Origin: Thermoplasmata archaeon
GTDB taxonomy: Archaea > Thermoplasmatota > E2 > JACPAO01 > JAHFTW01
Length of the DNA: 64,000 nt
Assembly (NCBI GenBank): GCA_023269235.1
Contig: JAHFTW010000006.1
Location: 1 to 64,000, forward strand
Reading direction: 5' to 3'
In this document: positions 1 to 64,000 of the stretch, one piece after another
How the letters are laid out: every line of letters begins with the position of its first letter
How positions within the stretch are numbered: position 1 is the stretch's first letter
Position numbers and translations under genes: made by a program
Notes under the pieces: generated by a model
Seen by the model: only the letters and a program-made list of their open reading frames with translations
Told to the model about the DNA's origin: nothing
Database searches by the model: none

Positions 1-142
1 CGCCGAGGCCGATGCCGGCCCCTGCAACTCCAGCGAGCGCGCCGAGGTCGCGGAGGAGCCCCTTCAGCGTCGAGGAGAGACCGGCGACGACGCTCGACGC
101 CTTGTCGTCGGCCCGAAGGGAGATCTCTTCGGCGAAGCTCAC
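1..142 (-). CDS. Tape measure protein, variant A (N-terminal fragment)
   Basis: Only the first 47 codons are visible; the gene continues left out of the window. It opens with GTG at 142, just after the GT stop at 146, the same position as the complete tape measure gene at 56824. The first 39 or so residues match that copy with a few substitutions (for example SFAEEI against SFVEEI), then the sequences part: variant A goes into a Gly/Ala-rich GAGIGLG stretch where variant B has VTVGFAGL. Tape measure proteins set tail length and sit inside the tail tube. The family assignment rests on the homologous copy and the gene order. Confidence 0.8.
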   Translation of the reverse strand, partial: MSFAEEISLRADDKASSVVAGLSSTLKGLLRDLGALAGVAGAGIGLG

Positions 143-145
143 GGC

Positions 146-885
146 TCAGTCCTCCGGTGACGCACCTTCGGAGCGCTCCTCCCTGCGCTCGTCGTAGATC
201 TCGAGCACCTCGTTCTCCGCGACCTGGAAGAGCGCGAGGACGTTCGGCGTGACGTCGATGCGGAGCCATCGAGCGGTCGTCTCGACCGCGCCGTAGTCGA
301 TGGCGTACGCGCCCCCGAAGCCGGCCCGGAGCTGTCGACCGGCGGCACGGACGAGAGCGAGAGCAGCCCAGGCGTCAGGGGAGAGAACGCCCGCGATGCG
401 CTCGAGCTCGACCTCGCGCGCGCAGCGGCCGCGCGTCTCGCGACACGGCCCCTCATCCTCGTCGGCCCCCCGGACCCCAAGGTCCATCCGAGCGAGGAAG
501 CGGCAGTCGTCGCAGGGCGGGCGGCCGTCGGCGCGGTAGTCAATCCGTACCGCCCTCTTCAGTTTCCCTTCTCGACCTCGAAGCCCTTGCCCTCTTCCTT
601 CCTGGCCTCCTTCGCCATGGAGAGGACGTACTCCGAGAGGCCGACGGTCCGCTTGATGACGGCCCGGGCATCGCCCGGCTTCAGGCCGCGGAGCGGCTCC
701 TCGCCGGTGTCCGTACGCCACGAGCCGATGGCGAGGCGCGCGACCTCGGCGCCGAACTCGACGTCGTCGGCGACCGGACCGTCCGGGCCCTTCTTCGCGC
801 CGACGTTGCGGGCGGCTTCCTGGTAGAGCTGATCGGAGATGGCCACGATCTCGAGCGTGTGGCCGTGTTTCGTTTTGAATTCCAT
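146..885 (-). CDS. Tail assembly chaperone GT fusion, made by -1 frameshift (copy A)
   Basis: This is the predicted long product of the tail chaperone locus. Translation starts at ATG 885 as G, slips one base back on G GGA AAC (568-562) and continues in the T frame to the stop at 146, giving 246 aa. Order (tail tube, G, GT, tape measure) and arrangement match lambda V-G-GT-H, where GT recruits the tape measure for tail tube assembly. The T part holds two Cys pairs (PPCDDC and, 20 residues on, C-x6-C) that could bind a metal. It differs from copy B at scattered residues, mainly in the stretch GGAYAIDYGAVETTA, next to a different tape measure. Confidence 0.82.
559..885 (-). CDS. Tail assembly chaperone G (copy A)
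   Basis: Protein of 108 aa from ATG 885 with a strong ribosome site (AAGGAGGGCAC) to TGA 561-559. It lies between the tail tube gene and the tape measure gene, the place of lambda G, which coats the tape measure during tail assembly. The slippery heptamer directly precedes its stop codon. Compared with copy B it differs at six residues near the C-terminus (G/I, GL/DK, V/I and E/V changes), although the DNA upstream of position 800 in gene order is identical. The role comes from synteny and the frameshift, not from recognisable residues. Confidence 0.8.
   Translation of the reverse strand: MEFKTKHGHTLEIVAISDQLYQEAARNVGAKKGPDGPVADDVEFGAEVARLAIGSWRTDTGEEPLRGLKPGDARAVIKRTVGLSEYVLSMAKEARKEEGKGFEVEKGN
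562..568 (-). promoter_or_regulatory. -1 ribosomal frameshift slippery heptamer GGGAAAC (copy A)
   Basis: On the minus strand the zero-frame codons are AAG GGA AAC TGA. The heptamer G GGA AAC fits X XXY YYZ and can re-pair as GGG AAA. The -1 frame then stays open from CTG (562-560) to the stop at 146. Lambda G/GT uses the near-identical GGGAAAG. The stop codon next to the site ends the short product. Confidence 0.85.
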
Positions 886-913
886 GTGCCCTCCTTCAGT
901 GGGAGGGGCGGAC

Positions 914-946
914 GACGTCCTTCGGTCCCGGGAGGGACAGGACGTC
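914..946 (-). terminator. Stem-loop after the tail tube gene (copy A)
   Basis: Nested inverted repeat: outer arms GACGTCC/GGACGTC (914-920, 940-946), inner arms GTCCC/GGGAC (925-929, 934-938), loop GGGA. It lies between the tail tube stop (969) and the ATG of G (885). There is no U-run, so it may be an attenuator or mRNA-stabilising element rather than a full terminator. It is conserved in copy B at 57596-57628. Confidence 0.5.
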
Positions 947-968
947 GAGACGCCGCCGCCCTCCCGGT

Positions 969-1946
969 TCAGTACTTCGTTCCTTCGATGCCGTTCTTGA
1001 TGACGAACTTGATCTGGCTTCCCTCGACGGTGTCCTTCGACGCCGTGAAGGGGAGCGAGAGCGCGAGGCTCTTCGGGGTCGACGCCTTCGGGTAGGAAAC
1101 CTGCAGCTTCACGCGCGGGAGGACGAGCTGGAGGCTCCTGACCGCGGAGATGGTCCATGTGAAATCGAAGGCGACGAGCGTGCCGGCGATCGCCTTGTCG
1201 AGGAACGTCGCGGGGTCGTCGAACCAGACGTCGACGTTGCCGGTCACGCGCTGGATCCCAGCGGAGACGCCGATGCGCTCGCCGGCCGAGTCGAGACTCC
1301 GAAGGTCCCGATCGACGTCGTTCGCGATGTTGACCTGGAGGCGCGTGATCCGGCCGACCGGGGCGCCGTCCATTTTGATGTTCGCGGCGGTCAGGAGCCG
1401 GTGATGCAGCTCGGTCCCGCCGGTCCAGTCGTCGGGCGTCGTGAAGTTCGAGACCGAGGCGAGGGCGTTGACCTTCTTCCCGACGACGCCGCACTGCACC
1501 TGGAAGAAGCCCTTGTTCCGGATCTCGAAGCCCTTCGTATCGAAGGTGCAGCCGGGCAGGATCTTGAACTTCGGCGTGTCGAGGGCGAGGTAGGTCTCGA
1601 TCGTGTAGGAGGGGAGAGCGCCCGCGATGGTCTTCGCCGTGTGGACGAAGTCCGGCGTCGTGCCCGTCGAGGCGAGCGAGCGCGTGATCGCCTTCGCGAA
1701 GATCGGCGCGCTCTCGAGCGTCAGGTTGTGGCGGAACGAGCCGCCGGCGTCGATGTCGCCGTCGACCGCGTCCTTCGAGTTGGCGTCGCCGCTGAACGAG
1801 TCGCTCTGGAGCTGCTCGACCGAGCCGTCCAGCTCCTCGCCGACGATCGCGATCTTGCGCCCGGCCGTCGCCGCGGCCAGCGTGCCCCAGGCCGTCTCGG
1901 CCCCGAGCGTGATGTAGGAAAGAGATCCGGGGGGGATGTTCGCCAT
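969..1946 (-). CDS. Major tail tube protein (copy A)
   Basis: Protein of 325 aa that should polymerise as the siphovirus tail tube. Start ATG 1946 follows a strong AAAGGAG site, and the gene has its own 120 nt leader, as expected for a highly expressed virion protein. It begins with a typical tail-tube N-terminus (SLSYITLGAETAWGT), is rich in beta-prone segments, has no membrane segment, and sits directly upstream of G/GT and tape measure, the position of lambda V. The C-terminal portion (YPKASTPKSLALSLPF) resembles the Ig-like or tube-core strands of this family. An identical copy lies at 57651-58628. Confidence 0.8.
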   Translation of the reverse strand: MANIPPGSLSYITLGAETAWGTLAAATAGRKIAIVGEELDGSVEQLQSDSFSGDANSKDAVDGDIDAGGSFRHNLTLESAPIFAKAITRSLASTGTTPDFVHTAKTIAGALPSYTIETYLALDTPKFKILPGCTFDTKGFEIRNKGFFQVQCGVVGKKVNALASVSNFTTPDDWTGGTELHHRLLTAANIKMDGAPVGRITRLQVNIANDVDRDLRSLDSAGERIGVSAGIQRVTGNVDVWFDDPATFLDKAIAGTLVAFDFTWTISAVRSLQLVLPRVKLQVSYPKASTPKSLALSLPFTASKDTVEGSQIKFVIKNGIEGTKY

Positions 1947-2067
1947 GGCGGCGCGCTCCTTTCGGTTCGGAGCACGCTGCGTTGCGGTGGCTCGTCGGGT
2001 TCTCTGTGGATTCCGTGGCGGCGGGAGGACGCTGCGTAGCGGTGCCTCTCGTCACCGTGGCTTCGTG

Positions 2068-2214
2068 TCAGACCTGCCGGAGCACCTCATCCGGTTTCCC
2101 GGCGATGTGGACTTCGACCTTCGGCACGCCGCCGAGGCCGTCGAAATGCAGGGTCAGGCTCCCGCGGAAGTGCCGCGCGAGGAGCTTCTCGATCAGATCG
2201 ATGATCGCCTTCAC
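2068..2214 (-). CDS. Small tail-module protein, 48 aa (copy A)
   Basis: GTG start at 2214 overlaps the TGA of the upstream gene (GTGA), the coupling used throughout this operon, and the frame runs to TGA 2070-2068. The product begins VKAIIDLIEKLLARHFRG and looks like an amphipathic helix followed by a short beta part. I do not recognise a family. The position between the tail terminator-like gene and the tail tube suggests a minor tail role. It is repeated unchanged at 58750-58896. Confidence 0.6.
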   Translation of the reverse strand: MKAIIDLIEKLLARHFRGSLTLHFDGLGGVPKVEVHIAGKPDEVLRQV

Positions 2215-2654
2215 GCCGCCGCCTTCTGGATGACGAGGGACACTGAGAGGACTGCGGCGGCGCCATCGGTCTCGTACTCTTCGACTTCGCCGCTCGAGAC
2301 TTCCCAGGTCCAGAGCGGCGGGATCGCCGAGCGCTGCCCGTCGACCCGGGCATCGACCCGGCCGAGGATCTCGAACACGCTCGCGACTGCGTCCGGTCCA
2401 CCGCGCCCGTTTCGGTCGACGATGTAGACCTCGAAGAGGTGGAGCCTGTGCCGGTACGAGCTCCCGAGCTCCTCGTCCTCGTAATCGTGGAACTCGCTGT
2501 AGCGGACGCCGATCGCCGGGAGGTTCCCGTTCGCGTCGCGGTTGACGAGGGTCCGAAGGGACGTCGAGGGGAGCACCTCGGCCACGCCGCAGTTGTCGGT
2601 TCCGGCGATGAGCGAGACGAGCTCGGCCTGCGCGAGCGAGCGGGGATCGCTCAT
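2211..2654 (-). CDS. Tail terminator/completion-like protein (copy A)
   Basis: Protein of 147 aa, overlapping the previous gene by ATGA. It has alternating beta and helix, no Cys cluster and no membrane segment. The order connector, HK97 gp10-like, this gene, tail tube matches the slot where siphoviruses encode the tail terminator (lambda U type), which caps the growing tail tube. The RHRLHLFEVYIVDRNGRGG stretch and helical C-terminal half fit that fold only loosely, so this call is positional. Confidence 0.55.
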   Translation of the reverse strand: MSDPRSLAQAELVSLIAGTDNCGVAEVLPSTSLRTLVNRDANGNLPAIGVRYSEFHDYEDEELGSSYRHRLHLFEVYIVDRNGRGGPDAVASVFEILGRVDARVDGQRSAIPPLWTWEVSSGEVEEYETDGAAAVLSVSLVIQKAAA

Positions 2655-3436
2655 CCGCGCGCTCCGGAGTCAGGCGTCCCGCCGGTGGGGGGCGTCGGGG
2701 ACGTGTCAGATCCGCCGGCGTTCACGTACCACATGAGGTAGCGCTTCGAGAGGTCGCGCGCCCACTCGGGGCGCCATTCGAGGAAGCCGTACTTCCGGAG
2801 CGTCACGCTCCTGACGGCGGCGGCGATACGCTCGGCGCCTCGCGTGCCGCGGGCGTAGGTGCTCCGCGCGGCCGTCCGGTTGCTCCCCCACCCGGTTTTC
2901 GAGCGGCTCCGGATCCGGGCTCCCGTCACCATGCGGCTCTTCCGATAGATCCCAGGCCCGTCCTCTCCGCCCATGACGAAGCGGCTCCCCGGGTAGCGCG
3001 CCTGGATCGCTTCCTTCCCACGCGGGAAGGCACGGACTTCGGTCTGCGAGAGGGGCGGGCTCAGTGGGATCAGGAGCCAGCGCTTTTTCGGGCGGATCGT
3101 CATTCCGCGGTTCAGGGCGCGGCCATAGGGGACGTTCGTGCCGATGTCGGTCCCGGTCGCGTCCGCCTTGTAGGCGATCGAATTGCTCAGGCGGCGCGTG
3201 TCGAGGAGCGCCTGTCCGCCGGCGCGATAGGCCCGCGCCCAACTCGACGGGGCCGGCCAGTGTCCGATGTTCGTCCGCAGGCCCCGCGTGACGAGGGTCA
3301 TCGCGCGGTGCCCGAGGGCGGCGTAGGCCTCCTGCCGCCGCTGCCCGCGCTTCACCATCGCGTCGAGCTTCTGCACCATGGCGGCGCTCCCGCCGGAGTA
3401 GCTCGCGCGGAGGATGAGCGCGTCGTGGCTCTGCAC
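2651..3436 (-). CDS. HK97 gp10-like / virion morphogenesis protein (copy A)
   Basis: Protein of 261 aa. GTG 3436 starts three bases past the upstream stop; a longer open frame extends upstream but overlaps the preceding gene. The central segment ALNRGMTIRPKKRWLLIPL resembles the conserved motif of phage virion morphogenesis and HK97-gp10 proteins that complete the head-tail joint. The N-terminal 100 residues are helical and basic. The last 20 residues are Pro/Gly/Thr-rich and probably disordered. Confidence 0.65.
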   Translation of the reverse strand: MQSHDALILRASYSGGSAAMVQKLDAMVKRGQRRQEAYAALGHRAMTLVTRGLRTNIGHWPAPSSWARAYRAGGQALLDTRRLSNSIAYKADATGTDIGTNVPYGRALNRGMTIRPKKRWLLIPLSPPLSQTEVRAFPRGKEAIQARYPGSRFVMGGEDGPGIYRKSRMVTGARIRSRSKTGWGSNRTAARSTYARGTRGAERIAAAVRSVTLRKYGFLEWRPEWARDLSKRYLMWYVNAGGSDTSPTPPTGGTPDSGARG

Positions 3437-3438
3437 GC

Positions 3439-4068
3439 CTACTCCCCTCCGAGCGGCCCGAAGACCTCGGGCTCGGAGTAGACCCGGATCTCGCCGGGGC
3501 TGTCGCTGCTGCCGGAGGGCGAGACGGGGAGGAGGGGCGTCGGACCCATGATCTTCTCGAGCCAGCGGATATGCGCCTTCACGAGGATGTCGAGCGCGTC
3601 GGGGACGTCGTTCTCTTTTCGGCCCCGGAGCCGCAGCTTCGCGAAGTCGATCGCGATGGGCTCGAGGACGGCGAGGAGCCACGGGTCGGTGATGCCGGTC
3701 CCGGTCGGGAGGTAGCGCGCGACGTCGGAGGAGACCGCCCGGCGGACGGCGTCGAGGACCTCGGCGTCGATCGACCGGTTGTCGGCCGTCGCAGAGATCG
3801 CGCCCGAGGAGAGGATGGGATCGAAGACGATCTCGTCCGCCCCCTCGGTCCCGGTGCCGCTCGACAGGGTCCAGCCGGTCTCGGTCAGCACGGCGTTGAC
3901 GTAGACCTTCACCGTCGTCGCCTGGAGGAACGGGGTCAGGAAACGGTCCTTCACGCCGTCGGCATTCCCGAGCGCGCGCGGGCGGAGCGGGTCGTTCGTG
4001 AGCTGCGCCTGCGCGTCGCGCGGAAGGCCGACGATGAGAGAGGCGCGGGAGAGGAGGAGCGCCGTCAC
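3439..4068 (-). CDS. Head-tail connector protein, DUF1320-like (copy A)
   Basis: Protein of 209 aa, GTG start at 4068 in a GTGA overlap. Residues about 110-165 (VARYLPTGTGITDPWLLAVLEPIAIDFAK in short segments, then a helical stretch ending in WLEKIMG) look like the helical connector family that covers the portal exit (DUF1320/gp16-like). An inserted beta segment (VKVYVNAVLTETGW) and a Ser/Pro-rich tail are additions. Its place between lysis-like genes and gp10 fits a head-completion role. Confidence 0.6.
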   Translation of the reverse strand: MTALLLSRASLIVGLPRDAQAQLTNDPLRPRALGNADGVKDRFLTPFLQATTVKVYVNAVLTETGWTLSSGTGTEGADEIVFDPILSSGAISATADNRSIDAEVLDAVRRAVSSDVARYLPTGTGITDPWLLAVLEPIAIDFAKLRLRGRKENDVPDALDILVKAHIRWLEKIMGPTPLLPVSPSGSSDSPGEIRVYSEPEVFGPLGGE

Positions 4069-4316
4069 GAGTAGACCTCGGAGGGCTCCGCTTCGACGGC
4101 CGCGAGCGTCAGGATGACCGACGGCTCGCCGTCCGTTGCGGCCGAGAAGTCGACGGCCTGCGTGAGGATCTCGCCGTCAGGCGTCGCGCCGAAGCTCACG
4201 TGCCCGCCGGGGAGGACGAGGGAGCAGCGATCGTGCTGCCTGCCGATCCGGACCTCGCTGCCGCGAGCTCCGAAGACGTAGGACCAGGCCGACTCCTTCC
4301 GCCGCGTGCAGGTCAC
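4065..4316 (-). CDS. Hypothetical protein, 83 aa, beta-rich (copy A)
   Basis: GTG 4316 overlaps the stop of the NlpC/P60 gene (GTGA), and the stop overlaps the next start in the same way. The product contains EVRIGRQHDRCSLVLPGGHV and ends in a run of beta-prone residues. I do not recognise a family. A small head-tail or lysis accessory protein is possible from context. Confidence 0.55.
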   Translation of the reverse strand: MTCTRRKESAWSYVFGARGSEVRIGRQHDRCSLVLPGGHVSFGATPDGEILTQAVDFSAATDGEPSVILTLAAVEAEPSEVYS

Positions 4317-4786
4317 GGGACGAGCCTCCTGACTCCGCGGAAGTCGGAGCGGTAGGCGATCCGGTCCAGCTTCACGAAGGCCGAGGGGCAGTCTCCATTC
4401 GTATTCGAGCCGCCGCCGTTCGCGCCCATGACGAGCCCACCGCCGAGGCAGAGCGTGACGTGCCGGATGTGCGAGGGCTGCCCGTAGAACGCGAGGTCGC
4501 CGAGGCGCGCGTCCTCGATCGGGACCGGCTTCGCCATGTCCCACAGGGCCGCCGCGGTGCGGTCCGGAGCCGTGGCCTGGAGAATGCCGAGCCGGACGAG
4601 GCAGATCTGCACGAGGCCCGAGCAGTCGACGCCGGTCCCGGCCGTCACGCCCTTCGGGGGATCGTTCGGAGGCCAGTGGTCGAGCGCGTCCTTCGGCGCG
4701 CCGGCACCCCAGCAGTAGCGCGTACCGACCCACCGAAGGAGGTCGACGATCCGTTCGTCGAGGACGTCGAGCTTGAGCCGCGTCAT
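4313..4786 (-). CDS. NlpC/P60 family peptidoglycan hydrolase (copy A)
   Basis: Protein of 157 aa covering one NlpC/P60 domain. The catalytic Cys is in TGVDCSGLV (Cys55) and the catalytic His in SHIRHVTLCL (His109). LGDLAFYGQ before the His is typical of the fold. The family cleaves D-gamma-glutamyl-meso-DAP or related peptide bonds in cell wall. There is no signal peptide, so release would need a holin or the tail. Neighbours are membrane and coiled-coil proteins, which argues for an endolysin; alternatively it is a tail peptidase like GTA gp14, although it sits far from the tail-tip genes. ATG 4786 overlaps the upstream stop (ATGA). Confidence 0.85.
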   Translation of the reverse strand: MTRLKLDVLDERIVDLLRWVGTRYCWGAGAPKDALDHWPPNDPPKGVTAGTGVDCSGLVQICLVRLGILQATAPDRTAAALWDMAKPVPIEDARLGDLAFYGQPSHIRHVTLCLGGGLVMGANGGGSNTNGDCPSAFVKLDRIAYRSDFRGVRRLVP

Positions 4787-5124
4787 GGCGTCACCCCCGA
4801 TTCCTCGAGCCGCTGCGTCAGCGCGTCGAACTCGTGCCTCAGCTCTTCATGGTCCTGGAGCAGGCGCGCGTAGTCGTTCCGGAGCTGCCCGTTCAGTTCC
4901 TTCTCGGAGAGGTACTTCTCGCGCCACTCGTTCACTTCCCTGCGGAGGGAGCCGATCTCGGCCTTGAGCGCAGCCGTCTCCGCGTGAAGCTCATTGCGCA
5001 GCGTCGTCGCGAAGTCCTCGCGGCTCCGGCGCCAGCCGAAGGCGCGGTCGAGGAGCTTCCCGAGGAAGACGAAGACCGACCCCGCCGCGGCGACGAGGGC
5101 CGCGTCGCGCGCCATATCGCTCAC
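4783..5124 (-). CDS. Membrane-anchored coiled-coil protein, candidate inner-membrane spanin (copy A)
   Basis: Protein of 113 aa. After GTG 5124 (GTGA overlap) comes a hydrophobic N-terminal segment (LVAAAGSVFVFLGKLL, about residues 11-27), then an uninterrupted charged helix with heptad character to the C-terminus. One N-terminal anchor plus a long periplasmic coiled coil is the plan of Rz-type i-spanins. The next gene left is the NlpC/P60 hydrolase and a lipoprotein gene lies at 6610-7140. An ATG in frame at 5115 is a possible alternative start. Confidence 0.55.
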   Translation of the reverse strand: MSDMARDAALVAAAGSVFVFLGKLLDRAFGWRRSREDFATTLRNELHAETAALKAEIGSLRREVNEWREKYLSEKELNGQLRNDYARLLQDHEELRHEFDALTQRLEESGVTP

Positions 5125-5591
5125 GCCTCCTCCCGGACGGGAGGCTTCCCCATCTTCACGTAGGCGAGGCTCTGGGCGAGCGCGAGGACGATGTCTACGC
5201 TGGCGGGGCCGTAGTGCCCGGTCGCGACCGCGCGGCAGAGGCCGACGACCGACCATGTCGCCGCCGCCGCGAGCGCGCACTGGCGCCGAAGGCGCGGCAT
5301 GTCGCGGAGCACGGCGAGGAGCTGGACGGCTCCGCCGAGGGCGAAGAGGAGGCGGACCGCCGCTTCGAGGAACGGGTCCGGCAGGGCGCCGATGGCCGGG
5401 ACGACGTCGAAGATCGACAGGTCGGCGCCCGTGGCGAGCGCCGACCAGAGGATGGCGGAGAGAGCCGAGACGATCTCGGAAAGGTCGGTCTCACGGCGGA
5501 GGAGGAGACGAATCAGTTGGGACACGATCCGCCTCCTCTCGGTCTGCCAGCGGCCATCCGGGCCGGCGAACTCTGAGCCGACTGCATGCAC
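5121..5591 (-). CDS. Multi-pass membrane protein, holin candidate (copy A)
   Basis: Protein of 156 aa from GTG 5591. Three hydrophobic segments are visible (near residues 42-65, 75-95 and 105-125: AILWSALATGADLS, LLFALGGAVQLLAVL, ALAAAATWSVVGLC), with an Arg-rich stretch (PRLRRQ) between the second and third. Size, topology and the hydrolase two genes on fit a holin, but no family signature is recognisable. Confidence 0.5.
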   Translation of the reverse strand: MHAVGSEFAGPDGRWQTERRRIVSQLIRLLLRRETDLSEIVSALSAILWSALATGADLSIFDVVPAIGALPDPFLEAAVRLLFALGGAVQLLAVLRDMPRLRRQCALAAAATWSVVGLCRAVATGHYGPASVDIVLALAQSLAYVKMGKPPVREEA

Positions 5592-5592
5592 G

Positions 5593-5925
5593 TCAGGCCC
5601 CGGCCGAGGCCGTCGGCGGCTTCTCGAGAGCGACGTCGGAAAGCCAGAAGTCGAGCCGGTCGAGGAGAGCGCGGGAGATGAGCCCGACGCCGAACGCGAT
5701 CGCCGCCGTCGCCTCGGGGCTCTGCACGACCGGGACGAAGGTCGAGAGGTAGCCGAGGATCACCGCCGCGCCGCCCTTCAGGAAGCTCTTCTGGCGGCGC
5801 GCCCACGTCGCCCAGCTCCATCCCACCGAGGAGCCGGCGGGGCTGACGGACGGGTTCAGCGGCGCGGGCTCGGTGCCCGCTCGGATGAGCTCGTTCGGCG
5901 GTTCGGCCGGAGGCTGCGCGCTCAC
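5593..5925 (-). CDS. Small membrane protein, holin or antiholin candidate (copy A)
   Basis: Protein of 110 aa; GTG 5925 is the first start after the upstream stop at 5937. A Pro-rich N-terminus is followed by two hydrophobic stretches (GGAAVILGYLSTFVPVV and AIAFGVGLISRALL) separated by a short polar turn. It lies two bases from the next membrane protein gene. Paired small membrane proteins beside a hydrolase suggest a holin/antiholin set, an inference only. Confidence 0.5.
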   Translation of the reverse strand: MSAQPPAEPPNELIRAGTEPAPLNPSVSPAGSSVGWSWATWARRQKSFLKGGAAVILGYLSTFVPVVQSPEATAAIAFGVGLISRALLDRLDFWLSDVALEKPPTASAGA

Positions 5926-5936
5926 GTCGTCAGCCT

Positions 5937-6326
5937 CTACGTGCGAGGGTCCGGGAGGGCCGCGACCTCCGCGTCGAGCGCGAGGATCTCGGCGAGCGTC
6001 CAGCGCTCCTTCGCCGGCTGGCCCTCGATCAGGGCGCGGATCTTCGGCACGCCGACTTTGATTGCGCCGACGACGAAGGGGAGCCAGGCGGCCGGGCAGA
6101 GGATCGTCGCGCCGGCGGCGAGGAGCCCGGGGAGGAGGTCGAGCCAGACGCCCGCGGCCGCGGAATGGACCTCGGTGATCGGTGCAGCCGCCATGGCGAG
6201 GGCCGTCGTCTGTTGCTCGACGGTGGGCGAGAGGACCTCGACGACGACGACCGTCGGGTTGAGCCGCTTGAAGTCGGCCGCCCATTCCTTCGGCGTGCCG
6301 ACGGGCATCGTGACGCAGAGGGTCAT
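5937..6326 (-). CDS. Hypothetical protein, 129 aa, with hydrophobic centre (copy A)
   Basis: ATG 6326 overlaps the upstream stop (ATGA). The first half is soluble-looking (GTPKEWAADFKRLNPTVVVVEV); residues about 60-95 form a hydrophobic stretch (GVWLDLLPGLLAAGATILCP and following) that could be one or two membrane passes; the C-terminus is helical and charged. Not recognised. It belongs to the membrane-protein cluster around the lysis hydrolase. Confidence 0.5.
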   Translation of the reverse strand: MTLCVTMPVGTPKEWAADFKRLNPTVVVVEVLSPTVEQQTTALAMAAAPITEVHSAAAGVWLDLLPGLLAAGATILCPAAWLPFVVGAIKVGVPKIRALIEGQPAKERWTLAEILALDAEVAALPDPRT

Positions 6327-6613
6327 GCGGCACCTCCGACCCTCGGAGGCCAACTCCACTGCCCGGGTTCCGTGCCTTCGCGGGCGCTCGTCACCCAGAG
6401 CGTGTCGTGACCGTCGAGGAAGGCCTGGCCATTGACGCCGGCGACGCCGGGACCGTACTCGTCCGGCCAGATTCGAACGATGATGAGCGGGACGATGTCG
6501 CCTTCGGTCGAGGCGTTCCCCGTTTCGTTGCCGCTCCGCCAGTTCTGGTTGATGCGCGCGGCGTCGTTCGCGGAGAGCTTGTAGTGAACGATCCTGCCGA
6601 TCGTCGGGGTCAT
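6323..6613 (-). CDS. Hypothetical protein, 96 aa (copy A)
   Basis: ATG 6613 overlaps the lipoprotein stop (ATGA). The sequence begins MTPTIGRIVHYKLS and has a single-domain, beta-rich look (GRIVHYKL, PLIIVRIW, DTLWVTS). The opening resembles small phage proteins found beside lysis genes that start with GRIVHY, but I know no function for them. No membrane segment. Confidence 0.6.
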   Translation of the reverse strand: MTPTIGRIVHYKLSANDAARINQNWRSGNETGNASTEGDIVPLIIVRIWPDEYGPGVAGVNGQAFLDGHDTLWVTSAREGTEPGQWSWPPRVGGAA

Positions 6614-7140
6614 ACGGCACCTCCGGGCGGGAACGCGGTATCGATGAATGCTCGGATCGCCGCCGCCCGCTCGGGCTTCATGGCGTTCAGCTCGACGGCG
6701 AGCGTGAGGAAGGCTCGCCCGGAGGCCACGAGCGGCCGCAGGACGTCCATGGGCGCCGCCCCGACGGATGCCGCCTTCCACGTGGCGAGAGCGTGGGCCG
6801 ACGCCTGGAGGCCCGCCTTGACGTCGAGCAGTACCGCCCGATGGGCGGCGTGAACTTCCGGCGTCTCGGTCCCGACTCGCGCGTCATGCGCGGCGCTCGC
6901 CTGGAGGTAGGCCGTCTTCATCTCCGAGACGATGTCGGCGACCGTGTCCTGCGCCTCGACGACCGGAGCCGCGACCACGGCGCCCGTCGACGTCGTGACG
7001 GTTCCGGACGAGCAGCCGAAGGCGGCGGCCAGGAAGAGCACGCCGAGGACGAGAAGAAGGGCGGGCAGGGCCAGAAGGCCCCGCCCGCGCAGCAGGAGAA
7101 ACCGGCGGGGAGAGAGCCGCCGGGGGGAGGTCGCGTTCAC
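6610..7140 (-). CDS. Lipoprotein, candidate outer-membrane spanin (copy A)
   Basis: Protein of 176 aa from GTG 7140 (GTGA overlap). Basic N-terminus (RRLSPRRF), a hydrophobic core of about 25 residues, then AAFGC-SSG, a plausible lipobox with Cys at about residue 43 followed by Ser/Gly/Thr. After processing it would be an outer-membrane-anchored helical protein. With the coiled-coil membrane protein two kb downstream it could form a two-component spanin; it is longer than typical Rz1 proteins. Confidence 0.6.
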   Translation of the reverse strand: MNATSPRRLSPRRFLLLRGRGLLALPALLLVLGVLFLAAAFGCSSGTVTTSTGAVVAAPVVEAQDTVADIVSEMKTAYLQASAAHDARVGTETPEVHAAHRAVLLDVKAGLQASAHALATWKAASVGAAPMDVLRPLVASGRAFLTLAVELNAMKPERAAAIRAFIDTAFPPGGAV

Positions 7141-7724
7141 GCCGGCAGCCCCTTCAGCTTGCGCTGGGCCGCGACGTAGCTCCGGAGGGTCTGGGTCACG
7201 TAGAGCTCGGGCCTGAACCGGCCGGTGCCGAAGTCGGGGAAGACGCGCGGGCAGATGCCCCAGAGGACGAGCGCGTACATCAGCACGGGCTCGACCGCTG
7301 CGTAGTCGACGGGGAGCACGCTGTAGTACGCCTCGCGGAGCGCGAGCTCCTCGGGCGTGGCGCCGAGCGAACCGTCAACGTGCCGGCCCTGCTTCGCGTA
7401 GATGAGCGCTTCCTGGGCGCTCGAGGCGAACGGCAGCACGTCGGCGGGCGGGTCGAGCGGAGCGATCCCGAGGGCCTGACTCGTGTGGAGCGGGCGCCAG
7501 TGGTGCCCCTCGCCGAAGAGCGCGTAGGAGCGCCACTCGGACGGGATGAAGCCGTGCCCCTCGGGAACCGGAACGCTGGCGCAGAAGGCGTCGAGGCGCG
7601 CGGCGGTCTCCTCCGCGGTGTGCCCGTCGGCGAGGTACTGCTCGACGGCCCCGCGGTCGGGGTAGGCGTTGGCCTTCCAGCCGAATCCGGCGTGAAGGAT
7701 CTCGTTCACGGTCTCGTAGGTCAT
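7137..7724 (-). CDS. Hypothetical protein, 195 aa (copy A)
   Basis: ATG 7724 has a clear ribosome site (GGAGGGAAA). It looks soluble and mostly helical, with Trp/Tyr-rich C-terminal segments (YALVLWGICPRVFPDF). Not recognised. It lies between the putative lipoprotein and a signal-bearing protein in the head module. The right copy is cut at the window end. Confidence 0.6.
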   Translation of the reverse strand: MTYETVNEILHAGFGWKANAYPDRGAVEQYLADGHTAEETAARLDAFCASVPVPEGHGFIPSEWRSYALFGEGHHWRPLHTSQALGIAPLDPPADVLPFASSAQEALIYAKQGRHVDGSLGATPEELALREAYYSVLPVDYAAVEPVLMYALVLWGICPRVFPDFGTGRFRPELYVTQTLRSYVAAQRKLKGLPA

Positions 7725-7749
7725 GGGCTTTCCCTCCTATCGAGCTGAA

Positions 7750-8574
7750 TCAGGGAAGCGTCTGATAGGTGACGTACACCGTCGCGGCAAAGGCGGTCAC
7801 CGTCGAGAGGTTCGTGGTCGTCTTGACGAAGTGCGAATTGATGGGGGTGGCCGTCTTGTAGAAGAGAGCGCCGTCGAGGTTCGTCGCGCCGCGCTCGGCC
7901 GTCGCGTCGCCATAGAGGGCAACGGCCTTCCCGTCGGAGGCGACGATCCAGTCGACGTATCCGGTGCCGACGGTCCCGAGGGAAACGGTGAGCGCGTTCG
8001 CGCTCGTGTCGGCAGCCGTCACGTCCACGTAGGTCGAGGTCACGCGCGAATTGGCGGGCAGGGTGCCGATGGCGATGTCTCCCGTCAGATTCGCGCCGAG
8101 TGCAGCAACCGCAGCGTTCGTAATCGCGTACTTGATGACGCCGAACAGCGGCGCCGTGCTCGTCGCATTCGCGATCGAAGAAGTCCACGGGCCGGGGTCG
8201 GTTGGCAGGTCCATGAAGACGGCGGAAAGGGTGCCGCTCGAGCGCGCGGTGACGTTTGCGCGGAGGAACGGGAACGCGGTCCCGCGGTATGCCTCGCCGG
8301 TCGACGTCGGGTTCGTGACCGTCGCGAGCGTGATCCAGGGACCGGCCGAGGCCATGGCCCCCTGAACGACGACGGTCGCCGAGGAGGTCGACGCGGAGTA
8401 GACGTGGACCTGCGCTCCCGGCACGGTGCCGAAGGCGAGCGGGATCCCCGCGCCCGTCGTGATGACGGCGTTCCGGTTCGTCCAGGTCGTCGCCGTCGCA
8501 GTGGGCGCGACGAGGCTGACGATGACGATGAGCGCGACGGCGAGCGCCGCCAGGCGGATGCGGTTCGGCTTCAT
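7750..8574 (-). CDS. Predicted exported or membrane-anchored beta-rich protein
   Basis: Protein of 274 aa from ATG 8574 (ATGA overlap). The first 30 residues form an export signal or anchor: basic start, hydrophobic core AALAVALIVIVSLVAP, then TATA-TT. The rest is Thr/Ala/Val-rich with many short beta-prone segments, as in head fibres or decoration proteins. A signal peptide is odd for a virion gene placed two genes after the capsid; a lysogenic or superinfection role at the cell surface is an alternative. Confidence 0.6.
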   Translation of the reverse strand: MKPNRIRLAALAVALIVIVSLVAPTATATTWTNRNAVITTGAGIPLAFGTVPGAQVHVYSASTSSATVVVQGAMASAGPWITLATVTNPTSTGEAYRGTAFPFLRANVTARSSGTLSAVFMDLPTDPGPWTSSIANATSTAPLFGVIKYAITNAAVAALGANLTGDIAIGTLPANSRVTSTYVDVTAADTSANALTVSLGTVGTGYVDWIVASDGKAVALYGDATAERGATNLDGALFYKTATPINSHFVKTTTNLSTVTAFAATVYVTYQTLP

Positions 8575-8768
8575 GCGGTCTCCTTCGGACCCGGCTCGGG
8601 GGCCGGCTTGGGCGGCTTCGGAGCCGCGGTCTCGGTCAGGCAATGCGCGACGTCGGGCAGGTACGCGCCGAGCTCCTCCTCCGTGACGGTGTCGGTCGGA
8701 GGCGAGAACGACCGCGTCCCTGCGGCGTCGGAGAGGGTGAAGGGCTTCGTCACGCGGAAGGTCTTCAT
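8571..8768 (-). CDS. Small protein, 65 aa, Pro-rich tail
   Basis: ATG 8768 lies shortly after the capsid gene. The first 45 residues read like a small fold (KTFRVTKPFTLSDAAGTRSF then VTEEELGAYLPDVA), then a Pro/Lys tail (PKPPKPAPEPGPKE). Small proteins directly after capsid genes are often accessory capsid factors. Not recognised. Confidence 0.55.
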   Translation of the reverse strand: MKTFRVTKPFTLSDAAGTRSFSPPTDTVTEEELGAYLPDVAHCLTETAAPKPPKPAPEPGPKETA

Positions 8769-8787
8769 TCGAACCTCAGAGGCAGGG

Positions 8788-8819
8788 TGCCGGGCCCCCT
8801 CTCACACGGAGACCCGGCA
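8788..8819 (-). terminator. Stem-loop after the capsid gene
   Basis: Arms TGCCGGG (8788-8794) and CCCGGCA (8813-8819), 7 bp with an 18 nt loop, starting 12 nt after the capsid stop on the minus strand. No U-run. Probably an attenuator or mRNA 3'-end stabiliser. Confidence 0.4.
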
Positions 8820-8831
8820 TCCCCGCTGTCA

Positions 8832-9983
8832 TCAGACGTCGAGCTTCGTGTCGAGCCAGAGGTAGGCGGCGTTGCTCTTCGTGACGATCGGCTGCCAGGA
8901 GTCCGTCCACTTCAGGACGTTCGCCCCGGTGCCGACGCGGTCGTCGCGGTAGGGGAGGAGGTCCGGGAACCCTTCGCGGAAGCAGGAGATCGCGAACCGC
9001 GGCGCCACGATGGCGCCCTGCCCCGTGCAGTAGAGGCCGGCGAAGTCGCCCCAGATCTGCGTCGGGTCGTCCTCGCTGTCGAGCTCGACGGTCTTCGCCG
9101 CGTTCCCGACCGCGATCGCGATCTGGAAGAGCGCGGCGAGGAAGTCGCGCGTGACCGGGACGGCGCGGCCGGTGCCGGTGTTCGCGGTGTTCGCGTAGGA
9201 GCGGATCTGGGCGTTCACCATGAGGGTCGCCTCGGTGTCGCCGCCCATCGCGAAGAGGTCCGGGTCCTGGAGGGTCTTCAGGAAGATCGCGCGCCGCGCC
9301 GCCCAGAAGGCGTTGACCGGCTGGGAGCTCGCGTGCGACCACTGCGTCGTGGTGGCGAGCGTCTCGGAGAAGCCCGCGGCGTACTTCGTCGCGTCGAGCG
9401 CGACGGCGGCGTAGTCGGCCTCTTCCTCGGCCGCGAGCGAGGCCTGCGCGCGGTCGAGCTTGTAGGCCTCGATGTTGAGGTTCAGCGCGGCGGACGCGGC
9501 GCTCACTTCGCGGTTCTCCGTGAGGACCTCGATGCCCTTGACCTTCGTCGTCACCTCGCCGAACTTGATCCGCACGTCCATGCGGCGGACCGTCTGGCCG
9601 ACGTTGAGGGTCGAGCCCTCGGGCTCCACGAAGAAGCCCTCCTTCCCGTAGATCGGGTAGTAGCCCTTCTCGTCCGGGCCGGAGGAGAACTTCGGGAAGA
9701 TCTGCGTCCCGATCATGGCCTGCTGCGGTCCCACGCTCACGGCCATCGGGACGGGGAAGCGCTTCGGCGGCGAGAAGCTCGGGAGACCGGCGAGCGCGGC
9801 CTCGGCCTTCTTCATGAGGTCGAGGTGACCGGCGATCTCGGGGATCTTCGAGAGCCGCTCGGTCACCCACTTGACGTAGTCGGGGTCCTGGACGCGGAAG
9901 CCGGCGTTCGGCCGACGGAAGTACCCGAGGTGACCGTTCGGGAGCTTCATCGACTGGCCCGGCTGGAAGGTGGTCTTCTTCAT
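8832..9983 (-). CDS. Major capsid protein
   Basis: Protein of 383 aa, ATG 9983 with GGAGCAG upstream. It follows protease, scaffold and decoration-like genes, the usual place of the capsid gene. Visible traits are an N-terminal arm, a beta-rich middle (VRIKFGEVTTKVKGIEVLTENREV), helical EAYKLDRAQASLAAEEEADY, and a segment with RSYANTANTGTGRAVPVT. This fits an HK97-fold coat protein of about 42 kDa. No N-terminal delta domain is evident beyond about residue 60. Confidence 0.8.
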   Translation of the reverse strand: MKKTTFQPGQSMKLPNGHLGYFRRPNAGFRVQDPDYVKWVTERLSKIPEIAGHLDLMKKAEAALAGLPSFSPPKRFPVPMAVSVGPQQAMIGTQIFPKFSSGPDEKGYYPIYGKEGFFVEPEGSTLNVGQTVRRMDVRIKFGEVTTKVKGIEVLTENREVSAASAALNLNIEAYKLDRAQASLAAEEEADYAAVALDATKYAAGFSETLATTTQWSHASSQPVNAFWAARRAIFLKTLQDPDLFAMGGDTEATLMVNAQIRSYANTANTGTGRAVPVTRDFLAALFQIAIAVGNAAKTVELDSEDDPTQIWGDFAGLYCTGQGAIVAPRFAISCFREGFPDLLPYRDDRVGTGANVLKWTDSWQPIVTKSNAAYLWLDTKLDV

Positions 9984-9999
9984 GCTCTGCTCCTGCCGC

Positions 10000-10368
10000 C
10001 TACCGGATCCACCGGACGAGGTAGGACTTGCCGACGACGGTCGCGGCCTCGACGGCCTGCGCCCGCGTGAAGGCGGTCGGCACGACGGGATCGGTCTCCT
10101 TCACGAGCCGACCATCGGCGCCGAGCTTCAGGTAGTTCTTCTTCGCCCACGCCTCGCCGGCGATGGCGGGGGACTCGCCGGCGAACTCGTAGACGGTGAT
10201 GGGGGCGTCGATGGCAGCGCCCTCCGGCGCGAAGCCGGTGCCGAGCAGGCCTGCGGCTCCGAGGATGGCCTTGCCGGCGTCGTCCATCTCCACAACCGCG
10301 TTGTCGGGGATGAGCACGGCGGCCACCATGCCGAAGCGGGCGCCGTTGTGGTTCACGCGGCCCGGCAT
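10000..10368 (-). CDS. Capsid decoration-like protein
   Basis: Protein of 122 aa, ATG 10368 with a GGAGAACTGAC site, between the protease/scaffold gene and the capsid gene. Gly/Ala-rich with beta segments, no transmembrane segment. The slot equals lambda D or the DUF2190-type decoration proteins that cement capsids. The assignment is mostly positional. Confidence 0.55.
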   Translation of the reverse strand: MPGRVNHNGARFGMVAAVLIPDNAVVEMDDAGKAILGAAGLLGTGFAPEGAAIDAPITVYEFAGESPAIAGEAWAKKNYLKLGADGRLVKETDPVVPTAFTRAQAVEAATVVGKSYLVRWIR

Positions 10369-10369
10369 G

Positions 10370-10975
10370 TCAGTTCTCCTCTCCGGCGGCGAGGCCGCCG
10401 GCGTCCACGATCGCGATGGCCTGGGAGACCGTGCAGCCGAGGGCCGCGACGGTCTGCGCGATCTCGTGCGTGTACTCGGGGGCGGTGTCGAAGCCGTGGA
10501 ACTGGCCGGCGCCGACGAAGCCGGGGGAGCCGCCCCTCTCGAAGATCGGCTCCACGGGAGCGACGGCCTTCATCGCGGCGAGCTCGGCCTCGAAACCGAC
10601 GGGGTCCGCCTCGATGCCGGGGCGGAGGAACTTCGCATGGGCCCGGGGGACCTTGCCGAGCCCGATGGCCCGCTCGAGGAGCCCGTCGACCTTCGCCTTC
10701 TTCTCGGCGGCGGCCGTGGCCTCGGCGATCGCCTTCGCGTTCGCGGCGGCCATCTCCTTGAAGACGGTCGCCGTCGACTCGGCGACGATCTTCTGGACGT
10801 CGCCCAGCGTCACGCCGGGCGCCGGCGGGGGCGGCGTCTCGACCTTCGGCTCGGGCTTGGGGGCGGGCGGCGCGGCGGCAGGTGCCGCGAGCTCCGCGAG
10901 CCTCCGGTTGAGGTCGTCCTCGCTCGCGTTCTCCGCGAGACCGAGGAGCTTCAGGTTTTCGGGAGTCACCTTCAT
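10370..10975 (-). CDS. Nested in-frame scaffold protein
   Basis: Internal ATG at 10975 in the same frame as the protease gene, with an excellent site (AAAGGAGGAG, 5 nt before ATG). It would give 201 aa beginning MKVTPENLKLLGLAENASED, the helical scaffold part. Mu I/Z and lambda C/Nu3 use the same arrangement, where excess free scaffold is needed. Nothing else in this stretch explains so strong a ribosome site. Confidence 0.75.
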   Translation of the reverse strand: MKVTPENLKLLGLAENASEDDLNRRLAELAAPAAAPPAPKPEPKVETPPPPAPGVTLGDVQKIVAESTATVFKEMAAANAKAIAEATAAAEKKAKVDGLLERAIGLGKVPRAHAKFLRPGIEADPVGFEAELAAMKAVAPVEPIFERGGSPGFVGAGQFHGFDTAPEYTHEIAQTVAALGCTVSQAIAIVDAGGLAAGEEN

Positions 10976-11707
10976 GTGCTCCTCCTTTCGTGTGCTCGCC
11001 GGAACTGGCGAGGAAGTGGAGGTCGAGAGAGAAGAAGCCTCGCCGCCGGTCGCGGCACGCTGAGTCCCCTCCGGGGAGGCTGCGGGCACGGCGGCGAGAC
11101 TGGTCGGGATGACGAGACCTTCAGGGCCCGGGCGGAAGCCGAGGCCGTAGACCTTGCGGAGGTGCGACATCTCGACGACCTTGCCGAGCCCCTTCAGGCG
11201 CGGGAGGTTCGTGAGGGAGAGCTCCTTCGGCTGCACCGCGCGGAGGAAGCCGTCGCCGTCGATCCAGGCGCCGAAGCCGAGCGAGCGGCTCTTCCAGCGT
11301 TTTCCCGGATTGCAGGCCGCCCGGTACATCTCCTCGTCGGCGAGGTCGCAGAGCTGCCAGAAGGAGCCGTTCTCCTCGTAGCACTCGAGCACGTCACCGG
11401 GGCTCTCGGTCCCGCGGCCCGTGAAGCCGTGGTCGAAGAGGAGCGGGAAGAAGGCCGAGCGGATCAGCTCGTTCCCATTGACGACGCACATCGCGACGTC
11501 CTCGGGCATGACGCGCAGCGTCTCGCCCCATCCGATGTCGTGCTCGCCGAGGAGGAGCGAGCGCATCGCGCAGGGGAACTGAGCGTCCGGGTACTTGTCC
11601 TTGACGCTGGCGAGCGCCACGTCTCGCATCCCGTCGCGGTCGAAGGCGAGCGCGATCTCTCGCGTCTCGACCTTGTGCTTCGCGGGGTCGAAGAGCTCGT
11701 ACTTCAT
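10370..11707 (-). CDS. Mu gpI-like prohead protease with C-terminal scaffold
   Basis: Protein of 445 aa. Residues 1-190 look like the Mu gpI-type prohead protease: the segment PKELSLTNLPRLKGLG matches the family motif around LTNxPxLKGL. Residues 190-245 are a Ser/Thr/Pro linker. Residues 245-445 form a scaffold with a helical, charged middle (ATVFKEMAAANAKAIAEATAAAEKK) and a Pro/Ala-rich stretch. The protease matures the prohead and removes scaffold. ATG 11707 overlaps the upstream stop (ATGA). A nested start at 10975 gives scaffold alone. Confidence 0.75.
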   Translation of the reverse strand: MKYELFDPAKHKVETREIALAFDRDGMRDVALASVKDKYPDAQFPCAMRSLLLGEHDIGWGETLRVMPEDVAMCVVNGNELIRSAFFPLLFDHGFTGRGTESPGDVLECYEENGSFWQLCDLADEEMYRAACNPGKRWKSRSLGFGAWIDGDGFLRAVQPKELSLTNLPRLKGLGKVVEMSHLRKVYGLGFRPGPEGLVIPTSLAAVPAASPEGTQRAATGGEASSLSTSTSSPVPASTRKEEHMKVTPENLKLLGLAENASEDDLNRRLAELAAPAAAPPAPKPEPKVETPPPPAPGVTLGDVQKIVAESTATVFKEMAAANAKAIAEATAAAEKKAKVDGLLERAIGLGKVPRAHAKFLRPGIEADPVGFEAELAAMKAVAPVEPIFERGGSPGFVGAGQFHGFDTAPEYTHEIAQTVAALGCTVSQAIAIVDAGGLAAGEEN

Positions 11708-11997
11708 GCGGGCCTCCCAGAGAGCCAGACGTCCACCAACGCCTCGAGCTGAATGAAGGAATCCCCGCAGCCGGGCCGCTCACTGACGATGACGCGCTGC
11801 CATCCGGCGGCGAGGTAGCGGCGGCGAAGCTCCGTGGCGACGGCCACGTCGGGCTTGACCGGAAGCGGGACGACGACGTAGCCGGGGTCGGCGTCCATCG
11901 CGCTCCCGAGCATCCCCTCGACGAAGAGCTCGAGACTGTCGACGAGCGCGGTCTGCTCGGCGGTGAGGGGTGCGGGGGTGAAGGGAGAGCGCGCCAT
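11704..11997 (-). CDS. Hypothetical protein, 97 aa
   Basis: ATG 11997 overlaps the MuF stop by one base (TGATG). The sequence contains LRRRYLAAGWQRVIVSE, a helix-strand pattern, and shows no metal or membrane features. Its place between MuF and protease, with overlaps on both sides, suggests a small head-assembly factor. Confidence 0.55.
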   Translation of the reverse strand: MARSPFTPAPLTAEQTALVDSLELFVEGMLGSAMDADPGYVVVPLPVKPDVAVATELRRRYLAAGWQRVIVSERPGCGDSFIQLEALVDVWLSGRPA

Positions 11998-12842
11998 CAG
12001 TTCACCGCTCCGAGGTTCTTCAGCGCGTCAGGGACGAGCGAGGCGACGCGGTCAGCGTCCCAGCCGGAGGGGATCTCGACCTTCACGTCGCGGCCCCACG
12101 AACGCCGATAGCCGCCGTCGTCGACGTCGGCCTGGTCCATCTCCTCCGCGGTGCACCGGCAGTTCGGTCCCAGGGGAGGGAGGTACTTCCGGGCGCCCGG
12201 GTCGTCCTTCCGGAACACCATGCCGTCGAGCGCGAGATGGCTCGGGCGCGTGCGCGAATCGTTGATCGCGTCATAGAGCCAGAAGGGGGAGCGCTTGATC
12301 CACTCCCGGCTGAACATCTCCGCGTAGCGCCCGCCCGCCGTCGCCGCGGCGTTCGCGTTGCGGAAGACGAGGTCGGCGTACCACGGCGACCACTCCTCGC
12401 CCGTGAAGATGCGCACGCCCTGGTCCGCCCCGAACTGGTCGAGGAGCGACTGTGCCTTCGGCATCCACTGCGCGAGCGTCTCGCCCTGCGCGACCGCGTC
12501 GAAGAGCGAGCCGTAGATCTTCTGGACGAACTTCGTGTGCCAGACGTCCGCGAGCCGACCGGCCTGTCCCTTCAACTCGTCCGTCAGCGCGGCGAAGGTC
12601 TTCGAGTCGAGGATCTTCCGTTTCTTCCAGAGCGCGAGCGTGTCCTTCAGGGGCGGGACGACGACGTGCTCGGCAGGCGCGCCGAGGATCGCCTCCGTCC
12701 AGTCGTCGGACGTCAGGCCCGCGGCGAGAAACTCGACGAGGGAGCCGGTGGCCTCGTCCGCGCCGACCGCGGCGGAGGCGCCGAGGAACGCGAGGCCCGC
12801 GGGGAGCGGAGGAGGAGCGAGGGCGAGATGCACGGCGCTCAC
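11997..12842 (-). CDS. MuF-like minor head protein (SPP1 gp7 family)
   Basis: Protein of 281 aa with the family signature near residues 195-235: INDSRTRPSHLALDG, then LPPLGPNCRCTAEEM. Proteins of this family bind the portal and help package or eject DNA. The N-terminal two thirds is helical. GTG 12842 overlaps the portal stop (GTGA). The order terminase, portal, MuF, protease agrees with Mu-like head clusters. Confidence 0.88.
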   Translation of the reverse strand: MSAVHLALAPPPLPAGLAFLGASAAVGADEATGSLVEFLAAGLTSDDWTEAILGAPAEHVVVPPLKDTLALWKKRKILDSKTFAALTDELKGQAGRLADVWHTKFVQKIYGSLFDAVAQGETLAQWMPKAQSLLDQFGADQGVRIFTGEEWSPWYADLVFRNANAAATAGGRYAEMFSREWIKRSPFWLYDAINDSRTRPSHLALDGMVFRKDDPGARKYLPPLGPNCRCTAEEMDQADVDDGGYRRSWGRDVKVEIPSGWDADRVASLVPDALKNLGAVN

Positions 12843-14503
12843 CGGCCGCTCCTATCGTCACGGGCCTGCTCCAGGCCGTGCCCGGTCGACGCGACGAGGA
12901 CCGAGGTGAGCCGGTCCGCAAGCTCCTTCCCGTCGGGGCGGGTCCTCGCGCGCTGCACGACGCGGGTCAGCGCCTGGAAGGGGTTCGCGCCGTCGTTCAG
13001 AGCGTCGGCGAAGATCGCGCGGTACGGCCCGAGGAGCTCCTCCGCGATTCCTGTCGGCGCGCCGTCGGCGCCGAGGACAGGCGGCTTTCCGCCCGGGCCG
13101 AGCATCGGGAAGCGGACGACGTTCTCTCCGAGCTTCCCGCCGGACGTCGGCTCGGCTGCGGCAACGGGGGCCGCGAGCTGACGGCGGGTGAGGACGCGCT
13201 CGCCCGGGCGGGCCTGGCGGTAGCCGACGCGCTTCAGGAGCTCGGATTCGGGCGGCTCGGCCCCGGCGCTCACGATCAGGTTCGCGATCCGCCCTTCGGC
13301 CTCGCGGTCGATCTCCCTCGTCTGGTGCAGCGTGGGGACCGGCGTGTTCACCGCTGCGACCACCTCGCCGTAGTTCCTGACGACCATCGGCCGGACCCAC
13401 TTCGCTGCGAAGTCGACCGCCGCGCGCCGTAACTGCTGGGCGACGAGCCATTCGGCGACGCCCTGGGCCGCGACGTCGGAGGTCTTCGCGCCAGCGCCCT
13501 CGCGCGCGCCGAGAGCCTGCTCATGCCCGAGGAGGCACGCGGCGAAGGCCCGAAGGCAGAACTCCTGCGCCCGCTCGAGGGAATCGGGCTGGGCCGCCGA
13601 CATCACCGAGAGGAACTTCGCCTCGATGCCCTCCATCGGGCGGATGAGCGCTCCGGAGGAACCGAGCTTCGCGGCGACCTTCTCGGCCTCGGCGGCACCG
13701 TCCTTCAGGTTCGCGGCGTATCCGACGTCGAGGTAGGGGAGCGCGTAACGCTCGTTCAGCCGAGCCCACCAGCGGAGCCCGAACTGGTAGACGCACCAGG
13801 CCGTCCCGATCTGCCAGAGGAGCCCGCGCTGGTCGAGGGGATAGACGCCGCCGCCGTCCTCGAAGAGGAGCAGGCTCCCGGTCTCGACGAACGGCGCGAC
13901 CGGCACCGCCGTCCCGCCGCGGGCCTTCTGGAAGAAGCTGAACTCGAACGTCTTCGGGTCGAGGCGGAAGCGGTAGCCGGGGATCTCCTCGAAGGAGACG
14001 GCCCGCTCGAGGCCGCCGGGTCCGCTGCCAGCCTCGACTCGGAATGCGGCCGCGCCGAAGCCCGTGTGCTCGCGCCGTGCGAAGACGCGCAGCGCGTCCG
14101 GCATGAAGGGCCCGAGCTGGTCGGCGACGTAGGCCGCAACCTCGCGCCCGATGCGCGCCTCCGGCGTGAGGATCGTCTCGTCTCGCGCCGCGAGCGGCAT
14201 CGGTGCGAACTCCCACTCGGCCGACTCGATCGCCTCGCGGGACCTCCGGATCTGCGGGCCGGCGGCGCGCCCAGGCATCTCGTGGTAGAGCGCGAGGAGG
14301 TTCCGCGGATCCCCGCGACGCGCCTCGACCCGGTAGCGGAACCAAGCCTCCGGCGTGTATTCCTTCGGGATCGGGACGATCTCCGTCGTGATGTCCGTCT
14401 CGCGTTCGACTCCGGACGGTCGAGCGATCGAAGTCGGAGCGGCGGGCTTTTCTGCGAGGTCGCGGAGGATCGTGTCGAGCTGGAGCGAGAGCCAGTCGCT
14501 CAC
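12839..14503 (-). CDS. Portal protein (DUF935, Mu gp29-like)
   Basis: Protein of 554 aa that forms the dodecameric portal at the packaging vertex. Visible are the long family core (IPGYRFRLDPKTFEF, GLLWQIGTAWCVYQFGLRWW, RYALPYLDVGY) and the later helical ALGAREGAGAKTSDVAAQG region that typifies DUF935 portals. The start is GTG 14503, overlapping a stop at 14500. The length is normal for the family. The terminase genes lie upstream with four genes between. Confidence 0.88.
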   Translation of the reverse strand: MSDWLSLQLDTILRDLAEKPAAPTSIARPSGVERETDITTEIVPIPKEYTPEAWFRYRVEARRGDPRNLLALYHEMPGRAAGPQIRRSREAIESAEWEFAPMPLAARDETILTPEARIGREVAAYVADQLGPFMPDALRVFARREHTGFGAAAFRVEAGSGPGGLERAVSFEEIPGYRFRLDPKTFEFSFFQKARGGTAVPVAPFVETGSLLLFEDGGGVYPLDQRGLLWQIGTAWCVYQFGLRWWARLNERYALPYLDVGYAANLKDGAAEAEKVAAKLGSSGALIRPMEGIEAKFLSVMSAAQPDSLERAQEFCLRAFAACLLGHEQALGAREGAGAKTSDVAAQGVAEWLVAQQLRRAAVDFAAKWVRPMVVRNYGEVVAAVNTPVPTLHQTREIDREAEGRIANLIVSAGAEPPESELLKRVGYRQARPGERVLTRRQLAAPVAAAEPTSGGKLGENVVRFPMLGPGGKPPVLGADGAPTGIAEELLGPYRAIFADALNDGANPFQALTRVVQRARTRPDGKELADRLTSVLVASTGHGLEQARDDRSGR

Positions 14504-14643
14504 GCCGACGGCCTCCGCGCGCCGCCGAGGGCGAACGGCGAAGGACCGCGCAGGGTCGGGCCGTCTGCCACGCCTCGAACCTGCGCGCCGGGAGGAGGAG
14601 GTTCTAGGGGGTCTGCACCGTTGACGGGGCAGAGGAGAGCCAT
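14500..14643 (-). CDS. Possible 47 aa protein before the portal gene
   Basis: The stop at 14500 overlaps the portal GTG (GTGA), the signature of a real upstream gene in this phage. The nearest ATG in frame is 14643, giving MALLCPVNGADPLEPPPPG and a short basic tail. There is no clear ribosome site and the sequence is low in complexity, so this may be chance. If it is not a gene, 14504-14791 holds only a GC-rich hairpin. Confidence 0.3.
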   Translation of the reverse strand: MALLCPVNGADPLEPPPPGAQVRGVADGPTLRGPSPFALGGARRPSA

Positions 14644-14745
14644 GGGGCGCCCATAGGCGCCGGGGGGGATCGGAAGGCGGGAGAGGAGAGGGGAGGCCGG
14701 GGGGACGAGGGGCGGGAGACGGCAGGAGATGGCTAGAGACGGCAA

Positions 14746-14765
14746 CGCCCGCCGTGGGGCGGGCG
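14746..14765 (-). terminator. GC-rich hairpin upstream of the portal gene
   Basis: Perfect 8 bp stem CGCCCGCC/GGCGGGCG with loop GTGG, 27-46 nt after the stop of the 14792-15397 gene on the minus strand. No U-run. It could attenuate or process late mRNA. Confidence 0.45.
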
Positions 14766-14791
14766 CTACGTCCGGGGCTTGCCCTGTCGCG

Positions 14792-15397
14792 TCAGGCGGG
14801 CTGCCAGTCCCACGCTCGCCGGTCGCGGCCGTACCACGCCTCGGCGGTCGCCTTGGCCTCCTCGAGCGAGCCGACGGACGCCTCCTCGGGGATCTCGACC
14901 GTCCCGTCGGGCAGGACACCCTCGACGCGGCCCCGGCCCGGCGCGTAGCGGACGGTCGCCCTGCCGCCCTCGACGGCGATCGTGCCGAGGATGACCGGCC
15001 GTCCGCCCCTGGGCCCGTTGGCGGCGCTCGAGGCCGCCTTACGCGGGGTGCGGATCGAGCCGAGGGTGCGGGCGGCGAGAGTCGATTTGCGGGTCGTCAT
15101 GGCCCAGCCAACCTTGATCTGCAGCGTCGAGACCGCGGTCGTGATGTTGCAGCGCGGGCAGTCGCGGGTCGGGTGCGAGGAGATCAGGCCGCCCATTTCG
15201 TCTACGCGGGCGCCCTCGGGGACGATGTAGACGAGGAGCTTCTGCTCCTTCCCGTAGAGCCGCGAGGCGCTCTTCCGCGCGATCCCGACGGCGTCCCTCA
15301 CGGTGGCGCCGACGCCCCAGCACTGAGGGCCGAGCGCGAGGAACTCGTGGCCGGCGGGCGGGGCGATCGAGGTGGTGGTCGTGGTGGGCTTCGTCAT
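14792..15397 (-). CDS. Hypothetical protein with Cys pair, own promoter
   Basis: Protein of 201 aa if it starts at ATG 15397, which has GGAGG 5 nt upstream; an earlier in-frame ATG at 15409 lies 6 nt from the -10 box and would be leaderless. Visible are a Thr-rich start, IARKSASRLYGKEQ, a Cys pair (DCPRC) near the middle, and a C-terminus rich in beta (GTIAVEGGRATVRYAPG). Unrecognised. Having its own regulated-looking promoter between terminase and portal makes it a candidate regulator of late genes or an accessory function. Confidence 0.65.
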   Translation of the reverse strand: MTKPTTTTTSIAPPAGHEFLALGPQCWGVGATVRDAVGIARKSASRLYGKEQKLLVYIVPEGARVDEMGGLISSHPTRDCPRCNITTAVSTLQIKVGWAMTTRKSTLAARTLGSIRTPRKAASSAANGPRGGRPVILGTIAVEGGRATVRYAPGRGRVEGVLPDGTVEIPEEASVGSLEEAKATAEAWYGRDRRAWDWQPA

Positions 15398-15415
15398 TTT
15401 GGCCTCCATACCTAT

Positions 15416-15444
15416 AATGTAATCCTAGCGTTAGGATATGTCAA
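15416..15444 (-). promoter_or_regulatory. Sigma70-like promoter with operator in the spacer
   Basis: Minus strand: TTGACA (15444-15439), 17 nt spacer, TACATT (15421-15416), then 6 nt to an ATG. The spacer holds an inverted repeat ATCCTA-ACGC-TAGGAT (15437-15422) that fills it, as expected for a repressor operator. A perfect -35 is striking in such GC-rich DNA. Confidence 0.75.
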
Positions 15445-15629
15445 GCGTCCCTCACATCGCCCAGCGGGAGACCGTGACGCCGTCCGCCTCGGGGGCCGGC
15501 GGCGGGGGCGGGACGAGGGCGGACCTGCGCGCCTTCCGCTCCGGCCGCGGAGCCGTCGCCGTGGTACTTGCGGAGGAAGTACCTCCGGAGCGCCAGCTTC
15601 GCGTCGAGGCGCGCGTTATCGGTCTTCAC
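15441..15629 (-). CDS. Small protein, 62 aa
   Basis: GTG 15629 overlaps the end of the ParB-like frame (stop 15616). The first 25 residues (VKTDNARLDAKLALRRYFLR) look like a basic helix; the rest is Ala/Arg/Pro-rich. The stop lies inside the -35 region of the next promoter. Could be a small DNA-binding or terminase-associated protein; not recognised. Confidence 0.4.
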   Translation of the reverse strand: MKTDNARLDAKLALRRYFLRKYHGDGSAAGAEGAQVRPRPAPAAGPRGGRRHGLPLGDVRDA

Positions 15630-16149
15630 TCGTCACCGCCGTTTCGAGGAGCACGCCCGTCACCTGGCCGATGCGCTCGAGGTGCGGCGCGATCTCGGAG
15701 AAGCGGACGGTTTCGATGCCGATGAGCACCCATGTCCTCGCCGGCGGCTCGAGCACGGAGACGGGGCGGAGTCGGTCCGGGTCCTCCTCGGCTTCGAGCT
15801 CTGCCGCCTCCACGACGGCGCGCAGCGCCTCGTCGTCCTGCTCCGCCATGGCCGAGAGCGGATCGTAGGTCGCGAGCAGCTTCATCGCTTCCTTCTCCGT
15901 GACGTCGAGGACGAGGACGGGAACCTCCATGTCGGGCGAGGTCTCCGCGCGGAGGTGCCCGTCGATCAGGGCCAGCTTCCCGTCCTCGCGTCGGCGCGCG
16001 AGGAGGGCGCCGGCGTAGCCGATCTCTTAGAGGGCCCGCCGCATGGCGACCCGCTGCTTCCGCCCATGCACTCGCCAGTTATTCTCGTTCGGAATGAGGT
16101 CGGCCGCGCGCACGCGCTCGAGGCCGACGACGCGATCGCGAATCTTCAT
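15616..16149 (-). pseudogene. ParB/Spo0J-like nuclease-domain protein, interrupted by one stop
   Basis: From ATG 16149 (site AAAGGAAG) the frame reads MKIRDRVVGLERVRAADLIP..., then TAA at 16029-16027 (codon 41), then continues in frame EIGYAGALLARR, GKLALIDGHLRAE and EVPVLVLDVTEKEAMKLL to the stop at 15616. Both sides belong to one ParB-like domain (IDGHLR box, then VPVLVLDV and a DPLSAMAEQ helix), normally one protein of about 178 aa. One nonsense codon has split it. ATG 15930 could restart a 104 aa C-terminal piece. It may be a pseudogene, a readthrough site or a sequencing error. Such proteins lie near terminase in many phages. Confidence 0.75.
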
Positions 16150-16159
16150 CGTCTTCCTT

Positions 16160-17731
16160 TCACCATCCGAATCTCGGGATCTCTCCGGTCTCCGCCGGCA
16201 CGGTGCGAACCGCGTTCGCGTCGAGCTCCGTCTGGGCGTTGCGTCCGTAATGGGCCTGGATCACGGCGTCGGCCCTGTTCGTGGAGCCGCCTTCGTTCAG
16301 GAGCCTCCGGCTCTCCACCTTCTGCAGCCGAGCCGCGATGTCCGCCTTCGACTCAACCTGAATCCGGCTGCTCGACGTCGTCTTCCAAGTCGGCGCGATG
16401 AGCTCGCCCGTGAGAACGGGATCGTCGGGGAGCGCGAGCGTGCACTCCTGGTCGGCGAGGGCCTCGCGGAACCGCCACCACGCTTGCGCGCGGAGGTTCA
16501 GGAAGCCGTAGGCCCCCGAGATGTCCCGCTCCGCGCTACCGGCTCCGGCGACGAACGGGACGACGCGCCTCTCGAGTTCACGCAGCCGCGAGACGACGCC
16601 CGAGCCCATGCCGATCGCGTCCACGACCGCGACGCCCCCGGCGTGGAGGAGCCCGCTCACGATGCCGGCCAGTTCCATGTCCGGGTACTTGTCGGCGAAA
16701 CGGTGAACGTCGATCCCCGTGAAGATGTCGCCGCGGAGGTGCGCGATCGTCGCCGGGTCGCGGTCGAGGTTCCCGGTCCCGACGTCCACGCCGAGGATCG
16801 GCTCGAGGCCGGGCGCCACCATCCCCGCCCGCGCCCACGCTCGCCAGCGGTCGATCGCTCGCTCGACGTCGGCCAGGCGAATCACCGTGTTCCTGCCGCC
16901 CGTCGTCGCGAAGTTCCCGAGGACGTGATTCTGGTAGGCAGGGCTCTCCTCGCCCCAGAGGTCGAGCATGTCCTCGGCCCAGGCCGCGGAGATGCGCCCC
17001 GCCTCGATGGCCTCCTCCTTCGTGACGTGCTTCGGGAACCAACGCCGCACGCGGCCCGAGCAGATCTCGAAGAAGCGGCCGTCCGCGTCACCGCCCGAGG
17101 ACTGCGCGAGCCAGCGAAGCTCGCGCCCGCCGGTCGCCGACGCCGCCGAGCCTTCGGCCGAATCCCAGGTCGTCGAGGGGATGAGCTTCGCCTCGTCGAA
17201 GACGTAGAGGAACTGCGCGGCGTGCCCGCCTTCGATGCGCGCCGACACCGCGGGGTTCGCGGCGATCGCGCTCCCGTGCCGGAGCTGGATCCCAAGCTTC
17301 AGCAGCTCGCGGTCCTCGCGCCATGGCTCCATGCCGAGGACGTCCCAGCGAATCCGCGAGACCCAGATGTGCACCTCGGGCCAGAGGTAGTCTTCGAGCT
17401 GCGCCCATGCGCCCGCGGTCGTCACGATCTTCCATGGAATGCCCGCGAGCTCGCGTGTGATCGCAAACCAGATGATGAGCAGGGCGAAGGTCGCGCTCTT
17501 CCCGTAGCCACGAGGCCCGCGGCTCGCGACCCGGAACTCCGTCACCAGCCGCTCCATGATGTCTTCCTGGTAGTCGGCGAGCGTGTAGCCCTCGGGCCAG
17601 CGGATGCACTCCTGGCAGAAGAGGACGGGCTCGGAGAAGTATCGCGAGGCGCGATCCGTCGCCGTGCTGACCGAGAGCGCGGCGCGCCCGAAGTCCAGCG
17701 CGAACGCTTCGGCGATCGGATCAGTTGGCAT
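16160..17731 (-). CDS. Terminase large subunit
   Basis: Protein of 523 aa, ATG 17731 overlapping the small subunit gene by 11 nt. N-terminal ATPase: Walker A RGPRGYGKS (about 71-79), Walker B FLYVFDEAK (about 174-182). C-terminal RNase H-like nuclease: acidic residues in ILGVDVGTG (Asp316) and VVDAIGMG (Asp371). It cuts concatemers and pumps DNA into the prohead through the portal. A longer open frame upstream is read only as overlap with the small subunit. Confidence 0.9.
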   Translation of the reverse strand: MPTDPIAEAFALDFGRAALSVSTATDRASRYFSEPVLFCQECIRWPEGYTLADYQEDIMERLVTEFRVASRGPRGYGKSATFALLIIWFAITRELAGIPWKIVTTAGAWAQLEDYLWPEVHIWVSRIRWDVLGMEPWREDRELLKLGIQLRHGSAIAANPAVSARIEGGHAAQFLYVFDEAKLIPSTTWDSAEGSAASATGGRELRWLAQSSGGDADGRFFEICSGRVRRWFPKHVTKEEAIEAGRISAAWAEDMLDLWGEESPAYQNHVLGNFATTGGRNTVIRLADVERAIDRWRAWARAGMVAPGLEPILGVDVGTGNLDRDPATIAHLRGDIFTGIDVHRFADKYPDMELAGIVSGLLHAGGVAVVDAIGMGSGVVSRLRELERRVVPFVAGAGSAERDISGAYGFLNLRAQAWWRFREALADQECTLALPDDPVLTGELIAPTWKTTSSSRIQVESKADIAARLQKVESRRLLNEGGSTNRADAVIQAHYGRNAQTELDANAVRTVPAETGEIPRFGW

Positions 17732-18215
17732 CCGGAGCCGCGGGGAGAGCCGCCATCTGCAGCGCGCCGAACTCGCGCGCGACGTCGGCAAGCGCGGCGG
17801 GATGACGGGCGAGGACGTCGAGAAGCCGTTGCCTGAACAGGCCCCACGACGGCGATGCGAGGAGCACCTGAATCGTGGTGTCGATCTTCCGGCCCTTCTC
17901 CGGGTAGAGGCCGAGGTGCTCGCTCAACTCCTGGCGCACGCGCAGACAGTTGGCGTAGTCTTTCCCCGTCAACGATTTCTGGTAGAGGTCGTTGAGCTGC
18001 TCGAGGGCCCGGCCGAACTCTTCGTCCCTGACGGTCTCCGCGAGACGCGCGAACCGTTCACGCGCGAGCGCTATGTAGGCTTCGGTCTGGCGGGTCTTCA
18101 GCCCCCACTTCTCCGCGGCGTGCCGCAGGATCATCGGTCGCGTCGCGCCCTGAATCAGGAAGCGGTAGACCTCCGTCACCCGCGTCTCGTGCTCGACCTT
18201 CGTCGCTTTCGCCAC
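17721..18215 (-). CDS. Terminase small subunit
   Basis: Protein of 164 aa from GTG 18215. The N-terminal 60 residues form an HTH-like module (ATRPMILRHAAEKWGLKTRQTEAYI), with a helical oligomerisation part (FGRALEQLNDLYQKSL) after it. It sits immediately upstream of the large subunit. Small subunits recognise cos or pac sites and load the large subunit. The recognition site is not identifiable here. Confidence 0.8.
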   Translation of the reverse strand: MAKATKVEHETRVTEVYRFLIQGATRPMILRHAAEKWGLKTRQTEAYIALARERFARLAETVRDEEFGRALEQLNDLYQKSLTGKDYANCLRVRQELSEHLGLYPEKGRKIDTTIQVLLASPSWGLFRQRLLDVLARHPAALADVAREFGALQMAALPAAPDAN

Positions 18216-18494
18216 TCAGCGCCCCACGGTCGCGACGAGCGCCGGCGTCGGCGAGCTCGTCTCGAAGTCCTCCGCCATCTTCCTGCGGAGGCATGACGTA
18301 GGGGCATCGTCGAGATAGATCGTCTCCGCCGTCCAGAAGTGCCACGGGCGCCCGGCGGACCTCGTGCAGCGAGGGCAGGTGTAGGAGCGGAAATGGATCG
18401 TCTCGTTCGGCGTGATCTCGTCGGCGCGGTCCTTCCGTGGAATGCCCCGCGCGCCGCACCGCGGGTGCCTGGCGAAGCCCGAGCGCCGCGCCAC
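18216..18494 (-). CDS. Hypothetical protein with CxxC, 92 aa
   Basis: GTG 18494 overlaps the RusA stop by one base (TAGTG). Contains YTCPRCTRS, other Cys/His residues (HPRCG, DAPTSC) and a basic N-terminus, so it may bind zinc or nucleic acid. It sits between the resolvase and small terminase genes. No family recognised. Confidence 0.55.
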   Translation of the reverse strand: MARRSGFARHPRCGARGIPRKDRADEITPNETIHFRSYTCPRCTRSAGRPWHFWTAETIYLDDAPTSCLRRKMAEDFETSSPTPALVATVGR

Positions 18495-19045
18495 TAGACC
18501 TCCTCGAGCGATGGCTGCTCGGGGCCAGGCGCCGGGGCCGAGGCGAAGAGGTCGAGGTCGGCGGGGCCGGGCGAGGCCGCGATCGTCGGCTCGAGGGGAA
18601 GGATCACGACGTCGGCGCCGGCCCGGATGCCGTAGATCTTCCGCACTCGCTGGTCGACGACCCGATCGTCGTCCGTCCATGTGATGCCCTTCAGCGCGTC
18701 CTCGGCCGCGCGCAGGAGCTTCGTCGCGTCGGGCTTCCCGGTGGGGAATGCGGGCGCGTCGGCGCGGAGGCTCGTGCCGTCACGCTTCGAGACGCGGAAA
18801 TGCCCCTTCGGCCGGATGAACCGGAAGTCGATCGCGAGGAAGAGCGGCCCGTCGAGAGGCGCGCCTTTGAACGCCGCGCGAGCCGCGTCGGCGATGAGGG
18901 TCCTCCAGCTCTTCCCCTTCTCGCCGGTGTCGTCGACCATCGCAACGTGCGTCCTCCCGTCCTTCCCGTGGTAGGGGAAGCCGCGCTTCGAGCCTGCGGT
19001 CGATGGGACTCCGTCAACCGAGAATCGGATCGGGTCAGCGCTCAC
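18494..19045 (-). CDS. RusA-like Holliday junction resolvase
   Basis: Protein of 183 aa from GTG 19045 (site AAAGGAGTTCC). The family core is visible: FLAIDFRFIRPKGHF, GKPDATKLLRAAEDAL and ITWTDDDRVVDQRVRKIYG, which carry the acidic catalytic residues (Asp in KPDATK and TDDDRVV). It resolves branched DNA from phage recombination and replication before packaging. The C-terminal 30 residues are an added acidic/Pro-rich tail. The gene overlaps its upstream neighbour by 11 nt. Confidence 0.82.
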   Translation of the reverse strand: MSADPIRFSVDGVPSTAGSKRGFPYHGKDGRTHVAMVDDTGEKGKSWRTLIADAARAAFKGAPLDGPLFLAIDFRFIRPKGHFRVSKRDGTSLRADAPAFPTGKPDATKLLRAAEDALKGITWTDDDRVVDQRVRKIYGIRAGADVVILPLEPTIAASPGPADLDLFASAPAPGPEQPSLEEV

Positions 19046-19184
19046 GTCGGAACTCCTTTCGCCCGAAGAGCGGGCGGTTTGCGTTGTAGCTGCGCAGGTA
19101 GAGGCCGAAAGTCTTCGCACGGAACGTCTGGAGAGCGACGAGCTTCGAGCGGAGAAGGCCGGCGGCGACGGCGAGGCCCCTCAT
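19035..19184 (-). CDS. Small basic protein, 49 aa
   Basis: ATG 19184 overlaps the upstream stop (ATGA) and the stop lies inside the RusA start region. Sequence features are KLVALQTFRAKTFGLYLRSY and a basic tail RKEFRRER. It could be a DNA-binding accessory or coupling ORF. Not recognised. Confidence 0.5.
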   Translation of the reverse strand: MRGLAVAAGLLRSKLVALQTFRAKTFGLYLRSYNANRPLFGRKEFRRER

Positions 19185-19372
19185 GCCGCACCGCCGGGGG
19201 CGGAGGGAGGGGCACCGACGCCATGCTTCCGGCCCCACTCCTGAAGCGCGGCAGCCGCGAGCATCCCGACGATGAAGCCCGCGACCCCATGATGCAGGGC
19301 TTCGAGCGGATGGTCCGCAGCCGTGATGTTGACGAGGAAGATCGTCCCGAAAACGGCGAGTGCGAGCCTCAT
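19181..19372 (-). CDS. Small membrane protein, 63 aa
   Basis: ATG 19372 follows GGAGGGAG at unusually short spacing. Two hydrophobic segments (LALAVFGTIFLVNIT and GVAGFIVGMLAAAAL) separated by DHPLEALHH. It ends in a short Gly/Pro tail. Small membrane ORFs in early phage regions often act in superinfection exclusion or inhibition; no evidence decides this here. Confidence 0.5.
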   Translation of the reverse strand: MRLALAVFGTIFLVNITAADHPLEALHHGVAGFIVGMLAAAALQEWGRKHGVGAPPSAPGGAA

Positions 19373-19439
19373 CTCCCTCCCCTCCACACTCCCCTGGGCA
19401 CGGCGTAGGCGCAGACGGCGCCGGCGACGAGGGCGCGGG

Positions 19440-19637
19440 TCACGGCCGGGACTCCGGCGCTGGCAACGCCTCGCAGACGTAGTCGTACGTGATCTCAAGC
19501 CTGACCATGTAATGCAGGCCGCAGCCTTCGCAAAAGAGCACCAAGCACTCGCCGTCCTCCATGCAAAGGTCTCCGGGATAGACGGTCAGTTTGCACGCTG
19601 GACATGTTGGGTTACTGGCGATCGTTTGCGCGCTCAC
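19440..19637 (-). CDS. Zinc-ribbon protein, 65 aa
   Basis: GTG 19637 overlaps the upstream stop (GTGA). Four Cys in two pairs: CPAC and CEGC, 22 residues apart, the spacing of a zinc ribbon. The C-terminal half (LHYMVRLEITYDYVCEA) is beta-like. Probably nucleic-acid or protein binding. Confidence 0.6.
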   Translation of the reverse strand: MSAQTIASNPTCPACKLTVYPGDLCMEDGECLVLFCEGCGLHYMVRLEITYDYVCEALPAPESRP

Positions 19638-19753
19638 GGCTTCCCCTCCTTCGCCCTCGCCTCGGCCGCGCGGAGACGGGCGCCCCATATGCGGACGGCG
19701 ATCGCGTCGGGGTGGACTGGCAGTCGCGCGGCGCGTGCGTGTGATGCACACAT
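19634..19753 (-). CDS. Possible 39 aa protein
   Basis: ATG 19753 to stop 19634, GTGA overlap with the next gene. The stretch HPDAIAVRIWGARLRAAEARAK looks like a helix. The ribosome site is weak; support is the coupling overlap alone. The 65 nt upstream hold no other feature. Confidence 0.35.
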   Translation of the reverse strand: MCASHARAARLPVHPDAIAVRIWGARLRAAEARAKEGKP

Positions 19754-19818
19754 GACCTGCGGCGTAGCCCTGAGTCGGCATAAACAGCCGGGCTGCGCCC
19801 CCGGCCTCGCGGGCGCGG

Positions 19819-20190
19819 TCATCGGGGACCACCGACGATGTCGACCGGATGAACGCATCCAGTCCCGCCGCGATCGAACCAGACGAGGAAGTTTGCCGAG
19901 CCGCCGCTGTCCGCAACTGTCGCCATGCCAAGGCCACGCACTTCGACGCGCGCGCCGGCGGGGAGCTGGAGATGCCGATATTCTCCCGTACTCCTGAGCG
20001 CGTCGCTTGTCACGGGAGCGCCGATACTGCGGACGCGGATGCTCATGATCTTGAGATCCGGGTCGACGTCTCTCACGTCGAGCCAGTGCTGATACCGAGC
20101 CTTCCCGGCACTCGGAGCGTTCACGACCGTCTCGTGGCCGTAGCCGTCCACGCGGCAGGAGTAGCCACGGAGATTTACGGCCGTCTTCAT
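19819..20190 (-). CDS. Hypothetical beta-rich protein, 123 aa
   Basis: ATG 20190 with a strong GGAGGAGCGA site. It starts MKTAVNLRGYSCRVDGYG and ends FLVWFDRGGTGCVHPVDIVG, with beta-prone segments throughout; no metal cluster. Not recognised. Part of the 18-24 kb early block of small coupled genes. Confidence 0.6.
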   Translation of the reverse strand: MKTAVNLRGYSCRVDGYGHETVVNAPSAGKARYQHWLDVRDVDPDLKIMSIRVRSIGAPVTSDALRSTGEYRHLQLPAGARVEVRGLGMATVADSGGSANFLVWFDRGGTGCVHPVDIVGGPR

Positions 20191-20423
20191 TCGCTCCTCC
20201 TCGCGGCCCACTTGCCGCGCGTGCATGAGATCCCGTACGTGTCGTCTCCGACGCGCAGGTGGTAGTAGCCATCGGTCATCCGCTCCATGTGGACGACCGC
20301 CTCGAACACGAACTCATCGAGCACGAGCCCGGTCTCGGAGTCGAGCGCGTGCTCCGGGCCGAACATCCCGTCCTTGCGCTTCGGCGGCTCGTCGGCGGTG
20401 CAGCGGAAGAGGGGCGCGGTCAC
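20187..20423 (-). CDS. Hypothetical protein, 78 aa
   Basis: GTG 20423 overlaps the upstream stop (GTGA); its stop overlaps the next ATG. Contains LDEFVFEAVVHMERMTDGYY and HLRVGDDTYGISCTRGKW, a compact alpha/beta look. Unrecognised. Confidence 0.55.
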   Translation of the reverse strand: MTAPLFRCTADEPPKRKDGMFGPEHALDSETGLVLDEFVFEAVVHMERMTDGYYHLRVGDDTYGISCTRGKWAARRSE

Positions 20424-20803
20424 GGCTCGTCGTCCCCGGAGCTCCACGGCTCCATGTCCCTCTGCTGACACACCATCACCGAGACGCCCGGCGGCAGTGG
20501 CGTCCCGTCCGCAAGGTGCCGGATCACGGCCGCGGTCGCCTCGTCCATCTCGGTCACGATCGTTTCAGCCTCGGCGAGCGTCGGGAACGCCCTCTTCTCG
20601 CACTGCACGGCCTCCGGATCGTTGAGACACGGCAGATGCTTCGCCCAGCCGAAGTCGGGGCCACCGATGAGACGGCGGTAGTTCACTCCGGCCTTGCACT
20701 CGTCGTGCTGGATGCCGTTGAAGCTGACGCAGGAGTGCAGCTCGTGCTGGACCTGACGGTCGTGCTCTCTTGCCCTTGCGATCTTCGCGGCGAGGTCGTT
20801 CAT
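20420..20803 (-). CDS. Hypothetical Cys-containing protein, 127 aa
   Basis: ATG 20803 follows a GGAGAAGAAG site and overlaps the upstream stop (ATGA). N-terminal helix with several Cys/His (HELHSC, HDEC, LPCLN), C-terminal segment ATAAVIRHLADGTPLPPG. Looks soluble. No family recognised. Confidence 0.55.
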   Translation of the reverse strand: MNDLAAKIARAREHDRQVQHELHSCVSFNGIQHDECKAGVNYRRLIGGPDFGWAKHLPCLNDPEAVQCEKRAFPTLAEAETIVTEMDEATAAVIRHLADGTPLPPGVSVMVCQQRDMEPWSSGDDEP

Positions 20804-21180
20804 CGCTTCTTCTCCTCTCCGGACGCGGCGGCGTCGAAGGCGGCGCGGGAAGCGGCGATGCGGTCGGCGATGGCTGCGCCGCCACAGTTGCATTTACCTC
20901 CGCCTGCACCACTTGCTCCGACTCCGGCACATCCGTGCTTATGAATGACGAGTGGGCCGACCGCGTACGGTTCCGGGTCCGATCCCATCTCCGCCGCCCT
21001 CATCTCCACCGCCGCCTCGGCGACGGCCAGGAGACGGGGGAGGTTGTTGCGGGCGAAGGCAGCGAGCTTCTGTGTACAAACGTCGTGGAGGTAGGCGTCC
21101 TCGTCGAACTTCACGGCGGCGCTTTCCCTCTCCAGCCGCTTCCCTTCCTCCACGATCTCGGCGAGCGTGCGCGGGGTCAC
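20800..21180 (-). CDS. Helical protein with Cys tail, 126 aa
   Basis: GTG 21180 overlaps the previous stop (GTGA). Long charged helices (TLAEIVEEGKRLERESAAV, LPRLLAVAEAAVEMRAAEM) and a Gly/Cys-rich segment HGCAGVGASGAGGGKCNCGG near the C-terminus, possibly metal binding. Unknown function. Confidence 0.5.
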   Translation of the reverse strand: MTPRTLAEIVEEGKRLERESAAVKFDEDAYLHDVCTQKLAAFARNNLPRLLAVAEAAVEMRAAEMGSDPEPYAVGPLVIHKHGCAGVGASGAGGGKCNCGGAAIADRIAASRAAFDAAASGEEKKR

Positions 21181-21467
21181 GAGGCACCGCCGGGGGCGTA
21201 GCTGTCCGAATCGAACCCGGCCCACGGGGGCAATGGTACGGTTCGGCCCGCCAGCGCGTGCGTGCAGTCCGAAAGGAACTCGATTGCCCCGTCGCGCACG
21301 AACGAATGACAGCGCGCACCAACGGTCGTCACGAGCACGGACGGCGAGATCGTCGGTCGCGCCGCGTCGCCGTTGTAGCTCCAGCCCGTATCAACGCCGT
21401 GAGCGCAGCCACAACCGGGGCAGTGGAAGAAGTGCTTATCTCCGGAGTCGTGGATGACGACGCTCAC
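21177..21467 (-). CDS. DUF6527-like protein
   Basis: Protein of 96 aa from GTG 21467. The pattern FHCPGCGCAH, W-Y-N-G, PTISPS, RCHSFVRDG and I-x-F-L-x-D matches the small DUF6527-type zinc proteins common in phages: CxxCxxxH, then PT(I/L)SPS, then CH. Cys/His probably hold one zinc. Function unknown. Confidence 0.7.
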   Translation of the reverse strand: MSVVIHDSGDKHFFHCPGCGCAHGVDTGWSYNGDAARPTISPSVLVTTVGARCHSFVRDGAIEFLSDCTHALAGRTVPLPPWAGFDSDSYAPGGAS

Positions 21468-22309
21468 CGTCCCCCTCCCTTCTCCCCCGCCCCGGCCTGC
21501 GCGGGGGCCGTGTCGCGCGGTTCGGTTTCGATAGGGGCCGCGTCTGCGCCAAGCCCGTCGTCACCGCACCGCACCTCCGCCTTCTCCCCGACCTGCGCGG
21601 AGAGGGAGCGGACACCCTGCTCCGTCAGTTCACCGCACGGTCCATCGTTGCCGCACCACTCGCACTCGACGCCGTCGGCGTGGCGCTCGACCTGATGCCA
21701 GAGTCCCGCCTCTTCGGCAGCGTCCTGCGCGTCTGCGCCGTCGATATCGCCGGGGTTCCCGCCATCCCACCAGAGCGGCAAGAGGGCGCGGCCGAAACTG
21801 GCGAGGGCCTCGCGTCCGGCCTCGGGGATGCCGTAGGGCGCGAGACATTCCACGAACCGAATCACGCAGCCGCAGATGTCGCACTTGTCGCCGGTGATCG
21901 AAACGTGCGTGCATCGCCCGTTCGCGTCGACGACCTCGGCGCCACAGTCGCTACCGGCCGTCAGCGCCGGGCGGGGGGGCTCCTCGGGCGCCGTCGCGGC
22001 GAGCCGGGCCTCGTAGATCTGCGAGTGCATCCAGTACTGCCACTCGGCAGAATCGAACGAGTAGTAACCCTCGGGTACGATGCTGCCGAACTCCTCACCC
22101 ACGCGGCGAGCCACGCGCTCCCACGTCCACGGAGAGTCTGATACCGCGGCGAGGAGAGCGCGGAGAGCGAGCCGCATTCCGTCCACCGCATCGACAACGG
22201 CAGAGGACAGGTCATTCCACTCCTGTGCGTCGGCGTCGTCGAAGGGACCCCTCCACTTCGCCAACGCCTCCTCCGCTTGCTTCCTCGCCTCCTCCAGCGG
22301 GCTAGCCAT
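21464..22309 (-). CDS. Hypothetical protein, 281 aa, multi-Cys
   Basis: ATG 22309 overlaps the upstream gene by 8 nt. N-terminal helical half (EEARKQAEEALAKWRG), then Cys-rich motifs: CTHVSITGDKCDICGC and later CEWCGNDGPC, reminiscent of zinc knuckles. The C-terminal third is acidic and Pro-rich. Could be a host-takeover or DNA-metabolism accessory protein; not recognised. Confidence 0.5.
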   Translation of the reverse strand: MASPLEEARKQAEEALAKWRGPFDDADAQEWNDLSSAVVDAVDGMRLALRALLAAVSDSPWTWERVARRVGEEFGSIVPEGYYSFDSAEWQYWMHSQIYEARLAATAPEEPPRPALTAGSDCGAEVVDANGRCTHVSITGDKCDICGCVIRFVECLAPYGIPEAGREALASFGRALLPLWWDGGNPGDIDGADAQDAAEEAGLWHQVERHADGVECEWCGNDGPCGELTEQGVRSLSAQVGEKAEVRCGDDGLGADAAPIETEPRDTAPAQAGAGEKGGGR

Positions 22310-22514
22310 TCAGCACCTCCACTGCCATCTGTTCGAGTGCGACCGCCTCTGCGGCGAAGGATTCCTCGTCGTATGCCTGCGCCGCTCCACGCTCCACCCG
22401 TGCCTCATTCGCGGCCTGCATCGCGACGATGCGAGCAAGACATGCGAACCCGGCGAGCTGATAGCGGACGATGCGGGCGAACTGGTAGGTATCGAGATGG
22501 ACCGCCTCACCCAC
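22302..22514 (-). CDS. Small helical protein, 70 aa
   Basis: GTG 22514 with GGAGGTGCCGC upstream. Mostly one or two helices (QFARIVRYQLAGFACLARIV, FAAEAVALEQMAVEVL). It overlaps neighbours on both sides by 8 nt. Unrecognised. Confidence 0.5.
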   Translation of the reverse strand: MGEAVHLDTYQFARIVRYQLAGFACLARIVAMQAANEARVERGAAQAYDEESFAAEAVALEQMAVEVLNG

Positions 22515-23157
22515 GCGGCACCTCCTCCTCCGGCCGCGTCCATTCCGGCGCCGTGTCGAGATCGAGCGCGGCGGATTCGAGCCACGCGGATTCGAGCCAC
22601 GTGGATTGAGCCTTACGCGCGGCGTAGGGGTGGGCGTAGCAGGAGGCGTAGCGGGCGGCGTTGTGGGCGTAGGGGTAGGCTGTGTAGCGGGCGGCGTAGC
22701 GGGCGGGGGAGTGGGAGGCGGAGCGGGCGGCGTCATGGGCGGCGCTCATTTCTGCTACCGTGGCTGCGCCAAGAGCAAAACGGCGCGCAACGGCGATAGT
22801 GTTCCAACTGCACTCATCCTTGATGCCGGCCGTCTTGAGAGCCGCTTCCGCAAAATGACATGCAGCGAAACGCAGAAGGGCCGACGCATCCACGCGGGCG
22901 ATGCACCTGCGTTCCCGCGCGGCCCACTTATCTCCGTCCGGGTGCCAGACGACCCCGCGATATTCGCAGCGACCCAAGATCGGACCATCGGCGTACGGGA
23001 GCGCATCCAGTATCGTCGGGCTACCGTGATAACCACGCACACACGGCTCCGGGTTGTCGATCCGCGGCTCCCAAACGCCGACGGCGGGCGGTACGTAATC
23101 ACCGTACGCGCAGCCCCGCGAGTCCAGGAAGTGCCAGCCGTAGACGATGTCACCCAC
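22507..23157 (-). CDS. DUF7666-like protein with Ala/Tyr/Arg repeat tail
   Basis: Protein of 216 aa, GTG 23157 overlapping the upstream gene by 8 nt. The N-terminal two thirds resembles phage proteins with the pattern C-GYH-x-S-x-x-x-LDAL-YA-G-I-L (here EPCVRGYHGSPTILDALPYA), then GDKWAARERRCIA. The C-terminal 75 residues are degenerate repeats of Ala, Tyr, Arg, Ser and His (ARYAARYTAYPYAHNAARYA) ending in duplicated WLESAWLESA. In the family such tails are helical repeats of variable length. Function unknown. Confidence 0.6.
   Translation of the reverse strand: MGDIVYGWHFLDSRGCAYGDYVPPAVGVWEPRIDNPEPCVRGYHGSPTILDALPYADGPILGRCEYRGVVWHPDGDKWAARERRCIARVDASALLRFAACHFAEAALKTAGIKDECSWNTIAVARRFALGAATVAEMSAAHDAARSASHSPARYAARYTAYPYAHNAARYASCYAHPYAARKAQSTWLESAWLESAALDLDTAPEWTRPEEEVPRG
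22560..22740. repeat. Degenerate short tandem repeats inside a coding gene
   Basis: The + strand shows repeated GCGTAGCGGGCG-like units at 22620-22740 and a 15 bp repeat (GGATTCGAGCCACGC/T) at about 22572-22604. They encode the repetitive tail of the 22507-23157 protein; slippage could change its length. Confidence 0.65.
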
Positions 23158-24085
23158 GGTCCACCTCGTCCTCCGGGGCGAGGGCGGCGCGGGTCGAGAC
23201 GACGTATTTCCGCGCGATCTCGCCCTTCGGGTCCGTCTCCTCACAGACCTTGAGCGCGAGGCCGATCTTCTGTACGCGCGTGAGGCCGTCGAGCGTGAGG
23301 CGGCGGTCGAGCAGATCGTCGATCCGGTGGAGCTCCTGCTCAGCCTCGGTCGTCTTCGCCCCGGCCTGCGCGGAGAGGGCCGAGAGGACGGTGAGGAGTC
23401 GTGACGAGCACCCGTTAGATACTTCTCGTGCGACGCGAAGACGCGCTTTCTCGAACGACGATCGAGGGATAGCGCGCTCGTACTTCTCGACGATCCCATT
23501 GACGGCTGCTTTCGCCGCCTCCGCGAGCCTCTCCGCGCGGGCGCGCTCGGTCTGCATCGCTGCCAGTACGGCCGGCGCCACGCGCACGCACTCGTGGTAG
23601 TAGTGTCCGCAGGACTCACCGTCCTCGCCGTAACTTTCGTGCTCCGAGGCCGGGCAACCGCAGAGGCAGACGGCGTTGCACTCGCGAAGGACCGCCTCGC
23701 GCTCGGCCAGCGTCCGTTTCGTCCTCTCGTGCTCCTCGCGCTCGGCGGCGAGGGTCGACTCGGCGGCGACGAGCTTGCGTTGTGCATCGTCGAGAAGTTC
23801 GTTGGTCAGCTCTAGAGTGTCGGACCGGCGCCTGTCGGATTCGTCCCGCTCGCACTCCATCGCCTCAACACGCGCCGCGTGGTCCCTCTCCGCCTTCTCC
23901 CGCGCGGCCTCGGAGTCGCGGAGTTTGCCCGACAGCAGAGCCACGGGACCGCCGGCCACTTCCCACGGCGCGATCATCAGCCGGAGGTCGCTCGCCAGCG
24001 TGTCTCGCTGCCTCTTCGCCTCCTCCAGCCTCTCCTCGAGCTCCGCGTAGCTCGGCCCGAGCGTGGATTCGTTCTCGTCACACAT
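23150..24085 (-). CDS. Coiled-coil protein with Cys-rich centre, 311 aa
   Basis: ATG 24085 (site GGAGGAACG) was chosen over an upstream ATG without a site. Long heptad-like helices occupy about residues 10-140 (AELEERLEEAKRQRDTLASD; AAESTLAAEREEHERTKRT), then a Cys/His-rich island (CNAVCLCGCPASEHESYG, CGHYYHEC) and another helical region. The C-terminus carries LTRVQKIGLALKVCEE. Could be a structural or nuclease-inhibitor-like factor; no family recognised. Confidence 0.6.
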   Translation of the reverse strand: MCDENESTLGPSYAELEERLEEAKRQRDTLASDLRLMIAPWEVAGGPVALLSGKLRDSEAAREKAERDHAARVEAMECERDESDRRRSDTLELTNELLDDAQRKLVAAESTLAAEREEHERTKRTLAEREAVLRECNAVCLCGCPASEHESYGEDGESCGHYYHECVRVAPAVLAAMQTERARAERLAEAAKAAVNGIVEKYERAIPRSSFEKARLRVAREVSNGCSSRLLTVLSALSAQAGAKTTEAEQELHRIDDLLDRRLTLDGLTRVQKIGLALKVCEETDPKGEIARKYVVSTRAALAPEDEVDRG

Positions 24086-24203
24086 CGTTCCTCCGTCAGG
24101 AGAGAGAGCCGCCCCCACCGAAAAGTCGGTAGCACCTTCGGCGCCCGAAGACGCCTTGCTGGGATCTCGTCACTGGCAAAGAGCGGGCGGCGTGTTTTCA
24201 TGG

Positions 24204-25493
24204 TCACTGCCCGACGACGAACTCGACCGGGGCCTCGATGCCGAGGTCGCGGAGCAGGTCTTCGATCACCGGCCGGTACTCGTTCTCGGCGCATTCGCGA
24301 AAGCGTTCTCCGACGACGACGCGGATGACGCCGTTCGTCTCCCCGCTCTGGCGCGTCGGCTTGAACCAGGTCTCGAAGTCGCGCTCGTCGATCACGTCGC
24401 GGAGCCGCTCGAGGACGGCCGGCCAGTCGCCGCCACCTGCAGGCGCCGGCGGGAGCTGGGGACGCTGGGCCGCGCACGGCACCGGCGGATGCGCGCCGAC
24501 GAGAGGTCGGGGAGGGGGCTCGCTGGCCGCCGAGCGGAATGGTCGGTCGTACCGTCCCTCCTCGACCTTCGTGAGGGAGTCGGGCCGGAGGAGGAAGTCC
24601 AGGGTCACCCAGGACTGCCCGAGGAGGTGAGGGAGAGCGGCGAGGCGGCGGACGGCAGCCGCCCATCGCTCGAGGTCGGGCACGGTCTTCAGCCGGGCGC
24701 GCGCCGCCTTCTCCCTGCCGGGGGGCAGGGCCTTCGCCTCCGGGAGGGCTCCTCGGTTCGCGTTCCAGCCTTCGAGGAGCTGGCGAGGGGAGGGCGCGCG
24801 AGCGCCCGGGGAAGCGGAGCTTCCGCTCCCCTCTCTCTCTGTTCCTGTTCCTGTTCCTGCTCCTGATTCCTCGAAGCCTTCGGGAAGGCTTCCGGGAAAG
24901 AGAGACCCCGGAAACCCGGAAGGCTTCCGGGCATCATTCCCGGAAGGCTCCGTGTCATCACTCCCGGAAGCCTTCGGGGAAGGCATCGGGGAAGGGTTCG
25001 GGGAAGGCTTCGGGGAAGCGGGAAGGGGTTTCGGCGTGCCGACCCGCGTCCTTCCGCGCCCGTCGACCCAGAGCGGCTCATCGAAGACGTCCGGATAGAG
25101 GCAGGATTCCCGCAGGGTACGGATCGCTTCGTCGCGCAGCTCGCACTCCGGGATCTCCGCGATCGCCTTCCGCCAAGCCTTGACGACGTTCGGACTCTCT
25201 GGAGGGTTGTAGTTCACCGCTCGAGGAATCCAAACGACACGGGAACTCCAATCTGCGCGCACCATTTCGCGTTTTTCGAGCTCGAAAAATGCAGAACGGA
25301 ACGCGCGAAGGCTCCATCCGATCGCCTCGGCGAGGCCCGCCTCACCCTCGGAAAAGAGGCCAGGGGCGGCCGTCGTGTGGGGGCCGGTGAGGAGGTAGAT
25401 CCAGAGGGTCTGCGCGTTCGGCCGGGGCTTCGAGAGGGACCGAAACTTTCCGTCGCCCCACATCCCCACGTCGATCTTCCGGTGGCGCGCCAC
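24204..25493 (-). CDS. Replication initiator with N-terminal HTH and C-terminal DnaA domain I-like region
   Basis: Protein of 429 aa. Residues 1-120 look like phage replication initiators (RHRKIDVGMWGDGKFRSLSK; winged-helix region GWSLRAFRSAFFELEKREM). Residues 150-215 are a Ser/Pro/Gly linker coded by iteron-like repeats. The last 75 residues (WPAVLERLRDVIDERDFETWFKP, in pieces; then FRECAENEYRPVIEDLL) match DnaA domain I, which contacts DnaB in bacteria. So this protein probably binds the origin and recruits host helicase, as lambda O does with P. The stop is at 24204, and the next 118 nt left hold no clear gene. Confidence 0.8.
   Translation of the reverse strand: MARHRKIDVGMWGDGKFRSLSKPRPNAQTLWIYLLTGPHTTAAPGLFSEGEAGLAEAIGWSLRAFRSAFFELEKREMVRADWSSRVVWIPRAVNYNPPESPNVVKAWRKAIAEIPECELRDEAIRTLRESCLYPDVFDEPLWVDGRGRTRVGTPKPLPASPKPSPNPSPMPSPKASGSDDTEPSGNDARKPSGFPGSLFPGSLPEGFEESGAGTGTGTEREGSGSSASPGARAPSPRQLLEGWNANRGALPEAKALPPGREKAARARLKTVPDLERWAAAVRRLAALPHLLGQSWVTLDFLLRPDSLTKVEEGRYDRPFRSAASEPPPRPLVGAHPPVPCAAQRPQLPPAPAGGGDWPAVLERLRDVIDERDFETWFKPTRQSGETNGVIRVVVGERFRECAENEYRPVIEDLLRDLGIEAPVEFVVGQ
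24871..25030. repeat. Iteron-like repeat cluster, candidate replication origin
   Basis: Dense repeats: 12-mers GGGGAAGGCATC, GGGGAAGGGTTC, GGGGAAGGCTTC at 24976-25011 with a partial fourth, and inverted CCGGAAGGCTTCCGG-type units at 24880-24970. A (GTTCCT)3 run precedes at 24841. They lie inside the initiator gene, as lambda iterons lie inside O. Confidence 0.65.
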
Positions 25494-25494
25494 G

Positions 25495-25764
25495 CTATGC
25501 CTTCCCCCTTCTCGAGCTGCGCCGCACGGCGGGCGGCTCCATGGTGATGAGGCTGTACGCGGCCATGAGGCGGCCTGTGACGCCGCGGCGGTTCCGCTCG
25601 ACGTCAGACAGGTAGCCCGCCGAGAAAGCCAGCCTGCGGGCCATCTCGCGCAGGCCGATGCCCTTCTTCTCGCGAAGGGCCCGGAGGTGCCGCCCGTTCG
25701 GCGCGTGACGAAGGCTGCCGCACTGCGGGCAGCGGCGCATGACGATGAGGGATGGCTCAGGCAC
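25495..25764 (-). CDS. XRE-type HTH protein with N-terminal zinc knuckle
   Basis: Protein of 89 aa, GTG 25764 with GAGGAGGAGAACAC upstream; ATG 25740 is an alternative. CPQC near the start may pair with a downstream His, then the HTH: LRALREKKGIGLREMARRL, followed by FSAGYLSDVERNRRG. One base from the replication initiator start, so likely a regulator of the replication block. Confidence 0.72.
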   Translation of the reverse strand: MPEPSLIVMRRCPQCGSLRHAPNGRHLRALREKKGIGLREMARRLAFSAGYLSDVERNRRGVTGRLMAAYSLITMEPPAVRRSSRRGKA

Positions 25765-26053
25765 GTGTTCTCCTCCTCTCCTCCGCTTTCACTCGGCGGA
25801 CGTGCCTGCGCCAGCCCTTCGGGAGCCGGCCGCCGAAGGCGCGCCGCATCTGCCAGGAGCGCTTGGCCGGGCGGGCCGCACAGGCGCGGGCCGCGCGGAC
25901 GTAGTCGCGGAACGTGGCGCCGGCGGCGCGGGCAGCGGCCCTCACGTCGTTCAGAGACCGGGCGAGGCCGGCGGCCGCCTCGCTCACAGAGCGCAGGAAT
26001 GCCGCCGTCTCGGCGCTCATTCGGAGGTCGATCTCGTTCCCGTGGGCCGTCAT
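25757..26053 (-). CDS. Helical protein with basic tail, 98 aa
   Basis: ATG 26053 overlaps the SNF2 stop (ATGA). Helical body (LRSVSEAAAGLARSLNDVRA) and a strongly basic C-terminus GWRRHVRRVKAEERRR. That tail and the ribosome site overlapping its codons resemble those of the plus-strand gene 44362-44643. Possibly DNA or RNA binding. Confidence 0.55.
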   Translation of the reverse strand: MTAHGNEIDLRMSAETAAFLRSVSEAAAGLARSLNDVRAAARAAGATFRDYVRAARACAARPAKRSWQMRRAFGGRLPKGWRRHVRRVKAEERRRTRA

Positions 26054-27810
26054 GAAGCCACCTCCTCGACGAGCCCCGGCTCGCCTTCAGGGTTCTCGCC
26101 GGGGAGGCCGAGCCCGCGCTGCCGGAGGTAGCTCTCGGCGAGGGCCTTCACCCGGTCGGTGTCGTCGCCGGCCGTCTCGAGAATCGACGCCTGCGGGTCG
26201 CGGATGCCGTCGGCCTGGGCCTTCTTCAGGCCGAGGACGTCGACGATCGACGGGTCGGCGCCCGTCTCTGAGACGAGGTAGTAGGCGACGACGGGATCCT
26301 TCTGGCCGTCGCGGAAGATGCGGCCGGTGTTCTGCTCGTGAACGGCAGGGGACCAGTCGAGCTCCCCGAAGACGACTGTGCGGCAGACGTGCTGGAGCCC
26401 GTCGAGGCCGGCGCCGGCGCGGAGCGACATCACGAGCAGAGGTGAGGTCCCCTCGATGAACGCCTTCTTCGAGGCCTCCTTCTGAGCGGGCGACTCGCTC
26501 CCCGTGTAGAGGACGGGGCCGAGGTCCTTCAACTGCTCGAGCCAGAGGTCATAGACCGCGCGGTGCCAGCCGAAGAGGACGACGCGCTCGCCGCTCTCGA
26601 TCAGGAGGCGAACGAAGTCGGCGACGTAGGGGGCCTTCGCGATGCCCGTCGCCTGGCGGAGCATGTTGGAGAAGTGCTCGCTCGCCTCCCAGCGCGCGCC
26701 CTGCTCGAGAGGTGTCCTCGCGAGGATGATGCGGGCGAGTTCCTCCGCGGCGTGCCCGACCTTGTGGAGGGCCTCCGTGTCGGAGTCGACCATGTGGACG
26801 ACCTTCGAGAGGGGAGGCAACTCGCGCCCGACGTCGGCGCGCGTGCGGCGGATCATCAGGCCCGCGTCGCGCAGGTAGGTGCCGAACGCCTTCGGCTCCT
26901 TCACGCGCTCCTTCCCCTGGTAGCCGACGCACCACTCGGTGACGAACTCGGAGCGAGTCCCGAGCGCGCCCGGGCGGAGGACCTCGGAGACGTTGAAATA
27001 TTCCGAGCCCCAATTGAAGATCGGCGTCGCCGAGAGGCCGACGCGGAAGGTGGCGGCGCGAGCGATGGCGGCTGCGGCCTCGTACTTAGCGGACTCGCTG
27101 CGGCGAAGCTCCTGCACCTCGTCGAAGACGATCGTCTTCGCAAGGTTCGAGAGGACTGTCGACCAGCCCGCGAGCTTGTGGTAGTTCACGATCAGGACGT
27201 CGGGGATGGCGTCCTCCATGAGCCGGAGCTGCTTCTTCTGCCGACCGACGAGCCGGAGGTCGTACGGCTGGCCTTTCCGGATGACGTGCGTGCGGAGGTC
27301 GGGCGCGAAGCGGTGGATCTCGCTCTCCCATTGAAGCGGGAGGTGCGCGAGGGTCACGACGACGGCCGGGAGGGCCTCCGGCACGGTGAACATGGCGATC
27401 GCCTGCGCCGTCTTCCCGATGCCGACGTCGTCGGCGATCAGGATGCCGCCCGACTTCAGCCCGAGCTCGGCGCCGATGCGCTGGTAGTCGCGCGCGGGGA
27501 TCGCCAGGTCGAAGGCCCGGGGAGGCGTGTAGCCGGAGAGGAGCGCCTCGACGATGGAGGTCCTCTCCCGATAGGCGGCCGAGCGCGAGGCCAGGAGATC
27601 GGGCGGCTCGACCGTCATCGGGAAGCGCTCGAGGAACCACTCGAGCTCCCGAGCGTTCTCGTCGGTGTCGGAGAGGAGGAACGTCCCGGTGTGGCTCTTC
27701 GCCAGTTTCCCGAAGACGCGCTTCAGGCGGATCGCGACGTGAGGCTCGGGCGTGACCTTCCACGCTCGCCTCTTCCCGTCGTAGACGACGGTGCCGAAGG
27801 TGCGGCTCAC
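26050..27810 (-). CDS. SNF2-family DNA helicase/translocase
   Basis: Protein of 586 aa. GTG 27810 overlaps the nuclease stop (GTGA); a much longer open frame upstream is only a shadow of the neighbours. Helicase motifs: Q/I DDVGIGKTAQA (about 127-137), II FDEVQEL (about 229-235), III LSATP (about 259-263), VI QNTGRIFRDGQ near residue 500. The DEVQ box and C-terminal helicase are SWI2/SNF2-like. Phages often pair such a protein with a VRR-NUC nuclease, as here, in replication or recombination modules. Confidence 0.85.
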   Translation of the reverse strand: MSRTFGTVVYDGKRRAWKVTPEPHVAIRLKRVFGKLAKSHTGTFLLSDTDENARELEWFLERFPMTVEPPDLLASRSAAYRERTSIVEALLSGYTPPRAFDLAIPARDYQRIGAELGLKSGGILIADDVGIGKTAQAIAMFTVPEALPAVVVTLAHLPLQWESEIHRFAPDLRTHVIRKGQPYDLRLVGRQKKQLRLMEDAIPDVLIVNYHKLAGWSTVLSNLAKTIVFDEVQELRRSESAKYEAAAAIARAATFRVGLSATPIFNWGSEYFNVSEVLRPGALGTRSEFVTEWCVGYQGKERVKEPKAFGTYLRDAGLMIRRTRADVGRELPPLSKVVHMVDSDTEALHKVGHAAEELARIILARTPLEQGARWEASEHFSNMLRQATGIAKAPYVADFVRLLIESGERVVLFGWHRAVYDLWLEQLKDLGPVLYTGSESPAQKEASKKAFIEGTSPLLVMSLRAGAGLDGLQHVCRTVVFGELDWSPAVHEQNTGRIFRDGQKDPVVAYYLVSETGADPSIVDVLGLKKAQADGIRDPQASILETAGDDTDRVKALAESYLRQRGLGLPGENPEGEPGLVEEVAS

Positions 27811-28199
27811 CGGATCCCCCGCAGCACCGGGACGAAGACGAGCGGCTTCCCGTTCAGGATCGGCGGGAGGTGCCGGTGCTTCAGTCGGGACGAGACGAGG
27901 ATGAGTCCAGCGATGCGGTCGTGCTGGGCGTAGCGCATGAGCTGGAGGAGGACGTCCTTCAGCGAGCCGTCGACCTTGCACTCGACGCCGAGGCGCTCGT
28001 CCACGAAGAAGTCGACGACGTCGCGAGGGCCGAGGCGGAACTCCGGGTCGAATGGAAGACCGCAGGCCTCGAGCGCCGCCGCGATGCCGGCCTGAAGCTC
28101 CTTCTCGCCTTCGGTGAAGGCGAAACGGTAACGCCCGAGGTACCCGGCGACAAGGCACGCCAGCGTGCACGGGTCGCGGTCGGGAGTGCCCGCCGTCAT
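27807..28199 (-). CDS. VRR-NUC-like nuclease, PD-(D/E)xK fold
   Basis: Protein of 130 aa from ATG 28199 (ATGA overlap with a 43 aa gene). Residues about 60-100 show the fold: DVVDFFVDERLGVECKVDGS, where Asp of VVDF and Glu-x-Lys of VECK are catalytic, followed by QLMRYAQHDRI. It may cut branched or flap DNA. Its start overlaps and stop overlap place it in one unit with the SNF2 helicase, the common VRR-NUC/SNF2 pair. Confidence 0.75.
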   Translation of the reverse strand: MTAGTPDRDPCTLACLVAGYLGRYRFAFTEGEKELQAGIAAALEACGLPFDPEFRLGPRDVVDFFVDERLGVECKVDGSLKDVLLQLMRYAQHDRIAGLILVSSRLKHRHLPPILNGKPLVFVPVLRGIR

Positions 28200-28327
28200 G
28201 GGAGCTGCCTCTCGTAGAGGCGCGAGCGCACCTCGCCCGTGTCGGGCCAGCGGGAGACGACGCCGGTCCAGACGTAGCCCTTGGGCGGCGTCTGGCCGGG
28301 GAAGAGCCAGAGGAGGAGGAACGTCAT
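28196..28327 (-). CDS. Small conserved-looking protein, 43 aa, between helicase genes
   Basis: ATG 28327 overlaps the stop of the helicase-methyltransferase (ATGA) and its stop overlaps the nuclease ATG (ATGA). Starts MTFLLLWLFPGQTPPKGYVW, hydrophobic then polar, and contains GVVSRWPDTGEV. Coupled on both sides, so it is likely translated. Not recognised. Confidence 0.6.
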   Translation of the reverse strand: MTFLLLWLFPGQTPPKGYVWTGVVSRWPDTGEVRSRLYERQLP

Positions 28328-30879
28328 GCGCAATCCTCAAGATCGAAGAGCGCCGGCATGGCGATCTCCTCCGCAGCGGCGCGGCAGTAGGAGACGCCAT
28401 CCGTGAAGTAGGAGGGGTTCAGCTCGAATCCGATCCCGCGCCGCCGGAGCTTGACCGCGCAGTAGGGAACGGTCGCGAGACCGGCGAAGGGGTCGAGCAC
28501 GGTCTCCCCGGGCATGGAGAACTGAGCGATCAGCCGGTCGACGATGTCGAATTGCAGGGGGCAGAGGTGCATCTCTCTGCCCTTCGCGGCCTGGGCCCCG
28601 TTCAGCGTCCTCATCCTGGCGATGTCGGTCCAGACGTCGGGATGCCAACTCGGGGGCTGGAGGAGCATGAAGGTGACGGGCAGCATCCCCTTCTCCTCGA
28701 GCGCCTCCCCGAGCTTCACGTGGTGCTCGAAGTCGTAGACGTTCTCGAGGTTGAACTTCCGGAAGAGCTGGAAGATGGCGTCGTGTGGCAGCTCGACGAG
28801 TTCCTCGGGGCGAATGAAGCGGTTCCCGCTCGAGCGCATGAACCCGTGGGCGTCGATCTGCCAACGGCTCCGCGAGTACGCCTCCTTCGACTTCACGACC
28901 GGATCGTCGGCGTAGCCGTCGCTCGCGTCCGTCGGCGGCTTCCGGAAGAGCAGGACGTACTCTGGCATTCCGGCCCCCATGCGCGACCCGTCCTTGCACT
29001 GTTCCGTCCAGCCGAGTCGGTAGGTCTGGTTGTTCTCCCGAACCACGTCGGTCACGACCGTCTTCCGCGCAAGGAACGCAAAGCCGTGCTTCCGGAAATG
29101 GGCGATCGTGTAGTCCGAGAACGGCGACACGGTCTGGAAGCCGAGGCCCGTGATCCCCCCTGGAACGATCCGGTCCTTCACGTGGACCGCGGCGACCCGG
29201 CCGGGCTTCAAGGCACGGAGGAGCGACGGCGTCAGGAAGCCGAGGTGCTCGAAGAAGTGCTCGTCATTGTCCGTGTGCCCGAGGTCGTTGTAGGAGGGCG
29301 TGTATTCGTACTGCGTTGAGAACGGGATCGACGTCACGATGAGGTCGACGCTGTTCTCTGGGAGGCGCTGCGCCTCCTCGATCGCGTCCGCGTTCACGAG
29401 CGTGTAGCCTTCGCCGCGGACCTCGACGCGCCGAACCCCGAGGGAACGCGTCAGACTCTCGGCCATGGCCGCTTTGGCGAGACCGTACTCTCGAATCAGC
29501 TCTGTCATTCGGTTCACCATCTCCACGTGCTGCGCCCACTTCCGCTCGAGCGTGCGGCGGATCTCGCGCTCGGCTTCGGTGTAGATGAGGTCGATCCGGA
29601 CGCGCTCCGTCTGGAGGAAGCGGTGAATCCGGTGAACGGCCTGGATGAAGTCCTGGAACTTGAACCCGATGCCGAGGAAGACGGCGCGGGCGCAGTGCCG
29701 TTGGAAGTTGCAGCCGGAACCCAGCATGACCGGCTTCCCGGCCAGCTCGCGGATTCGTCCGTCAGAGAAGTCAATGATCGTCTGCTCGCGCTCGTCGAGG
29801 TCCTGTGCGCCGAAGACCGCCGCGACCCCGGGGATCGCGGCCTCGATGGCGTGGCGTTCCACTTCGAGGTCATGCCAGATCAGCCGATGCGCGTCGGGCT
29901 CTTCCGCTCGAATCTCCATGAGCCTCTCGAGCCGTGCGACGAGGCTGTCCCTCTTCTCCCGCGCGGCGTGCGAGACCCCGATCGCCGCGTTCCGAAAGAG
30001 ACGGGCCTGTCCATCGCGTTCCTGTCCGGCGGCGGAGTGATCCGTCGGCACCTCGTGCCAGCGGACGTCGAGGTTGGGCAGGACGTAGCCGGCGTCGTCG
30101 AAGCCGAGATCCGAAGGCTTCTGGACGAAGAGTCCCCAGGACGCGACCCACAGCCAGAACTCTCGCTCTTTGTGGGGATGGAGAGTCAGGTGGTCGGCCT
30201 TCTCGGAGTTGCGACGGAAGAAGCGGGTCTTCGCCTCTCCGACGTCCATTATCCCGAGGTAGGCTGCGTAGGAGAGCAGCTCGATGTACTCGTTCGGCGA
30301 GGGCGTCGCCGTGGCGACGAAGCGGAACGGAACGCCGCCGGAGAAGCGATCGCCGCGCTTCCGACCTTCGGCAGGGCCGCGGCCGCCGTCGCCCGCGAAG
30401 AGCCTCATGAACTCACGGAAGGTCTTCGTCCCGCCGAAGCCGCGGAGGACGGCGGCCTCGTCGAGCGAGGAGACGGAGAAGCGGCGCGGGTCGAGCTTCC
30501 CATCCCGGACCGTCTCGTAGTTCGTGAGGTAGATTCCCTCCGGGTCTTCACATTCCTCGATGCGCCGGACGAAGCGGACCTTGATCCCGAGCATCGCGGC
30601 GTCCCGGAAGAACTCCTGGCGGACGCCCAGGGGGATCACGATCAGGGCCATCCCGCCCTCGCGCTCCCGGGTGAGCCGGACCGCCTCGAGCTGGATGACC
30701 GTCTTCCCGAGGCCGAAGGCGGCGAAGCACGCGCGGCGCCCACCTTCGACCATCCATCGGACGATCGCCGCTTGATGCGGCTTCAGGATGGGGTTCACGG
30801 CGAGCACGGGCCCGGCCTCGCCGTAGCTCGGAGCCATCCTCACCTTTGCCCTCAGGAAGGCGTGGTAGGCGTCGCTCAT
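28324..30879 (-). CDS. Helicase-DNA methyltransferase fusion
   Basis: Protein of 851 aa, ATG 30879 (ATGA overlap). N-terminal SF2 helicase: FGLGKT (about 55-60), LDEAAV, TATPSPNEY, and QAVHRIHRF. C-terminal N4/N6-adenine or cytosine methyltransferase of the beta order: motif IV VDLIVTSIPFSTQYEY (about residues 510-525; usual form TSPPY) and motif I VLDPFAGLATV (about 793-803, usually DPFxGSGT). Fusions of this type occur in large phages and might protect phage DNA or modify during replication. Whether TSIPF is active is unclear. The gene heads the unit with nuclease and SNF2 helicase. Confidence 0.82.
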   Translation of the reverse strand: MSDAYHAFLRAKVRMAPSYGEAGPVLAVNPILKPHQAAIVRWMVEGGRRACFAAFGLGKTVIQLEAVRLTREREGGMALIVIPLGVRQEFFRDAAMLGIKVRFVRRIEECEDPEGIYLTNYETVRDGKLDPRRFSVSSLDEAAVLRGFGGTKTFREFMRLFAGDGGRGPAEGRKRGDRFSGGVPFRFVATATPSPNEYIELLSYAAYLGIMDVGEAKTRFFRRNSEKADHLTLHPHKEREFWLWVASWGLFVQKPSDLGFDDAGYVLPNLDVRWHEVPTDHSAAGQERDGQARLFRNAAIGVSHAAREKRDSLVARLERLMEIRAEEPDAHRLIWHDLEVERHAIEAAIPGVAAVFGAQDLDEREQTIIDFSDGRIRELAGKPVMLGSGCNFQRHCARAVFLGIGFKFQDFIQAVHRIHRFLQTERVRIDLIYTEAEREIRRTLERKWAQHVEMVNRMTELIREYGLAKAAMAESLTRSLGVRRVEVRGEGYTLVNADAIEEAQRLPENSVDLIVTSIPFSTQYEYTPSYNDLGHTDNDEHFFEHLGFLTPSLLRALKPGRVAAVHVKDRIVPGGITGLGFQTVSPFSDYTIAHFRKHGFAFLARKTVVTDVVRENNQTYRLGWTEQCKDGSRMGAGMPEYVLLFRKPPTDASDGYADDPVVKSKEAYSRSRWQIDAHGFMRSSGNRFIRPEELVELPHDAIFQLFRKFNLENVYDFEHHVKLGEALEEKGMLPVTFMLLQPPSWHPDVWTDIARMRTLNGAQAAKGREMHLCPLQFDIVDRLIAQFSMPGETVLDPFAGLATVPYCAVKLRRRGIGFELNPSYFTDGVSYCRAAAEEIAMPALFDLEDCA

Positions 30880-31121
30880 GCCGCCTCGACGCGCCGCGCG
30901 TCCTCGTAGACGTGCCGCTGGAGCCTGTCGAAGGTGAGGCGCAGGGCCTCTTCGACGTGAGGGAGGAGCGGCCGCGTCTCCGCCTCCATCGCCGAGAGGT
31001 AGGAAATCGAGAAGCCGGAGATTCGGGCCACTTCCTCGACGCGGACGCCGAGCGCGAGACGGAGCCTTCTGTAGTAGTCGGCCCTGCTCTTCGGCTGCTG
31101 GCCGGCACGGCAGCGCTTCAC
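30876..31121 (-). CDS. XRE-type HTH protein, 81 aa
   Basis: GTG 31121 overlaps the upstream stop (GTGA). HTH pattern RLRLALGVRVEEVARISGF, then SISYLSAMEAETR. It precedes the helicase-methyltransferase and may regulate the block or act as a small accessory DNA-binding protein. Confidence 0.65.
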   Translation of the reverse strand: MKRCRAGQQPKSRADYYRRLRLALGVRVEEVARISGFSISYLSAMEAETRPLLPHVEEALRLTFDRLQRHVYEDARRVEAA

Positions 31122-31504
31122 GCCCCGGCCCCCTTCGCCAGGTGCTGCGCCGCAGCCGTGAGCTCGCCGAGGATCGTCGGCTCGAGGCGCTCGCGCGCGA
31201 CGTTGACAAACGCGCGGTCGAAGGAGGTCCTCTGCCGCCGGTGGGCGCCGAGGGCTTCCTGCACGCGCTGACGCAGCCGGGCGAGGTCGTGGATTCGGTC
31301 GTGGGCCGCGTCCCACTCGACGAGCGGGATCGTCCGGCCGGTCTCGCGCCGGTAGGTCGCGCCGTCGCGGAGGAAGCGCCGAAGGGAGGCCGACTCCTCG
31401 TCGATCGCGGCCAGGGCGCAGAGAGCCGCCTCGACAGACTCGCCGTCGGAGACGGCGGCGGGGATGACGATGACGAGGGGCGGAGGGAAGGCAGGGCGGG
31501 TCAC
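31118..31504 (-). CDS. Helical hypothetical protein, 128 aa
   Basis: GTG 31504 overlaps the upstream stop (GTGA). Mostly helical; contains TYRRETGRTIPLVEWDAAHDR and ARLRQRVQEALGAHRR. Soluble-looking, no metal motif. Not recognised. Confidence 0.5.
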   Translation of the reverse strand: MTRPAFPPPLVIVIPAAVSDGESVEAALCALAAIDEESASLRRFLRDGATYRRETGRTIPLVEWDAAHDRIHDLARLRQRVQEALGAHRRQRTSFDRAFVNVARERLEPTILGELTAAAQHLAKGAGA

Positions 31505-31800
31505 GCTGCGACCGCCCCGTCGACCGGCTTCAGCCAGTCGCGCTCGGCGATGCCGCGGAAGCCGTCGGGGAAGGCGACGATGAGCGGGCAGCGGCAGCGG
31601 TCCTCGGAGATCTGAACGACGGTGCAGCGGCAGCCGAGGCGACGCGGGTAGAGGGAACCCGGTCCGTCCGGACGCTGCTCTCCGCCGCCGAAGATGAACG
31701 ACCGGCCGACGACGTCGCTGAGAGCGTGCCTGCGGGCGGCGCGCCGACTCTCCTCGTGAGGGGACCGAAGCCAGGGCCACGGTGCGGGCGGAATGTTCAT
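31501..31800 (-). CDS. Hypothetical protein, 99 aa, Cys pair
   Basis: ATG 31800 overlaps the upstream stop (ATGA). Starts MNIPPAPWPWLRSPHEES; CRCTVV and DRCRCPL Cys pairs 9 residues apart suggest a zinc site; ends RDWLKPVDGAVAA. Unrecognised. Confidence 0.5.
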   Translation of the reverse strand: MNIPPAPWPWLRSPHEESRRAARRHALSDVVGRSFIFGGGEQRPDGPGSLYPRRLGCRCTVVQISEDRCRCPLIVAFPDGFRGIAERDWLKPVDGAVAA

Positions 31801-32168
31801 GACCGAACCCCCTGCCAGAGGCGGACCCATCCGCCGTTTCGAGAGGCGAAGACCGACGTCTTCCATTGCCCGGTCGAGCGGATCGTCCCGGCGAGGCGCT
31901 CGGCTCGGAAGGCGCAGCCGATCGTTCTCGGGTCGAGACCGACCGGGCTTCCGATCGCGCGGCGGACGTCGTCGCTCGAGAAGGGCTCGGGGGAGAGGGC
32001 GAGCGCGCGGATCGCGGCGCGCGCGATGTCGATGTACGGGCTCCGGTACTTCTCCGCCTTGGCCTGGAGCCCCTCGAGCTTCCGGTCGGACCGCTGCGTG
32101 CCGACGCCCGGCTGCGGCTGCGGGATCGGACGGTCGAAGAGACCGGGCTGAGCGTTAGCGCTCGCCAT
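31797..32168 (-). CDS. Winged-helix-like protein, 123 aa
   Basis: ATG 32168 overlaps the upstream gene by 14 nt. The last 70 residues look like a winged helix of phage regulators (IRALALSPEPFSSDDVRRAIG, then DPRTIGCAFRAERLAG). The first 45 are Pro/Gln-rich. Possibly replication-linked; not proven. Confidence 0.55.
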   Translation of the reverse strand: MASANAQPGLFDRPIPQPQPGVGTQRSDRKLEGLQAKAEKYRSPYIDIARAAIRALALSPEPFSSDDVRRAIGSPVGLDPRTIGCAFRAERLAGTIRSTGQWKTSVFASRNGGWVRLWQGVRS

Positions 32169-32661
32169 CGGGGGCCTCCTCCTCTTCGAGGTCGATGAAG
32201 CCGTTCGCGGATGCGGTACTCGGGGGGCCGGGCTCGGCGTTCGCGGCGCTCGAGGCCGCCACGTTCGAGGCTGCCTCGAAGCAGCTCGGGCAGAGCGGCG
32301 GCGTCTTCACTCCGCCCGCTTCGAGGCTGACGGTCTCGCCCGTGGCGCCGCAGAGGGAGCAGGGCGGGGCGGGCTCGTCCGTGGCAGGCTCCTGTGCGAC
32401 CGGACTTGATGCGGTCGTCACCGGCGGCTTGGGCTCGTCTGAGGACGTGAAGAGGGCGGCCTGTCCGTCCTCGACGATGAAGCCGGACTCGACCTCGCGG
32501 GAGAGGCTCTCGATCTCCCGGGAGAGGTCCTTCACCTCTTCTCGGTAGGCGCGGTTCTCCTCGGCGTGCAGCGCAGCGTTCCGGTCGCGCTCGCGAACGA
32601 GGTGTGCGAGCTTGATCCCGCGTATACGCCGCTCCTCGGGGGAGAGCTCACGCGTGGGCAT
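32155..32661 (-). CDS. Coiled-coil plus zinc-ribbon protein, 168 aa
   Basis: N-terminal charged helix (EERRIRGIKLAHLVRERDRN, YREEVKDLSREIESLSREVE), Pro/Thr linker, then CSLCGATG and CPSC forming a zinc ribbon, acidic C-terminus DLEEEEA. Likely nucleic-acid or protein binding. Overlaps both neighbours. Confidence 0.55.
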   Translation of the reverse strand: MPTRELSPEERRIRGIKLAHLVRERDRNAALHAEENRAYREEVKDLSREIESLSREVESGFIVEDGQAALFTSSDEPKPPVTTASSPVAQEPATDEPAPPCSLCGATGETVSLEAGGVKTPPLCPSCFEAASNVAASSAANAEPGPPSTASANGFIDLEEEEAPDGER

Positions 32662-33193
32662 CTGGCACCCCCGGCGTCATCGGGGCGGCGGCGGGAGCCG
32701 GCGCGTCCTTCGGGAGCCCGCGGTGCAGGCCACCGGTCCGCGGGCTCGAGGATGCGGCCTTCTTCGCCTTGCGCCGGGCCTTCGGCTTCGAGGGCGGCTC
32801 GAGGATGCCGTCGAGCTCGGAGAGCGGGATGAGGCCGATCACGGCGCAGATGCCCCGGACTTCCTGGAGGAGCGCGGCGCGGTGGACGTTGGCGGCCTCC
32901 TTGGCGCGGGCGGCGTTCTCTTCGGCGTCAACGACGGCGCCTAGCGCCTTGGAGAGCATTTCGACGGCGGAGGCCTTCTGCGGGACCGGGATGAGCCAGA
33001 CGCGCGTGCCGGTCTTCGGACAGGAGACGAACCGAGATGACGGTTTCCCGTCAGGGAACGGCTCGACGAGGACCGGGAGACCGTAGTGATCGTCCGCGCA
33101 TGCAGAGCAGGTCTTGATCGAGGTCGTCTCACCGGTCGGTTCGGGGAGGGTGACTTCGGGGATGGTGAAGTCGGGGTCTTCCGCGTTTCCCAC
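32648..33193 (-). CDS. Hypothetical protein, 181 aa, Cys pairs and basic tail
   Basis: ATG 33193. N-terminal CSACADDHYG and FVSCPKTG suggest a zinc site. A middle helix (MLSKALGAVVDAEENAARA) is followed by KPKARRKAKKAASSS, a basic tail. It neighbours the recombination genes. Unrecognised. Confidence 0.5.
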   Translation of the reverse strand: MGNAEDPDFTIPEVTLPEPTGETTSIKTCSACADDHYGLPVLVEPFPDGKPSSRFVSCPKTGTRVWLIPVPQKASAVEMLSKALGAVVDAEENAARAKEAANVHRAALLQEVRGICAVIGLIPLSELDGILEPPSKPKARRKAKKAASSSPRTGGLHRGLPKDAPAPAAAPMTPGVPDAHA

Positions 33194-33196
33194 GGC

Positions 33197-33904
33197 TCAC
33201 CCCCTGCGCCCCGAGACGATGGTTTCGTTGTAGGCCTTCACGCCCGGGTAGGAGAGCTCGGCCTTCAAGGCCTTCGCCTGCGAGTCGAGGAAGGACTGGT
33301 TCGGGACGATCGCGGCGAGAGGAGCCGTTCCGTCGGCGACCGCGCGCACGAGCGTCTTCAGGTCGACGACCATCGCCTTCCAGTTCTCGCGGAACGAGAC
33401 GCCCTCGGCCTTCGTCTCCGACCTCACGACGACGAGGGGAGCCTCCACGGGGGCGGCGATCAGCTCCTCGGCGGACTGCGCGTCGCCAGCCTTCTCCGCC
33501 TGGAGAGCCAGCTCGAGGCGCTCGTCCTCGGCCTTCCTCTTAGCTTCCTCCTGAAGCCGACGCTGCTCCTCCTGGCGCCTGCGCTCCTGCTCGGCGTTGT
33601 AGGTCGCCATGAGGGGCTTGACGATCTTCTCGGCTTCGAGGAGAGGCCCGGCCAGCTTCGCCTTCACGGCGAGCGCGGCCTTGTGAGACCGGTGCGCGGC
33701 CTCGATCGACGGGTCGCAAAGCTGCTCGATCTCGCCGAGCGCCGTCTTGACGTTGACGAGGAATTCGCCGGCCGCGCGGAACTCGTCCGCCGTGCGGATG
33801 ACGAGAGCCTGCGCCTCCGCCTTGATCGCGAGGGCCTTCCGCTCGAGCGCGCTCTGGCGTTCGGGTTCGGGCTCGACGAGGGAGATTCTCGGAACTGCGG
33901 ACAT
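33197..33904 (-). CDS. Recombination-module coiled-coil protein
   Basis: Protein of 235 aa from ATG 33904 (AAGGAGACCTGAG). Central coiled coil of Glu/Arg/Gln (EQERRRQEEQRRLQEE) and C-terminal block VSFRENWKAMVVDLKTLVRAV, then LDSQAKALKAEL and PGVKAYNE. That C-terminal block recurs in phage proteins encoded beside recombinases; biochemical role not settled. Next gene upstream is a PD-(D/E)xK exonuclease. Confidence 0.65.
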   Translation of the reverse strand: MSAVPRISLVEPEPERQSALERKALAIKAEAQALVIRTADEFRAAGEFLVNVKTALGEIEQLCDPSIEAAHRSHKAALAVKAKLAGPLLEAEKIVKPLMATYNAEQERRRQEEQRRLQEEAKRKAEDERLELALQAEKAGDAQSAEELIAAPVEAPLVVVRSETKAEGVSFRENWKAMVVDLKTLVRAVADGTAPLAAIVPNQSFLDSQAKALKAELSYPGVKAYNETIVSGRRG

Positions 33905-33905
33905 C

Positions 33906-34559
33906 TCAGGTCTCCTTCCGGGCGCGTCGCCCGAAGCGTTCTTGGCAGTGGTAGACGCGGGCAGCGGCGCGGAAGTCGTCCACGTCGCGGCCGGCGCACT
34001 TCGTCTCGTGCTCATGCCAGCGATAGGTCCCGTCATTGCGGAGGTAGAGGGCGGCGCGGCGGAGCCCGTAGGTCGTCGCCCTGCCGGTCGTCTCTGCGTA
34101 GGCCACGGCTTCACCGGCGGACTGGACCGCGTGCCATGGCTCCGGCCCGCCGCTCTTCCAGTTGTTGACGACGAGGAGCGGACTCCCGTTCACTCTCCCG
34201 ATGCCGTCGATTCGCGTCGCGAACCGGAGGACCTCGGAGCCGACGAGCAGCTCGGGCGCCTCCACCGGCTGCCAGTGCATCTCGATGGCGAACCGCTCCC
34301 AGGCCTCGACGTAGGGGAGGATCAGGGGCGCGAGGCTGTCCCGCTGGAGGTCGCCCTCGATGAGGTACTGGATGGCGAGGTGGACCGCCACGCCGCGCTC
34401 CCGCGCCTCCACGCTGTAGAAGCTGTCGTCGAGCAGCCGAGCGGCCTTCAGGATCGACGTGATCCCCGGAATGACTTCGCCGTCGAGCGTGTAGAGGTGC
34501 GGCTCCTCCTCGAAGGTCAAGCGGCCAGAGAAGGGGATCCGGTCCGGCAGGGCCGACAC
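33906..34559 (-). CDS. PD-(D/E)xK exonuclease-like protein with altered active site
   Basis: Protein of 217 aa from GTG 34559. RecB/Cas4-like features: GITSILKAARLLDD start, ERGVAVHLAIQYLIEG helix, RIDGIGRVNGSPLLVVNNWKSG and later QSAGEAVAYAE. In active relatives the second block reads DxK (DWKTG); here it is N-N-W-K-S-G, so the acidic residue is Asn. The upstream Asp (RIDG) stays. It may be inactive, structural or unusual. It lies next to the recombination gene at 34570-35541. Confidence 0.65.
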   Translation of the reverse strand: MSALPDRIPFSGRLTFEEEPHLYTLDGEVIPGITSILKAARLLDDSFYSVEARERGVAVHLAIQYLIEGDLQRDSLAPLILPYVEAWERFAIEMHWQPVEAPELLVGSEVLRFATRIDGIGRVNGSPLLVVNNWKSGGPEPWHAVQSAGEAVAYAETTGRATTYGLRRAALYLRNDGTYRWHEHETKCAGRDVDDFRAAARVYHCQERFGRRARKET

Positions 34560-34569
34560 GTTCCCGGCC

Positions 34570-35541
34570 TCACGCGGCGCTCGGGGCGGCGGGCGTGGCC
34601 GGCTTCTTCTCCTCGCTGTCGGGCACCGGCTCGAGGGAGTCCAGGACGAAGCCGCCGCCGCTGCCGACGTGGTAGGTGATGCGGACGGGCGCCTCGAGCT
34701 CCTTCGCAGCGGAGGCGTCCTCGGAGAGCTTCCCGTACCGGGTCAGGAACGACCGGCCGTCCGCGGAGTCGACGGACCAGATCTTCCCCTTCCCGTCGAC
34801 CTTCTCGCGGACGTCCTTCACGAGGACGACCTCCTCGGGCCCGCGCTTCGGATCGGCCGGAGGCTGGGCCGGGGGCTCGGTCTTCTTCGCTTCGCTCGCA
34901 CGCTGCGGCTTCGGTGCGGACGGCGCGCCGTCTCCGTTCAGCGCGTCGGTCTCGCTCGGCCGGAGTTCCTCGGGGAGGTCCTCGATGTCCTGCGTGAAGA
35001 TGTCGGAGGCGGCCGTGACGCGGAGGGTCACCGCAACCTCGGCCCGCTTCGCCGCCATCTTCAGGACGGTGTTCGCGAGGTCCGCCGGGTTCGTCCGAAT
35101 CTGCTTCACCTGATAGGTGCTGTTGTTCCGCGCCTTCTTCCACTCGACGCGACGCCGGTCTTCGGGGGTCTCGTCGAACTCCTGCTGACAGATCGCCTCG
35201 CGCCAGCGGTACTTCTTCTCGTCGGTGCTGCACTCCCCGACGGCCGAGCCGAGCTCGATACCGGAACCCATGCTGCGGGCGACGGCGGTCACGCGGTAGC
35301 GGATGGCGTCGCTCGTCGAGAGGTCCTCGACGCGCGGGTCGACGGCGATCCGGAACGTCGAGAGGAGCTTCTCGGCACCGGGCTTCCAGAGGGACGGCTT
35401 CGGCGTGCCGGGGATCGTCCCGAAATGCGTCCCCTCCTTCATCACGGCCTGCATGACCTCTTGGATCAGGTTCACCTGGGCGCGAATGGCGACGGCGCTG
35501 AGGGGAGCGCTGTCGATCACTGCGAGGGCGGTTTCGTTCAT
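34570..35541 (-). CDS. Recombination-associated protein, possible ssDNA annealing protein
   Basis: Protein of 323 aa, ATG 35541 with GGAGAACGCGC upstream. The N-terminal 200 residues contain EGTHFGTIPGTPKPSLWKPG, a motif of phage proteins that travel with recombination nucleases, and NTVLKMAAKRAEVAVTLRVT. The remaining 120 residues are a Pro/Lys linker and a beta segment. Its place beside a RecB-like nuclease suggests an annealing (ERF/RecT-like) role, but I cannot match a named family. Confidence 0.55.
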   Translation of the reverse strand: MNETALAVIDSAPLSAVAIRAQVNLIQEVMQAVMKEGTHFGTIPGTPKPSLWKPGAEKLLSTFRIAVDPRVEDLSTSDAIRYRVTAVARSMGSGIELGSAVGECSTDEKKYRWREAICQQEFDETPEDRRRVEWKKARNNSTYQVKQIRTNPADLANTVLKMAAKRAEVAVTLRVTAASDIFTQDIEDLPEELRPSETDALNGDGAPSAPKPQRASEAKKTEPPAQPPADPKRGPEEVVLVKDVREKVDGKGKIWSVDSADGRSFLTRYGKLSEDASAAKELEAPVRITYHVGSGGGFVLDSLEPVPDSEEKKPATPAAPSAA

Positions 35542-35666
35542 GCGCGTTCTCCCGCCCCGGGGTTCCTGCCCGGGGCTTTCTTTCGTGCGAGGAGGTGGAC
35601 GAAGAGGTTCGTGAAGGACCAGCACGCGAGCGCGAGAGCGGCCAGGATCACAAGCTGCGTCTTCAC
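35538..35666 (-). CDS. Small membrane protein, 42 aa
   Basis: GTG 35666 overlaps the upstream stop (GTGA) and its TGA overlaps the next ATG (ATGA). One hydrophobic segment (VILAALALACWSFTNLFVHLL) and a basic tail RKKAPGRNPG. Membrane-bound; role unknown. Confidence 0.55.
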   Translation of the reverse strand: MKTQLVILAALALACWSFTNLFVHLLARKKAPGRNPGAGERA

Positions 35667-35908
35667 TGGAGCTTTACTCCCAGCTTCGCCGCGAGTGCCT
35701 CATCGAAGACCTGCGCCGCGCGCTTCAGGTGATTCGCGATGCTCGCGAGGATCAGGCGGTCGACGTCCTCGAGCGGGAGCAGGACGGTCGGAACGCCGTT
35801 GAGGTGCGCCTGCACCGTGCGGATCGGCACGCCGAGCGCCTCGGCGCGCCAGACGACCGACATGCGGCCTTCGACGACGGCGAAGCCGTAGAAGGAGGGC
35901 TCGCTCAT
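35663..35908 (-). CDS. HTH-like small protein, 81 aa
   Basis: ATG 35908 overlaps the previous stop (ATGA). VWRAEALGVPIRTVQAHLNG looks like an HTH; followed by helical DVDRLILASIANHLKRAAQ. Possible regulator. Unproven. Confidence 0.5.
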   Translation of the reverse strand: MSEPSFYGFAVVEGRMSVVWRAEALGVPIRTVQAHLNGVPTVLLPLEDVDRLILASIANHLKRAAQVFDEALAAKLGVKLQ

Positions 35909-36168
35909 GATGGGGTCCGCGCGAGCGCCTTCAGGAGGCGGAACACCCCGCGGTCCTTCCGCCCGCTCGCGCGCTCGATCCAGAGGCCGGTCCCGGGCCA
36001 GAAGTCGGCAAACGGGGGCGCGCCGACGATGAGATGCGCGCCGAGGTTCTTCGAGACGAACGGCACGCCGCGCTCTCGCAGGAAAGTCGAGGAGCTCGCG
36101 CGGTTCGAGGCTCGACGGATGGCCGACCCCGCGCGCAGCGCTTCGTAGACCTCGCCGATCTCGCTCAC
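35905..36168 (-). CDS. Hypothetical protein, 87 aa
   Basis: GTG 36168 overlaps the upstream stop (GTGA). Contains FVSKNLGAHLIVGAPPFADF and WPGTGLWIERASGRKDRGVF, which resemble small phage proteins with a restriction-like core. Not enough to assign. Confidence 0.5.
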   Translation of the reverse strand: MSEIGEVYEALRAGSAIRRASNRASSSTFLRERGVPFVSKNLGAHLIVGAPPFADFWPGTGLWIERASGRKDRGVFRLLKALARTPS

Positions 36169-36404
36169 GCCGCACCCTGGGCTTCGGCCCGCGTGCGCTT
36201 CGCGGTCGCGAGAGCGTTCTCCGCAGCCACGAGCGCGACCTTCGCGTCGAGCAGGCGGCTCTCTTGGCGTGCCCGCCGGAGGAACCGCCAGAACGGGATC
36301 ACGTAGAGGGCGAAGTCCTCGCGGCGCACGCGGTCCCGCGCGATCTGAACCGAAGCCAGGGCGAGAACCACGTCCGCGTCGAGCGGGGTCATCAGGGGCC
36401 TCAT
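36165..36404 (-). CDS. Helical hypothetical protein, 79 aa
   Basis: ATG 36404 overlaps the upstream stop (ATGA). Nearly all helix, with a hydrophobic patch FALYVIPFWRFLRRAR; C-terminal LLDAKVALVAAENALATAKR. Possibly membrane-associated or coiled coil. Unrecognised. Confidence 0.5.
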   Translation of the reverse strand: MRPLMTPLDADVVLALASVQIARDRVRREDFALYVIPFWRFLRRARQESRLLDAKVALVAAENALATAKRTRAEAQGAA

Positions 36405-36547
36405 CGCCCGGTCCTCGCGCGGCGCTTCCGCTGCCGCTCCTCCGTGAAGGCGAAGAGCAGCCAGAGGAAGAGCACGATGAGCAGGCCGCCGATCAAGGCG
36501 CCGAGGAGCGAGAGGGTCTCGCGAACGAGGGCGATGTCGAGCGTCAC
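36401..36547 (-). CDS. Single-pass membrane protein, 48 aa
   Basis: GTG 36547 in a GTGA overlap. One clear transmembrane helix (LGALIGGLLIVLFLWLLFAF) with a basic C-terminus ERQRKRRARTGR, so an inside-facing tail is likely. Small membrane ORFs in early regions can alter host envelope; no specific role known. Confidence 0.55.
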   Translation of the reverse strand: MTLDIALVRETLSLLGALIGGLLIVLFLWLLFAFTEERQRKRRARTGR

Positions 36548-36771
36548 ACGGGCTCCTTGTCTCCGTCCGCGAGCAGCCGCGCGAGGTGCTCGCGGGAGCT
36601 CTCCGAGAGGAGGACGGCGATCGCGTGCGCGTAGTCCGGGCGCTTCGACGTCGCCCACACGACGCCGTTGCGCGAGACGACTTCGAAGCCGCGGCGTGCC
36701 GGGAGAGCGCGGAAGCTCGGCCCAGCGGGGGCCGGGACCGGGACGGGGGCGGGAGTCGGGTTCGCGCTCAC
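36544..36771 (-). CDS. Hypothetical protein, 75 aa
   Basis: GTG 36771 overlaps the next upstream stop (GTGA). Pro/Val-rich start, then RRGFEVVSRNGVVWATSKRP and a helix HAIAVLLSESSREHLARLL. Looks like a small alpha/beta domain. Unrecognised. Confidence 0.5.
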   Translation of the reverse strand: MSANPTPAPVPVPAPAGPSFRALPARRGFEVVSRNGVVWATSKRPDYAHAIAVLLSESSREHLARLLADGDKEPV

Positions 36772-36998
36772 GTCCGGGCTCCCCGCTCCTCCGCGCGGAA
36801 GGAGGTCATCCGCTCGATCCAGCGCTTCGCGTAGAGCGCGTCCGCCTCGGCCTCACCCTTCAAGCGGACCGGGCCGCTCTCGATCTCGGGCCAGCCGAAC
36901 TCCGCGAGGGTCTTGAGCCCACGCAGCACGCGGCGCGTCAGGAACGGGCGGCGGAACGTGCGCGGAGGCGGAGCGGCGACGGGACGGGGGGCGCTCAT
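36768..36998 (-). CDS. Hypothetical protein, 76 aa
   Basis: ATG 36998 overlaps the upstream stop (ATGA). Contains TRRVLRGLKTLAEFGWPE and AEADALYAKRWIERMTSF. Basic N-terminus, helical body. Unrecognised. Confidence 0.5.
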   Translation of the reverse strand: MSAPRPVAAPPPRTFRRPFLTRRVLRGLKTLAEFGWPEIESGPVRLKGEAEADALYAKRWIERMTSFRAEERGART

Positions 36999-37195
36999 GA
37001 CCGGGCCTCGCTGGGCTCGTTCATGCCGTCGGCTTCGAGCCCGCTCTTCGCCGGCGCGTGCCCGCAGCAGCCGCCCGCCATGCACTTGTCGCAGAGGTCG
37101 CGCGAGCAGACGGCGCAGTAGTCCAGCGTGGCGAAGTCCGCCGGCTGACCGCACCGCTCGCAGCCGTGGGCGTCGGGGGGCCGCGTCGCGCTCAC
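36995..37195 (-). CDS. Zinc-binding small protein, 66 aa
   Basis: GTG 37195 overlaps the stop upstream (GTGA). Nine Cys and two His in tight motifs: HGCERCGQ, YCAVCSRDLCDKCMAGGCCGH. The spacing is like a RING or B-box zinc knuckle. Likely binds two zinc ions. Function unknown. Confidence 0.6.
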   Translation of the reverse strand: MSATRPPDAHGCERCGQPADFATLDYCAVCSRDLCDKCMAGGCCGHAPAKSGLEADGMNEPSEARS

Positions 37196-37380
37196 GCTGC
37201 ACGCTCCTTCCACCGCAGCGCGGCCCGCTGGTCGGCGACCAAGGTGAGCCGGTCGCAGGCCCGGGCGTGCTGTGTGGCGCGCTTGACGTCGCCCGTGTGA
37301 ACGAGGACCCACGCGGCCATCCGCGCGTGCCCGTCGATCGCGTCCTCGAGCGTTGAGGGGGTCCAGGCGAAGGTCTTCAT
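37192..37380 (-). CDS. Hypothetical protein, 62 aa
   Basis: ATG 37380 overlaps the upstream stop (ATGA). Helical, with ARMAAWVLVHTGDVKRATQH. Unrecognised. Confidence 0.5.
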   Translation of the reverse strand: MKTFAWTPSTLEDAIDGHARMAAWVLVHTGDVKRATQHARACDRLTLVADQRAALRWKERAA

Positions 37381-37655
37381 GCCGCCACCTCGGCCTTCTT
37401 CGGGGGCGACCAACGGGCCGGGATGATCGGGTCGACGGCGGCGTTCCCGCACGGGCACCGGCCGCGGACGAGCTCGACGACGCGGCCGCAGCCCTCCTCG
37501 GGGCAGTAAGCGCGCGAGACGTGCGGAGGAAGCGATGCCCGGACCTCGAAGGTCGCGCGCATTCGCCGGACCTCCTCGCGCGCCCGGGCGAGCGCGGCGT
37601 CCTCCGGAGAGAGGTTGCGCGCCGGCCGAAGCAGGCGCACGATCAGGGCTGTCAT
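37377..37655 (-). CDS. Cys-containing hypothetical protein, 92 aa
   Basis: ATG 37655 overlaps the upstream stop (ATGA). Helical basic first half, then CPEEGCGR and GRCPCGNAAV, a likely zinc site. Unrecognised. Confidence 0.5.
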   Translation of the reverse strand: MTALIVRLLRPARNLSPEDAALARAREEVRRMRATFEVRASLPPHVSRAYCPEEGCGRVVELVRGRCPCGNAAVDPIIPARWSPPKKAEVAA

Positions 37656-37804
37656 TCGTTCCCCTTTCCGGCCGCCGGTGACACGGCGGCCTTCTTCTTT
37701 CGGGACATGAACCACTCGAACGCGGCGCGGCGAGCGGCCACGGCTGCGCCGTACAGCGCGCGGCAGCGCGGGTCCGCGCAGCGGGAAGGCTTCGTCTCCT
37801 TCAC
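37652..37804 (-). CDS. Small basic protein, 50 aa
   Basis: GTG 37804 overlaps the upstream stop (GTGA). VKETKPSRCADPRCRALYG at the start carries a Cys pair, then a helix and SRKKKAAVSP basic tail. Could be nucleic-acid binding. Unrecognised. Confidence 0.5.
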   Translation of the reverse strand: MKETKPSRCADPRCRALYGAAVAARRAAFEWFMSRKKKAAVSPAAGKGNE

Positions 37805-38223
37805 CGTCCGCCTCCGGCCGCGGCGCGCCGGCTGAGGTGCAGGGGGGCGAAGAGCTTCTCCGCCCACTTCCGGCTCAGCGAGTCCTCCCACTGCGCGATG
37901 CGGCGGCGAGTCGTGAACCAGCGGCCGCCGGGCGCCGGGACGAAAAGGACGTCGAGCCCGTAGTCGCGGACCTTCTGCGGGTCTCGCAGCCAGTCGCGCA
38001 CCGTCTCCACCGAGGCCCGGAGGCGCGGGGCGAAGTCGGGGAGCCAGATCGGATCGTCGTCGTGCGCCCCGCCGACGCGCGCCTCGAGCGCGGCGAGCCT
38101 CTCCGCCAGGACGACGAGCGTCTCAGAGGAGGCGGGACCGCCCGCCGCCATCCCTCCGACGGCGGGCGGCTGAGGAGGCGGGACTGAAGGGACGGAGGCG
38201 AGGGAGGATGCGCGCCTACGCAC
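37801..38223 (-). CDS. Putative HTH protein, 140 aa
   Basis: GTG 38223 overlaps its upstream neighbour by 8 nt. Residues 55-110 contain DFAPRLRASVETVRDWLRDP and later FTTRRRIAQWEDSLSRKW, like MerR or excisionase-type DNA-binding proteins. N-terminal Pro-rich stretch. An excisionase role is possible, given a temperate phage with no other candidate, but unproven. Confidence 0.5.
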   Translation of the reverse strand: MRRRASSLASVPSVPPPQPPAVGGMAAGGPASSETLVVLAERLAALEARVGGAHDDDPIWLPDFAPRLRASVETVRDWLRDPQKVRDYGLDVLFVPAPGGRWFTTRRRIAQWEDSLSRKWAEKLFAPLHLSRRAAAGGGR

Positions 38224-38584
38224 GGAGCGCCTCCTTCGGGAAGAGCGCGATCTGCCGGAGCGCCGGCACGTTCAGCTCGGCACGAACACGCACCCGAACG
38301 GCGTCGGCGTACTGCGCCTCGAGCTCGTCCGCGTCGCGCCGCTCCATCGTCGCAACGAGGACACCGGCCAGCTCGCGAGAGAGCCTCTGCTTCCCGGTGA
38401 GCTGACGTCGGATGGAGGACTCGTCGAAGCCGGTCAGGACGACGAGGCCGGGGAGCATGCCGTGGCGGTAGACGTTCAGGTAGAGGAAGCGCCCGAACGC
38501 GAGCGTCTCCGGGGAGTCGCCGCTGGATTTCGGGCGCGACTTCGGGCGTGACACGGAGGCGAACAAGGCGGAGGTTTCGCTCAT
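38216..38584 (-). CDS. Hypothetical protein, 122 aa, possible HTH
   Basis: ATG 38584; its gene overlaps the next by 8 nt. FDESSIRRQLTGKQRLSREL resembles an HTH recognition helix in CII-like or phage repressor proteins, then VATMERRDADELEAQY. A candidate early regulator by position close to Cro. Not proven. Confidence 0.5.
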   Translation of the reverse strand: MSETSALFASVSRPKSRPKSSGDSPETLAFGRFLYLNVYRHGMLPGLVVLTGFDESSIRRQLTGKQRLSRELAGVLVATMERRDADELEAQYADAVRVRVRAELNVPALRQIALFPKEALRA

Positions 38585-38589
38585 GAGCG

Positions 38590-38865
38590 TTACGCAGCCC
38601 CCGCAGCCACGCGGCCCACCATGCCGACCGACCCGAGAACGAAACGGACCTCCGTCCGGGAGAGGTACGGGCTCGCGATAGAGGGGGACTCCCGGGGAGG
38701 TGCCACGACAACCGCCCCCGGGAGCGCCCGCACGCGCTCCGCGAGGGCGTATTTCCACGTCTGCTCGCTTGGCTTCAGGACCCACGCGACGAGCGTTCCG
38801 TCGCGGTGGACGGTGACGTCGATCCCTTCTGCGGCGAGCCGGGAGCGAACGGACGCGGCGTCCAC
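38590..38865 (-). CDS. Hypothetical protein, 91 aa
   Basis: GTG 38865 follows one base after the upstream stop. VRSRLAAEGIDVTVHRDGTL, then TWKYALAERVRALPGAVVV and YLSRTEVRFVLG. Compact alpha/beta. Unrecognised. Confidence 0.5.
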   Translation of the reverse strand: MDAASVRSRLAAEGIDVTVHRDGTLVAWVLKPSEQTWKYALAERVRALPGAVVVAPPRESPSIASPYLSRTEVRFVLGSVGMVGRVAAGAA

Positions 38866-38866
38866 G

Positions 38867-39304
38867 TCAGGCCGCCCGCTCGTCTGCCGCAGGAAGGTGG
38901 AACAAGGCCCCCCGAAGCCCGTGCTCGCAGCGGTCGACGGCGTTCGGCTCAGAGGTCGAAGAGGCCGGGGAGGGCTCACGCCTCCCGGCGGCGGAGTCGC
39001 ACGGATAGTCCGCCGCGCCATGGCTTGCTTCTGCCACCGTGGGATGGGGGGCCGGGTGCGTCTCGGTGATGGCCGCGATCTCGGCCAGGTGTCTTTCGCC
39101 CTGCCGGCCGAGCAGGAAGAGGAACGCCATTTCGAAGCCGGGCTCGAAGAGGAGCCGCTCGCAGAGGCGGACACGCTCCTTCAGCGCGGCTTCGGTCTCC
39201 TGCCACTCCTCGCGGTAGCCCTTGCTGTCGCAGTAGACGCAGGGCTCGCCGTCGAGCAGGCGCGCCCCGTTGCAGTCGGCGCAGGTGATGAAGAAGGGGG
39301 CCAC
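38867..39304 (-). CDS. Zinc-finger-like protein, 145 aa
   Basis: GTG 39304. The N-terminus FFITCADCNGARLLDGEPC, then VYCDSKG carries two CxxC-type pairs (DnaJ-like zinc knuckle). A long charged helix (EWQETEAALKERVRLCERL) follows. The C-terminal 45 residues are low complexity. Possible nucleic-acid or chaperone-like partner. Confidence 0.55.
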   Translation of the reverse strand: MAPFFITCADCNGARLLDGEPCVYCDSKGYREEWQETEAALKERVRLCERLLFEPGFEMAFLFLLGRQGERHLAEIAAITETHPAPHPTVAEASHGAADYPCDSAAGRREPSPASSTSEPNAVDRCEHGLRGALFHLPAADERAA

Positions 39305-39307
39305 GGG

Positions 39308-39469
39308 TTAGGCCGCTCTCAAAAGGAAGTGGGTCGCCGGAGCGATGGCCAGCCGCGGCCCGCGAAACCGGATCACGACGCCGGTCCCGGCTCCGGGCGA
39401 CGGCGGCTGCGGAGGCCGGACGTCGGCCGGGCGCTGGAAGAGGAGGAGGTGGCCGAGCGGGCGGGCCAC
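39308..39469 (-). CDS. Small protein, 53 aa, after Cro
   Basis: GTG 39469 lies two bases after the Cro-like stop. VARPLGHLLLFQRPADVRPP, a Pro/Gly linker and VVIRFRGPRLAIAPATHFLL. Beta-like tail. Unrecognised; expressed with Cro by position. Confidence 0.45.
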   Translation of the reverse strand: MARPLGHLLLFQRPADVRPPQPPSPGAGTGVVIRFRGPRLAIAPATHFLLRAA

Positions 39470-39471
39470 GG

Positions 39472-39696
39472 TCAGGCCGCCTTGCGCTCGCGCACAGGGA
39501 ACAGCTCGCGGACGTCGGCGCCGAGAGCGTCGGCGATGCGGAGGGCGAGGTCGACGCTCGGGCAGGACTCCCCGCGCTCGATGCGGGCGATGTGCGAGGG
39601 GGTCGTCCCGACGGCCTTTGCCAGCGCGTACCCGGAGAGGCTCCGGGCCTGCCGCCTCTTCTCGATCGGGGTCTGCGTTCTCGGCTTCGGCTTCAT
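39472..39696 (-). CDS. Cro-like XRE-family regulator
   Basis: Protein of 74 aa. ATG 39696 lies 7 nt from a TACATT -10 box, so the message may be leaderless. The HTH reads ARSLSGYALAKAVGTTPSH, then IARIERGESCPSVD. It faces the CI-like gene with the promoter and operator region between. The HTH has the same SGYALA core as the CI-like HTH, so both probably bind related sites. As in lambda, this product should repress the lysogenic side and permit early genes. Confidence 0.8.
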   Translation of the reverse strand: MKPKPRTQTPIEKRRQARSLSGYALAKAVGTTPSHIARIERGESCPSVDLALRIADALGADVRELFPVRERKAA

Positions 39697-39703
39697 GCCG
39701 AGA

Positions 39704-39732
39704 AATGTATGCCCTAAGAATGTATGAGTCAA
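39704..39732 (-). promoter_or_regulatory. Promoter of the Cro-like gene (P_R equivalent)
   Basis: Minus strand TTGACT (39732-39727), 17 nt spacer, TACATT (39709-39704), 7 nt, ATG. The end of the spacer plus the -10 form the element TTAGGGCATACATT (39717-39704). Confidence 0.8.
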
Positions 39733-39759
39733 GGAATATTTCCCGAATTCGGTAAGCCG

Positions 39760-39788
39760 TTGTCGGGTAGCGGCTTGGGGCATAAATT
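39760..39788 (+). promoter_or_regulatory. Promoter of the CI-like repressor (P_RM equivalent)
   Basis: Plus strand TTGTCG (39760-39765), 17 nt, TAAATT (39783-39788), 7 nt, ATG at 39796. Element TTGGGGCATAAATT (39775-39788) matches the P_R element at 12 of 14 positions in its own direction, so one protein may bind both. Confidence 0.65.
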
Positions 39789-39795
39789 CCCAAAT

Positions 39796-40419
39796 ATGGA
39801 AATAGGCGAACGCCTCAAGCGGTTCCGCGAGGCGCGCCACCTCAGCGGTTATGCGCTGGCGAACGCCGCCAGCATGACCGCAACCCACGTGAAGGCCATC
39901 GAGGACGGCACGACGAAGAGCCCCACCGCCGGCACACTGACTCGTCTCGCGGAAGCTCTCGGTATCACGGTGGACGACCTGATCGGGGCTTCACCCATTC
40001 CCCCCGGCGAGAATCACGACGCCGGCCGCCCCGAGCACACCGTCGAGGTGCCGATCCGCGCCATCGCTTCCGGAGGCCCGCCGATCGACGCCGAGGAGCT
40101 CGAGGGCGAGACGTACCAGCTCCTCCGCCACCTCTACCGCGACGGCCGGTACGTCATCCGGATCGTGGGCGACTCGATGTACCCACACTTCTGGTCCGGC
40201 GACCTGCTCCTCGTCGAGCCCGCCTCCAGGGTGAAAGACGGTCAGGTCGCGATCGTGAAGGTGAACCGCGAGAGCACGGTGAAGCGGGTCTTCAAGAGGA
40301 AGAAGGGCGGCTGGATTCTGAAGGGCGACAACCCGATGTTCCCGCCGATCGAGGTCGACGCCGAGGAGGTCGAGGTCGTCGGGAGGGTGCTGAAGATCGT
40401 CGACGGCGAGCGGCCGTAG
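39796..40419 (+). CDS. CI/LexA-type repressor, S24 family
   Basis: Protein of 207 aa from ATG 39796, 7 nt after a -10 box; an upstream ATG at 39724 would add 24 residues overlapping the operator. HTH at about 14-40 (ARHLSGYALANAASMTATHV). C-terminal S24 peptidase: catalytic Ser127 in VGDSMYP and Lys163 in ESTVKRVFK. The likely self-cleavage site is IASGG near 90-94 (Ala-Ser-Gly). RecA* should trigger cleavage after DNA damage and induce the lytic cycle. Heads a rightward lysogeny unit with the integrase. Confidence 0.9.
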   Translation: MEIGERLKRFREARHLSGYALANAASMTATHVKAIEDGTTKSPTAGTLTRLAEALGITVDDLIGASPIPPGENHDAGRPEHTVEVPIRAIASGGPPIDAEELEGETYQLLRHLYRDGRYVIRIVGDSMYPHFWSGDLLLVEPASRVKDGQVAIVKVNRESTVKRVFKRKKGGWILKGDNPMFPPIEVDAEEVEVVGRVLKIVDGERP

Positions 40420-40441
40420 ACTTCCCCCTCCGGAGGTGCCA

Positions 40442-40870
40442 ATGCTCCTCACACTCGTTCTCCTCGCCCAGACGGCGAGTGCGACGCCCGCGCCCGAGCC
40501 GACGCCCACTCCCGACAAGCGCATCGAGATCGCCGCCGCGGCTATCGTGGACGACGCCGGAGCGTCGTTCGTCGAGCGGATCGACTGGACGGAGGACACG
40601 GCAGCCCGGGCGCCCTCAGCCCCGGAACTCCGCATCTACATGGCTCCGAAGCCGTGGCACCGCTCGCCGCGGAGCCTCAAGCGCGACGTCGTCGAGAGAG
40701 TCGTCAAACTGGACTGGAGATCCTGTAGCTGGGCAGAGCGATACTCCGGAGTCGTCTTCGCTCGCGTCTACGTCGGGGAGACGTATCTCGGCCGGATCGA
40801 GATCCGCGACACCGGCGACCAGGGGCGGGTTGACGGGTTCCATCCCGGCCCCGCCTGGGCGGACCAGTAG
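40442..40870 (+). CDS. Predicted secreted protein, lysogeny-module
   Basis: Protein of 142 aa. ATG 40442 has GGAGG with 5 nt spacing; the GTG at 40436 is less likely. Signal peptide LLTLVLLAQTASA-T, then a Pro/Thr linker TPAPEPTPTP. The mature part has RIEIAAAAIVDDAG and SGVVFARVYVGETYLGRIEIRD. It sits right behind the repressor, a position typical of lysogenic-conversion genes (morons) made in lysogens. Function not recognisable. Confidence 0.6.
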   Translation: MLLTLVLLAQTASATPAPEPTPTPDKRIEIAAAAIVDDAGASFVERIDWTEDTAARAPSAPELRIYMAPKPWHRSPRSLKRDVVERVVKLDWRSCSWAERYSGVVFARVYVGETYLGRIEIRDTGDQGRVDGFHPGPAWADQ

Positions 40871-40913
40871 CCCGTGCCCCCCCTCCCCCACCTCGAAGGA
40901 GTAGCCTTCCGCG

Positions 40914-41372
40914 ATGCGTCTCGCCGCTCTGCTCGAGCGGACTCCCTCCGGCTGGCGCGGCTGGGTTCCGGCCATACCGGGGCTCGAGGTCGAAGGGCCG
41001 ACCTCGGCCGCCGTCGAGGAGGACCTCGCCCGCGCGCTCGAGCGCCACCTGCGTGAACGCTGGGCGGCCGGGACGTTCGAGGCACCGCCGGACCTGCGAT
41101 GCTTCAACGTCGAGATCCGCCTGCGCCCGCGGCACGACGAAAGGCGGCCGCTCGAACGGCAGGGCGAGGAGGAGAAGAGGCGGACGCTCCGGAAGCTCGA
41201 CGCGGTCCTAGCCGACGGCGCGCGCCTCCCGTCCGGACTCCTGAACGCCGTATTCGAGTACCGACGCGAGGTGCGAGACGAGCTACCGGACGATCCGCTC
41301 CCCGAGGAGCCGGCGCCGCGCGAGGACGAGCTCCCGCCGAACGTCGTCGTCTTCGTCCCGCGCGAGCGCTGA
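40914..41372 (+). CDS. HicB-like antitoxin-fold protein
   Basis: Protein of 152 aa. The first 55 residues show WRGWVPAIPGLEVEGPTSAAVEED, then LARALERHL, the HicB-type signature (G-W-x-A-x-x-P-x-L-x-x-x-G-x-T). The remainder is charged and helical with a Pro/Glu tail. No HicA toxin gene is next to it, so this may be an orphan or a regulator. AAGGAG lies about 12 nt upstream. Confidence 0.6.
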   Translation: MRLAALLERTPSGWRGWVPAIPGLEVEGPTSAAVEEDLARALERHLRERWAAGTFEAPPDLRCFNVEIRLRPRHDERRPLERQGEEEKRRTLRKLDAVLADGARLPSGLLNAVFEYRREVRDELPDDPLPEEPAPREDELPPNVVVFVPRER

Positions 41373-41373
41373 C

Positions 41374-42594
41374 GTGGGCCTGCACTTTCAGGACGGGCTC
41401 GCCTGGGACGCGAAGGCGAAGCAGTGGCGCATCCGCGTGCAGATCGGAAAGAAGCCGCGGAAGGGAAGCGCCCCGAACAAGGAAGCCGCGGAGCGGTTCC
41501 GCGACGCCCTTCGGCTCGAGAGGACGGCGCGGCGGCTCGGGGTGCCGCTCCCGAAGATCGCTCCGCTCCCGCCGTCGCTCGCCCAGGCCTTCGCCAGGTA
41601 CGCCGCCGAACTACGTCAGTACCGGAAGAGCCCTCGGAGCATCGCCCAAGTCGAGAGCGTGGCCGATCTCTGGAAGCGGGCCCTCGGTCCGGCCCAGCCT
41701 GCGAGCCTGACCCGCGAGGACTTCGGTCGGTTCGTCGAATGGGCGGGGCTCCACACGCGCTCGCAGGGGGCGCAGACGCGCGCGGCCGTGACGATCGCGA
41801 AGACCGCCATGAGGATCGTTGGCCTCCCCACGCCGGAAACGCCAAAGGTGAAGGTGCCACGCCGGAGCCGGCCGACGTCGACCGCGACGAGCGTCCGGGC
41901 CTTCCTCGCGGCGCTCGAGCCGGGGAGCGTCGCGCGCGTCGCGGCCGAGCTCGTCCTCCGCACGGCCTGCCGGGAGGTCGAGGCGCGCGAACTGACGATC
42001 GGAGACGTGGACCTCGACGCCGGGCAGATCGTGTTCGGTCGGCGGAAGGGGGCGCAGCCCGGGCGGGAGAACGCCCCGATCTCCTCCGGCCTCCGGGCGC
42101 ACCTCGGGCCGTGGCTCGCCGGCCCGTGCCGCGGAGTGGCGTCGTCCGAGCCGCTCCTCGCCGTGTGGAGCCGCCGCGCGGGGCAGCCGAAGGCGCGGCA
42201 CGCCCTGACGCCCTGGACGCTCCAGAAGGCGCTCGGGGCGGCGGGAGAGGCGGCTGGCCTCGGGCGGACCGTGCGCGGCCTGGGCTGGCTGCGGAATCAG
42301 GCGTTGACGCTCGCCGGCGAGACGGGGGCCACCGTCGAGGTTCTCCGCCGAGCTGCGGGGCACACGTCCTCTGCGGTCACGGAAAGGCACTACGACCAGA
42401 GCCGGCGATGGGCGGCGCGCGAGGCGCTCGCGGAGGCCGTCGGGAGCGTGCTCGACGCGCCTGCTGTACCCGGTATCAGTGGGCAGGGCAGAGGGGAGAG
42501 CCGGGTACAGCCAGGGACGACAGGGGACCCACGGGAGGGCGAAGGGGCGGCGCCCGAGAGCCGGACTTACGCCTCCGGAGACGAGGGGGGTTAG
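41374..42594 (+). CDS. int: Tyrosine-type integrase
   Basis: Protein of 406 aa, GTG 41374 next to the upstream stop. N-terminal AP2-like/arm domain (GLAWDAKAKQWRIRVQIGKK), then SAM-like core-binding region (LAQAFARYAAELRQYRKSP). Catalytic part: Arg in RTACREVEARELT, Lys in FGRRKGAQPG, second Arg in GWLRNQALTL, His in AAGHTSSAV and Tyr in ERHYDQS. The His expected three residues before the second Arg (HxLR) is Gly (GWLR). It should recombine the attP-like tRNA-Thr core at 43103-43147. Confidence 0.85.
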   Translation: MGLHFQDGLAWDAKAKQWRIRVQIGKKPRKGSAPNKEAAERFRDALRLERTARRLGVPLPKIAPLPPSLAQAFARYAAELRQYRKSPRSIAQVESVADLWKRALGPAQPASLTREDFGRFVEWAGLHTRSQGAQTRAAVTIAKTAMRIVGLPTPETPKVKVPRRSRPTSTATSVRAFLAALEPGSVARVAAELVLRTACREVEARELTIGDVDLDAGQIVFGRRKGAQPGRENAPISSGLRAHLGPWLAGPCRGVASSEPLLAVWSRRAGQPKARHALTPWTLQKALGAAGEAAGLGRTVRGLGWLRNQALTLAGETGATVEVLRRAAGHTSSAVTERHYDQSRRWAAREALAEAVGSVLDAPAVPGISGQGRGESRVQPGTTGDPREGEGAAPESRTYASGDEGG

Positions 42595-43043
42595 GCGGCC
42601 CGGTTCGCCCCTTTCCGATTTCTCTCTCTCATGCAGGTTCGACAGTAGCGCCGAGGGATCCCACGGGCCCCACCCCACCGATAGGTGTTCTCCTCCGTGA
42701 AGGGATGACCATTCGCGCACTCGGTCTTCTTCAGGTTCATGAGGGCGCGCGTTCTCGACGATCGAAGGAGGTTCACGTGATGCGTCACGGGTTCCAGGTG
42801 GAGCGGGTTGCAGCACGGCGGGACGCTGCAAAGGTGGTCCATGTCGAGGTCGGGCGGCACGGGTCCGTTCGCCGCCTGATAAGCCCACCGATGGAGGCGG
42901 AACATCTTCCCGCCGATGCTCGCGAGGCCGTAGCCGTGGACGTCTCGCGCGCCATCCCAAAGCCAGCACCCGGAAGCGGAAACGGTGATGCGCGCAGCGA
43001 TGTGAGGCGGAAGGACCGAGCCGGGGGAGAGGGCTTCGTTCAT
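42591..43043 (-). CDS. HNH endonuclease
   Basis: Protein of 150 aa from ATG 43043. HNH signature MDHLCSVPPCCNPLHLEPV (Asp69-His70, Asn79, His82) with Cys residues for zinc, and a C-terminal zinc motif CANGHPF...CRTC. Such genes are homing-type or free-standing HNH enzymes in phages. It converges on the integrase, the stops overlapping by 4 nt, and has its own promoter upstream (43079-43051). It lies between integrase and att core, so it might be a mobile insertion or assist integration-linked cleavage. Confidence 0.85.
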   Translation of the reverse strand: MNEALSPGSVLPPHIAARITVSASGCWLWDGARDVHGYGLASIGGKMFRLHRWAYQAANGPVPPDLDMDHLCSVPPCCNPLHLEPVTHHVNLLRSSRTRALMNLKKTECANGHPFTEENTYRWGGARGIPRRYCRTCMRERNRKGANRAA

Positions 43044-43050
43044 GGCCCGG

Positions 43051-43079
43051 AACCTTGGGCGACTTACGCCTACTGTCAA
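43051..43079 (-). promoter_or_regulatory. Promoter of the HNH gene
   Basis: Minus strand TTGACA (43079-43074), 17 nt, AAGGTT (43056-43051), 7 nt, ATG at 43043. The -35 is perfect; the -10 is poor, but the geometry equals that of the Cro promoter. Confidence 0.45.
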
Positions 43080-43102
43080 GGTGAAATAGTGTTCACAACT
43101 TG

Positions 43103-43147
43103 TTCGTAATCAGTAGGTCCCCAGTTCAAGTCTGGGCTTCGGCTCCA
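43103..43147 (+). other. attP-like core: 3' half of tRNA-Thr(CGU)
   Basis: Reads as anticodon loop TTCGTAA (43103-43109, anticodon CGT), anticodon stem TCAGT, variable AGGTC, T arm CCCAG-TTCAAGT-CTGGG (43120-43136), acceptor CTTCGGC, discriminator T and CCA. The 5' half is missing: the preceding ACTTG does not pair with TCAGT. Tyrosine integrases commonly use such tRNA ends, and the integrase lies 0.5 kb left. Phage genes continue on both sides, so it is attP or the joint of two tandem prophages. Confidence 0.85.
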
Positions 43148-43170
43148 CCTAACCACAAACACCACAATTA

Positions 43171-43211
43171 GATGCGCCGGGTACACTGGGATTTAGTGAA
43201 ACCGGCGCATC
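43171..43211. repeat. Large inverted repeat beside the att core
   Basis: Perfect arms GATGCGCCGG (43171-43180) and CCGGCGCATC (43202-43211) enclose GTA, CACT, 7 nt, AGTG, AAA, giving a 10 bp stem, a 3x3 internal loop, a 4 bp stem and a 7 nt loop. It may bind integrase or excisionase arms, or end transcription. No U-run follows. Confidence 0.7.
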
Positions 43212-43252
43212 CCATTCTTGCCCCGGAAGTTACCTTCTCTGTAACTGAGCCC

Positions 43253-43280
43253 TTGCGCGTCCGCGATTCTGTGCTACATT
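43253..43280 (+). promoter_or_regulatory. Probable promoter, leaderless GIY-YIG-like gene
   Basis: TACATT (43275-43280) lies 6 nt before ATG 43287, as in the other TACATT promoters. The -35 (TTGCGC, 43253-43258, 16 nt spacer) is weak. No ribosome site precedes the ATG. Confidence 0.5.
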
Positions 43281-43286
43281 ATTCGC

Positions 43287-43919
43287 ATGAAGTTCATCAA
43301 CGGCATCGCGCAGGACGGGGAGAAATGGCGCGTCCGTCTCAGCGTTCGCAACCGCGTGGTGAAGGGGACCTTCCTCTCGAGACAGGACGCTGAGATGTTT
43401 CGTCGGGATGCGAAGGATTTCTCGGCGCGCACGCGGCTCATTGGAGTCATGGGGCCGTCGTTCGTTTACTTCGCCAGGGATACCGAAAACGGGATGCTGA
43501 AGATCGGAATTTCCAGGGATCCCGTGAAGAGGATCGCTTCTCTGTCGACCGGGTCGGGACGAAAGCTCGAGTTGATGATGACGATCCCAGGCGGGAGAGT
43601 CCTCGAATGGTTGCTCCACAAGCAGCTATTGCCCTCCAGAGGCGTCGGAGAATGGTTCCGCCCGACGGAGGAAACCTTGGCGCTGCTCGAAAGGGTAAGA
43701 TTCTTCGCGTATGCCGAAGATCTCCGCCCGAACCCAAAGACAGGCCGGTCGACCGCCGCTCTCCGGACGGTCAGGGGAAGGAGCGGCCCCTCATCTGACG
43801 CTGCGCTTGCCCGAAGTGCTTTCGACGCGCCTAGAAAAGACGGCGCGCCGCCGGAAGGAATCGCGGTCGGAGATCGTTCGGGGAGCGCTGGACAAGCACC
43901 TAGACAGGTGACCTCGTGA
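43287..43919 (+). CDS. MUG113/T5orf172 (GIY-YIG-like) protein
   Basis: Protein of 210 aa. The N-terminus (GEKWRVRLSVRNRVVKGTFL, then QDAEMFRRDA) is AP2-like. Residues 58-125 fit the MUG113/T5orf172 domain: FVYFARDTENGMLKIGISRD, RIASLSTGSG, E-x-LLHKQL, GEWFRP. The domain is a GIY-YIG nuclease relative. The last 70 codons overlap a ribbon-helix-helix ORF in another frame and look low-quality as protein, so the domain may end near residue 140. First gene right of the att core. Confidence 0.7.
   Translation: MKFINGIAQDGEKWRVRLSVRNRVVKGTFLSRQDAEMFRRDAKDFSARTRLIGVMGPSFVYFARDTENGMLKIGISRDPVKRIASLSTGSGRKLELMMTIPGGRVLEWLLHKQLLPSRGVGEWFRPTEETLALLERVRFFAYAEDLRPNPKTGRSTAALRTVRGRSGPSSDAALARSAFDAPRKDGAPPEGIAVGDRSGSAGQAPRQVTS
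43711..43911 (+). CDS. Ribbon-helix-helix (CopG-like) protein
   Basis: Protein of 66 aa in a frame different from the GIY-YIG-like gene that it overlaps completely by its 201 nt. Basic N-terminal arm, then LTLRLPEVLSTRLEKTARRR and SRSEIVRGALDKHL, a typical strand-helix-helix of MetJ/Arc-type repressors and antitoxins. GTG 43916 of the next gene starts 4 nt after its stop. Probable small repressor or antitoxin without a visible toxin. Confidence 0.65.
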   Translation: MPKISARTQRQAGRPPLSGRSGEGAAPHLTLRLPEVLSTRLEKTARRRKESRSEIVRGALDKHLDR

Positions 43920-44365
43920 CCCTCTCCCCCTCCGACCTCGACCGGCTCGAGGAGCTCGCGAAGGCGGCGACGTCGGGGAAGCGCGAGTTCGAGCCGCTCC
44001 CCTCTCCCGAGATGTCCGATCAAGCTTCTCTTGTCACCTTCGAGGACGGGACGCTCCTCATCGAGACGGAGAGCGGCGCCTACCCCTTGGAGATGTCCGA
44101 CGCTCTCTTCGTCGCGGCCTGCGACCGGGAGACGATCCTCTCCCTCGTCTCCATGGCCCGCCGCGCGCCGAGGTGGATCCCCGTCGAGGAGCGGCTGCCG
44201 GAATCCGGAGCCGAGGTTATCGTGGAAGCCTTCGGCGCGAGGCGCAGGGCCCTCCTCGTCGCGGCCGTCTACTGCGGCGAGCGAGGGTGGCGCGGGGACT
44301 GCGACGGCCCGATCGACGGTGTAGCGAGGTGGACGCCGCTCCCTGAGCCGCCGGAGCCGCGATGA
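43916..44365 (+). CDS. Ea22-like/DUF551 phage protein
   Basis: Protein of 149 aa. N-terminal part (RLEELAKAATSGKREFEPLP, ALFVAACDRETILSLVS) resembles Ea22-type helices, while residues 85-149 match DUF551: RWIPVEERLPESGAEVIVEA and VARWTPLPEPPEP. Accessory protein common in temperate phages; function unknown. GTG start, overlaps next gene by ATGA. Confidence 0.72.
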   Translation: MTLSPSDLDRLEELAKAATSGKREFEPLPSPEMSDQASLVTFEDGTLLIETESGAYPLEMSDALFVAACDRETILSLVSMARRAPRWIPVEERLPESGAEVIVEAFGARRRALLVAAVYCGERGWRGDCDGPIDGVARWTPLPEPPEPR

Positions 44366-44643
44366 TCCCCCTCCTCGCCTCGCTCTACGGCCTCGACACC
44401 GAGACGATCGAGCTCGGCCCGAACTGCTACGTCCACACCTCGAAGCCGCTGGCGCCGATCCCCGGCGTCCACGTCGAGTCCATGCAGTTCGACATCACTC
44501 GTTCCGGGCGCCTGACCGTGACCGGCACCGTGAAGGTGAAGGGCGGCTACGCGCGCCTCCAGCGGCTCGGGATTGTTGGGCGCATGTCCCGCGGGATGCG
44601 GAAGCACGTCAGGCGCGTGAAGGCGGGGAGGAGGAGAGGATGA
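44362..44643 (+). CDS. Hypothetical protein with basic tail, 93 aa
   Basis: ATG 44362 in an ATGA overlap. First 65 residues are beta-rich (IELGPNCYVHTSKPLAPIPG, LTVTGTVKVKGG). The tail GMRKHVRRVKAGRRRG resembles that of 25757-26053 on the minus strand. Unknown function. Confidence 0.55.
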   Translation: MIPLLASLYGLDTETIELGPNCYVHTSKPLAPIPGVHVESMQFDITRSGRLTVTGTVKVKGGYARLQRLGIVGRMSRGMRKHVRRVKAGRRRG

Positions 44644-44987
44644 AGAAGAAGAAGGCAACGGATACGCGCAAGGTCGTAGAGAACGCTGTCTTCGCCCTGA
44701 ACCGGGCGATCGGGGATGCCAGCGACGCCGGCTTCGACGTGTTTCTCGGGATGGCGCTCGCCCCGGGCAAGTGGTTGTTCGGGGGTGGACGCATCGGCGC
44801 GGTCAACTTCATTGCATCGTGCAAGGTGGAGCGGCAGGTTCACTACCCGCCAGAAGGTGTCACATTCGACACTGGGGCTCGCGTAGTCGAGACGATAGAC
44901 GGCAAGAGGGGATATGTGCGGACGGGCCGTGCGCTGCCAAAGCGGCCCGTAAAACGGCCGGCGAAGATCAGGAGGCCCAGGCCATGA
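44640..44987 (+). CDS. Hypothetical basic protein, 115 aa
   Basis: ATG 44640 in an ATGA overlap. Basic N-terminus MKKKKATDTRK, helix NRAIGDASDAGFDVFLG, then beta-like segment and Arg/Lys/Pro tail. Unrecognised. Part of the five-gene rightward set next to att. Confidence 0.5.
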   Translation: MKKKKATDTRKVVENAVFALNRAIGDASDAGFDVFLGMALAPGKWLFGGGRIGAVNFIASCKVERQVHYPPEGVTFDTGARVVETIDGKRGYVRTGRALPKRPVKRPAKIRRPRP

Positions 44988-45343
44988 CCCCCTCCAACAT
45001 CCAGAAGATCCGCACCGCCGTCGCGCTCCTCCGCACGCACGGCGAGAACGCGGCGGCCGACGGGCTGCTCGACGTAGTGGAGCCGGGGGTTCTGGGCATC
45101 GTGAAAGAGGCGGTGACGACGGGCGGCGTCAACAGCCGCCGGGTCGCCTCGTCCGTCGCGATGGACCGCGAAGACGAGAGCGTGCCAGTGCTGGGCGGCG
45201 CGTCGCGCCCGCTGCCGGGCGCGCTCTGCCCCCACAGGTACATCTCGACTCGCTCCGGAATAGCCACGGATCGCGCCGAGGTCATCTGTGCGGAGTGCGG
45301 CACCGTGCTAGGAATCGTCGTCGCGCACGGAAACGTGCCATAG
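44984..45343 (+). CDS. Hypothetical protein with zinc-like motif, 119 aa
   Basis: ATG 44984 with a GGAGG upstream, ATGA overlap. Helical N-terminus (RTAVALLRTHGENAAADGLL), then LPGALCPHRYIS and CAECGTVLGI, which could form a zinc site. Unrecognised. The stop is at the edge of a convergent hairpin. Confidence 0.55.
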   Translation: MTPSNIQKIRTAVALLRTHGENAAADGLLDVVEPGVLGIVKEAVTTGGVNSRRVASSVAMDREDESVPVLGGASRPLPGALCPHRYISTRSGIATDRAEVICAECGTVLGIVVAHGNVP

Positions 45344-45375
45344 GCCCCGTAGGGGTCTTCCTCCCGCGAGGCCTA
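45341..45375. terminator. Bidirectional terminator candidate between convergent genes
   Basis: CCCC-GTA-GGGG hairpin (45345-45355) followed by TCTTCCTCC on the plus strand, within a wider TAGGCC/GGCCTA inverted repeat (45341-45346, 45370-45375). It lies between the stop at 45343 (plus) and the stop at 45373 (minus). Confidence 0.5.
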
Positions 45376-45654
45376 CGGCTCGGCCGTTTCCGGCGCCGCC
45401 CCGGGCCGGCTCTCGCCAGGGCCAGCGCCGGGCTCGGCCGGCGCGCTCTCCTTCATCATCTCCTTCAGCGTCTCCTCGCGGCCGTCGAAGAACCCGGACT
45501 GACGATTGAACGACTCGATGAGCTGCTCCCGCCGAGCCCTCACGGACTTCTCCTGAAGGTCGAGCTGGGCGAGCTGCACGTTGAAGGACTGCGCCATCTC
45601 CTCGCGCTGCTTGCCGAGGAGCGTGAGCTTGGCCGCGATGTCGGTGGGTGTCAT
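45373..45654 (-). CDS. Coiled-coil protein after the tail-tip gene, 93 aa
   Basis: ATG 45654 with GGAGGGACC upstream. Helical, charged body (EMAQSFNVQLAQLDLQEKSVR) and a Pro/Gly tail. Last gene of the leftward tail operon. May be a tail-fibre chaperone or accessory protein; not recognised. Confidence 0.55.
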   Translation of the reverse strand: MTPTDIAAKLTLLGKQREEMAQSFNVQLAQLDLQEKSVRARREQLIESFNRQSGFFDGREETLKEMMKESAPAEPGAGPGESRPGAAPETAEP

Positions 45655-45662
45655 GGTCCCTC

Positions 45663-48600
45663 CTAAGAAATGAGCCCGTGCGCGCGGCAGCGGGCGAGAA
45701 GTGCGTTTAGCTGAGTGATGGCGGTGGCCGCGTCTGTCGCGTCGGCGACGGCTGCGCCGCGGGAGCCGACGACCTGATTCCCGTTGCAGTAGAACGCGGA
45801 CCCCGCGGAGACGAGCCCCCCGGCCGTGATATTCGTGCCCGCGGTCATGTAGGTCGTGGCGGTGACGTACTGCGTCGAGGCGACGTGCCCGGTGACGGCG
45901 ATATCCCCGGACTCCAGCAGTCCCATGATCGCGACCTTCCCGCCCCCGATCGTCCCGTCGGTCGAGCATTCGACCGTCGCGCCATAGCCGCTCTTCTGCG
46001 CCGTGAGGCCGACGACGTTGCGCGCCCCCGCGCTCGCGTAGGTCCCACCGATCCACGTCGAGCCGTTGACGAACCCGAAGCTCGACGTTCGGCCCGCGCC
46101 CCCCGGCGGAATCCAGATGCCGTTACTGTCGAGCGTGACATTCCCCGCGAGGACCGTCAGGCTCGTTCCGTCCCACAGGAACTTGTCCTTCAACGAGAGG
46201 CGGCCCGACCCGTCCACATAGAACGCGGTCGTCGTCCCGCCGTAGATCGCGGCCCCGACGTAGATCTTGTTCGAGGCGGGCGTCGCGCTCGAATGAAGGT
46301 AGATGCCGCCCGAGTAGAGGTCGGCCGCTCCGATCGTCCAGCCACCGATCTGTCCTGAGGCTGCGGTGATCGCTCCGGTGAGCGCGAGCGCGCTCCCGTC
46401 CCACGTCAGCTTGTTCCCCGCAGCGTCCCCGAGCGAGAACTTCTTCGCCCCCGCCACGTCGCCGAGCCAGAAGCCGGTCCCGGTGTCGTACGCCGTCTGC
46501 CCCGCGCGGATGCAGGCTCCGGACCCGGCGGCAAGCTCCGTCGCTCCGATCGTCCAGCCGCCGATCGCGCCGCTCGCGGCGGTCACGGCTCCGGTGAAAC
46601 TGGCGTTCCCCGCGGCATCGATGCTCACCTTCGTCGTCGCGTTGTGGCCGATGCGGACGCCGTTCGTGGGGTCCACCTTCACCCATGCCGCGGTCGGCAC
46701 GCCAGCGGCGAAGCCGTACTCGTTCGTGGCGTACCCGTAGAGGCCGTTCAGGTTGCCGATCGCCCAGCGTGGCGACCAGTCGTTGAACGTCGCGCTGTTC
46801 CGCACGTTGCCGACGATCGTTGGGCCGTACTCGGTCGCGGCTTTCGTCCCGCGCACGGAGTAGAGGTCGATAAAGCCGTTCCCCGTCGTCCCGGTGTCGA
46901 CGATCGCGCTTCCCGCCGGCCAGTCATTCGCTCCCGTGCCGTCGAGGTTGCGGACGACGACGTAGGCGTAGGGTCCGGTCCCTGTCGGGCCGGAGGTCAC
47001 GCTCATGAACTCCACCTGCTGCGCGCCCCCCGGCGCGGCCTTCAGGTAGAGGATGTTGCCCGCAGCGATGCTGTTGTGCTCGACGTAGAGCGTGGTCGCC
47101 GCAGCCGCCAGAGCCGCCGTGAGCTTCGTCGTCGGCGCGACGAGGACGTTCCCTCCAATCGTGGCGATGGTGTTCTGGGCGACGAGCGTCTCCACGCGCA
47201 GCTCGGCCGCGTAGAGAGAACGCCAGCGGGTCGCGTTCGCGCCGAGGTCGTAGGTCCACGTCGTGCCCGGGAGGGTGTGGCCGCTGGTGTCGATCACCAG
47301 CCTCGTCGCAGCGGCCGTCGCGTCGTAGATGGAGAAGTGCTCTTGCGTGACACCAACAATCCCGGCTGTGAGCCGGTAGACGCGCGCCCCCGTACTAAGC
47401 GTGTTCTGCACGGCGATGACGGCCGTCACCGGATCGTTGGCTCGAGAAAGGAAACCGCCGACACCCGTACCGTCAACGATCATTCGGTAGCCGGCGGGCA
47501 CGCTCGTCGTCCCGACGCTGACGTTGCCACCGAGAGGGTTGATCGCTATGTCTCTTGCGGCGGTCGCATAGCGGGCCTGCATCCACACCGGATACGGAGC
47601 CGCGCTGTCCACGCCGAACGCTAGCTCTTCCCCGGCATTGTTGATGATGAACGGGGCGAAGGCGTTTGGCGCTAGCGAGGGTGCTACGTTGGTGGCGTAG
47701 TAGCTGGTCAATCGCCCGGCCGGGCTCGGCGTCCCGACGCCGACGTTTCCGGTGGCCGCCTCGACGGCCATCCACGTTCGGGCCGCTCCGCTTTCGGTGC
47801 CCTGCCCCGTGCGGAAGTAGACCTTCCCCGCCGCGTGCGTCTTCAGGTCGAAGTAGATGTCCCCGGTATTGAATGGGATGATTCGGACACCCTTCTGCGC
47901 GCCCGTCGCGAGGGTGACGTCGTCGCCGATCAGGAAACCCTTCGAGAAGGCCGTGTCGTAGAGGTGGACCATCGCCGAGGCGGCGGGCGACGCGGTCCCG
48001 AGCGTGAGCCGCTTGTTCGTCTCATCCCACATCAGCGCCGCCGTGTGGGTCAGCTTCCCGGCCACCGTGTCCCACACCGCGATCTCGCCGCTCGCCGGAG
48101 CGGGCGTCGCGGGCGTCTCGACGACGACGGTCGCGGGAGGGGTCGGGACGCTCGAGGAGTGCGCCGCCTCAGAGAGCGTCACGCCCGCGGAAAGGTTCAG
48201 CGCCAGCGAGCGCAGCCGGAGGATCGCGACGTAGCCGTCGCCCGCGTAGTCGATGTTCGTCTGGTTCCCGAGAGCGTCGAAGGTAGCCGTCTGCGTCTCG
48301 AAGACCTTCGGCTTCAGGCTCACCTTCCACGTCGGGTCCGCAGCGAAGCGCGAATCGCCCGAGGGCGAGGAGGGATACTCGGTGTAGCCCGGCGTGTCCC
48401 ACGTCGCCGCGGTGCCCGCGGGCCAGACGCGGATGAGCACGTCCTTGACCCACTGGAACGTCGGAAGCTGCCAGGAGAACCCCAGGTAGACGGTCGTCAC
48501 CTTCGAGGTCGGCGTAACTGCGGTGATTTCGCTTTCGGGCGTCGCGCGCGTCGGGACGACGAGGTCGGGAGGCGTGTCGAAGTAGCCGTAGTCGGGGAGC

Positions 48601-49949
48601 GCGCCGCCGGTGGACCCGGGCGGCGTCCAGGTCGTCGTGTCGTACCGCCGGAGCGCGAGGTTCACGCGGTCGCCGTTGTAAGCGAAGCGGGTGACGAGGA
48701 AGTCGACGCCCGAGAGCCCGAGGCTCGTCAGGTTGCAAGTGACGCGCGAGCCGACCTGGAGATGGAGGTTCGTCGCGGTGACCTCGCACTCGAGCTCCTG
48801 CTCAGACCAGATGTCCTTCGCGATCCGCCAGAGGGCGCGAATCGCCATGGCCTCGGTCTGGAGCCCGTGGAGCTTGTAGACGGCCGCGTCGCGGATCGGC
48901 GCGCCCGCCTCGACCTCCGGGTGCCGAACCTCGACGGTGCGGATGGCCCAATCGCTCGCCGGGTCGACCCACTCGGCGCGGAAGCGGTTCGGCCGGTCGA
49001 CGAGGCCGGCGCCGCCGCCGAACGTCATGCGCGGCTGCGTGCCATCGACGATGTCGTCGTCATTGATGATCGCCGCGACGTCCGCGACGGGCGCCGAGAA
49101 GTCGAGGTAGTAGACGCCTCCGTCCTCGCGCCAGGAGAGGCCGAAGTGGAGCTTCAACGTGTCGAGCCACTGCTCGGCGCCCGAGGCCGCCGTCATCCAG
49201 AGGTTGAAGGTGTACCGCTTCGCGCCGTCGACGAGCTCGTCGAAGTAGTCGGCGGCCGCGATGACGCTCGCCCACGAGATGACGGTCGGCGAGAGGTCGC
49301 CGTACTGAGGAAACGTCCGGAGGTCCGCAGCCGCGAGAGCCGGGTTCGTGGAGTAGGCGCACTTCAGGGGGTCCGGGTACTCGCCCGCCCCCCAGGCTCC
49401 GAGCCGCGGGTCAAACAGAAGCCGGCCACGGAAGATTCCGGCGGGGCTCCACGGCTTCGAGTTCTTCGTCTCGATATAGGCCGCGGCGAGGCCGATCGTG
49501 CCTCCGAGGTGCCCCGTGGGCGTCGTGAGCGTACCGAGCGTCGTCTCGATCGCTCGGAAGTCGGACGTCGTCGCGCCCTCCCAGCTCTCGATCGCGTCGA
49601 TCGGCCCCTCGGAAATGATCGCGAGGTACTTCCCGAAGCGCATCCCCGAGTAGGAGTCCTGGGAAGCCATCGCGAGGTCTGGCGAGAGGCGACACCGGCC
49701 GAAGAGGATCGGGACGCGATGCGTCGGGCCGACGAGGGCGCTCGCGGTGACGGCGTTGCTGCCGCCGCCGAGCGAGCGGTCTCCGCCGGGGGTCGGCGCG
49801 ACCGGGCCGCTCGGGAGAGGCGGGTCCGTCCAGCCCGGGTATTTCCGCGGCCCGACGGGCGTCTCCGTGCGGTCGGGCTTCGGCGTCGCACCGCCACGGC
49901 CGGCGCCGGGACGAGGGTTCACGGGCGTCGTCGGGCCCCGGCTGCTCAT
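45663..49949 (-). CDS. Giant tail-tip / receptor-binding protein
   Basis: Protein of 1428 aa, ATG 49949 overlapping the upstream gene. After a Pro/Gly-rich first 60 residues comes a J/megatron-like part (PILFGRCRLSPDLAMASQDS, IISEGPIDAIESWEG, YFDELVDGAKRYTFNLWM), then fibronectin-like repeats from about residue 470. The last 450 residues are a fibre with repeated GGWTIGA modules (two at least: ASGAIGGWTIGATEL, ASGQIGGWTIGAADL) and a C-terminal helix. It should form the tail tip, initiate host contact and carry receptor specificity. Third gene after the tape measure. Confidence 0.82.
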   Translation of the reverse strand: MSSRGPTTPVNPRPGAGRGGATPKPDRTETPVGPRKYPGWTDPPLPSGPVAPTPGGDRSLGGGSNAVTASALVGPTHRVPILFGRCRLSPDLAMASQDSYSGMRFGKYLAIISEGPIDAIESWEGATTSDFRAIETTLGTLTTPTGHLGGTIGLAAAYIETKNSKPWSPAGIFRGRLLFDPRLGAWGAGEYPDPLKCAYSTNPALAAADLRTFPQYGDLSPTVISWASVIAAADYFDELVDGAKRYTFNLWMTAASGAEQWLDTLKLHFGLSWREDGGVYYLDFSAPVADVAAIINDDDIVDGTQPRMTFGGGAGLVDRPNRFRAEWVDPASDWAIRTVEVRHPEVEAGAPIRDAAVYKLHGLQTEAMAIRALWRIAKDIWSEQELECEVTATNLHLQVGSRVTCNLTSLGLSGVDFLVTRFAYNGDRVNLALRRYDTTTWTPPGSTGGALPDYGYFDTPPDLVVPTRATPESEITAVTPTSKVTTVYLGFSWQLPTFQWVKDVLIRVWPAGTAATWDTPGYTEYPSSPSGDSRFAADPTWKVSLKPKVFETQTATFDALGNQTNIDYAGDGYVAILRLRSLALNLSAGVTLSEAAHSSSVPTPPATVVVETPATPAPASGEIAVWDTVAGKLTHTAALMWDETNKRLTLGTASPAASAMVHLYDTAFSKGFLIGDDVTLATGAQKGVRIIPFNTGDIYFDLKTHAAGKVYFRTGQGTESGAARTWMAVEAATGNVGVGTPSPAGRLTSYYATNVAPSLAPNAFAPFIINNAGEELAFGVDSAAPYPVWMQARYATAARDIAINPLGGNVSVGTTSVPAGYRMIVDGTGVGGFLSRANDPVTAVIAVQNTLSTGARVYRLTAGIVGVTQEHFSIYDATAAATRLVIDTSGHTLPGTTWTYDLGANATRWRSLYAAELRVETLVAQNTIATIGGNVLVAPTTKLTAALAAAATTLYVEHNSIAAGNILYLKAAPGGAQQVEFMSVTSGPTGTGPYAYVVVRNLDGTGANDWPAGSAIVDTGTTGNGFIDLYSVRGTKAATEYGPTIVGNVRNSATFNDWSPRWAIGNLNGLYGYATNEYGFAAGVPTAAWVKVDPTNGVRIGHNATTKVSIDAAGNASFTGAVTAASGAIGGWTIGATELAAGSGACIRAGQTAYDTGTGFWLGDVAGAKKFSLGDAAGNKLTWDGSALALTGAITAASGQIGGWTIGAADLYSGGIYLHSSATPASNKIYVGAAIYGGTTTAFYVDGSGRLSLKDKFLWDGTSLTVLAGNVTLDSNGIWIPPGGAGRTSSFGFVNGSTWIGGTYASAGARNVVGLTAQKSGYGATVECSTDGTIGGGKVAIMGLLESGDIAVTGHVASTQYVTATTYMTAGTNITAGGLVSAGSAFYCNGNQVVGSRGAAVADATDAATAITQLNALLARCRAHGLIS

Positions 49950-50857
49950 TCCTCGCCCACGACTTCGATGACGGGGACGGTGAGCCCGCCGTAACGCAGG
50001 TTCCCGAAGTTCTGGATCGCCAGCTCGTCGGTGTCGAAGCGCACGGCGAAGGCACGCTGGCCCGTGAAGTCCATCGTGAGGACGTCGCCCGCGGTGAGCG
50101 GGAGACGCTGCACCGTGAGCGCTGCGTCTGACGTGTTGTCATCGTACGTGGCGGTCGCGATCGGGATCGTCGCGGAGGTCTCCCACCATGTCGCGGTCGG
50201 GCCGAGCTTCGAGGAGAAGACCTTCCATCCCGTCGCCCACGCGGGCGGACTCGCGGGGCGCGCCGTCGTGATCGCCGTTGCCCCCGCCACGGTGATGTTG
50301 CTCGAGACGGTCCCGAGGATGCCGTCCCCGGCCGCTCCGACCCAACAGCACTTCACGTTCCACGTTCCGGCGGGCTTGCTCCCGGCGTTTGGCTGCGAGA
50401 GCGTCGGCGCTCCGGGGGCGTCGAAGGTGTGCTGGTCGCGAGCATTCGCGCCGGCCAAGGCGGCGAAGGTTCCGAGCCGGACGAGGCCGTTGACCTTCAC
50501 CGTGACCGCCGTCGCGTTCCGGCTCGGTAGGTTGAACACCGTCTGGCCCGCCGTCGCGATGCCGACCCGGGCGTCGACGTAGCTGCGCACGGCGTCGAAG
50601 TCGAAGACGACGAACGGCAGGGCCTTCCCCTTCCGGTCGCAGAAGAAGGCGTAGAGCGCGTTGGCTTTCGTCGCCGCGTTCTCCGTGCGGGACCAGTCGA
50701 GGGATCCGAGGGTGTGGCGCGGATAGGGCCAGACGATGCGACGCTTCTCCACGCCGCTCCGCGCGGTGGTGACTTCGGTTCGAAAGGCCACGCCCGAGGT
50801 GAACCCCACGCGCGGGGCATCGGCGGGAGAGATCCAGGGGAAGGTCGCGAGCGGCAT
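49946..50857 (-). CDS. DUF2460 (TIGR02217)-like tail protein
   Basis: Protein of 303 aa. The N-terminus PADAPRVGFTSGVAFRTEVT and TARSGVEKRRIVWPYPRH fit the family start (sG.E.R...W....R). The centre has an inserted, Thr/Ala-rich Fn3-like segment. The C-terminus (TGQRAFAVRFDTDELAIQ) closes the family fold. Homologues sit between tape measure and tail tip in GTA-like phages. Start and stop overlap both neighbours. Confidence 0.72.
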   Translation of the reverse strand: MPLATFPWISPADAPRVGFTSGVAFRTEVTTARSGVEKRRIVWPYPRHTLGSLDWSRTENAATKANALYAFFCDRKGKALPFVVFDFDAVRSYVDARVGIATAGQTVFNLPSRNATAVTVKVNGLVRLGTFAALAGANARDQHTFDAPGAPTLSQPNAGSKPAGTWNVKCCWVGAAGDGILGTVSSNITVAGATAITTARPASPPAWATGWKVFSSKLGPTATWWETSATIPIATATYDDNTSDAALTVQRLPLTAGDVLTMDFTGQRAFAVRFDTDELAIQNFGNLRYGGLTVPVIEVVGEE

Positions 50858-51561
50858 TACTCAGCCCTCCGCGTGAGCCGGATCGTCGCGGTGTCGTAGA
50901 ACTGGTTCGCCACGTTCCACTCCCAGGTGATCTCGACCTCTTCGCCGGGCATGGCGCGCTGGCCGCCGAAGCGCGCCTGGTTCGAGAGAGCGACACATGC
51001 CTCGTAGGTCCGCTCCGGAGCAGTGCCTCCGCCGCAGGTCGTCGCGGCGCCCGGGTAGCCGCACTGCTGGCCCTTGAAGCGGCAATAGGTGCAGAGGCCG
51101 GAGCCGTACTCGCGGGACGGCAGGCGGCCCGTCTTCACGTCGGACCCGGGGCCGAGCGTGATCGTCGCCTCGAGCGGGGTCCACGAGGCCGTCTCGAGCC
51201 GGTAGATCCGCACGGCGCGAACGGCGGCGGGGGCGGACGAGACGACGGCCGGGTCGAACCACGCCTCGTAGAGGACGACCTCGGGATGCCGCTCGTCCTC
51301 CGCCAGGGCCGCGAGGAGCGTCGGCCAGTAGTCGTCGCCGCAGCCGATCCGGAGACTGCTCGAGCCGGCCGCGACGCCCGATGCGTCGGAGCTGATTCCC
51401 TCGACCGTCAGGACGGCGCGCTCGAACGTGTTCCCGCCGTAGACGATCGGGTCCTTCCAGTCGCAGAGCCGATGCACCGTCGGGAACCGGATCTCCACGA
51501 GCCAAGCCGTCTCGGTGACGACGTCGCTCCGGTGCGCCTCGACGTAGGGGTCGAGCGCCAT
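50857..51561 (-). CDS. gpL / TIGR02218-like minor tail protein
   Basis: Protein of 234 aa, ATG 51561. C-terminal Cys cluster CTYCRFKGQQCGYPGAATTC, then EACVALSNQARFGG, as in BR0599-like and lambda L proteins, which bind an iron-sulfur cluster in lambda. The first 130 residues are beta-rich. It sits just after the tape measure, where lambda has M-L-K-I. Here it precedes the DUF2460 gene. Confidence 0.78.
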   Translation of the reverse strand: MALDPYVEAHRSDVVTETAWLVEIRFPTVHRLCDWKDPIVYGGNTFERAVLTVEGISSDASGVAAGSSSLRIGCGDDYWPTLLAALAEDERHPEVVLYEAWFDPAVVSSAPAAVRAVRIYRLETASWTPLEATITLGPGSDVKTGRLPSREYGSGLCTYCRFKGQQCGYPGAATTCGGGTAPERTYEACVALSNQARFGGQRAMPGEEVEITWEWNVANQFYDTATIRLTRRAE

Positions 51562-51562
51562 G

Positions 51563-54500
51563 TCAGGCCACCCTCGGCGTCATCTGTCCGGCGAAGCGCC
51601 GGGAGTAGGTGACGACAGCGGTTGCGGTCGTGCGCGCGGGAGTCACGGTCTCCGCGTAGTTCTCGGTCTTCGGGCCGGTGCCGGACCCGGACTCCGCGCC
51701 GGTCCCGCCGATCCCGTTCAGCTTCGAGATCGCCCGGTCGAGCGCTTCGGCGAAGCTGTTCAGCCGGGACGTCGAGCGGTCAACGCTCGCGGAGAAGCTC
51801 GCATCGCTCCCCGTGAGAGCCGCGCCCGCCGTCGCCGTGGCCCCGGTGAAGATCCCGGCCGCGGTATCCATCGCCGCCCGAAGGGGCGCGAGGGAGTCGA
51901 GCGCGCCCTGCCCGAGGCGCTCGATCGCCTTCCGCATTTCCTCGTCGAGGGCGCCGAGCGTGTGGGAGAGCTGGCCGATCTGCGTCGCGGCGTCGGAGAC
52001 GTTCGTCGAGATGAGCCCGGTAGCGGTCTTCAGGGTCGTCTCAAGCTGGGTAGCGAGGGCCTTGGCCTGCGCGTCGAGGGCGTCGAGGGCCTCGTTCGCG
52101 AGTCCCTTCGCCCGGTCGAGCTGCTCCTGCGCCCACGCGATCGCCGCAGCCCGGTCCTTGTCGTCCTTCCCGAAGGTGCCGACGTAGCGGCTCGTCAGGC
52201 TCTGGATCTCCTGCGTGATTGCCTGGATTTCGGCGGGCGAGGTTGCGAGCTTGAGCTGGTCCTGGAGCTCCTTCACCCGCTGCGTGACGGCCCCGGCCTG
52301 GCCCCGCGCGTCCATCTCGCCGACGCCGAGCTCCCAGACCTGGGAGTCGATCGACTTGTTGACGCCGGAGCGGACCGAGGCGATGTCGGCGATGAAGGCC
52401 TTCAGCTTGCCGTAGACGTCCTCTCCGGCCGCGGCCACGTCCTCGATCGCGGTGATCTGCTCGAGGCCCGACTTCGTCGCGGCGGCGCCGACCTTCGTCT
52501 GGATGTCGACGAGCCCGTTGCCCCAGGCTTCGAGCGGGTTCGTCCGCTCGAGTTCGGCCGCGGCGACGTCCTTCCCCATGTTCCAGAGGTTCCCGGTCAG
52601 TCCGGTGAGCCGGTCGAGGAGGGCCTTCCCGCGCGTCACCCGCTCGACGAGGACGGCGAACATCCGCTCGATCGCGGCGGCCGCATCGGTCGAGGCCGTC
52701 TCGATCTCGGCCGGCGTCTTCGCGTTCTGGAGCTTGCCCCATGTCCCGTTGACGATCGACCAGTCGGCCGTCGTCTGGCCGCTCTCGCTGAGCGGGTTCA
52801 GGAAGGCGCGCATCCTCTCGCGCAGCCCCTGGAAGCCGGCGGAGAGCTTCTGGCCGAGCGCGTCGAGCTGCTGGAGGTAGGAAACGACGGACTGCCAGAA
52901 CTGGTCGGAGGCGGCCTGTGCCTCCTGGGCCTTCTTCATCTGCTCGTCGCCGGAGTAGAGGGAGAGGGCGTCCCACTGCGCGGCGAGGTCCTGGGCGGCA
53001 TTCCCGAAGGCCGCAGCCTGCCCCTTCGCGGTCTCGTCGGACCAGCCCTTCGTCAGCTCGCCGTAGGTCTTCCCCATCTCGGCGCCAAGGTCGCGGATGC
53101 CGACGACGACGCCGACGACGCCCTGGAGGTAGGCGAGGAGCTTCTCGGGATCGTCGGTCGAGATTCGCCCGGCGATCTCGCCGATCTTCGCGGCCGTGAA
53201 GCCGAGACCGGCGAGCATCTTCGGGATCGGGGCCTCGGCGTCGAAAAGCTTCTTCTCGGCCCAGAAGCCGAGCTCGTCCATGCCCGGCATCCCGTAGTTG
53301 ATTCCCGGGATGCCGCCCTGGCGGTCGCGCTGGCCCGCCGGGAGGTAGCCCTTCTGACCGAACGCGGCGCTCAGGCCGATGCGCGGAAGAAGGCTCTTCA
53401 GGAGGAAGTCGGCGTCCTTCTGGATGTCCTCCTCGGAGCCGGCCGAGATCTTGAAGTTCGCTCCCGAGAGCGCCTCCTTCAGAGCCTTCTGGTAGCTCGC
53501 GATGAGGGAGGACGCCTGGTCCTTCGCGCCGACGCGGAAGATGTCGGCGAAGCCTGCGGCCTGGCCCTGGAGGATCGACTGGCCGGACCGCTCGAAGGCC
53601 GTCGTCGGGGCTTCCACGGTGCCGGTCCAGTAGCCGGGCCTCTCCTCGCCGTTCCTCTTCGTCCAGGGCTGGACGAAGTCCCAGCGCGTCGCGCCGGCCA
53701 TCGCGCCGAGGGAGCCGGACATGGAGCGCTCGGTGTTCTTGTTGAAGACGCCCCCGATGATCGCGCCGATGAGGGCGCCGATGATCGTGCCGATGATCGG
53801 GACGACGGAGCCGGCCGCTGCGCCGAGGCCGAGCGCCGAGCCGACGCCCGAGATGACGCCGGCCGTCGAGCCGAGGGCGAGGCCCCCGACCGCGCCGAGC
53901 GCGCCGCCCCACTGGTTCCCGGCGCCGCCCGACCCGATGCCGGACCCGAGACCGAAGCCGGTCCCCGCCGCGCCGACGTACCCGAGCGCCTTCCCCCACC
54001 ATCCCCCGGACTTCGACCCGGAGCCGGGCGCGCCCATGATCCGGCCCCACTGGTCCGTCGAGGTCACGCCGGGAGTACCCGACCCGGAGGCGTTCCCCAT
54101 GTCAATCTGCGTCCGGATCCACCGCTGCAGGAGGTCGCTCATGAAGCGGGAGGCGGTCTGGAGGATCGACTGCCACAGGTTCTTGAAGACGTCCTTCAGC
54201 GAGTCGAGGCGCCCGGAGAGGACGTTGAAGAAGAGGTCGTCGAAGGAGCGAGTCATCGCCGACCAGACGCCGTTGACGGCGGAGGCGGCGGACTCGGCGG
54301 CCGTCGGGATCGTCGCCATGATCCCGTAGATCGCGCCCATCGCCCCCTCGCCGTAGGTCTTCCCGAAGCGCACCATCGCGTCTCCGGTTTCCTTCAGCGC
54401 GTCGCGCGCGTTCAGGAGCCCGAGAGAGACGCGCCGCTTGATGTCCTCGGCCATGGCCCGCCAGTCGCCCTGCACCGTCGCGAGGCGGAGGTGATTCTCG

Positions 54501-56824
54501 CGCGTCAGCTTCTCGGTCTCGGCGGCCTCGGCGGTCCCGATCGCGCGGATCGTCGCGACGATCTGCCCGATGGCTCCGTCCCCCTTCGGGTTCGCCATGG
54601 CTCCGACGAGGGCGTTGTTCAGGTCCTCGCGGAGCTTCCGGTACTTCTCCCGGAGCCCGATGAACTGCGACTCGGCATCGCGCCCTTCGGATTCGAGCGT
54701 CGTCTGTATCGCCTGCGTCTCGACATCCCGGTACTTGTTCCAGGCCGCGCGGGCCCACTCTGCGAGCTCGGCCCCGCGCCGCTCGAGGGCGAGGCGGATC
54801 TGCGCCGTGATGCCCTTTATCTTCTCGACTGCGGCGGAGTCCGTCGCGGCGACCTGAGCCCGCTCGTTCTGGAGCGCGGCGACGGTGTCGGCCGCCTTCG
54901 AGGAGATCGCCGCGACTTCCTTCGCGCCCCCCTCGAGCCAGACCTGCGCGATCGACTCGCTCTCCTTCGTCAGCTCGAGCTTCTGCTTCGCGAGCTCGTT
55001 CCGGTAGTCGCGGAACGCCTTCGCCTGCTCGGCCTGCCAGAGGTCCGCTCGGGCTCCGACCTGCTGGAGGATCGCCTTCTTCTCCTCCTCCGTGCCGGCC
55101 TCCCGCATGTCGGCCTTGAGCTTCGACATGTCGCCGAGGTAGTCGGTCTTCGACTTCGTGAGGGCGGCGGAGAGGCCCGTCTGCCCGAGCGCCTGGATCT
55201 GCCCGTTGATCTTCAGGATCGCGTCGGAATACTTCTCGAGCACGGCGGGATCGGCCGCTTCCTTGTTCGCCTCGAACGCCTGCTTCCCGGCAGGCCCGAG
55301 CTCGCGCAGCCGCTTGATCGCTTCGTCGGCGGAGATCGACTGCGAGCGGAACGCCACCGCGACGGATTCGATGTTCCGGGCGAGCTCGGTCTGGCCGCGG
55401 GAGGCGGCGCTCCACTGAGCGGCGCCGAGCGTCGAGCTGATCTGCGACGACTGCGACTCGGCGAGGACCTGGCTGTCCGTTCGCACGTCGTACCAGGCCT
55501 TTTGCCCCTGCACGCGCGAGTCGAACATCACGCCGAGCTTGTCGCCGATCTCCTTCGCGACCTGATTCGAGAGGTAGACGAGGTCCGCTCCGACGGCGGC
55601 CATGCCGAGCGTCGAGCCGACTGCGGCCGAGCCGAGGAGCGAGGTGCCGACGCCAGCGACAGCACCGGCGGCCGCGCCCGCGCCGGCCCCGCCTCCGGCG
55701 CTCAGCCCACGCGCCGCCGCGCTCGCGATCATCGCGGCCTTCGCCGCCGCCTCGACCGCTCCGAATGCCTTCGCGACGAGGTAGAGGCCGACGGCCCACT
55801 CGCCCACGGAATCGCTCACCTTCGTCAGGAGGACGACGATCGCCGTCAGGACGTCGAGCACCGGAGCGAAGAGGGCGACCGCCTTCGCGCCCGCGCCGAG
55901 GAAGGAAGCGAGAAACGTGATGCTGACGGCCGCCAGGGGAGTGAGCTTCGCGAGGATCTGAGCGAGCGCCTCGCCAAACTCGCGGACGCGCGCGACGAGA
56001 TCCTGATTGAACTGCGCCGTCAGGTTCCCCTTCGAGTCGCGCCCGATGCTGACGAACTGGTCGGTGATCGCACCGAGCGTTCCCTTCAGGCGTTCGTAGA
56101 GCGGCTGGAGGCCGACGCCGAGCACCTGTTCAATCGCATCCTTCAGGTTCGAGACGCGCCCCGTCATGCTCTCGGCTGCCGCCTGCGCGGCCCGGGCGTA
56201 GGACTCCGTCTTCTGACGGATGAAGTCCATCATGTCGCCCTGCTTCTTGTGCGCCTCGATCTGGTCCTTCGTGATCTGGAGCGTCTGAAGGAGCCGACCG
56301 CGCATGACGTCGCCGTTGAAGAACTGCCGGATCTCGATGGCGAGCTGAGCCATGGGGATCGACGCGGCCGCCGCGACCTGCGTGAGCCGCTGCGTCGCTT
56401 CCGCGGTGTCGGAAAGCGCGATGCCCGCGCGGGTCATCGGGCCGACGCCGACGGTGAAGGCGTCGACCATCTCGGAGTAGGTCGCCGTCGTCGTGAGGGC
56501 AGCGATTCGGAGCCGCTCCTGCACGACGGCGGTCGACTGGAGAGACGCCTGCCACTTCTCCTCGCCCTGGAGGACCTCGCCGGTCGCGCTCCGGTAGGTG
56601 TGGAGCGCGCCGACGATTCCCGCGATGCTGTTCCGCGAGTCCTCGATCATGGCGTTGAACTGAATCCCCGTCTGCACGAGCTTCGTCAGACCGGCGAACC
56701 CGACGGTCACGCCGGCGAGCGCGCCGAGGTCGCGGAGGAGCCCCTTCAGCTTCGAGGAGAGACCGGTGATGACGCTCGACGCCTTGTCGTCGGCCCGAAG
56801 GGAGATCTCTTCGACGAAGCTCAC
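51563..56824 (-). CDS. Tape measure protein, variant B (complete)
   Basis: Protein of 1753 aa, GTG 56824 just after the GT stop at 56828. Features: long helical segments (KGLLRDLGALAGVTVGFAGL; many coiled coils), a Gly/Ala-rich hydrophobic stretch at about residues 955-1030 (GGLALGSTAGVISGVGSALG), and a helical C-terminal third. Such proteins set tail length at about 0.15 nm per residue, so a tail near 260 nm would be expected. It also spans the membrane during DNA entry. The N-terminus resembles the variant-A fragment at 1-142 for about 39 residues only. Confidence 0.88.
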   Translation of the reverse strand: MSFVEEISLRADDKASSVITGLSSKLKGLLRDLGALAGVTVGFAGLTKLVQTGIQFNAMIEDSRNSIAGIVGALHTYRSATGEVLQGEEKWQASLQSTAVVQERLRIAALTTTATYSEMVDAFTVGVGPMTRAGIALSDTAEATQRLTQVAAAASIPMAQLAIEIRQFFNGDVMRGRLLQTLQITKDQIEAHKKQGDMMDFIRQKTESYARAAQAAAESMTGRVSNLKDAIEQVLGVGLQPLYERLKGTLGAITDQFVSIGRDSKGNLTAQFNQDLVARVREFGEALAQILAKLTPLAAVSITFLASFLGAGAKAVALFAPVLDVLTAIVVLLTKVSDSVGEWAVGLYLVAKAFGAVEAAAKAAMIASAAARGLSAGGGAGAGAAAGAVAGVGTSLLGSAAVGSTLGMAAVGADLVYLSNQVAKEIGDKLGVMFDSRVQGQKAWYDVRTDSQVLAESQSSQISSTLGAAQWSAASRGQTELARNIESVAVAFRSQSISADEAIKRLRELGPAGKQAFEANKEAADPAVLEKYSDAILKINGQIQALGQTGLSAALTKSKTDYLGDMSKLKADMREAGTEEEKKAILQQVGARADLWQAEQAKAFRDYRNELAKQKLELTKESESIAQVWLEGGAKEVAAISSKAADTVAALQNERAQVAATDSAAVEKIKGITAQIRLALERRGAELAEWARAAWNKYRDVETQAIQTTLESEGRDAESQFIGLREKYRKLREDLNNALVGAMANPKGDGAIGQIVATIRAIGTAEAAETEKLTRENHLRLATVQGDWRAMAEDIKRRVSLGLLNARDALKETGDAMVRFGKTYGEGAMGAIYGIMATIPTAAESAASAVNGVWSAMTRSFDDLFFNVLSGRLDSLKDVFKNLWQSILQTASRFMSDLLQRWIRTQIDMGNASGSGTPGVTSTDQWGRIMGAPGSGSKSGGWWGKALGYVGAAGTGFGLGSGIGSGGAGNQWGGALGAVGGLALGSTAGVISGVGSALGLGAAAGSVVPIIGTIIGALIGAIIGGVFNKNTERSMSGSLGAMAGATRWDFVQPWTKRNGEERPGYWTGTVEAPTTAFERSGQSILQGQAAGFADIFRVGAKDQASSLIASYQKALKEALSGANFKISAGSEEDIQKDADFLLKSLLPRIGLSAAFGQKGYLPAGQRDRQGGIPGINYGMPGMDELGFWAEKKLFDAEAPIPKMLAGLGFTAAKIGEIAGRISTDDPEKLLAYLQGVVGVVVGIRDLGAEMGKTYGELTKGWSDETAKGQAAAFGNAAQDLAAQWDALSLYSGDEQMKKAQEAQAASDQFWQSVVSYLQQLDALGQKLSAGFQGLRERMRAFLNPLSESGQTTADWSIVNGTWGKLQNAKTPAEIETASTDAAAAIERMFAVLVERVTRGKALLDRLTGLTGNLWNMGKDVAAAELERTNPLEAWGNGLVDIQTKVGAAATKSGLEQITAIEDVAAAGEDVYGKLKAFIADIASVRSGVNKSIDSQVWELGVGEMDARGQAGAVTQRVKELQDQLKLATSPAEIQAITQEIQSLTSRYVGTFGKDDKDRAAAIAWAQEQLDRAKGLANEALDALDAQAKALATQLETTLKTATGLISTNVSDAATQIGQLSHTLGALDEEMRKAIERLGQGALDSLAPLRAAMDTAAGIFTGATATAGAALTGSDASFSASVDRSTSRLNSFAEALDRAISKLNGIGGTGAESGSGTGPKTENYAETVTPARTTATAVVTYSRRFAGQMTPRVA

Positions 56825-56827
56825 GTC

Positions 56828-57567
56828 TCAGTCCTCCGATGGAGTCCCTTCGGAGCGCTCCTCCCTGCGCTCGTCGTAGATCTCGAGCACCTCGTTCTCC
56901 GCGACCTGGAAGAGCGCGAGGACGTTCGGTGTGGCATCGATGCGGAGCCAGCGAGCCGCCACATCCATAGCGACGAGGTCGATCGCGAAAGCCCCTCCGA
57001 ATCCGGCGCGAAGCTGTCGACCGGCGGCACGGACGAGCGAGAGAGCGGCCCAGGCGTCAGGGGAGAGAACGCCCGCGATGCGCTCGAGCTCGAGCTCCCG
57101 CGCGCAGCGGCCGCGCGTCTCGCGACACGGCCCCTCATCCTCGTCGGCCCCCCGGACCCCAAGGTCCATCCGAGCGAGGAAGCGGCAGTCGTCGCAGGGC
57201 GGGCGGCCGTCGGCGCGATAGTCAATCCGTACCGCCCTCTTCAGTTTCCCTTCTCGACCTCGAAGCCCTTGCCCTCTACCTTCCTGGCCTCCTTCGCCAT
57301 GGAGAGGACGTACTCGGAGAGGCCGATGGTCCGCTTGATGACGGCCCGGGCGTCGCCGGGCTTCTTGTCGCGGAGCGGCTCCTCGCCGGTGTCGGTCCGC
57401 CACGAGATGATCGCGAGCCGCGCGACCTCGGCGCCGAACTCGACGTCGTCGGCGACCGGACCGTCCGGGCCCTTCTTCGCACCGACGTTGCGGGCGGCTT
57501 CCTGGTAGAGCTGATCGGAGATGGCCACGATCTCGAGCGTGTGGCCGTGTTTCGTTTTGAATTCCAT
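56828..57567 (-). CDS. Tail assembly chaperone GT fusion, made by -1 frameshift (copy B)
   Basis: Counterpart of 146-885: ATG 57567, slip at 57250-57244, stop 56828, 246 aa. The T part differs from copy A mainly at GGAFAIDLVAMDVAARW and near the C-terminus (EGTPSED), next to a different tape measure. The Cys pairs stay. Confidence 0.82.
57241..57567 (-). CDS. Tail assembly chaperone G (copy B)
   Basis: Counterpart of 559-885, 108 aa. Substitutions against copy A: I for G in RLAIIS, DK for GL in PLRDKKPGD, I for V in KRTIGLS, V for E in ARKVEG. Start and frameshift signals are conserved. Confidence 0.8.
   Translation of the reverse strand: MEFKTKHGHTLEIVAISDQLYQEAARNVGAKKGPDGPVADDVEFGAEVARLAIISWRTDTGEEPLRDKKPGDARAVIKRTIGLSEYVLSMAKEARKVEGKGFEVEKGN
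57244..57250 (-). promoter_or_regulatory. -1 frameshift slippery heptamer GGGAAAC (copy B)
   Basis: Same G GGA AAC before TGA as in copy A, kept although flanking DNA has diverged. Confidence 0.85.
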
Positions 57568-57595
57568 GTGCCCTCCTTCAGTGGGAGGGGCGGAC

Positions 57596-57628
57596 GACGT
57601 CCTTCGGTCCCGGGAGGGACAGGACGTC
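57596..57628 (-). terminator. Stem-loop after the tail tube gene (copy B)
   Basis: Same nested inverted repeat as 914-946. Confidence 0.5.
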
Positions 57629-57650
57629 GAGACGCCGCCGCCCTCCCGGT

Positions 57651-58628
57651 TCAGTACTTCGTTCCTTCGATGCCGTTCTTGATGACGAACTTGATCTGGC
57701 TTCCCTCGACGGTGTCCTTCGACGCCGTGAAGGGGAGCGAGAGCGCGAGGCTCTTCGGGGTCGACGCCTTCGGGTAGGAAACCTGCAGCTTCACGCGCGG
57801 GAGGACGAGCTGGAGGCTCCTGACCGCGGAGATGGTCCATGTGAAATCGAAGGCGACGAGCGTGCCGGCGATCGCCTTGTCGAGGAACGTCGCGGGGTCG
57901 TCGAACCAGACGTCGACGTTGCCGGTCACGCGCTGGATCCCAGCGGAGACGCCGATGCGCTCGCCGGCCGAGTCGAGACTCCGAAGGTCCCGATCGACGT
58001 CGTTCGCGATGTTGACCTGGAGGCGCGTGATCCGGCCGACCGGGGCGCCGTCCATTTTGATGTTCGCGGCGGTCAGGAGCCGGTGATGCAGCTCGGTCCC
58101 GCCGGTCCAGTCGTCGGGCGTCGTGAAGTTCGAGACCGAGGCGAGGGCGTTGACCTTCTTCCCGACGACGCCGCACTGCACCTGGAAGAAGCCCTTGTTC
58201 CGGATCTCGAAGCCCTTCGTATCGAAGGTGCAGCCGGGCAGGATCTTGAACTTCGGCGTGTCGAGGGCGAGGTAGGTCTCGATCGTGTAGGAGGGGAGAG
58301 CGCCCGCGATGGTCTTCGCCGTGTGGACGAAGTCCGGCGTCGTGCCCGTCGAGGCGAGCGAGCGCGTGATCGCCTTCGCGAAGATCGGCGCGCTCTCGAG
58401 CGTCAGGTTGTGGCGGAACGAGCCGCCGGCGTCGATGTCGCCGTCGACCGCGTCCTTCGAGTTGGCGTCGCCGCTGAACGAGTCGCTCTGGAGCTGCTCG
58501 ACCGAGCCGTCCAGCTCCTCGCCGACGATCGCGATCTTGCGCCCGGCCGTCGCCGCGGCCAGCGTGCCCCAGGCCGTCTCGGCCCCGAGCGTGATGTAGG
58601 AAAGAGATCCGGGGGGGATGTTCGCCAT
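57651..58628 (-). CDS. Major tail tube protein (copy B)
   Basis: Identical protein to 969-1946, 325 aa, same AAAGGAG site and leader. Confidence 0.8.
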   Translation of the reverse strand: MANIPPGSLSYITLGAETAWGTLAAATAGRKIAIVGEELDGSVEQLQSDSFSGDANSKDAVDGDIDAGGSFRHNLTLESAPIFAKAITRSLASTGTTPDFVHTAKTIAGALPSYTIETYLALDTPKFKILPGCTFDTKGFEIRNKGFFQVQCGVVGKKVNALASVSNFTTPDDWTGGTELHHRLLTAANIKMDGAPVGRITRLQVNIANDVDRDLRSLDSAGERIGVSAGIQRVTGNVDVWFDDPATFLDKAIAGTLVAFDFTWTISAVRSLQLVLPRVKLQVSYPKASTPKSLALSLPFTASKDTVEGSQIKFVIKNGIEGTKY

Positions 58629-58749
58629 GGCGGCGCGCTCCTTTCGGTTCGGAGCACGCTGCGTTGCGGTGGCTCGTCGGGTTCTCTGTGGATTCCGTGG
58701 CGGCGGGAGGACGCTGCGTAGCGGTGCCTCTCGTCACCGTGGCTTCGTG

Positions 58750-58896
58750 TCAGACCTGCCGGAGCACCTCATCCGGTTTCCCGGCGATGTGGACTTCGAC
58801 CTTCGGCACGCCGCCGAGGCCGTCGAAATGCAGGGTCAGGCTCCCGCGGAAGTGCCGCGCGAGGAGCTTCTCGATCAGATCGATGATCGCCTTCAC
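58750..58896 (-). CDS. Small tail-module protein, 48 aa (copy B)
   Basis: Identical to 2068-2214; GTGA coupling to the upstream gene. Confidence 0.6.
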   Translation of the reverse strand: MKAIIDLIEKLLARHFRGSLTLHFDGLGGVPKVEVHIAGKPDEVLRQV

Positions 58897-59336
58897 GCCG
58901 CCGCCTTCTGGATGACGAGGGACACTGAGAGGACTGCGGCGGCGCCATCGGTCTCGTACTCTTCGACTTCGCCGCTCGAGACTTCCCAGGTCCAGAGCGG
59001 CGGGATCGCCGAGCGCTGCCCGTCGACCCGGGCATCGACCCGGCCGAGGATCTCGAACACGCTCGCGACTGCGTCCGGTCCACCGCGCCCGTTTCGGTCG
59101 ACGATGTAGACCTCGAAGAGGTGGAGCCTGTGCCGGTACGAGCTCCCGAGCTCCTCGTCCTCGTAATCGTGGAACTCGCTGTAGCGGACGCCGATCGCCG
59201 GGAGGTTCCCGTTCGCGTCGCGGTTGACGAGGGTCCGAAGGGACGTCGAGGGGAGCACCTCGGCCACGCCGCAGTTGTCGGTTCCGGCGATGAGCGAGAC
59301 GAGCTCGGCCTGCGCGAGCGAGCGGGGATCGCTCAT
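58893..59336 (-). CDS. Tail terminator/completion-like protein (copy B)
   Basis: Identical to 2211-2654, 147 aa. Confidence 0.55.
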   Translation of the reverse strand: MSDPRSLAQAELVSLIAGTDNCGVAEVLPSTSLRTLVNRDANGNLPAIGVRYSEFHDYEDEELGSSYRHRLHLFEVYIVDRNGRGGPDAVASVFEILGRVDARVDGQRSAIPPLWTWEVSSGEVEEYETDGAAAVLSVSLVIQKAAA

Positions 59337-60118
59337 CCGCGCGCTCCGGAGTCAGGCGTCCCGCCGGTGGGGGGCGTCGGGGACGTGTCAGATCCGCCGG
59401 CGTTCACGTACCACATGAGGTAGCGCTTCGAGAGGTCGCGCGCCCACTCGGGGCGCCATTCGAGGAAGCCGTACTTCCGGAGCGTCACGCTCCTGACGGC
59501 GGCGGCGATACGCTCGGCGCCTCGCGTGCCGCGGGCGTAGGTGCTCCGCGCGGCCGTCCGGTTGCTCCCCCACCCGGTTTTCGAGCGGCTCCGGATCCGG
59601 GCTCCCGTCACCATGCGGCTCTTCCGATAGATCCCAGGCCCGTCCTCTCCGCCCATGACGAAGCGGCTCCCCGGGTAGCGCGCCTGGATCGCTTCCTTCC
59701 CACGCGGGAAGGCACGGACTTCGGTCTGCGAGAGGGGCGGGCTCAGTGGGATCAGGAGCCAGCGCTTTTTCGGGCGGATCGTCATTCCGCGGTTCAGGGC
59801 GCGGCCATAGGGGACGTTCGTGCCGATGTCGGTCCCGGTCGCGTCCGCCTTGTAGGCGATCGAATTGCTCAGGCGGCGCGTGTCGAGGAGCGCCTGTCCG
59901 CCGGCGCGATAGGCCCGCGCCCAACTCGACGGGGCCGGCCAGTGTCCGATGTTCGTCCGCAGGCCCCGCGTGACGAGGGTCATCGCGCGGTGCCCGAGGG
60001 CGGCGTAGGCCTCCTGCCGCCGCTGCCCGCGCTTCACCATCGCGTCGAGCTTCTGCACCATGGCGGCGCTCCCGCCGGAGTAGCTCGCGCGGAGGATGAG
60101 CGCGTCGTGGCTCTGCAC
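59333..60118 (-). CDS. HK97 gp10-like / virion morphogenesis protein (copy B)
   Basis: Identical to 2651-3436, 261 aa, GTG start. Confidence 0.65.
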   Translation of the reverse strand: MQSHDALILRASYSGGSAAMVQKLDAMVKRGQRRQEAYAALGHRAMTLVTRGLRTNIGHWPAPSSWARAYRAGGQALLDTRRLSNSIAYKADATGTDIGTNVPYGRALNRGMTIRPKKRWLLIPLSPPLSQTEVRAFPRGKEAIQARYPGSRFVMGGEDGPGIYRKSRMVTGARIRSRSKTGWGSNRTAARSTYARGTRGAERIAAAVRSVTLRKYGFLEWRPEWARDLSKRYLMWYVNAGGSDTSPTPPTGGTPDSGARG

Positions 60119-60120
60119 GC

Positions 60121-60750
60121 CTACTCCCCTCCGAGCGGCCCGAAGACCTCGGGCTCGGAGTAGACCCGGATCTCGCCGGGGCTGTCGCTGCTGCCGGAGG
60201 GCGAGACGGGGAGGAGGGGCGTCGGACCCATGATCTTCTCGAGCCAGCGGATATGCGCCTTCACGAGGATGTCGAGCGCGTCGGGGACGTCGTTCTCTTT
60301 TCGGCCCCGGAGCCGCAGCTTCGCGAAGTCGATCGCGATGGGCTCGAGGACGGCGAGGAGCCACGGGTCGGTGATGCCGGTCCCGGTCGGGAGGTAGCGC
60401 GCGACGTCGGAGGAGACCGCCCGGCGGACGGCGTCGAGGACCTCGGCGTCGATCGACCGGTTGTCGGCCGTCGCAGAGATCGCGCCCGAGGAGAGGATGG
60501 GATCGAAGACGATCTCGTCCGCCCCCTCGGTCCCGGTGCCGCTCGACAGGGTCCAGCCGGTCTCGGTCAGCACGGCGTTGACGTAGACCTTCACCGTCGT
60601 CGCCTGGAGGAACGGGGTCAGGAAACGGTCCTTCACGCCGTCGGCATTCCCGAGCGCGCGCGGGCGGAGCGGGTCGTTCGTGAGCTGCGCCTGCGCGTCG
60701 CGCGGAAGGCCGACGATGAGAGAGGCGCGGGAGAGGAGGAGCGCCGTCAC
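60121..60750 (-). CDS. Head-tail connector protein, DUF1320-like (copy B)
   Basis: Identical to 3439-4068, 209 aa. Confidence 0.6.
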   Translation of the reverse strand: MTALLLSRASLIVGLPRDAQAQLTNDPLRPRALGNADGVKDRFLTPFLQATTVKVYVNAVLTETGWTLSSGTGTEGADEIVFDPILSSGAISATADNRSIDAEVLDAVRRAVSSDVARYLPTGTGITDPWLLAVLEPIAIDFAKLRLRGRKENDVPDALDILVKAHIRWLEKIMGPTPLLPVSPSGSSDSPGEIRVYSEPEVFGPLGGE

Positions 60751-60998
60751 GAGTAGACCTCGGAGGGCTCCGCTTCGACGGCCGCGAGCGTCAGGATGAC
60801 CGACGGCTCGCCGTCCGTTGCGGCCGAGAAGTCGACGGCCTGCGTGAGGATCTCGCCGTCAGGCGTCGCGCCGAAGCTCACGTGCCCGCCGGGGAGGACG
60901 AGGGAGCAGCGATCGTGCTGCCTGCCGATCCGGACCTCGCTGCCGCGAGCTCCGAAGACGTAGGACCAGGCCGACTCCTTCCGCCGCGTGCAGGTCAC
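60747..60998 (-). CDS. Hypothetical protein, 83 aa (copy B)
   Basis: Identical to 4065-4316. Confidence 0.55.
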   Translation of the reverse strand: MTCTRRKESAWSYVFGARGSEVRIGRQHDRCSLVLPGGHVSFGATPDGEILTQAVDFSAATDGEPSVILTLAAVEAEPSEVYS

Positions 60999-61468
60999 GG
61001 GACGAGCCTCCTGACTCCGCGGAAGTCGGAGCGGTAGGCGATCCGGTCCAGCTTCACGAAGGCCGAGGGGCAGTCTCCATTCGTATTCGAGCCGCCGCCG
61101 TTCGCGCCCATGACGAGCCCACCGCCGAGGCAGAGCGTGACGTGCCGGATGTGCGAGGGCTGCCCGTAGAACGCGAGGTCGCCGAGGCGCGCGTCCTCGA
61201 TCGGGACCGGCTTCGCCATGTCCCACAGGGCCGCCGCGGTGCGGTCCGGAGCCGTGGCCTGGAGAATGCCGAGCCGGACGAGGCAGATCTGCACGAGGCC
61301 CGAGCAGTCGACGCCGGTCCCGGCCGTCACGCCCTTCGGGGGATCGTTCGGAGGCCAGTGGTCGAGCGCGTCCTTCGGCGCGCCGGCACCCCAGCAGTAG
61401 CGCGTACCGACCCACCGAAGGAGGTCGACGATCCGTTCGTCGAGGACGTCGAGCTTGAGCCGCGTCAT
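60995..61468 (-). CDS. NlpC/P60 family peptidoglycan hydrolase (copy B)
   Basis: Identical to 4313-4786; Cys55 and His109 catalytic residues intact. Confidence 0.85.
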   Translation of the reverse strand: MTRLKLDVLDERIVDLLRWVGTRYCWGAGAPKDALDHWPPNDPPKGVTAGTGVDCSGLVQICLVRLGILQATAPDRTAAALWDMAKPVPIEDARLGDLAFYGQPSHIRHVTLCLGGGLVMGANGGGSNTNGDCPSAFVKLDRIAYRSDFRGVRRLVP

Positions 61469-61806
61469 GGCGTCACCCCCGATTCCTCGAGCCGCTGCGT
61501 CAGCGCGTCGAACTCGTGCCTCAGCTCTTCATGGTCCTGGAGCAGGCGCGCGTAGTCGTTCCGGAGCTGCCCGTTCAGTTCCTTCTCGGAGAGGTACTTC
61601 TCGCGCCACTCGTTCACTTCCCTGCGGAGGGAGCCGATCTCGGCCTTGAGCGCAGCCGTCTCCGCGTGAAGCTCATTGCGCAGCGTCGTCGCGAAGTCCT
61701 CGCGGCTCCGGCGCCAGCCGAAGGCGCGGTCGAGGAGCTTCCCGAGGAAGACGAAGACCGACCCCGCCGCGGCGACGAGGGCCGCGTCGCGCGCCATATC
61801 GCTCAC
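61465..61806 (-). CDS. Membrane-anchored coiled-coil protein, i-spanin candidate (copy B)
   Basis: Identical to 4783-5124. Confidence 0.55.
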   Translation of the reverse strand: MSDMARDAALVAAAGSVFVFLGKLLDRAFGWRRSREDFATTLRNELHAETAALKAEIGSLRREVNEWREKYLSEKELNGQLRNDYARLLQDHEELRHEFDALTQRLEESGVTP

Positions 61807-62273
61807 GCCTCCTCCCGGACGGGAGGCTTCCCCATCTTCACGTAGGCGAGGCTCTGGGCGAGCGCGAGGACGATGTCTACGCTGGCGGGGCCGTAGTGCC
61901 CGGTCGCGACCGCGCGGCAGAGGCCGACGACCGACCATGTCGCCGCCGCCGCGAGCGCGCACTGGCGCCGAAGGCGCGGCATGTCGCGGAGCACGGCGAG
62001 GAGCTGGACGGCTCCGCCGAGGGCGAAGAGGAGGCGGACCGCCGCTTCGAGGAACGGGTCCGGCAGGGCGCCGATGGCCGGGACGACGTCGAAGATCGAC
62101 AGGTCGGCGCCCGTGGCGAGCGCCGACCAGAGGATGGCGGAGAGAGCCGAGACGATCTCGGAAAGGTCGGTCTCACGGCGGAGGAGGAGACGAATCAGTT
62201 GGGACACGATCCGCCTCCTCTCGGTCTGCCAGCGGCCATCCGGGCCGGCGAACTCTGAGCCGACTGCATGCAC
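61803..62273 (-). CDS. Multi-pass membrane protein, holin candidate (copy B)
   Basis: Identical to 5121-5591. Confidence 0.5.
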   Translation of the reverse strand: MHAVGSEFAGPDGRWQTERRRIVSQLIRLLLRRETDLSEIVSALSAILWSALATGADLSIFDVVPAIGALPDPFLEAAVRLLFALGGAVQLLAVLRDMPRLRRQCALAAAATWSVVGLCRAVATGHYGPASVDIVLALAQSLAYVKMGKPPVREEA

Positions 62274-62274
62274 G

Positions 62275-62607
62275 TCAGGCCCCGGCCGAGGCCGTCGGCG
62301 GCTTCTCGAGAGCGACGTCGGAAAGCCAGAAGTCGAGCCGGTCGAGGAGAGCGCGGGAGATGAGCCCGACGCCGAACGCGATCGCCGCCGTCGCCTCGGG
62401 GCTCTGCACGACCGGGACGAAGGTCGAGAGGTAGCCGAGGATCACCGCCGCGCCGCCCTTCAGGAAGCTCTTCTGGCGGCGCGCCCACGTCGCCCAGCTC
62501 CATCCCACCGAGGAGCCGGCGGGGCTGACGGACGGGTTCAGCGGCGCGGGCTCGGTGCCCGCTCGGATGAGCTCGTTCGGCGGTTCGGCCGGAGGCTGCG
62601 CGCTCAC
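62275..62607 (-). CDS. Small membrane protein, holin or antiholin candidate (copy B)
   Basis: Identical to 5593-5925. Confidence 0.5.
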   Translation of the reverse strand: MSAQPPAEPPNELIRAGTEPAPLNPSVSPAGSSVGWSWATWARRQKSFLKGGAAVILGYLSTFVPVVQSPEATAAIAFGVGLISRALLDRLDFWLSDVALEKPPTASAGA

Positions 62608-62618
62608 GTCGTCAGCCT

Positions 62619-63008
62619 CTACGTGCGAGGGTCCGGGAGGGCCGCGACCTCCGCGTCGAGCGCGAGGATCTCGGCGAGCGTCCAGCGCTCCTTCGCCGGC
62701 TGGCCCTCGATCAGGGCGCGGATCTTCGGCACGCCGACTTTGATTGCGCCGACGACGAAGGGGAGCCAGGCGGCCGGGCAGAGGATCGTCGCGCCGGCGG
62801 CGAGGAGCCCGGGGAGGAGGTCGAGCCAGACGCCCGCGGCCGCGGAATGGACCTCGGTGATCGGTGCAGCCGCCATGGCGAGGGCCGTCGTCTGTTGCTC
62901 GACGGTGGGCGAGAGGACCTCGACGACGACGACCGTCGGGTTGAGCCGCTTGAAGTCGGCCGCCCATTCCTTCGGCGTGCCGACGGGCATCGTGACGCAG
63001 AGGGTCAT
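62619..63008 (-). CDS. Hypothetical protein, 129 aa (copy B)
   Basis: Identical to 5937-6326. Confidence 0.5.
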   Translation of the reverse strand: MTLCVTMPVGTPKEWAADFKRLNPTVVVVEVLSPTVEQQTTALAMAAAPITEVHSAAAGVWLDLLPGLLAAGATILCPAAWLPFVVGAIKVGVPKIRALIEGQPAKERWTLAEILALDAEVAALPDPRT

Positions 63009-63295
63009 GCGGCACCTCCGACCCTCGGAGGCCAACTCCACTGCCCGGGTTCCGTGCCTTCGCGGGCGCTCGTCACCCAGAGCGTGTCGTGACCGTCGAG
63101 GAAGGCCTGGCCATTGACGCCGGCGACGCCGGGACCGTACTCGTCCGGCCAGATTCGAACGATGATGAGCGGGACGATGTCGCCTTCGGTCGAGGCGTTC
63201 CCCGTTTCGTTGCCGCTCCGCCAGTTCTGGTTGATGCGCGCGGCGTCGTTCGCGGAGAGCTTGTAGTGAACGATCCTGCCGATCGTCGGGGTCAT
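63005..63295 (-). CDS. Hypothetical protein, 96 aa (copy B)
   Basis: Identical to 6323-6613. Confidence 0.6.
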   Translation of the reverse strand: MTPTIGRIVHYKLSANDAARINQNWRSGNETGNASTEGDIVPLIIVRIWPDEYGPGVAGVNGQAFLDGHDTLWVTSAREGTEPGQWSWPPRVGGAA

Positions 63296-63822
63296 ACGGC
63301 ACCTCCGGGCGGGAACGCGGTATCGATGAATGCTCGGATCGCCGCCGCCCGCTCGGGCTTCATGGCGTTCAGCTCGACGGCGAGCGTGAGGAAGGCTCGC
63401 CCGGAGGCCACGAGCGGCCGCAGGACGTCCATGGGCGCCGCCCCGACGGATGCCGCCTTCCACGTGGCGAGAGCGTGGGCCGACGCCTGGAGGCCCGCCT
63501 TGACGTCGAGCAGTACCGCCCGATGGGCGGCGTGAACTTCCGGCGTCTCGGTCCCGACTCGCGCGTCATGCGCGGCGCTCGCCTGGAGGTAGGCCGTCTT
63601 CATCTCCGAGACGATGTCGGCGACCGTGTCCTGCGCCTCGACGACCGGAGCCGCGACCACGGCGCCCGTCGACGTCGTGACGGTTCCGGACGAGCAGCCG
63701 AAGGCGGCGGCCAGGAAGAGCACGCCGAGGACGAGAAGAAGGGCGGGCAGGGCCAGAAGGCCCCGCCCGCGCAGCAGGAGAAACCGGCGGGGAGAGAGCC
63801 GCCGGGGGGAGGTCGCGTTCAC
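63292..63822 (-). CDS. Lipoprotein, o-spanin candidate (copy B)
   Basis: Identical to 6610-7140. Confidence 0.6.
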   Translation of the reverse strand: MNATSPRRLSPRRFLLLRGRGLLALPALLLVLGVLFLAAAFGCSSGTVTTSTGAVVAAPVVEAQDTVADIVSEMKTAYLQASAAHDARVGTETPEVHAAHRAVLLDVKAGLQASAHALATWKAASVGAAPMDVLRPLVASGRAFLTLAVELNAMKPERAAAIRAFIDTAFPPGGAV

Positions 63823-64000
63823 GCCGGCAGCCCCTTCAGCTTGCGCTGGGCCGCGACGTAGCTCCGGAGGGTCTGGGTCACGTAGAGCTCGGGCCTGAAC
63901 CGGCCGGTGCCGAAGTCGGGGAAGACGCGCGGGCAGATGCCCCAGAGGACGAGCGCGTACATCAGCACGGGCTCGACCGCTGCGTAGTCGACGGGGAGCA
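63819..64000 (-). CDS. Hypothetical protein (copy B, C-terminal part only)
   Basis: Matches 7137-7318; the N-terminal part of the gene lies beyond the right edge of the window. Confidence 0.6.
   Translation of the reverse strand, partial: LPVDYAAVEPVLMYALVLWGICPRVFPDFGTGRFRPELYVTQTLRSYVAAQRKLKGLPA

Follow-up and report, generated by a model that had tools for sequence, protein, structure and literature searches.

Contig C21 (109,270 bp), the first 64,000 nucleotides of which form the window, i.e. the whole stretch of DNA analysed here, is in our assessment (probability roughly 0.9) the circular or circularly permuted genome of a temperate siphovirus, walked 1.93 times during assembly, starting with a left tip that derives from a sister allele and sorted by mistake into an archaeal bin. 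The phage unit of 56,682 bp is apparently complete, and its repetition most likely exists in no real molecule. What is gained is the genome of a temperate phage without close relative in the collections searched.

An exact head-to-tail repeat of 51.8 kb

The initial annotation had described positions 1-7318 as recurring at 56683-64000, apparently identical past position 800, and had proposed a comparison over the full 56.7-kb unit. Ungapped alignment of 27-7318 with 56709-64000 in the window gave 99.23% identity, and at an offset of 56,682 we counted 73 mismatches across 1-7318, every one at or before position 799, with 800-7318 being identical. A self-comparison of the whole contig confirmed the repeat and extended it to 51,789 bp without a single mismatch or indel, leaving all differences within the first 799 bases. 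Chance is excluded as the source of a repeat of this length. The contig is divided as follows (no strand is assigned to these segments):

1..799, divergent left tip of C21 (variant A), the sole region where the copies differ, with 73 mismatches and no indels relative to 56683-57481
800..52588, common segment, first copy, equal to C21 57482-109270 over 51,789 bp
52589..57481, single-copy segment of C21, holding the bulk of tape-measure variant B (roughly codons 1-1412) and the upstream tail genes
57482..64000, common segment, beginning of its second copy, continuing to the C21 end at 109270 (equivalent to 52588, within the tape-measure gene)

Both ends of C21 lie in or beside the tape-measure gene, the left end carrying codons 1-47 and the right end, at about codon 1413, the last 341. 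Host flanks are absent from both ends, and all sequence in excess of one unit is that phage unit over again. The repeat was not found in any other readable contig of the bin, three contigs of 2 kb being given as N.

An exact head-to-tail repeat over nearly the whole unit and the lack of host flanks at either end are the marks of a concatenated circular viral genome. Like the concatenated viral contigs reported for CheckV and IMG/VR, C21 carries head-to-tail copies of one genome that share a consensus; unlike them, it comprises 1.93 copies and has one divergent tip, suggesting a strain bubble. In building CheckV, 6,543 contigs in which a duplication took up at least 20% of the length were removed, the cause given being assemblers that concatenate copies of one genome; 290 IMG/VR contigs of more than twofold the expected length, in which the genome recurred 2.0-6.8 times, were regarded as probable artefacts, and such contigs are flagged by a k-mer frequency above 1 (PMC8116208). 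Caution on artificial repetition in phage sequences is likewise advised in the curation review of Chen et al. (PMC7111523).

Of the two explanations put forward in the initial annotation, the one in which a mixed phage population was assembled in two rounds of the circle fits everything found. The sampled population would have contained at least two alleles of a tail segment that spans the tape-measure gene plus the two small genes upstream of it, and the assembly graph would have consisted of a shared segment of 51.8 kb and the alternative arms A and B, with 52589-57481 representing one arm of this bubble. We infer that the assembly path began in the tail end of A, crossed the shared segment, went on through B and the shared segment once more, and stopped at the A/B fork within the tape-measure gene. 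The exact repeat would then be a single consensus printed twice, in a contig that would subsequently have been put into the archaeal bin by error.

Scaffolds of the bin contain gaps of 10, 12 and 100 N as well as contig-end overlaps of 280-285 bp at 99.3% identity, which suggests that the bin was built from short reads, although these features do not identify the assembly program. A perfect duplication of 474 bp adjoins one of the N gaps. As short reads cannot span 51.8 kb, an exact repeat of that length is not resolvable with them. Long-read assemblers can wrap circles too, and the conclusion that the repeat is an artefact would stay the same. Further exact or near-exact duplications lie beside 10-N gaps in archaeal contigs of the same bin (C10:20841-21949 and C19:58952-60117) and are probably scaffolding artefacts.

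Many dsDNA phages replicate via head-to-tail concatemers, and C21 might be a real linear concatemer of this kind in which two alleles recombined. The unit is indeed seamless, with coding sequence running across the junction 57481/57482. Only reads longer than 51.8 kb could reveal a concatemer, however, whereas the bin resembles a short-read scaffold assembly, and the divergence is limited to one contig tip, making this origin very unlikely. We regard any real multi-unit array, be it of at least three copies or a concatemer, with one tail allele differing among otherwise identical copies as highly unlikely; if it existed, an exchange of tape-measure alleles would have been caught in progress.

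Divergence of the left tip

One relative, IMGVR_UViG_3300036987_000544 (L134, 27.5 kb), was recovered by searching viral_contigs with the tail tube protein. Its head and tail module is collinear with that of the phage and has the same gene order, but L134 is only moderately related, the comparison covering 16.2 kb of the structural region with amino acid identities of 67% for the tail tube, 61% for the tape measure (codons 415-1479) and 63-74% for the two chaperone-like genes. Used as queries against viral_contigs, the tape measure, the major head protein and the integrase retrieved no relative, so that neither variant can be set against an independent copy. The genes concerned are:

2..142, minus strand, tape-measure gene, variant A, first 47 codons, cut by the contig end; 78% amino acid identity to B over residues 1-45
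146..487, minus strand, tail gene upstream of the tape measure, variant A, probable tail assembly chaperone; its B copy at 56828-57169 matches PHROG 680 (tail; listed as tape measure)
559..885, minus strand, small upstream tail gene, variant A, probable tail assembly chaperone by position and homology to L134; B copy at 57241-57567, no PHROG match for 559..885
51563..56824, minus strand, complete variant B of the tape-measure gene, encoding 1753 aa; matches PHROG 10093 (tail length tape measure) at E 2.5e-10

Of the two tape-measure variants described initially, B is complete as stated and A is cut by the contig end, with only 47 codons of A existing. These 47 codons at a contig end do not establish a sharply different tape measure, nor do they establish the recent recombination that had been proposed on the same basis. 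The rest of variant A, past 799 bp, was searched for in the bin and not found, which counts against the preferred reading.

The divergent end is no entirely separate gene: variants A and B differ by about 9% over 800 bp, including both genes upstream of the tape measure, and the differences are substitutions only, with all frames open throughout. For the gene at 146..487 the mismatches are distributed 9/5/19 over the three codon positions, and in the two chaperone-like genes together 27 of 48 mismatches fall on third positions (P about 0.0009 against an expectation of one third). This bias and the lack of indels favour a real sister strain more than read error. Mismatch density is highest in the first 32 bases of C21, where the changes may reflect either sister-strain variation or read error.

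Alternatively, the phage could be circular with a single allele, its left tip having been corrupted by sequencing or assembly error and the wrap-around still being an artefact. All mismatches lie less than 800 bp from the contig end and are densest at its very start, which favours such a corruption, and while L134 is about equally distant from A and B elsewhere, the last visible residues of A (40-47) depart from both B and L134. Against this stand the third-position bias in two tail genes, the absence of indels and the frames that stay open, and we thus consider a merely corrupted tip hardly probable. With the sister-strain origin that we prefer, the tip provides a hint of allelic variation within a phage tape-measure segment; a search of the literature for hypervariable tape-measure genes yielded nothing specific.

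Attachment core, host and archaeal bin

The att core recognised near 43.1 kb in the initial annotation had been read correctly. It corresponds to the 3' portion of a gene for tRNA-Thr(CGT) and lies beside a tyrosine integrase:

39796..40419, plus strand, CI/LexA-like repressor; PHROG 4, E 8.5e-38
41374..42594, plus strand, tyrosine integrase; PHROG 1, Pfam PF00589
43103..43147, plus strand, attP core, 45 bp, 3' part of tRNA-Thr(CGT), anticodon loop through CCA; repeated at C21 99785-99829

An integrase adjoining an att core that exactly matches the 3' end of a tRNA is characteristic of tRNA-directed temperate phages, and temperate siphoviruses whose tyrosine integrase targets a tRNA gene have the same attP/integrase arrangement together with a CI/LexA-like repressor. 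Temperate siphoviruses also share the order of the tail genes, with two small genes ahead of the tape measure.

Integrase, repressor and an att core matching tRNA-Thr(CGT) would equally be present in a tandem of two related prophages within a host chromosome, with the att core near 43.1 kb forming the joint, as had been suggested, and the junction of a tandem lysogen would resemble attP. Two prophages, however, should give way to host DNA at 99.8 kb, whereas phage sequence continues there for another 9.4 kb to 109.27 kb, identical to 43.1-52.6 kb, which contradicts the proposed pair. Because phage sequence runs through both 43.1 and 99.8 kb, the att site rules out an array of just two prophages; at least three copies would be needed, and no observation calls for them. 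Moreover, no host DNA was seen past the outer att sites or anywhere else on C21, the carrying genome shows no tRNA gene acting as host attB, attL or attR, and the bin is archaeal with a tRNA-Thr(CGT) unlike the core. Tandem prophages are extremely unlikely on these grounds, and we continue with the assembly of a circular phage genome from a mixed population.

The 3' 33 bases of the att core occur exactly in only two genome_contigs records, both Acidobacteriota metagenome-assembled genomes (L053, L054); in both they end a complete tRNA-Thr(CGT), and the agreement with the phage covers 45 bp in total. Within the archaeal bin the core is found on C21 only, and in 98 relatives of the bin we detected neither the core, allowing up to 3 mismatches, nor a terminase. 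The phage helicase is a good match (52.5%) to that of Tunturi_5, a phage of the acidobacterium Tunturiibacter. Judging from the att core and this one helicase, the host of the phage is probably an acidobacterium.

The bin itself (G000, 26 contigs, 1.96 Mb) is archaeal. Its SSU rRNA (C9:234167-235636) scores 1453 bits with the archaeal model versus 1087 bits with the bacterial model, and it contains ribosomal protein L32e (C17:1209-1532), which among the control genomes was detected in archaea only. Its own tRNA-Thr(CGT) at C10:163457-163530 is intact; its T arm and acceptor stem set it apart from the phage core. The tetranucleotide correlation of C21 with the bin mean is 0.80, whereas 29 host pieces have a median of 0.98 and a lowest value of 0.875. 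As the bin is archaeal and the att core, of bacterial type, matches an Acidobacteriota tRNA-Thr(CGT) without a match elsewhere in the bin, C21 is probably misplaced. The contig accounts for 5.6% of the bin (109 of 1,959 kb), probably bacteriophage DNA counted almost twice, which the marker-based contamination estimate (0.34%) misses.

Gene content of the phage unit

Recognisable phage genes code for head, portal, terminase, tail, helicase, helicase-methyltransferase, repressor and integrase functions. Besides those listed above they include:

969..1946, minus strand, tail tube/minor tail protein; PHROG 290, E 5.6e-36; second copy at 57651-58628
8832..9983, minus strand, major head protein; PHROG 1005, E 2.6e-34
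12839..14503, minus strand, portal protein; PHROG 113
16160..17731, minus strand, terminase large subunit; PHROG 2; second copy at contig 72842-74413

The major head protein had no match among 50,697 phage records, and the other proteins tested against the phage collection gave matches below 60% identity. For the terminase, viral_contigs contained relatives at 29% identity only and genome_contigs none.

Three further reading frames on the minus strand were noted. At 28324-30879 an 851-aa protein combines helicase and N6/N4 DNA methyltransferase parts. A predicted 80-aa protein at 22507-22749 is rich in Ala, Tyr and His repeats and may not be a gene. The frame at 15616-16149 looks ParB-like and has one in-frame stop near its start, the same in both copies, which may be a real nonsense change, a sign that the start lies further in, or an assembly error.

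Follow-up and report, generated by a model that had tools for sequence, protein, structure and literature searches.

Neighboring methylase-helicase and nuclease-SNF2 genes among the early genes of a temperate tailed phage

The window analyzed here, 64,000 nucleotides of contig JAHFTW010000006.1 from a Thermoplasmata archaeon assembly, carries four genes on the minus strand between positions 26050 and 30879. The first in reading direction (28324–30879, ATG start) codes for an 851-amino acid (aa) methylase-helicase (MTH). A 43-aa ORF (28196–28327, ATG start) lies between it and the gene of a 130-aa nuclease (NUC; 27807–28199, ATG start), which is followed by the gene of a 586-aa SNF2 ATPase with a GTG start (26050–27810). 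The three junctions consist of the 4-base overlaps ATGA (MTH/43-aa ORF), ATGA (43-aa ORF/NUC) and GTGA (NUC/SNF2). The original prediction gave the coordinates exactly and was right that the four genes overlap; it read them as a fully coupled unit. However, the overlaps run past both ends of the reported interval. MTH shares an ATGA junction with a preceding small gene (30876–31121, minus strand) that appears HTH-like by eye only and had no match in Pfam or PHROG, and SNF2 shares another with a 98-aa gene (25757–26053, minus strand) that had no significant family match in either database. In all, eight consecutive junctions of this kind extend from 25757 to 32168.

The four genes belong to a 56,682-base phage unit that is repeated in the contig and also encodes a repressor, an integrase, a RusA-like resolvase and a terminase. 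On the minus strand at 24204–25493 lies the gene of a replication initiator that combines a DnaD/O-like N-terminal part (phrog_1701 ‘DnaD-like helicase loader,’ 1e-13; phrog_345 ‘replication initiation O-like,’ 2e-09) with a C-terminal DnaA N-terminal domain (Pfam DnaA_N, 7e-07). Two exonuclease-like genes are found earlier in the same operon, also on the minus strand, at 33197–33904 (phrog_10477 ‘exonuclease,’ 1e-21) and 33906–34559 (phrog_298 ‘exonuclease,’ 5e-12). We place the interval within the early DNA-metabolism operon of this temperate tailed phage. Within this phage, 35 of the 86 same-strand neighbor pairs overlap by 4 bases according to our own gene calls, which used a simple codon model and may misplace individual start sites. 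Among the collected homologs, the stop codons of 67 of 87 MTH, 49 of 90 SNF2 and 57 of 86 NUC genes were scored as overlapping, by a lenient measure that 786 of the 1671 non-stop TGA triplets within MTH genes also passed. The ORFs overlapping the MTH end fell into 55 families across 67 loci, a count from which we dropped locus L144 (same contig as L079). We rejected the overlaps as the mark of a special unit because they continue beyond the interval, are frequent along the early operon, and the genes after MTH are variable. They permit coupled translation and carry no information on a common function.

MTH combines an N-terminal SWI2/SNF2-type ATPase (residues ~21–462) with a C-terminal beta-class N6/N4 DNA methyltransferase (~485–840), in which motif IV (TSIPF, 516–520) precedes motif I (DPFAG, 796–800). 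Its only Pfam match was N6_N4_Mtase (6e-13), and phrog_16 ‘DNA helicase’ aligned over residues 29–850 (7.5e-114), spanning both the ATPase and the methyltransferase. The structural model matched the INO80 ATPase (Z 27.1, 371 residues) and the methylases TTHA0409 (Z 23.2, 219 residues) and MboIIA (Z 22.3, 209 residues). An alignment of the window protein with 31 of 85 eligible MTH proteins revealed residues invariant in all 32 rows: K59, DEA 140–142, TATP 190–193, R417, R420, S517-x-P519-F520 and D796-P-F-x-G800. The folding alignment used 23 of these rows, leaving out those from annotated records and some others. These matches, together with those of the 586-aa protein described below, bear out the prediction of two helicases and a methylase.

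MTH is widespread among phages. It matched 309 phage records, 303 of which covered at least 80% of the query, and is found alone in many phage lineages, with the annotation ‘DNA helicase/methylase’ in Arthrobacter, Mycobacterium and Pseudomonas phages. The PHROG 16 members of Pseudomonas phage phi297, Mycobacterium phage GUmbie and Arthrobacter phage Gorpy share its length, ATPase-methyltransferase order and conserved motifs at 55–66% identity nearly throughout; only the gene that follows varies. One literature search on mycobacteriophage helicase-methylases found no paper. DNA methylase-helicase dyads of phages have been described, with anti-restriction by self-methylation as the model (PMC5512222). 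Like MTH, DarB of phage P1 joins a DNA methyltransferase and a SWI2/SNF2 ATPase in one protein (PMC5512222). DarB-type proteins, however, are virion proteins that place a gamma-class methyltransferase (NPP(Y/F)) before the helicase and contain an LPD36 domain (PMC5512222), whereas MTH has the helicase first, the beta-class motif order with S-x-P-F, a length of 851 aa and an early-operon location. The neighbors of MTH (148 of 212 neighbor ORFs used) include replication initiators, DnaB-like helicases, a polymerase processivity factor and, in 13 of the 148, a C5 methyltransferase (phrog_116). C5 methyltransferases beside MTH could point to DNA marking for a purpose other than anti-restriction.

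NUC is predicted to be a member of the PD-(D/E)XK nuclease superfamily. Its model (pLDDT 93.8) has the helix-strand order of this fold, and the active-site pattern E32..D63..E73-x-K75..Q86..Y90 is invariant across 70 aligned homologs (69 sequences retained from 83 after removing 14 near-identical or short ones, with 70 rows in the alignment). The folding alignment comprised 59 of the 70 rows and left out 7 from annotated records and 4 long ones. NUC matched phrog_5928 (7e-25) and, among solved structures, the folds of BglII (Z 9.1, rmsd 3.7, 118 residues) and BamHI (Z 8.6, 122 residues). A sequence search of solved structures gave nothing credible, and Foldseek returned no match under E 0.001. 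The prediction of a VRR-NUC enzyme found no Pfam support: the window protein had no Pfam match at E values up to 1, VRR_NUC (PF08774) matched none of 11 homologs, and it was absent among the 25 families listed for the 70 homologs; beyond this listing, 16 further families each matched one homolog at E >0.12. The 50 structural matches listed contain no solved VRR-NUC enzyme, an absence that excludes nothing.

The 586-aa protein is, from its sequence, a SWI2/SNF2 ATPase with both RecA-like lobes and motifs I, II and VI. It matched Pfam SNF2-rel_dom (7e-21) and Helicase_C (9.8e-06), phrog_62 (4.7e-85) and the SsoRad54 core 1z63 (5e-38). Walker A (DDVGIGKT), DEVQ and motif VI are intact and kept in all 12 aligned rows. 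Of the 92 SNF2 loci collected (7 of 99 HMM matches below 250 bits and the own-contig loci L001, L002 and L089–L091 were dropped), 86 have a NUC gene upstream in the same orientation, and in 73 of these it lies within 150 nt. SNF2 and NUC thus form an obligate-looking pair, and a nuclease/SNF2 pair does recur in phages, as the original prediction stated. Their adjacency is conserved in Tunturi_5, Klausavirus ArV1, Ruegeria phage 45A6, the Pseudomonas Hollowayvirus E220 and D14I, Pyei1 and Dfl-JY45. Identity to such pairs, those of the first five and others, is 22–40% for NUC and 38–55% for SNF2. A fused NUC-SNF2 frame in L153 was set aside as evidence, as its NUC end resembles a frameshift. Outside named phages, a scan of genome contigs with SNF2 yielded one locus (Corallococcus L093), a search of 145 genomes related to that of the host found a single distant match apart from the window’s own genome, and an IMG/VR scan with SNF2 as single query gave no match. 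The archaeal XPB-Bax1 pair likewise consists of an SF2 motor and a PD-(D/E)XK nuclease made as a separate protein. Bax1 also appears in the fold comparison of NUC, with one of the lower scores (Z 6.8 over 86 residues, rmsd 2.6), but the helicase family is another and the Z score is in the range of any PD-(D/E)XK enzyme; the likeness is an analogy of working rather than kinship.

The 43-aa ORF is probably translated, judging from its G+C content by codon position (0.61/0.52/0.95) and codon score (+18), and appears to be a lineage-specific small gene. Surveying neighborhoods for the ORF revealed no relatives in phages (best E 8), in the collected loci or among the ORFs after MTH, and the one match of an 8-residue degenerate pattern in IMG/VR was due to chance, located in a repeat-rich frame unrelated to the ORF. 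A weak PHROG match (phrog_23413, E 0.028) was also recorded. This absence of relatives, and the position of NUC directly after MTH in contig L138, would fit a stretch that stays open between the MTH and NUC genes without being a gene. We regard this as unlikely given the third-position G+C of 0.95 and the exact ATGA overlaps on both sides, which over only 43 codons are suggestive. The protein had been described as hydrophobic; this holds for residues 1–10 (mean hydropathy +1.95) but not for residues 11–43 (-0.94) or the whole protein (-0.27), and the best 19-residue window (+0.54) is weak for a membrane span.

Whether the enzymes form one unit depends on how often MTH and NUC/SNF2 occur together. 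MTH was present in 8 of 80 IMG/VR SNF2 records, counted among the matches listed and including many fragments, and in one of eight named SNF2 records (D14I). Conversely, SNF2 was present in 4 of 80 IMG/VR MTH records, again among the matches listed, and in none of six named MTH records; these IMG/VR figures for SNF2 and MTH describe the listed matches and imply no prevalence in IMG/VR. The phage background for MTH is 309 of 50,697 records (about 0.6%), which places 8 of 80 above the crude expectation. Contig L138 has MTH, NUC and SNF2 contiguous in the same order with ATGA- and GTGA-type overlaps; contig L131 has the modules reversed, with NUC-SNF2 before MTH. The association is therefore loose, neither fixed nor random. 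The random association named in the original prediction as evidence against a unit describes most of this pattern, as the modules are usually apart, different genes follow MTH and the 43-aa ORF had no relatives in the loci and collections searched, but not the excess co-occurrence or L138. Because of these two observations, some functional link between MTH and NUC/SNF2 is possible.

We consider it likely that this stretch of the early operon holds two independent, widespread modules side by side, MTH for self-protection and NUC/SNF2 for separate DNA processing. The region looks like ordinary early phage genes rather than a new machine. In the first module, the SWI2/SNF2 double-strand DNA translocase of MTH would carry its methyltransferase. 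MTH most likely methylates the phage’s own DNA, at N6-adenine or N4-cytosine. By analogy with arguments made for other phage methylase-helicase dyads, DNA methylated in this way would be spared by host restriction enzymes. In the second module, NUC and SNF2 would act as a two-gene nuclease-translocase, with the ATPase most likely traveling on duplex or branched DNA and NUC most likely cutting structures met in phage replication and recombination. This latter role draws chiefly on operon context and enzyme type because the neighbor families of NUC/SNF2 are mixed (at most 3 of 150 ORFs each, from 198 neighbor ORFs). A C5 methyltransferase was rejected as a regular partner of the pair, since two HMMs that found the same genes placed it within the locus in just 6 of 80.

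The enzymes could instead constitute a split weapon resembling restriction-modification, in which MTH marks phage DNA and NUC/SNF2 destroys the unmarked DNA of competitor phages or the host, leading to superinfection exclusion. All needed enzyme types are contiguous here and in L138, MTH and SNF2 co-occur above crude expectation, and the solved folds nearest to NUC include the restriction endonucleases BglII and BamHI (Z 8.4–9.1). Every PD-(D/E)XK enzyme, however, resembles the BglII/BamHI fold. The SNF2 ATPase also has PADLOC matches to the DpdE and ZorD helicases, but these are confined to the shared SNF2 core and lie far below NCBIfam cut-offs. A restriction nuclease without its methylase is expected to damage its own phage, and MTH is missing from 72 of the 80 listed IMG/VR SNF2 records (many of them fragments) and 7 of the 8 named ones, while C5 methyltransferases, the one other methylase type searched for, are few in NUC/SNF2 loci. 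A type I, III or ISP restriction-modification system would be expected to have its methyltransferase and nuclease-translocase together as a rule, whereas MTH and NUC/SNF2 are mostly apart and, in L131, differently ordered. These observations make a split weapon very unlikely. Also very unlikely is the elaboration in which the 43-aa protein regulates a split phage-borne restriction-modification machine, with L138 as a second three-enzyme example.

Anti-restriction and replication, both named in the original prediction, are sensible roles, and all four genes might act jointly in phage replication or recombination, with MTH methylation marking replicated strands or sites to guide NUC/SNF2 instead of shielding the DNA from restriction. 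This would fit the operon, with its exonucleases and initiator, the replication genes among MTH neighbors, and two Paracoccus phages in which MTH or NUC/SNF2 comes after the DNA polymerase III beta clamp. Yet position alone cannot separate replication from anti-restriction, because in most phages the genes for both share early operons. Furthermore, the co-occurrence counts indicate that neither module, MTH or NUC/SNF2, requires the other. We regard this joint role as unlikely.

The explanation of two neighboring modules has consequences for how such loci are read. Where the genes of a phage operon are densely packed, ATGA and GTGA overlaps are a poor guide to functional units. The comparison across phages tells a near-obligate pair, a predicted PD-(D/E)XK nuclease and an SNF2 ATPase, apart from its incidental neighbor MTH. 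It is this NUC/SNF2 pair, and not the proposed four-gene unit, that is a reasonable target for biochemistry.

Four genes lie end to end on the reverse strand between 26050 and 30879: a methylase-helicase (MTH, 28324–30879, 851 aa), a 43-aa ORF (28196–28327), a small putative PD-(D/E)XK nuclease (NUC, 27807–28199, 130 aa) and an SNF2 ATPase (SNF2, 26050–27810, 586 aa). The sequence and gene calls agree with the coordinates and order in the original prediction; the genes are real and their basic naming was right. Their junctions overlap as ATGA (MTH/43-aa ORF and 43-aa ORF/NUC) or GTGA (NUC/SNF2), which had been read as a fully coupled unit. Exact 4-base overlaps also join 35 of the 86 same-strand neighbour pairs among the 89 genes called with a codon model in the phage unit (21 of 48 in the early region alone), and eight consecutive overlaps (25757 to 32168) extend past the interval both ways. 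In other phages, 87 MTH genes are followed by a sufficient length of sequence, and 67 of these share a 4-base overlap with the next ORF (at least 30 aa), a lenient criterion that 786 of 1671 internal TGA triplets also pass. These next ORFs represent 55 families, with NUC among them once only, in locus L138. Because the overlaps are common in the phage, extend past the interval and lead to varied ORFs under a lenient criterion, they are no ground for a four-gene unit, and full coupling was an over-reading.

The 1.96-Mb assembly (26 contigs) places the window at C21:1–64000. In contig C21 (109,270 bases), a 56,682-base phage unit is present in about 1.9 tandem copies; the two are identical (100%) beyond unit position 19,319, and the first 19.3 kb have 56 mismatches (99.7% identity). 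The contig represents assembled DNA of a phage that is circular or concatemeric, not host sequence. Predicted gene content identifies the unit as a temperate tailed phage, with a repressor (39796, + strand), an integrase (41374, + strand), two exonucleases, a RusA-like resolvase, terminase, portal, major head protein and tape measure. The four genes sit in its leftward early operon, flanked by exonucleases and a replication initiator. The initiator (24204–25493, − strand) has a DnaD/O-like part followed by a C-terminal DnaA N-terminal domain (Pfam DnaA_N, 7e-07), a layout that could allow direct DnaB recruitment.

The modelled MTH (mean pLDDT 71.5, with weak stretches) has an N-terminal half matching SWI2/SNF2 ATPases (INO80, Z 27.1, rmsd 3.2, 371 residues) and a C-terminal half matching beta-class DNA methyltransferases (TTHA0409, Z 23.2, rmsd 3.4, 219 residues; MboIIA, Z 22.3), and sequence profiles concur. 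MTH matches occur in 309 phage records, with coverage of at least 80% in 303 and identity up to 66%. All 32 aligned rows conserve the ATPase motifs and the two methyltransferase motifs, S-x-P-F and DPFxG, without exception. In this alignment the P-loop (55–60) reads GLGK or GLHK, and motif IV (516–520; usual form SPP(Y/F)) has I, V, W or L as the second residue of S-x-P-F. In one homolog (L131:4771–8658, IMG/VR 3300033233_000013), about 344 residues are inserted in frame right after the catalytic TSIPF, starting with Cys and ending in ISGN before a Ser; by eye, the insert looks intein-like and would lie within the methyltransferase active site.

Text in PMC5512222 describes phage methylase-helicase dyads and notes that adenine methyltransferases are widespread partners of such ATPases in phages. 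It argues that the dyads methylate the phage's own DNA to counter restriction, and the case that has been tested is DarB of P1. MTH is not of the DarB architecture because its domain order and methyltransferase class differ. Its family and this literature suggest that self-methylation against restriction is the most likely role: MTH would methylate phage DNA, to either m6A or m4C, while tracking along it, and the methylation would shield that DNA from restriction.

Codon statistics favour translation of the 43-aa ORF. Its description as a hydrophobic protein fits the first ten residues and not the remainder. No relatives were found in phages, the gathered loci, ORFs after MTH or an IMG/VR pattern search. 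None of the small ORFs after MTH elsewhere (36, 38, 38, 44, 53, 62, 62, 63, 64 and 68 aa) is related to it; those of L061 and L088 show, by eye, a long hydrophobic stretch.

The real unit within the interval, as judged from gene neighbourhoods, is the NUC/SNF2 pair. The NUC model (pLDDT 93.8) has a PD-(D/E)XK nuclease fold (BglII, Z 9.1 over 118 residues), and E32, D63, E73, K75, Q86 and Y90 are invariant in 70 rows; Pfam lends no support to the VRR-NUC label used originally. Among the matches listed, this SNF2 family is found in 92 loci, 86 of which have NUC on the same strand; the gap between the two domains is at most 150 nt in 73, up to 500 nt in 2 and larger in 11. In the six loci lacking NUC, the SNF2 domain starts less than 400 nt from the locus end in two and within about 2.1 kb in two more. 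The genes also adjoin in phages Tunturi_5, ArV1, Pyei1, 45A6, Dfl-JY45, E220 and D14I. They share one open frame at L153:6461–8644, where the NUC end is frameshift-like; a mutation or an error in sequencing, and not a genuine fusion, may account for the shared frame.

Co-occurrence of MTH with the pair was searched over whole records, and the IMG/VR counts are lower bounds because many records are fragments. Among the matches listed, MTH is in at least 8 of 80 SNF2-bearing IMG/VR records (6/50 and 2/30; in one, G150, just the helicase half is present) and SNF2 in at least 4 of 80 MTH-bearing ones (3/50 and 1/30). Named records give 1 of 8 (D14I) and 0 of 6, respectively. Given a background of MTH in about 0.6% of phage records (309/50,697), co-occurrence exceeds a crude chance rate uncorrected for relatedness. 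Gene order varies: L138 has MTH-NUC-SNF2 without the small ORF, L132 has SNF2 and then MTH, and L131, with the methyltransferase half most similar to the window's among the matches listed (85%), has NUC-SNF2 on the opposite side of MTH. These counts and orders fit a loose association within the same early operons. MTH and NUC/SNF2 could possibly form a split restriction-modification weapon, a reading disfavoured because most occurrences of the pair lack MTH and just 6 of 80 NUC/SNF2 loci (among the matches listed) include a C5 methyltransferase. A four-gene unit is not supported, and the genes belong to known kinds. Judging by the enzyme types, tight pairing and operon, the most likely role of NUC/SNF2 is the processing of intermediates in replication or recombination.
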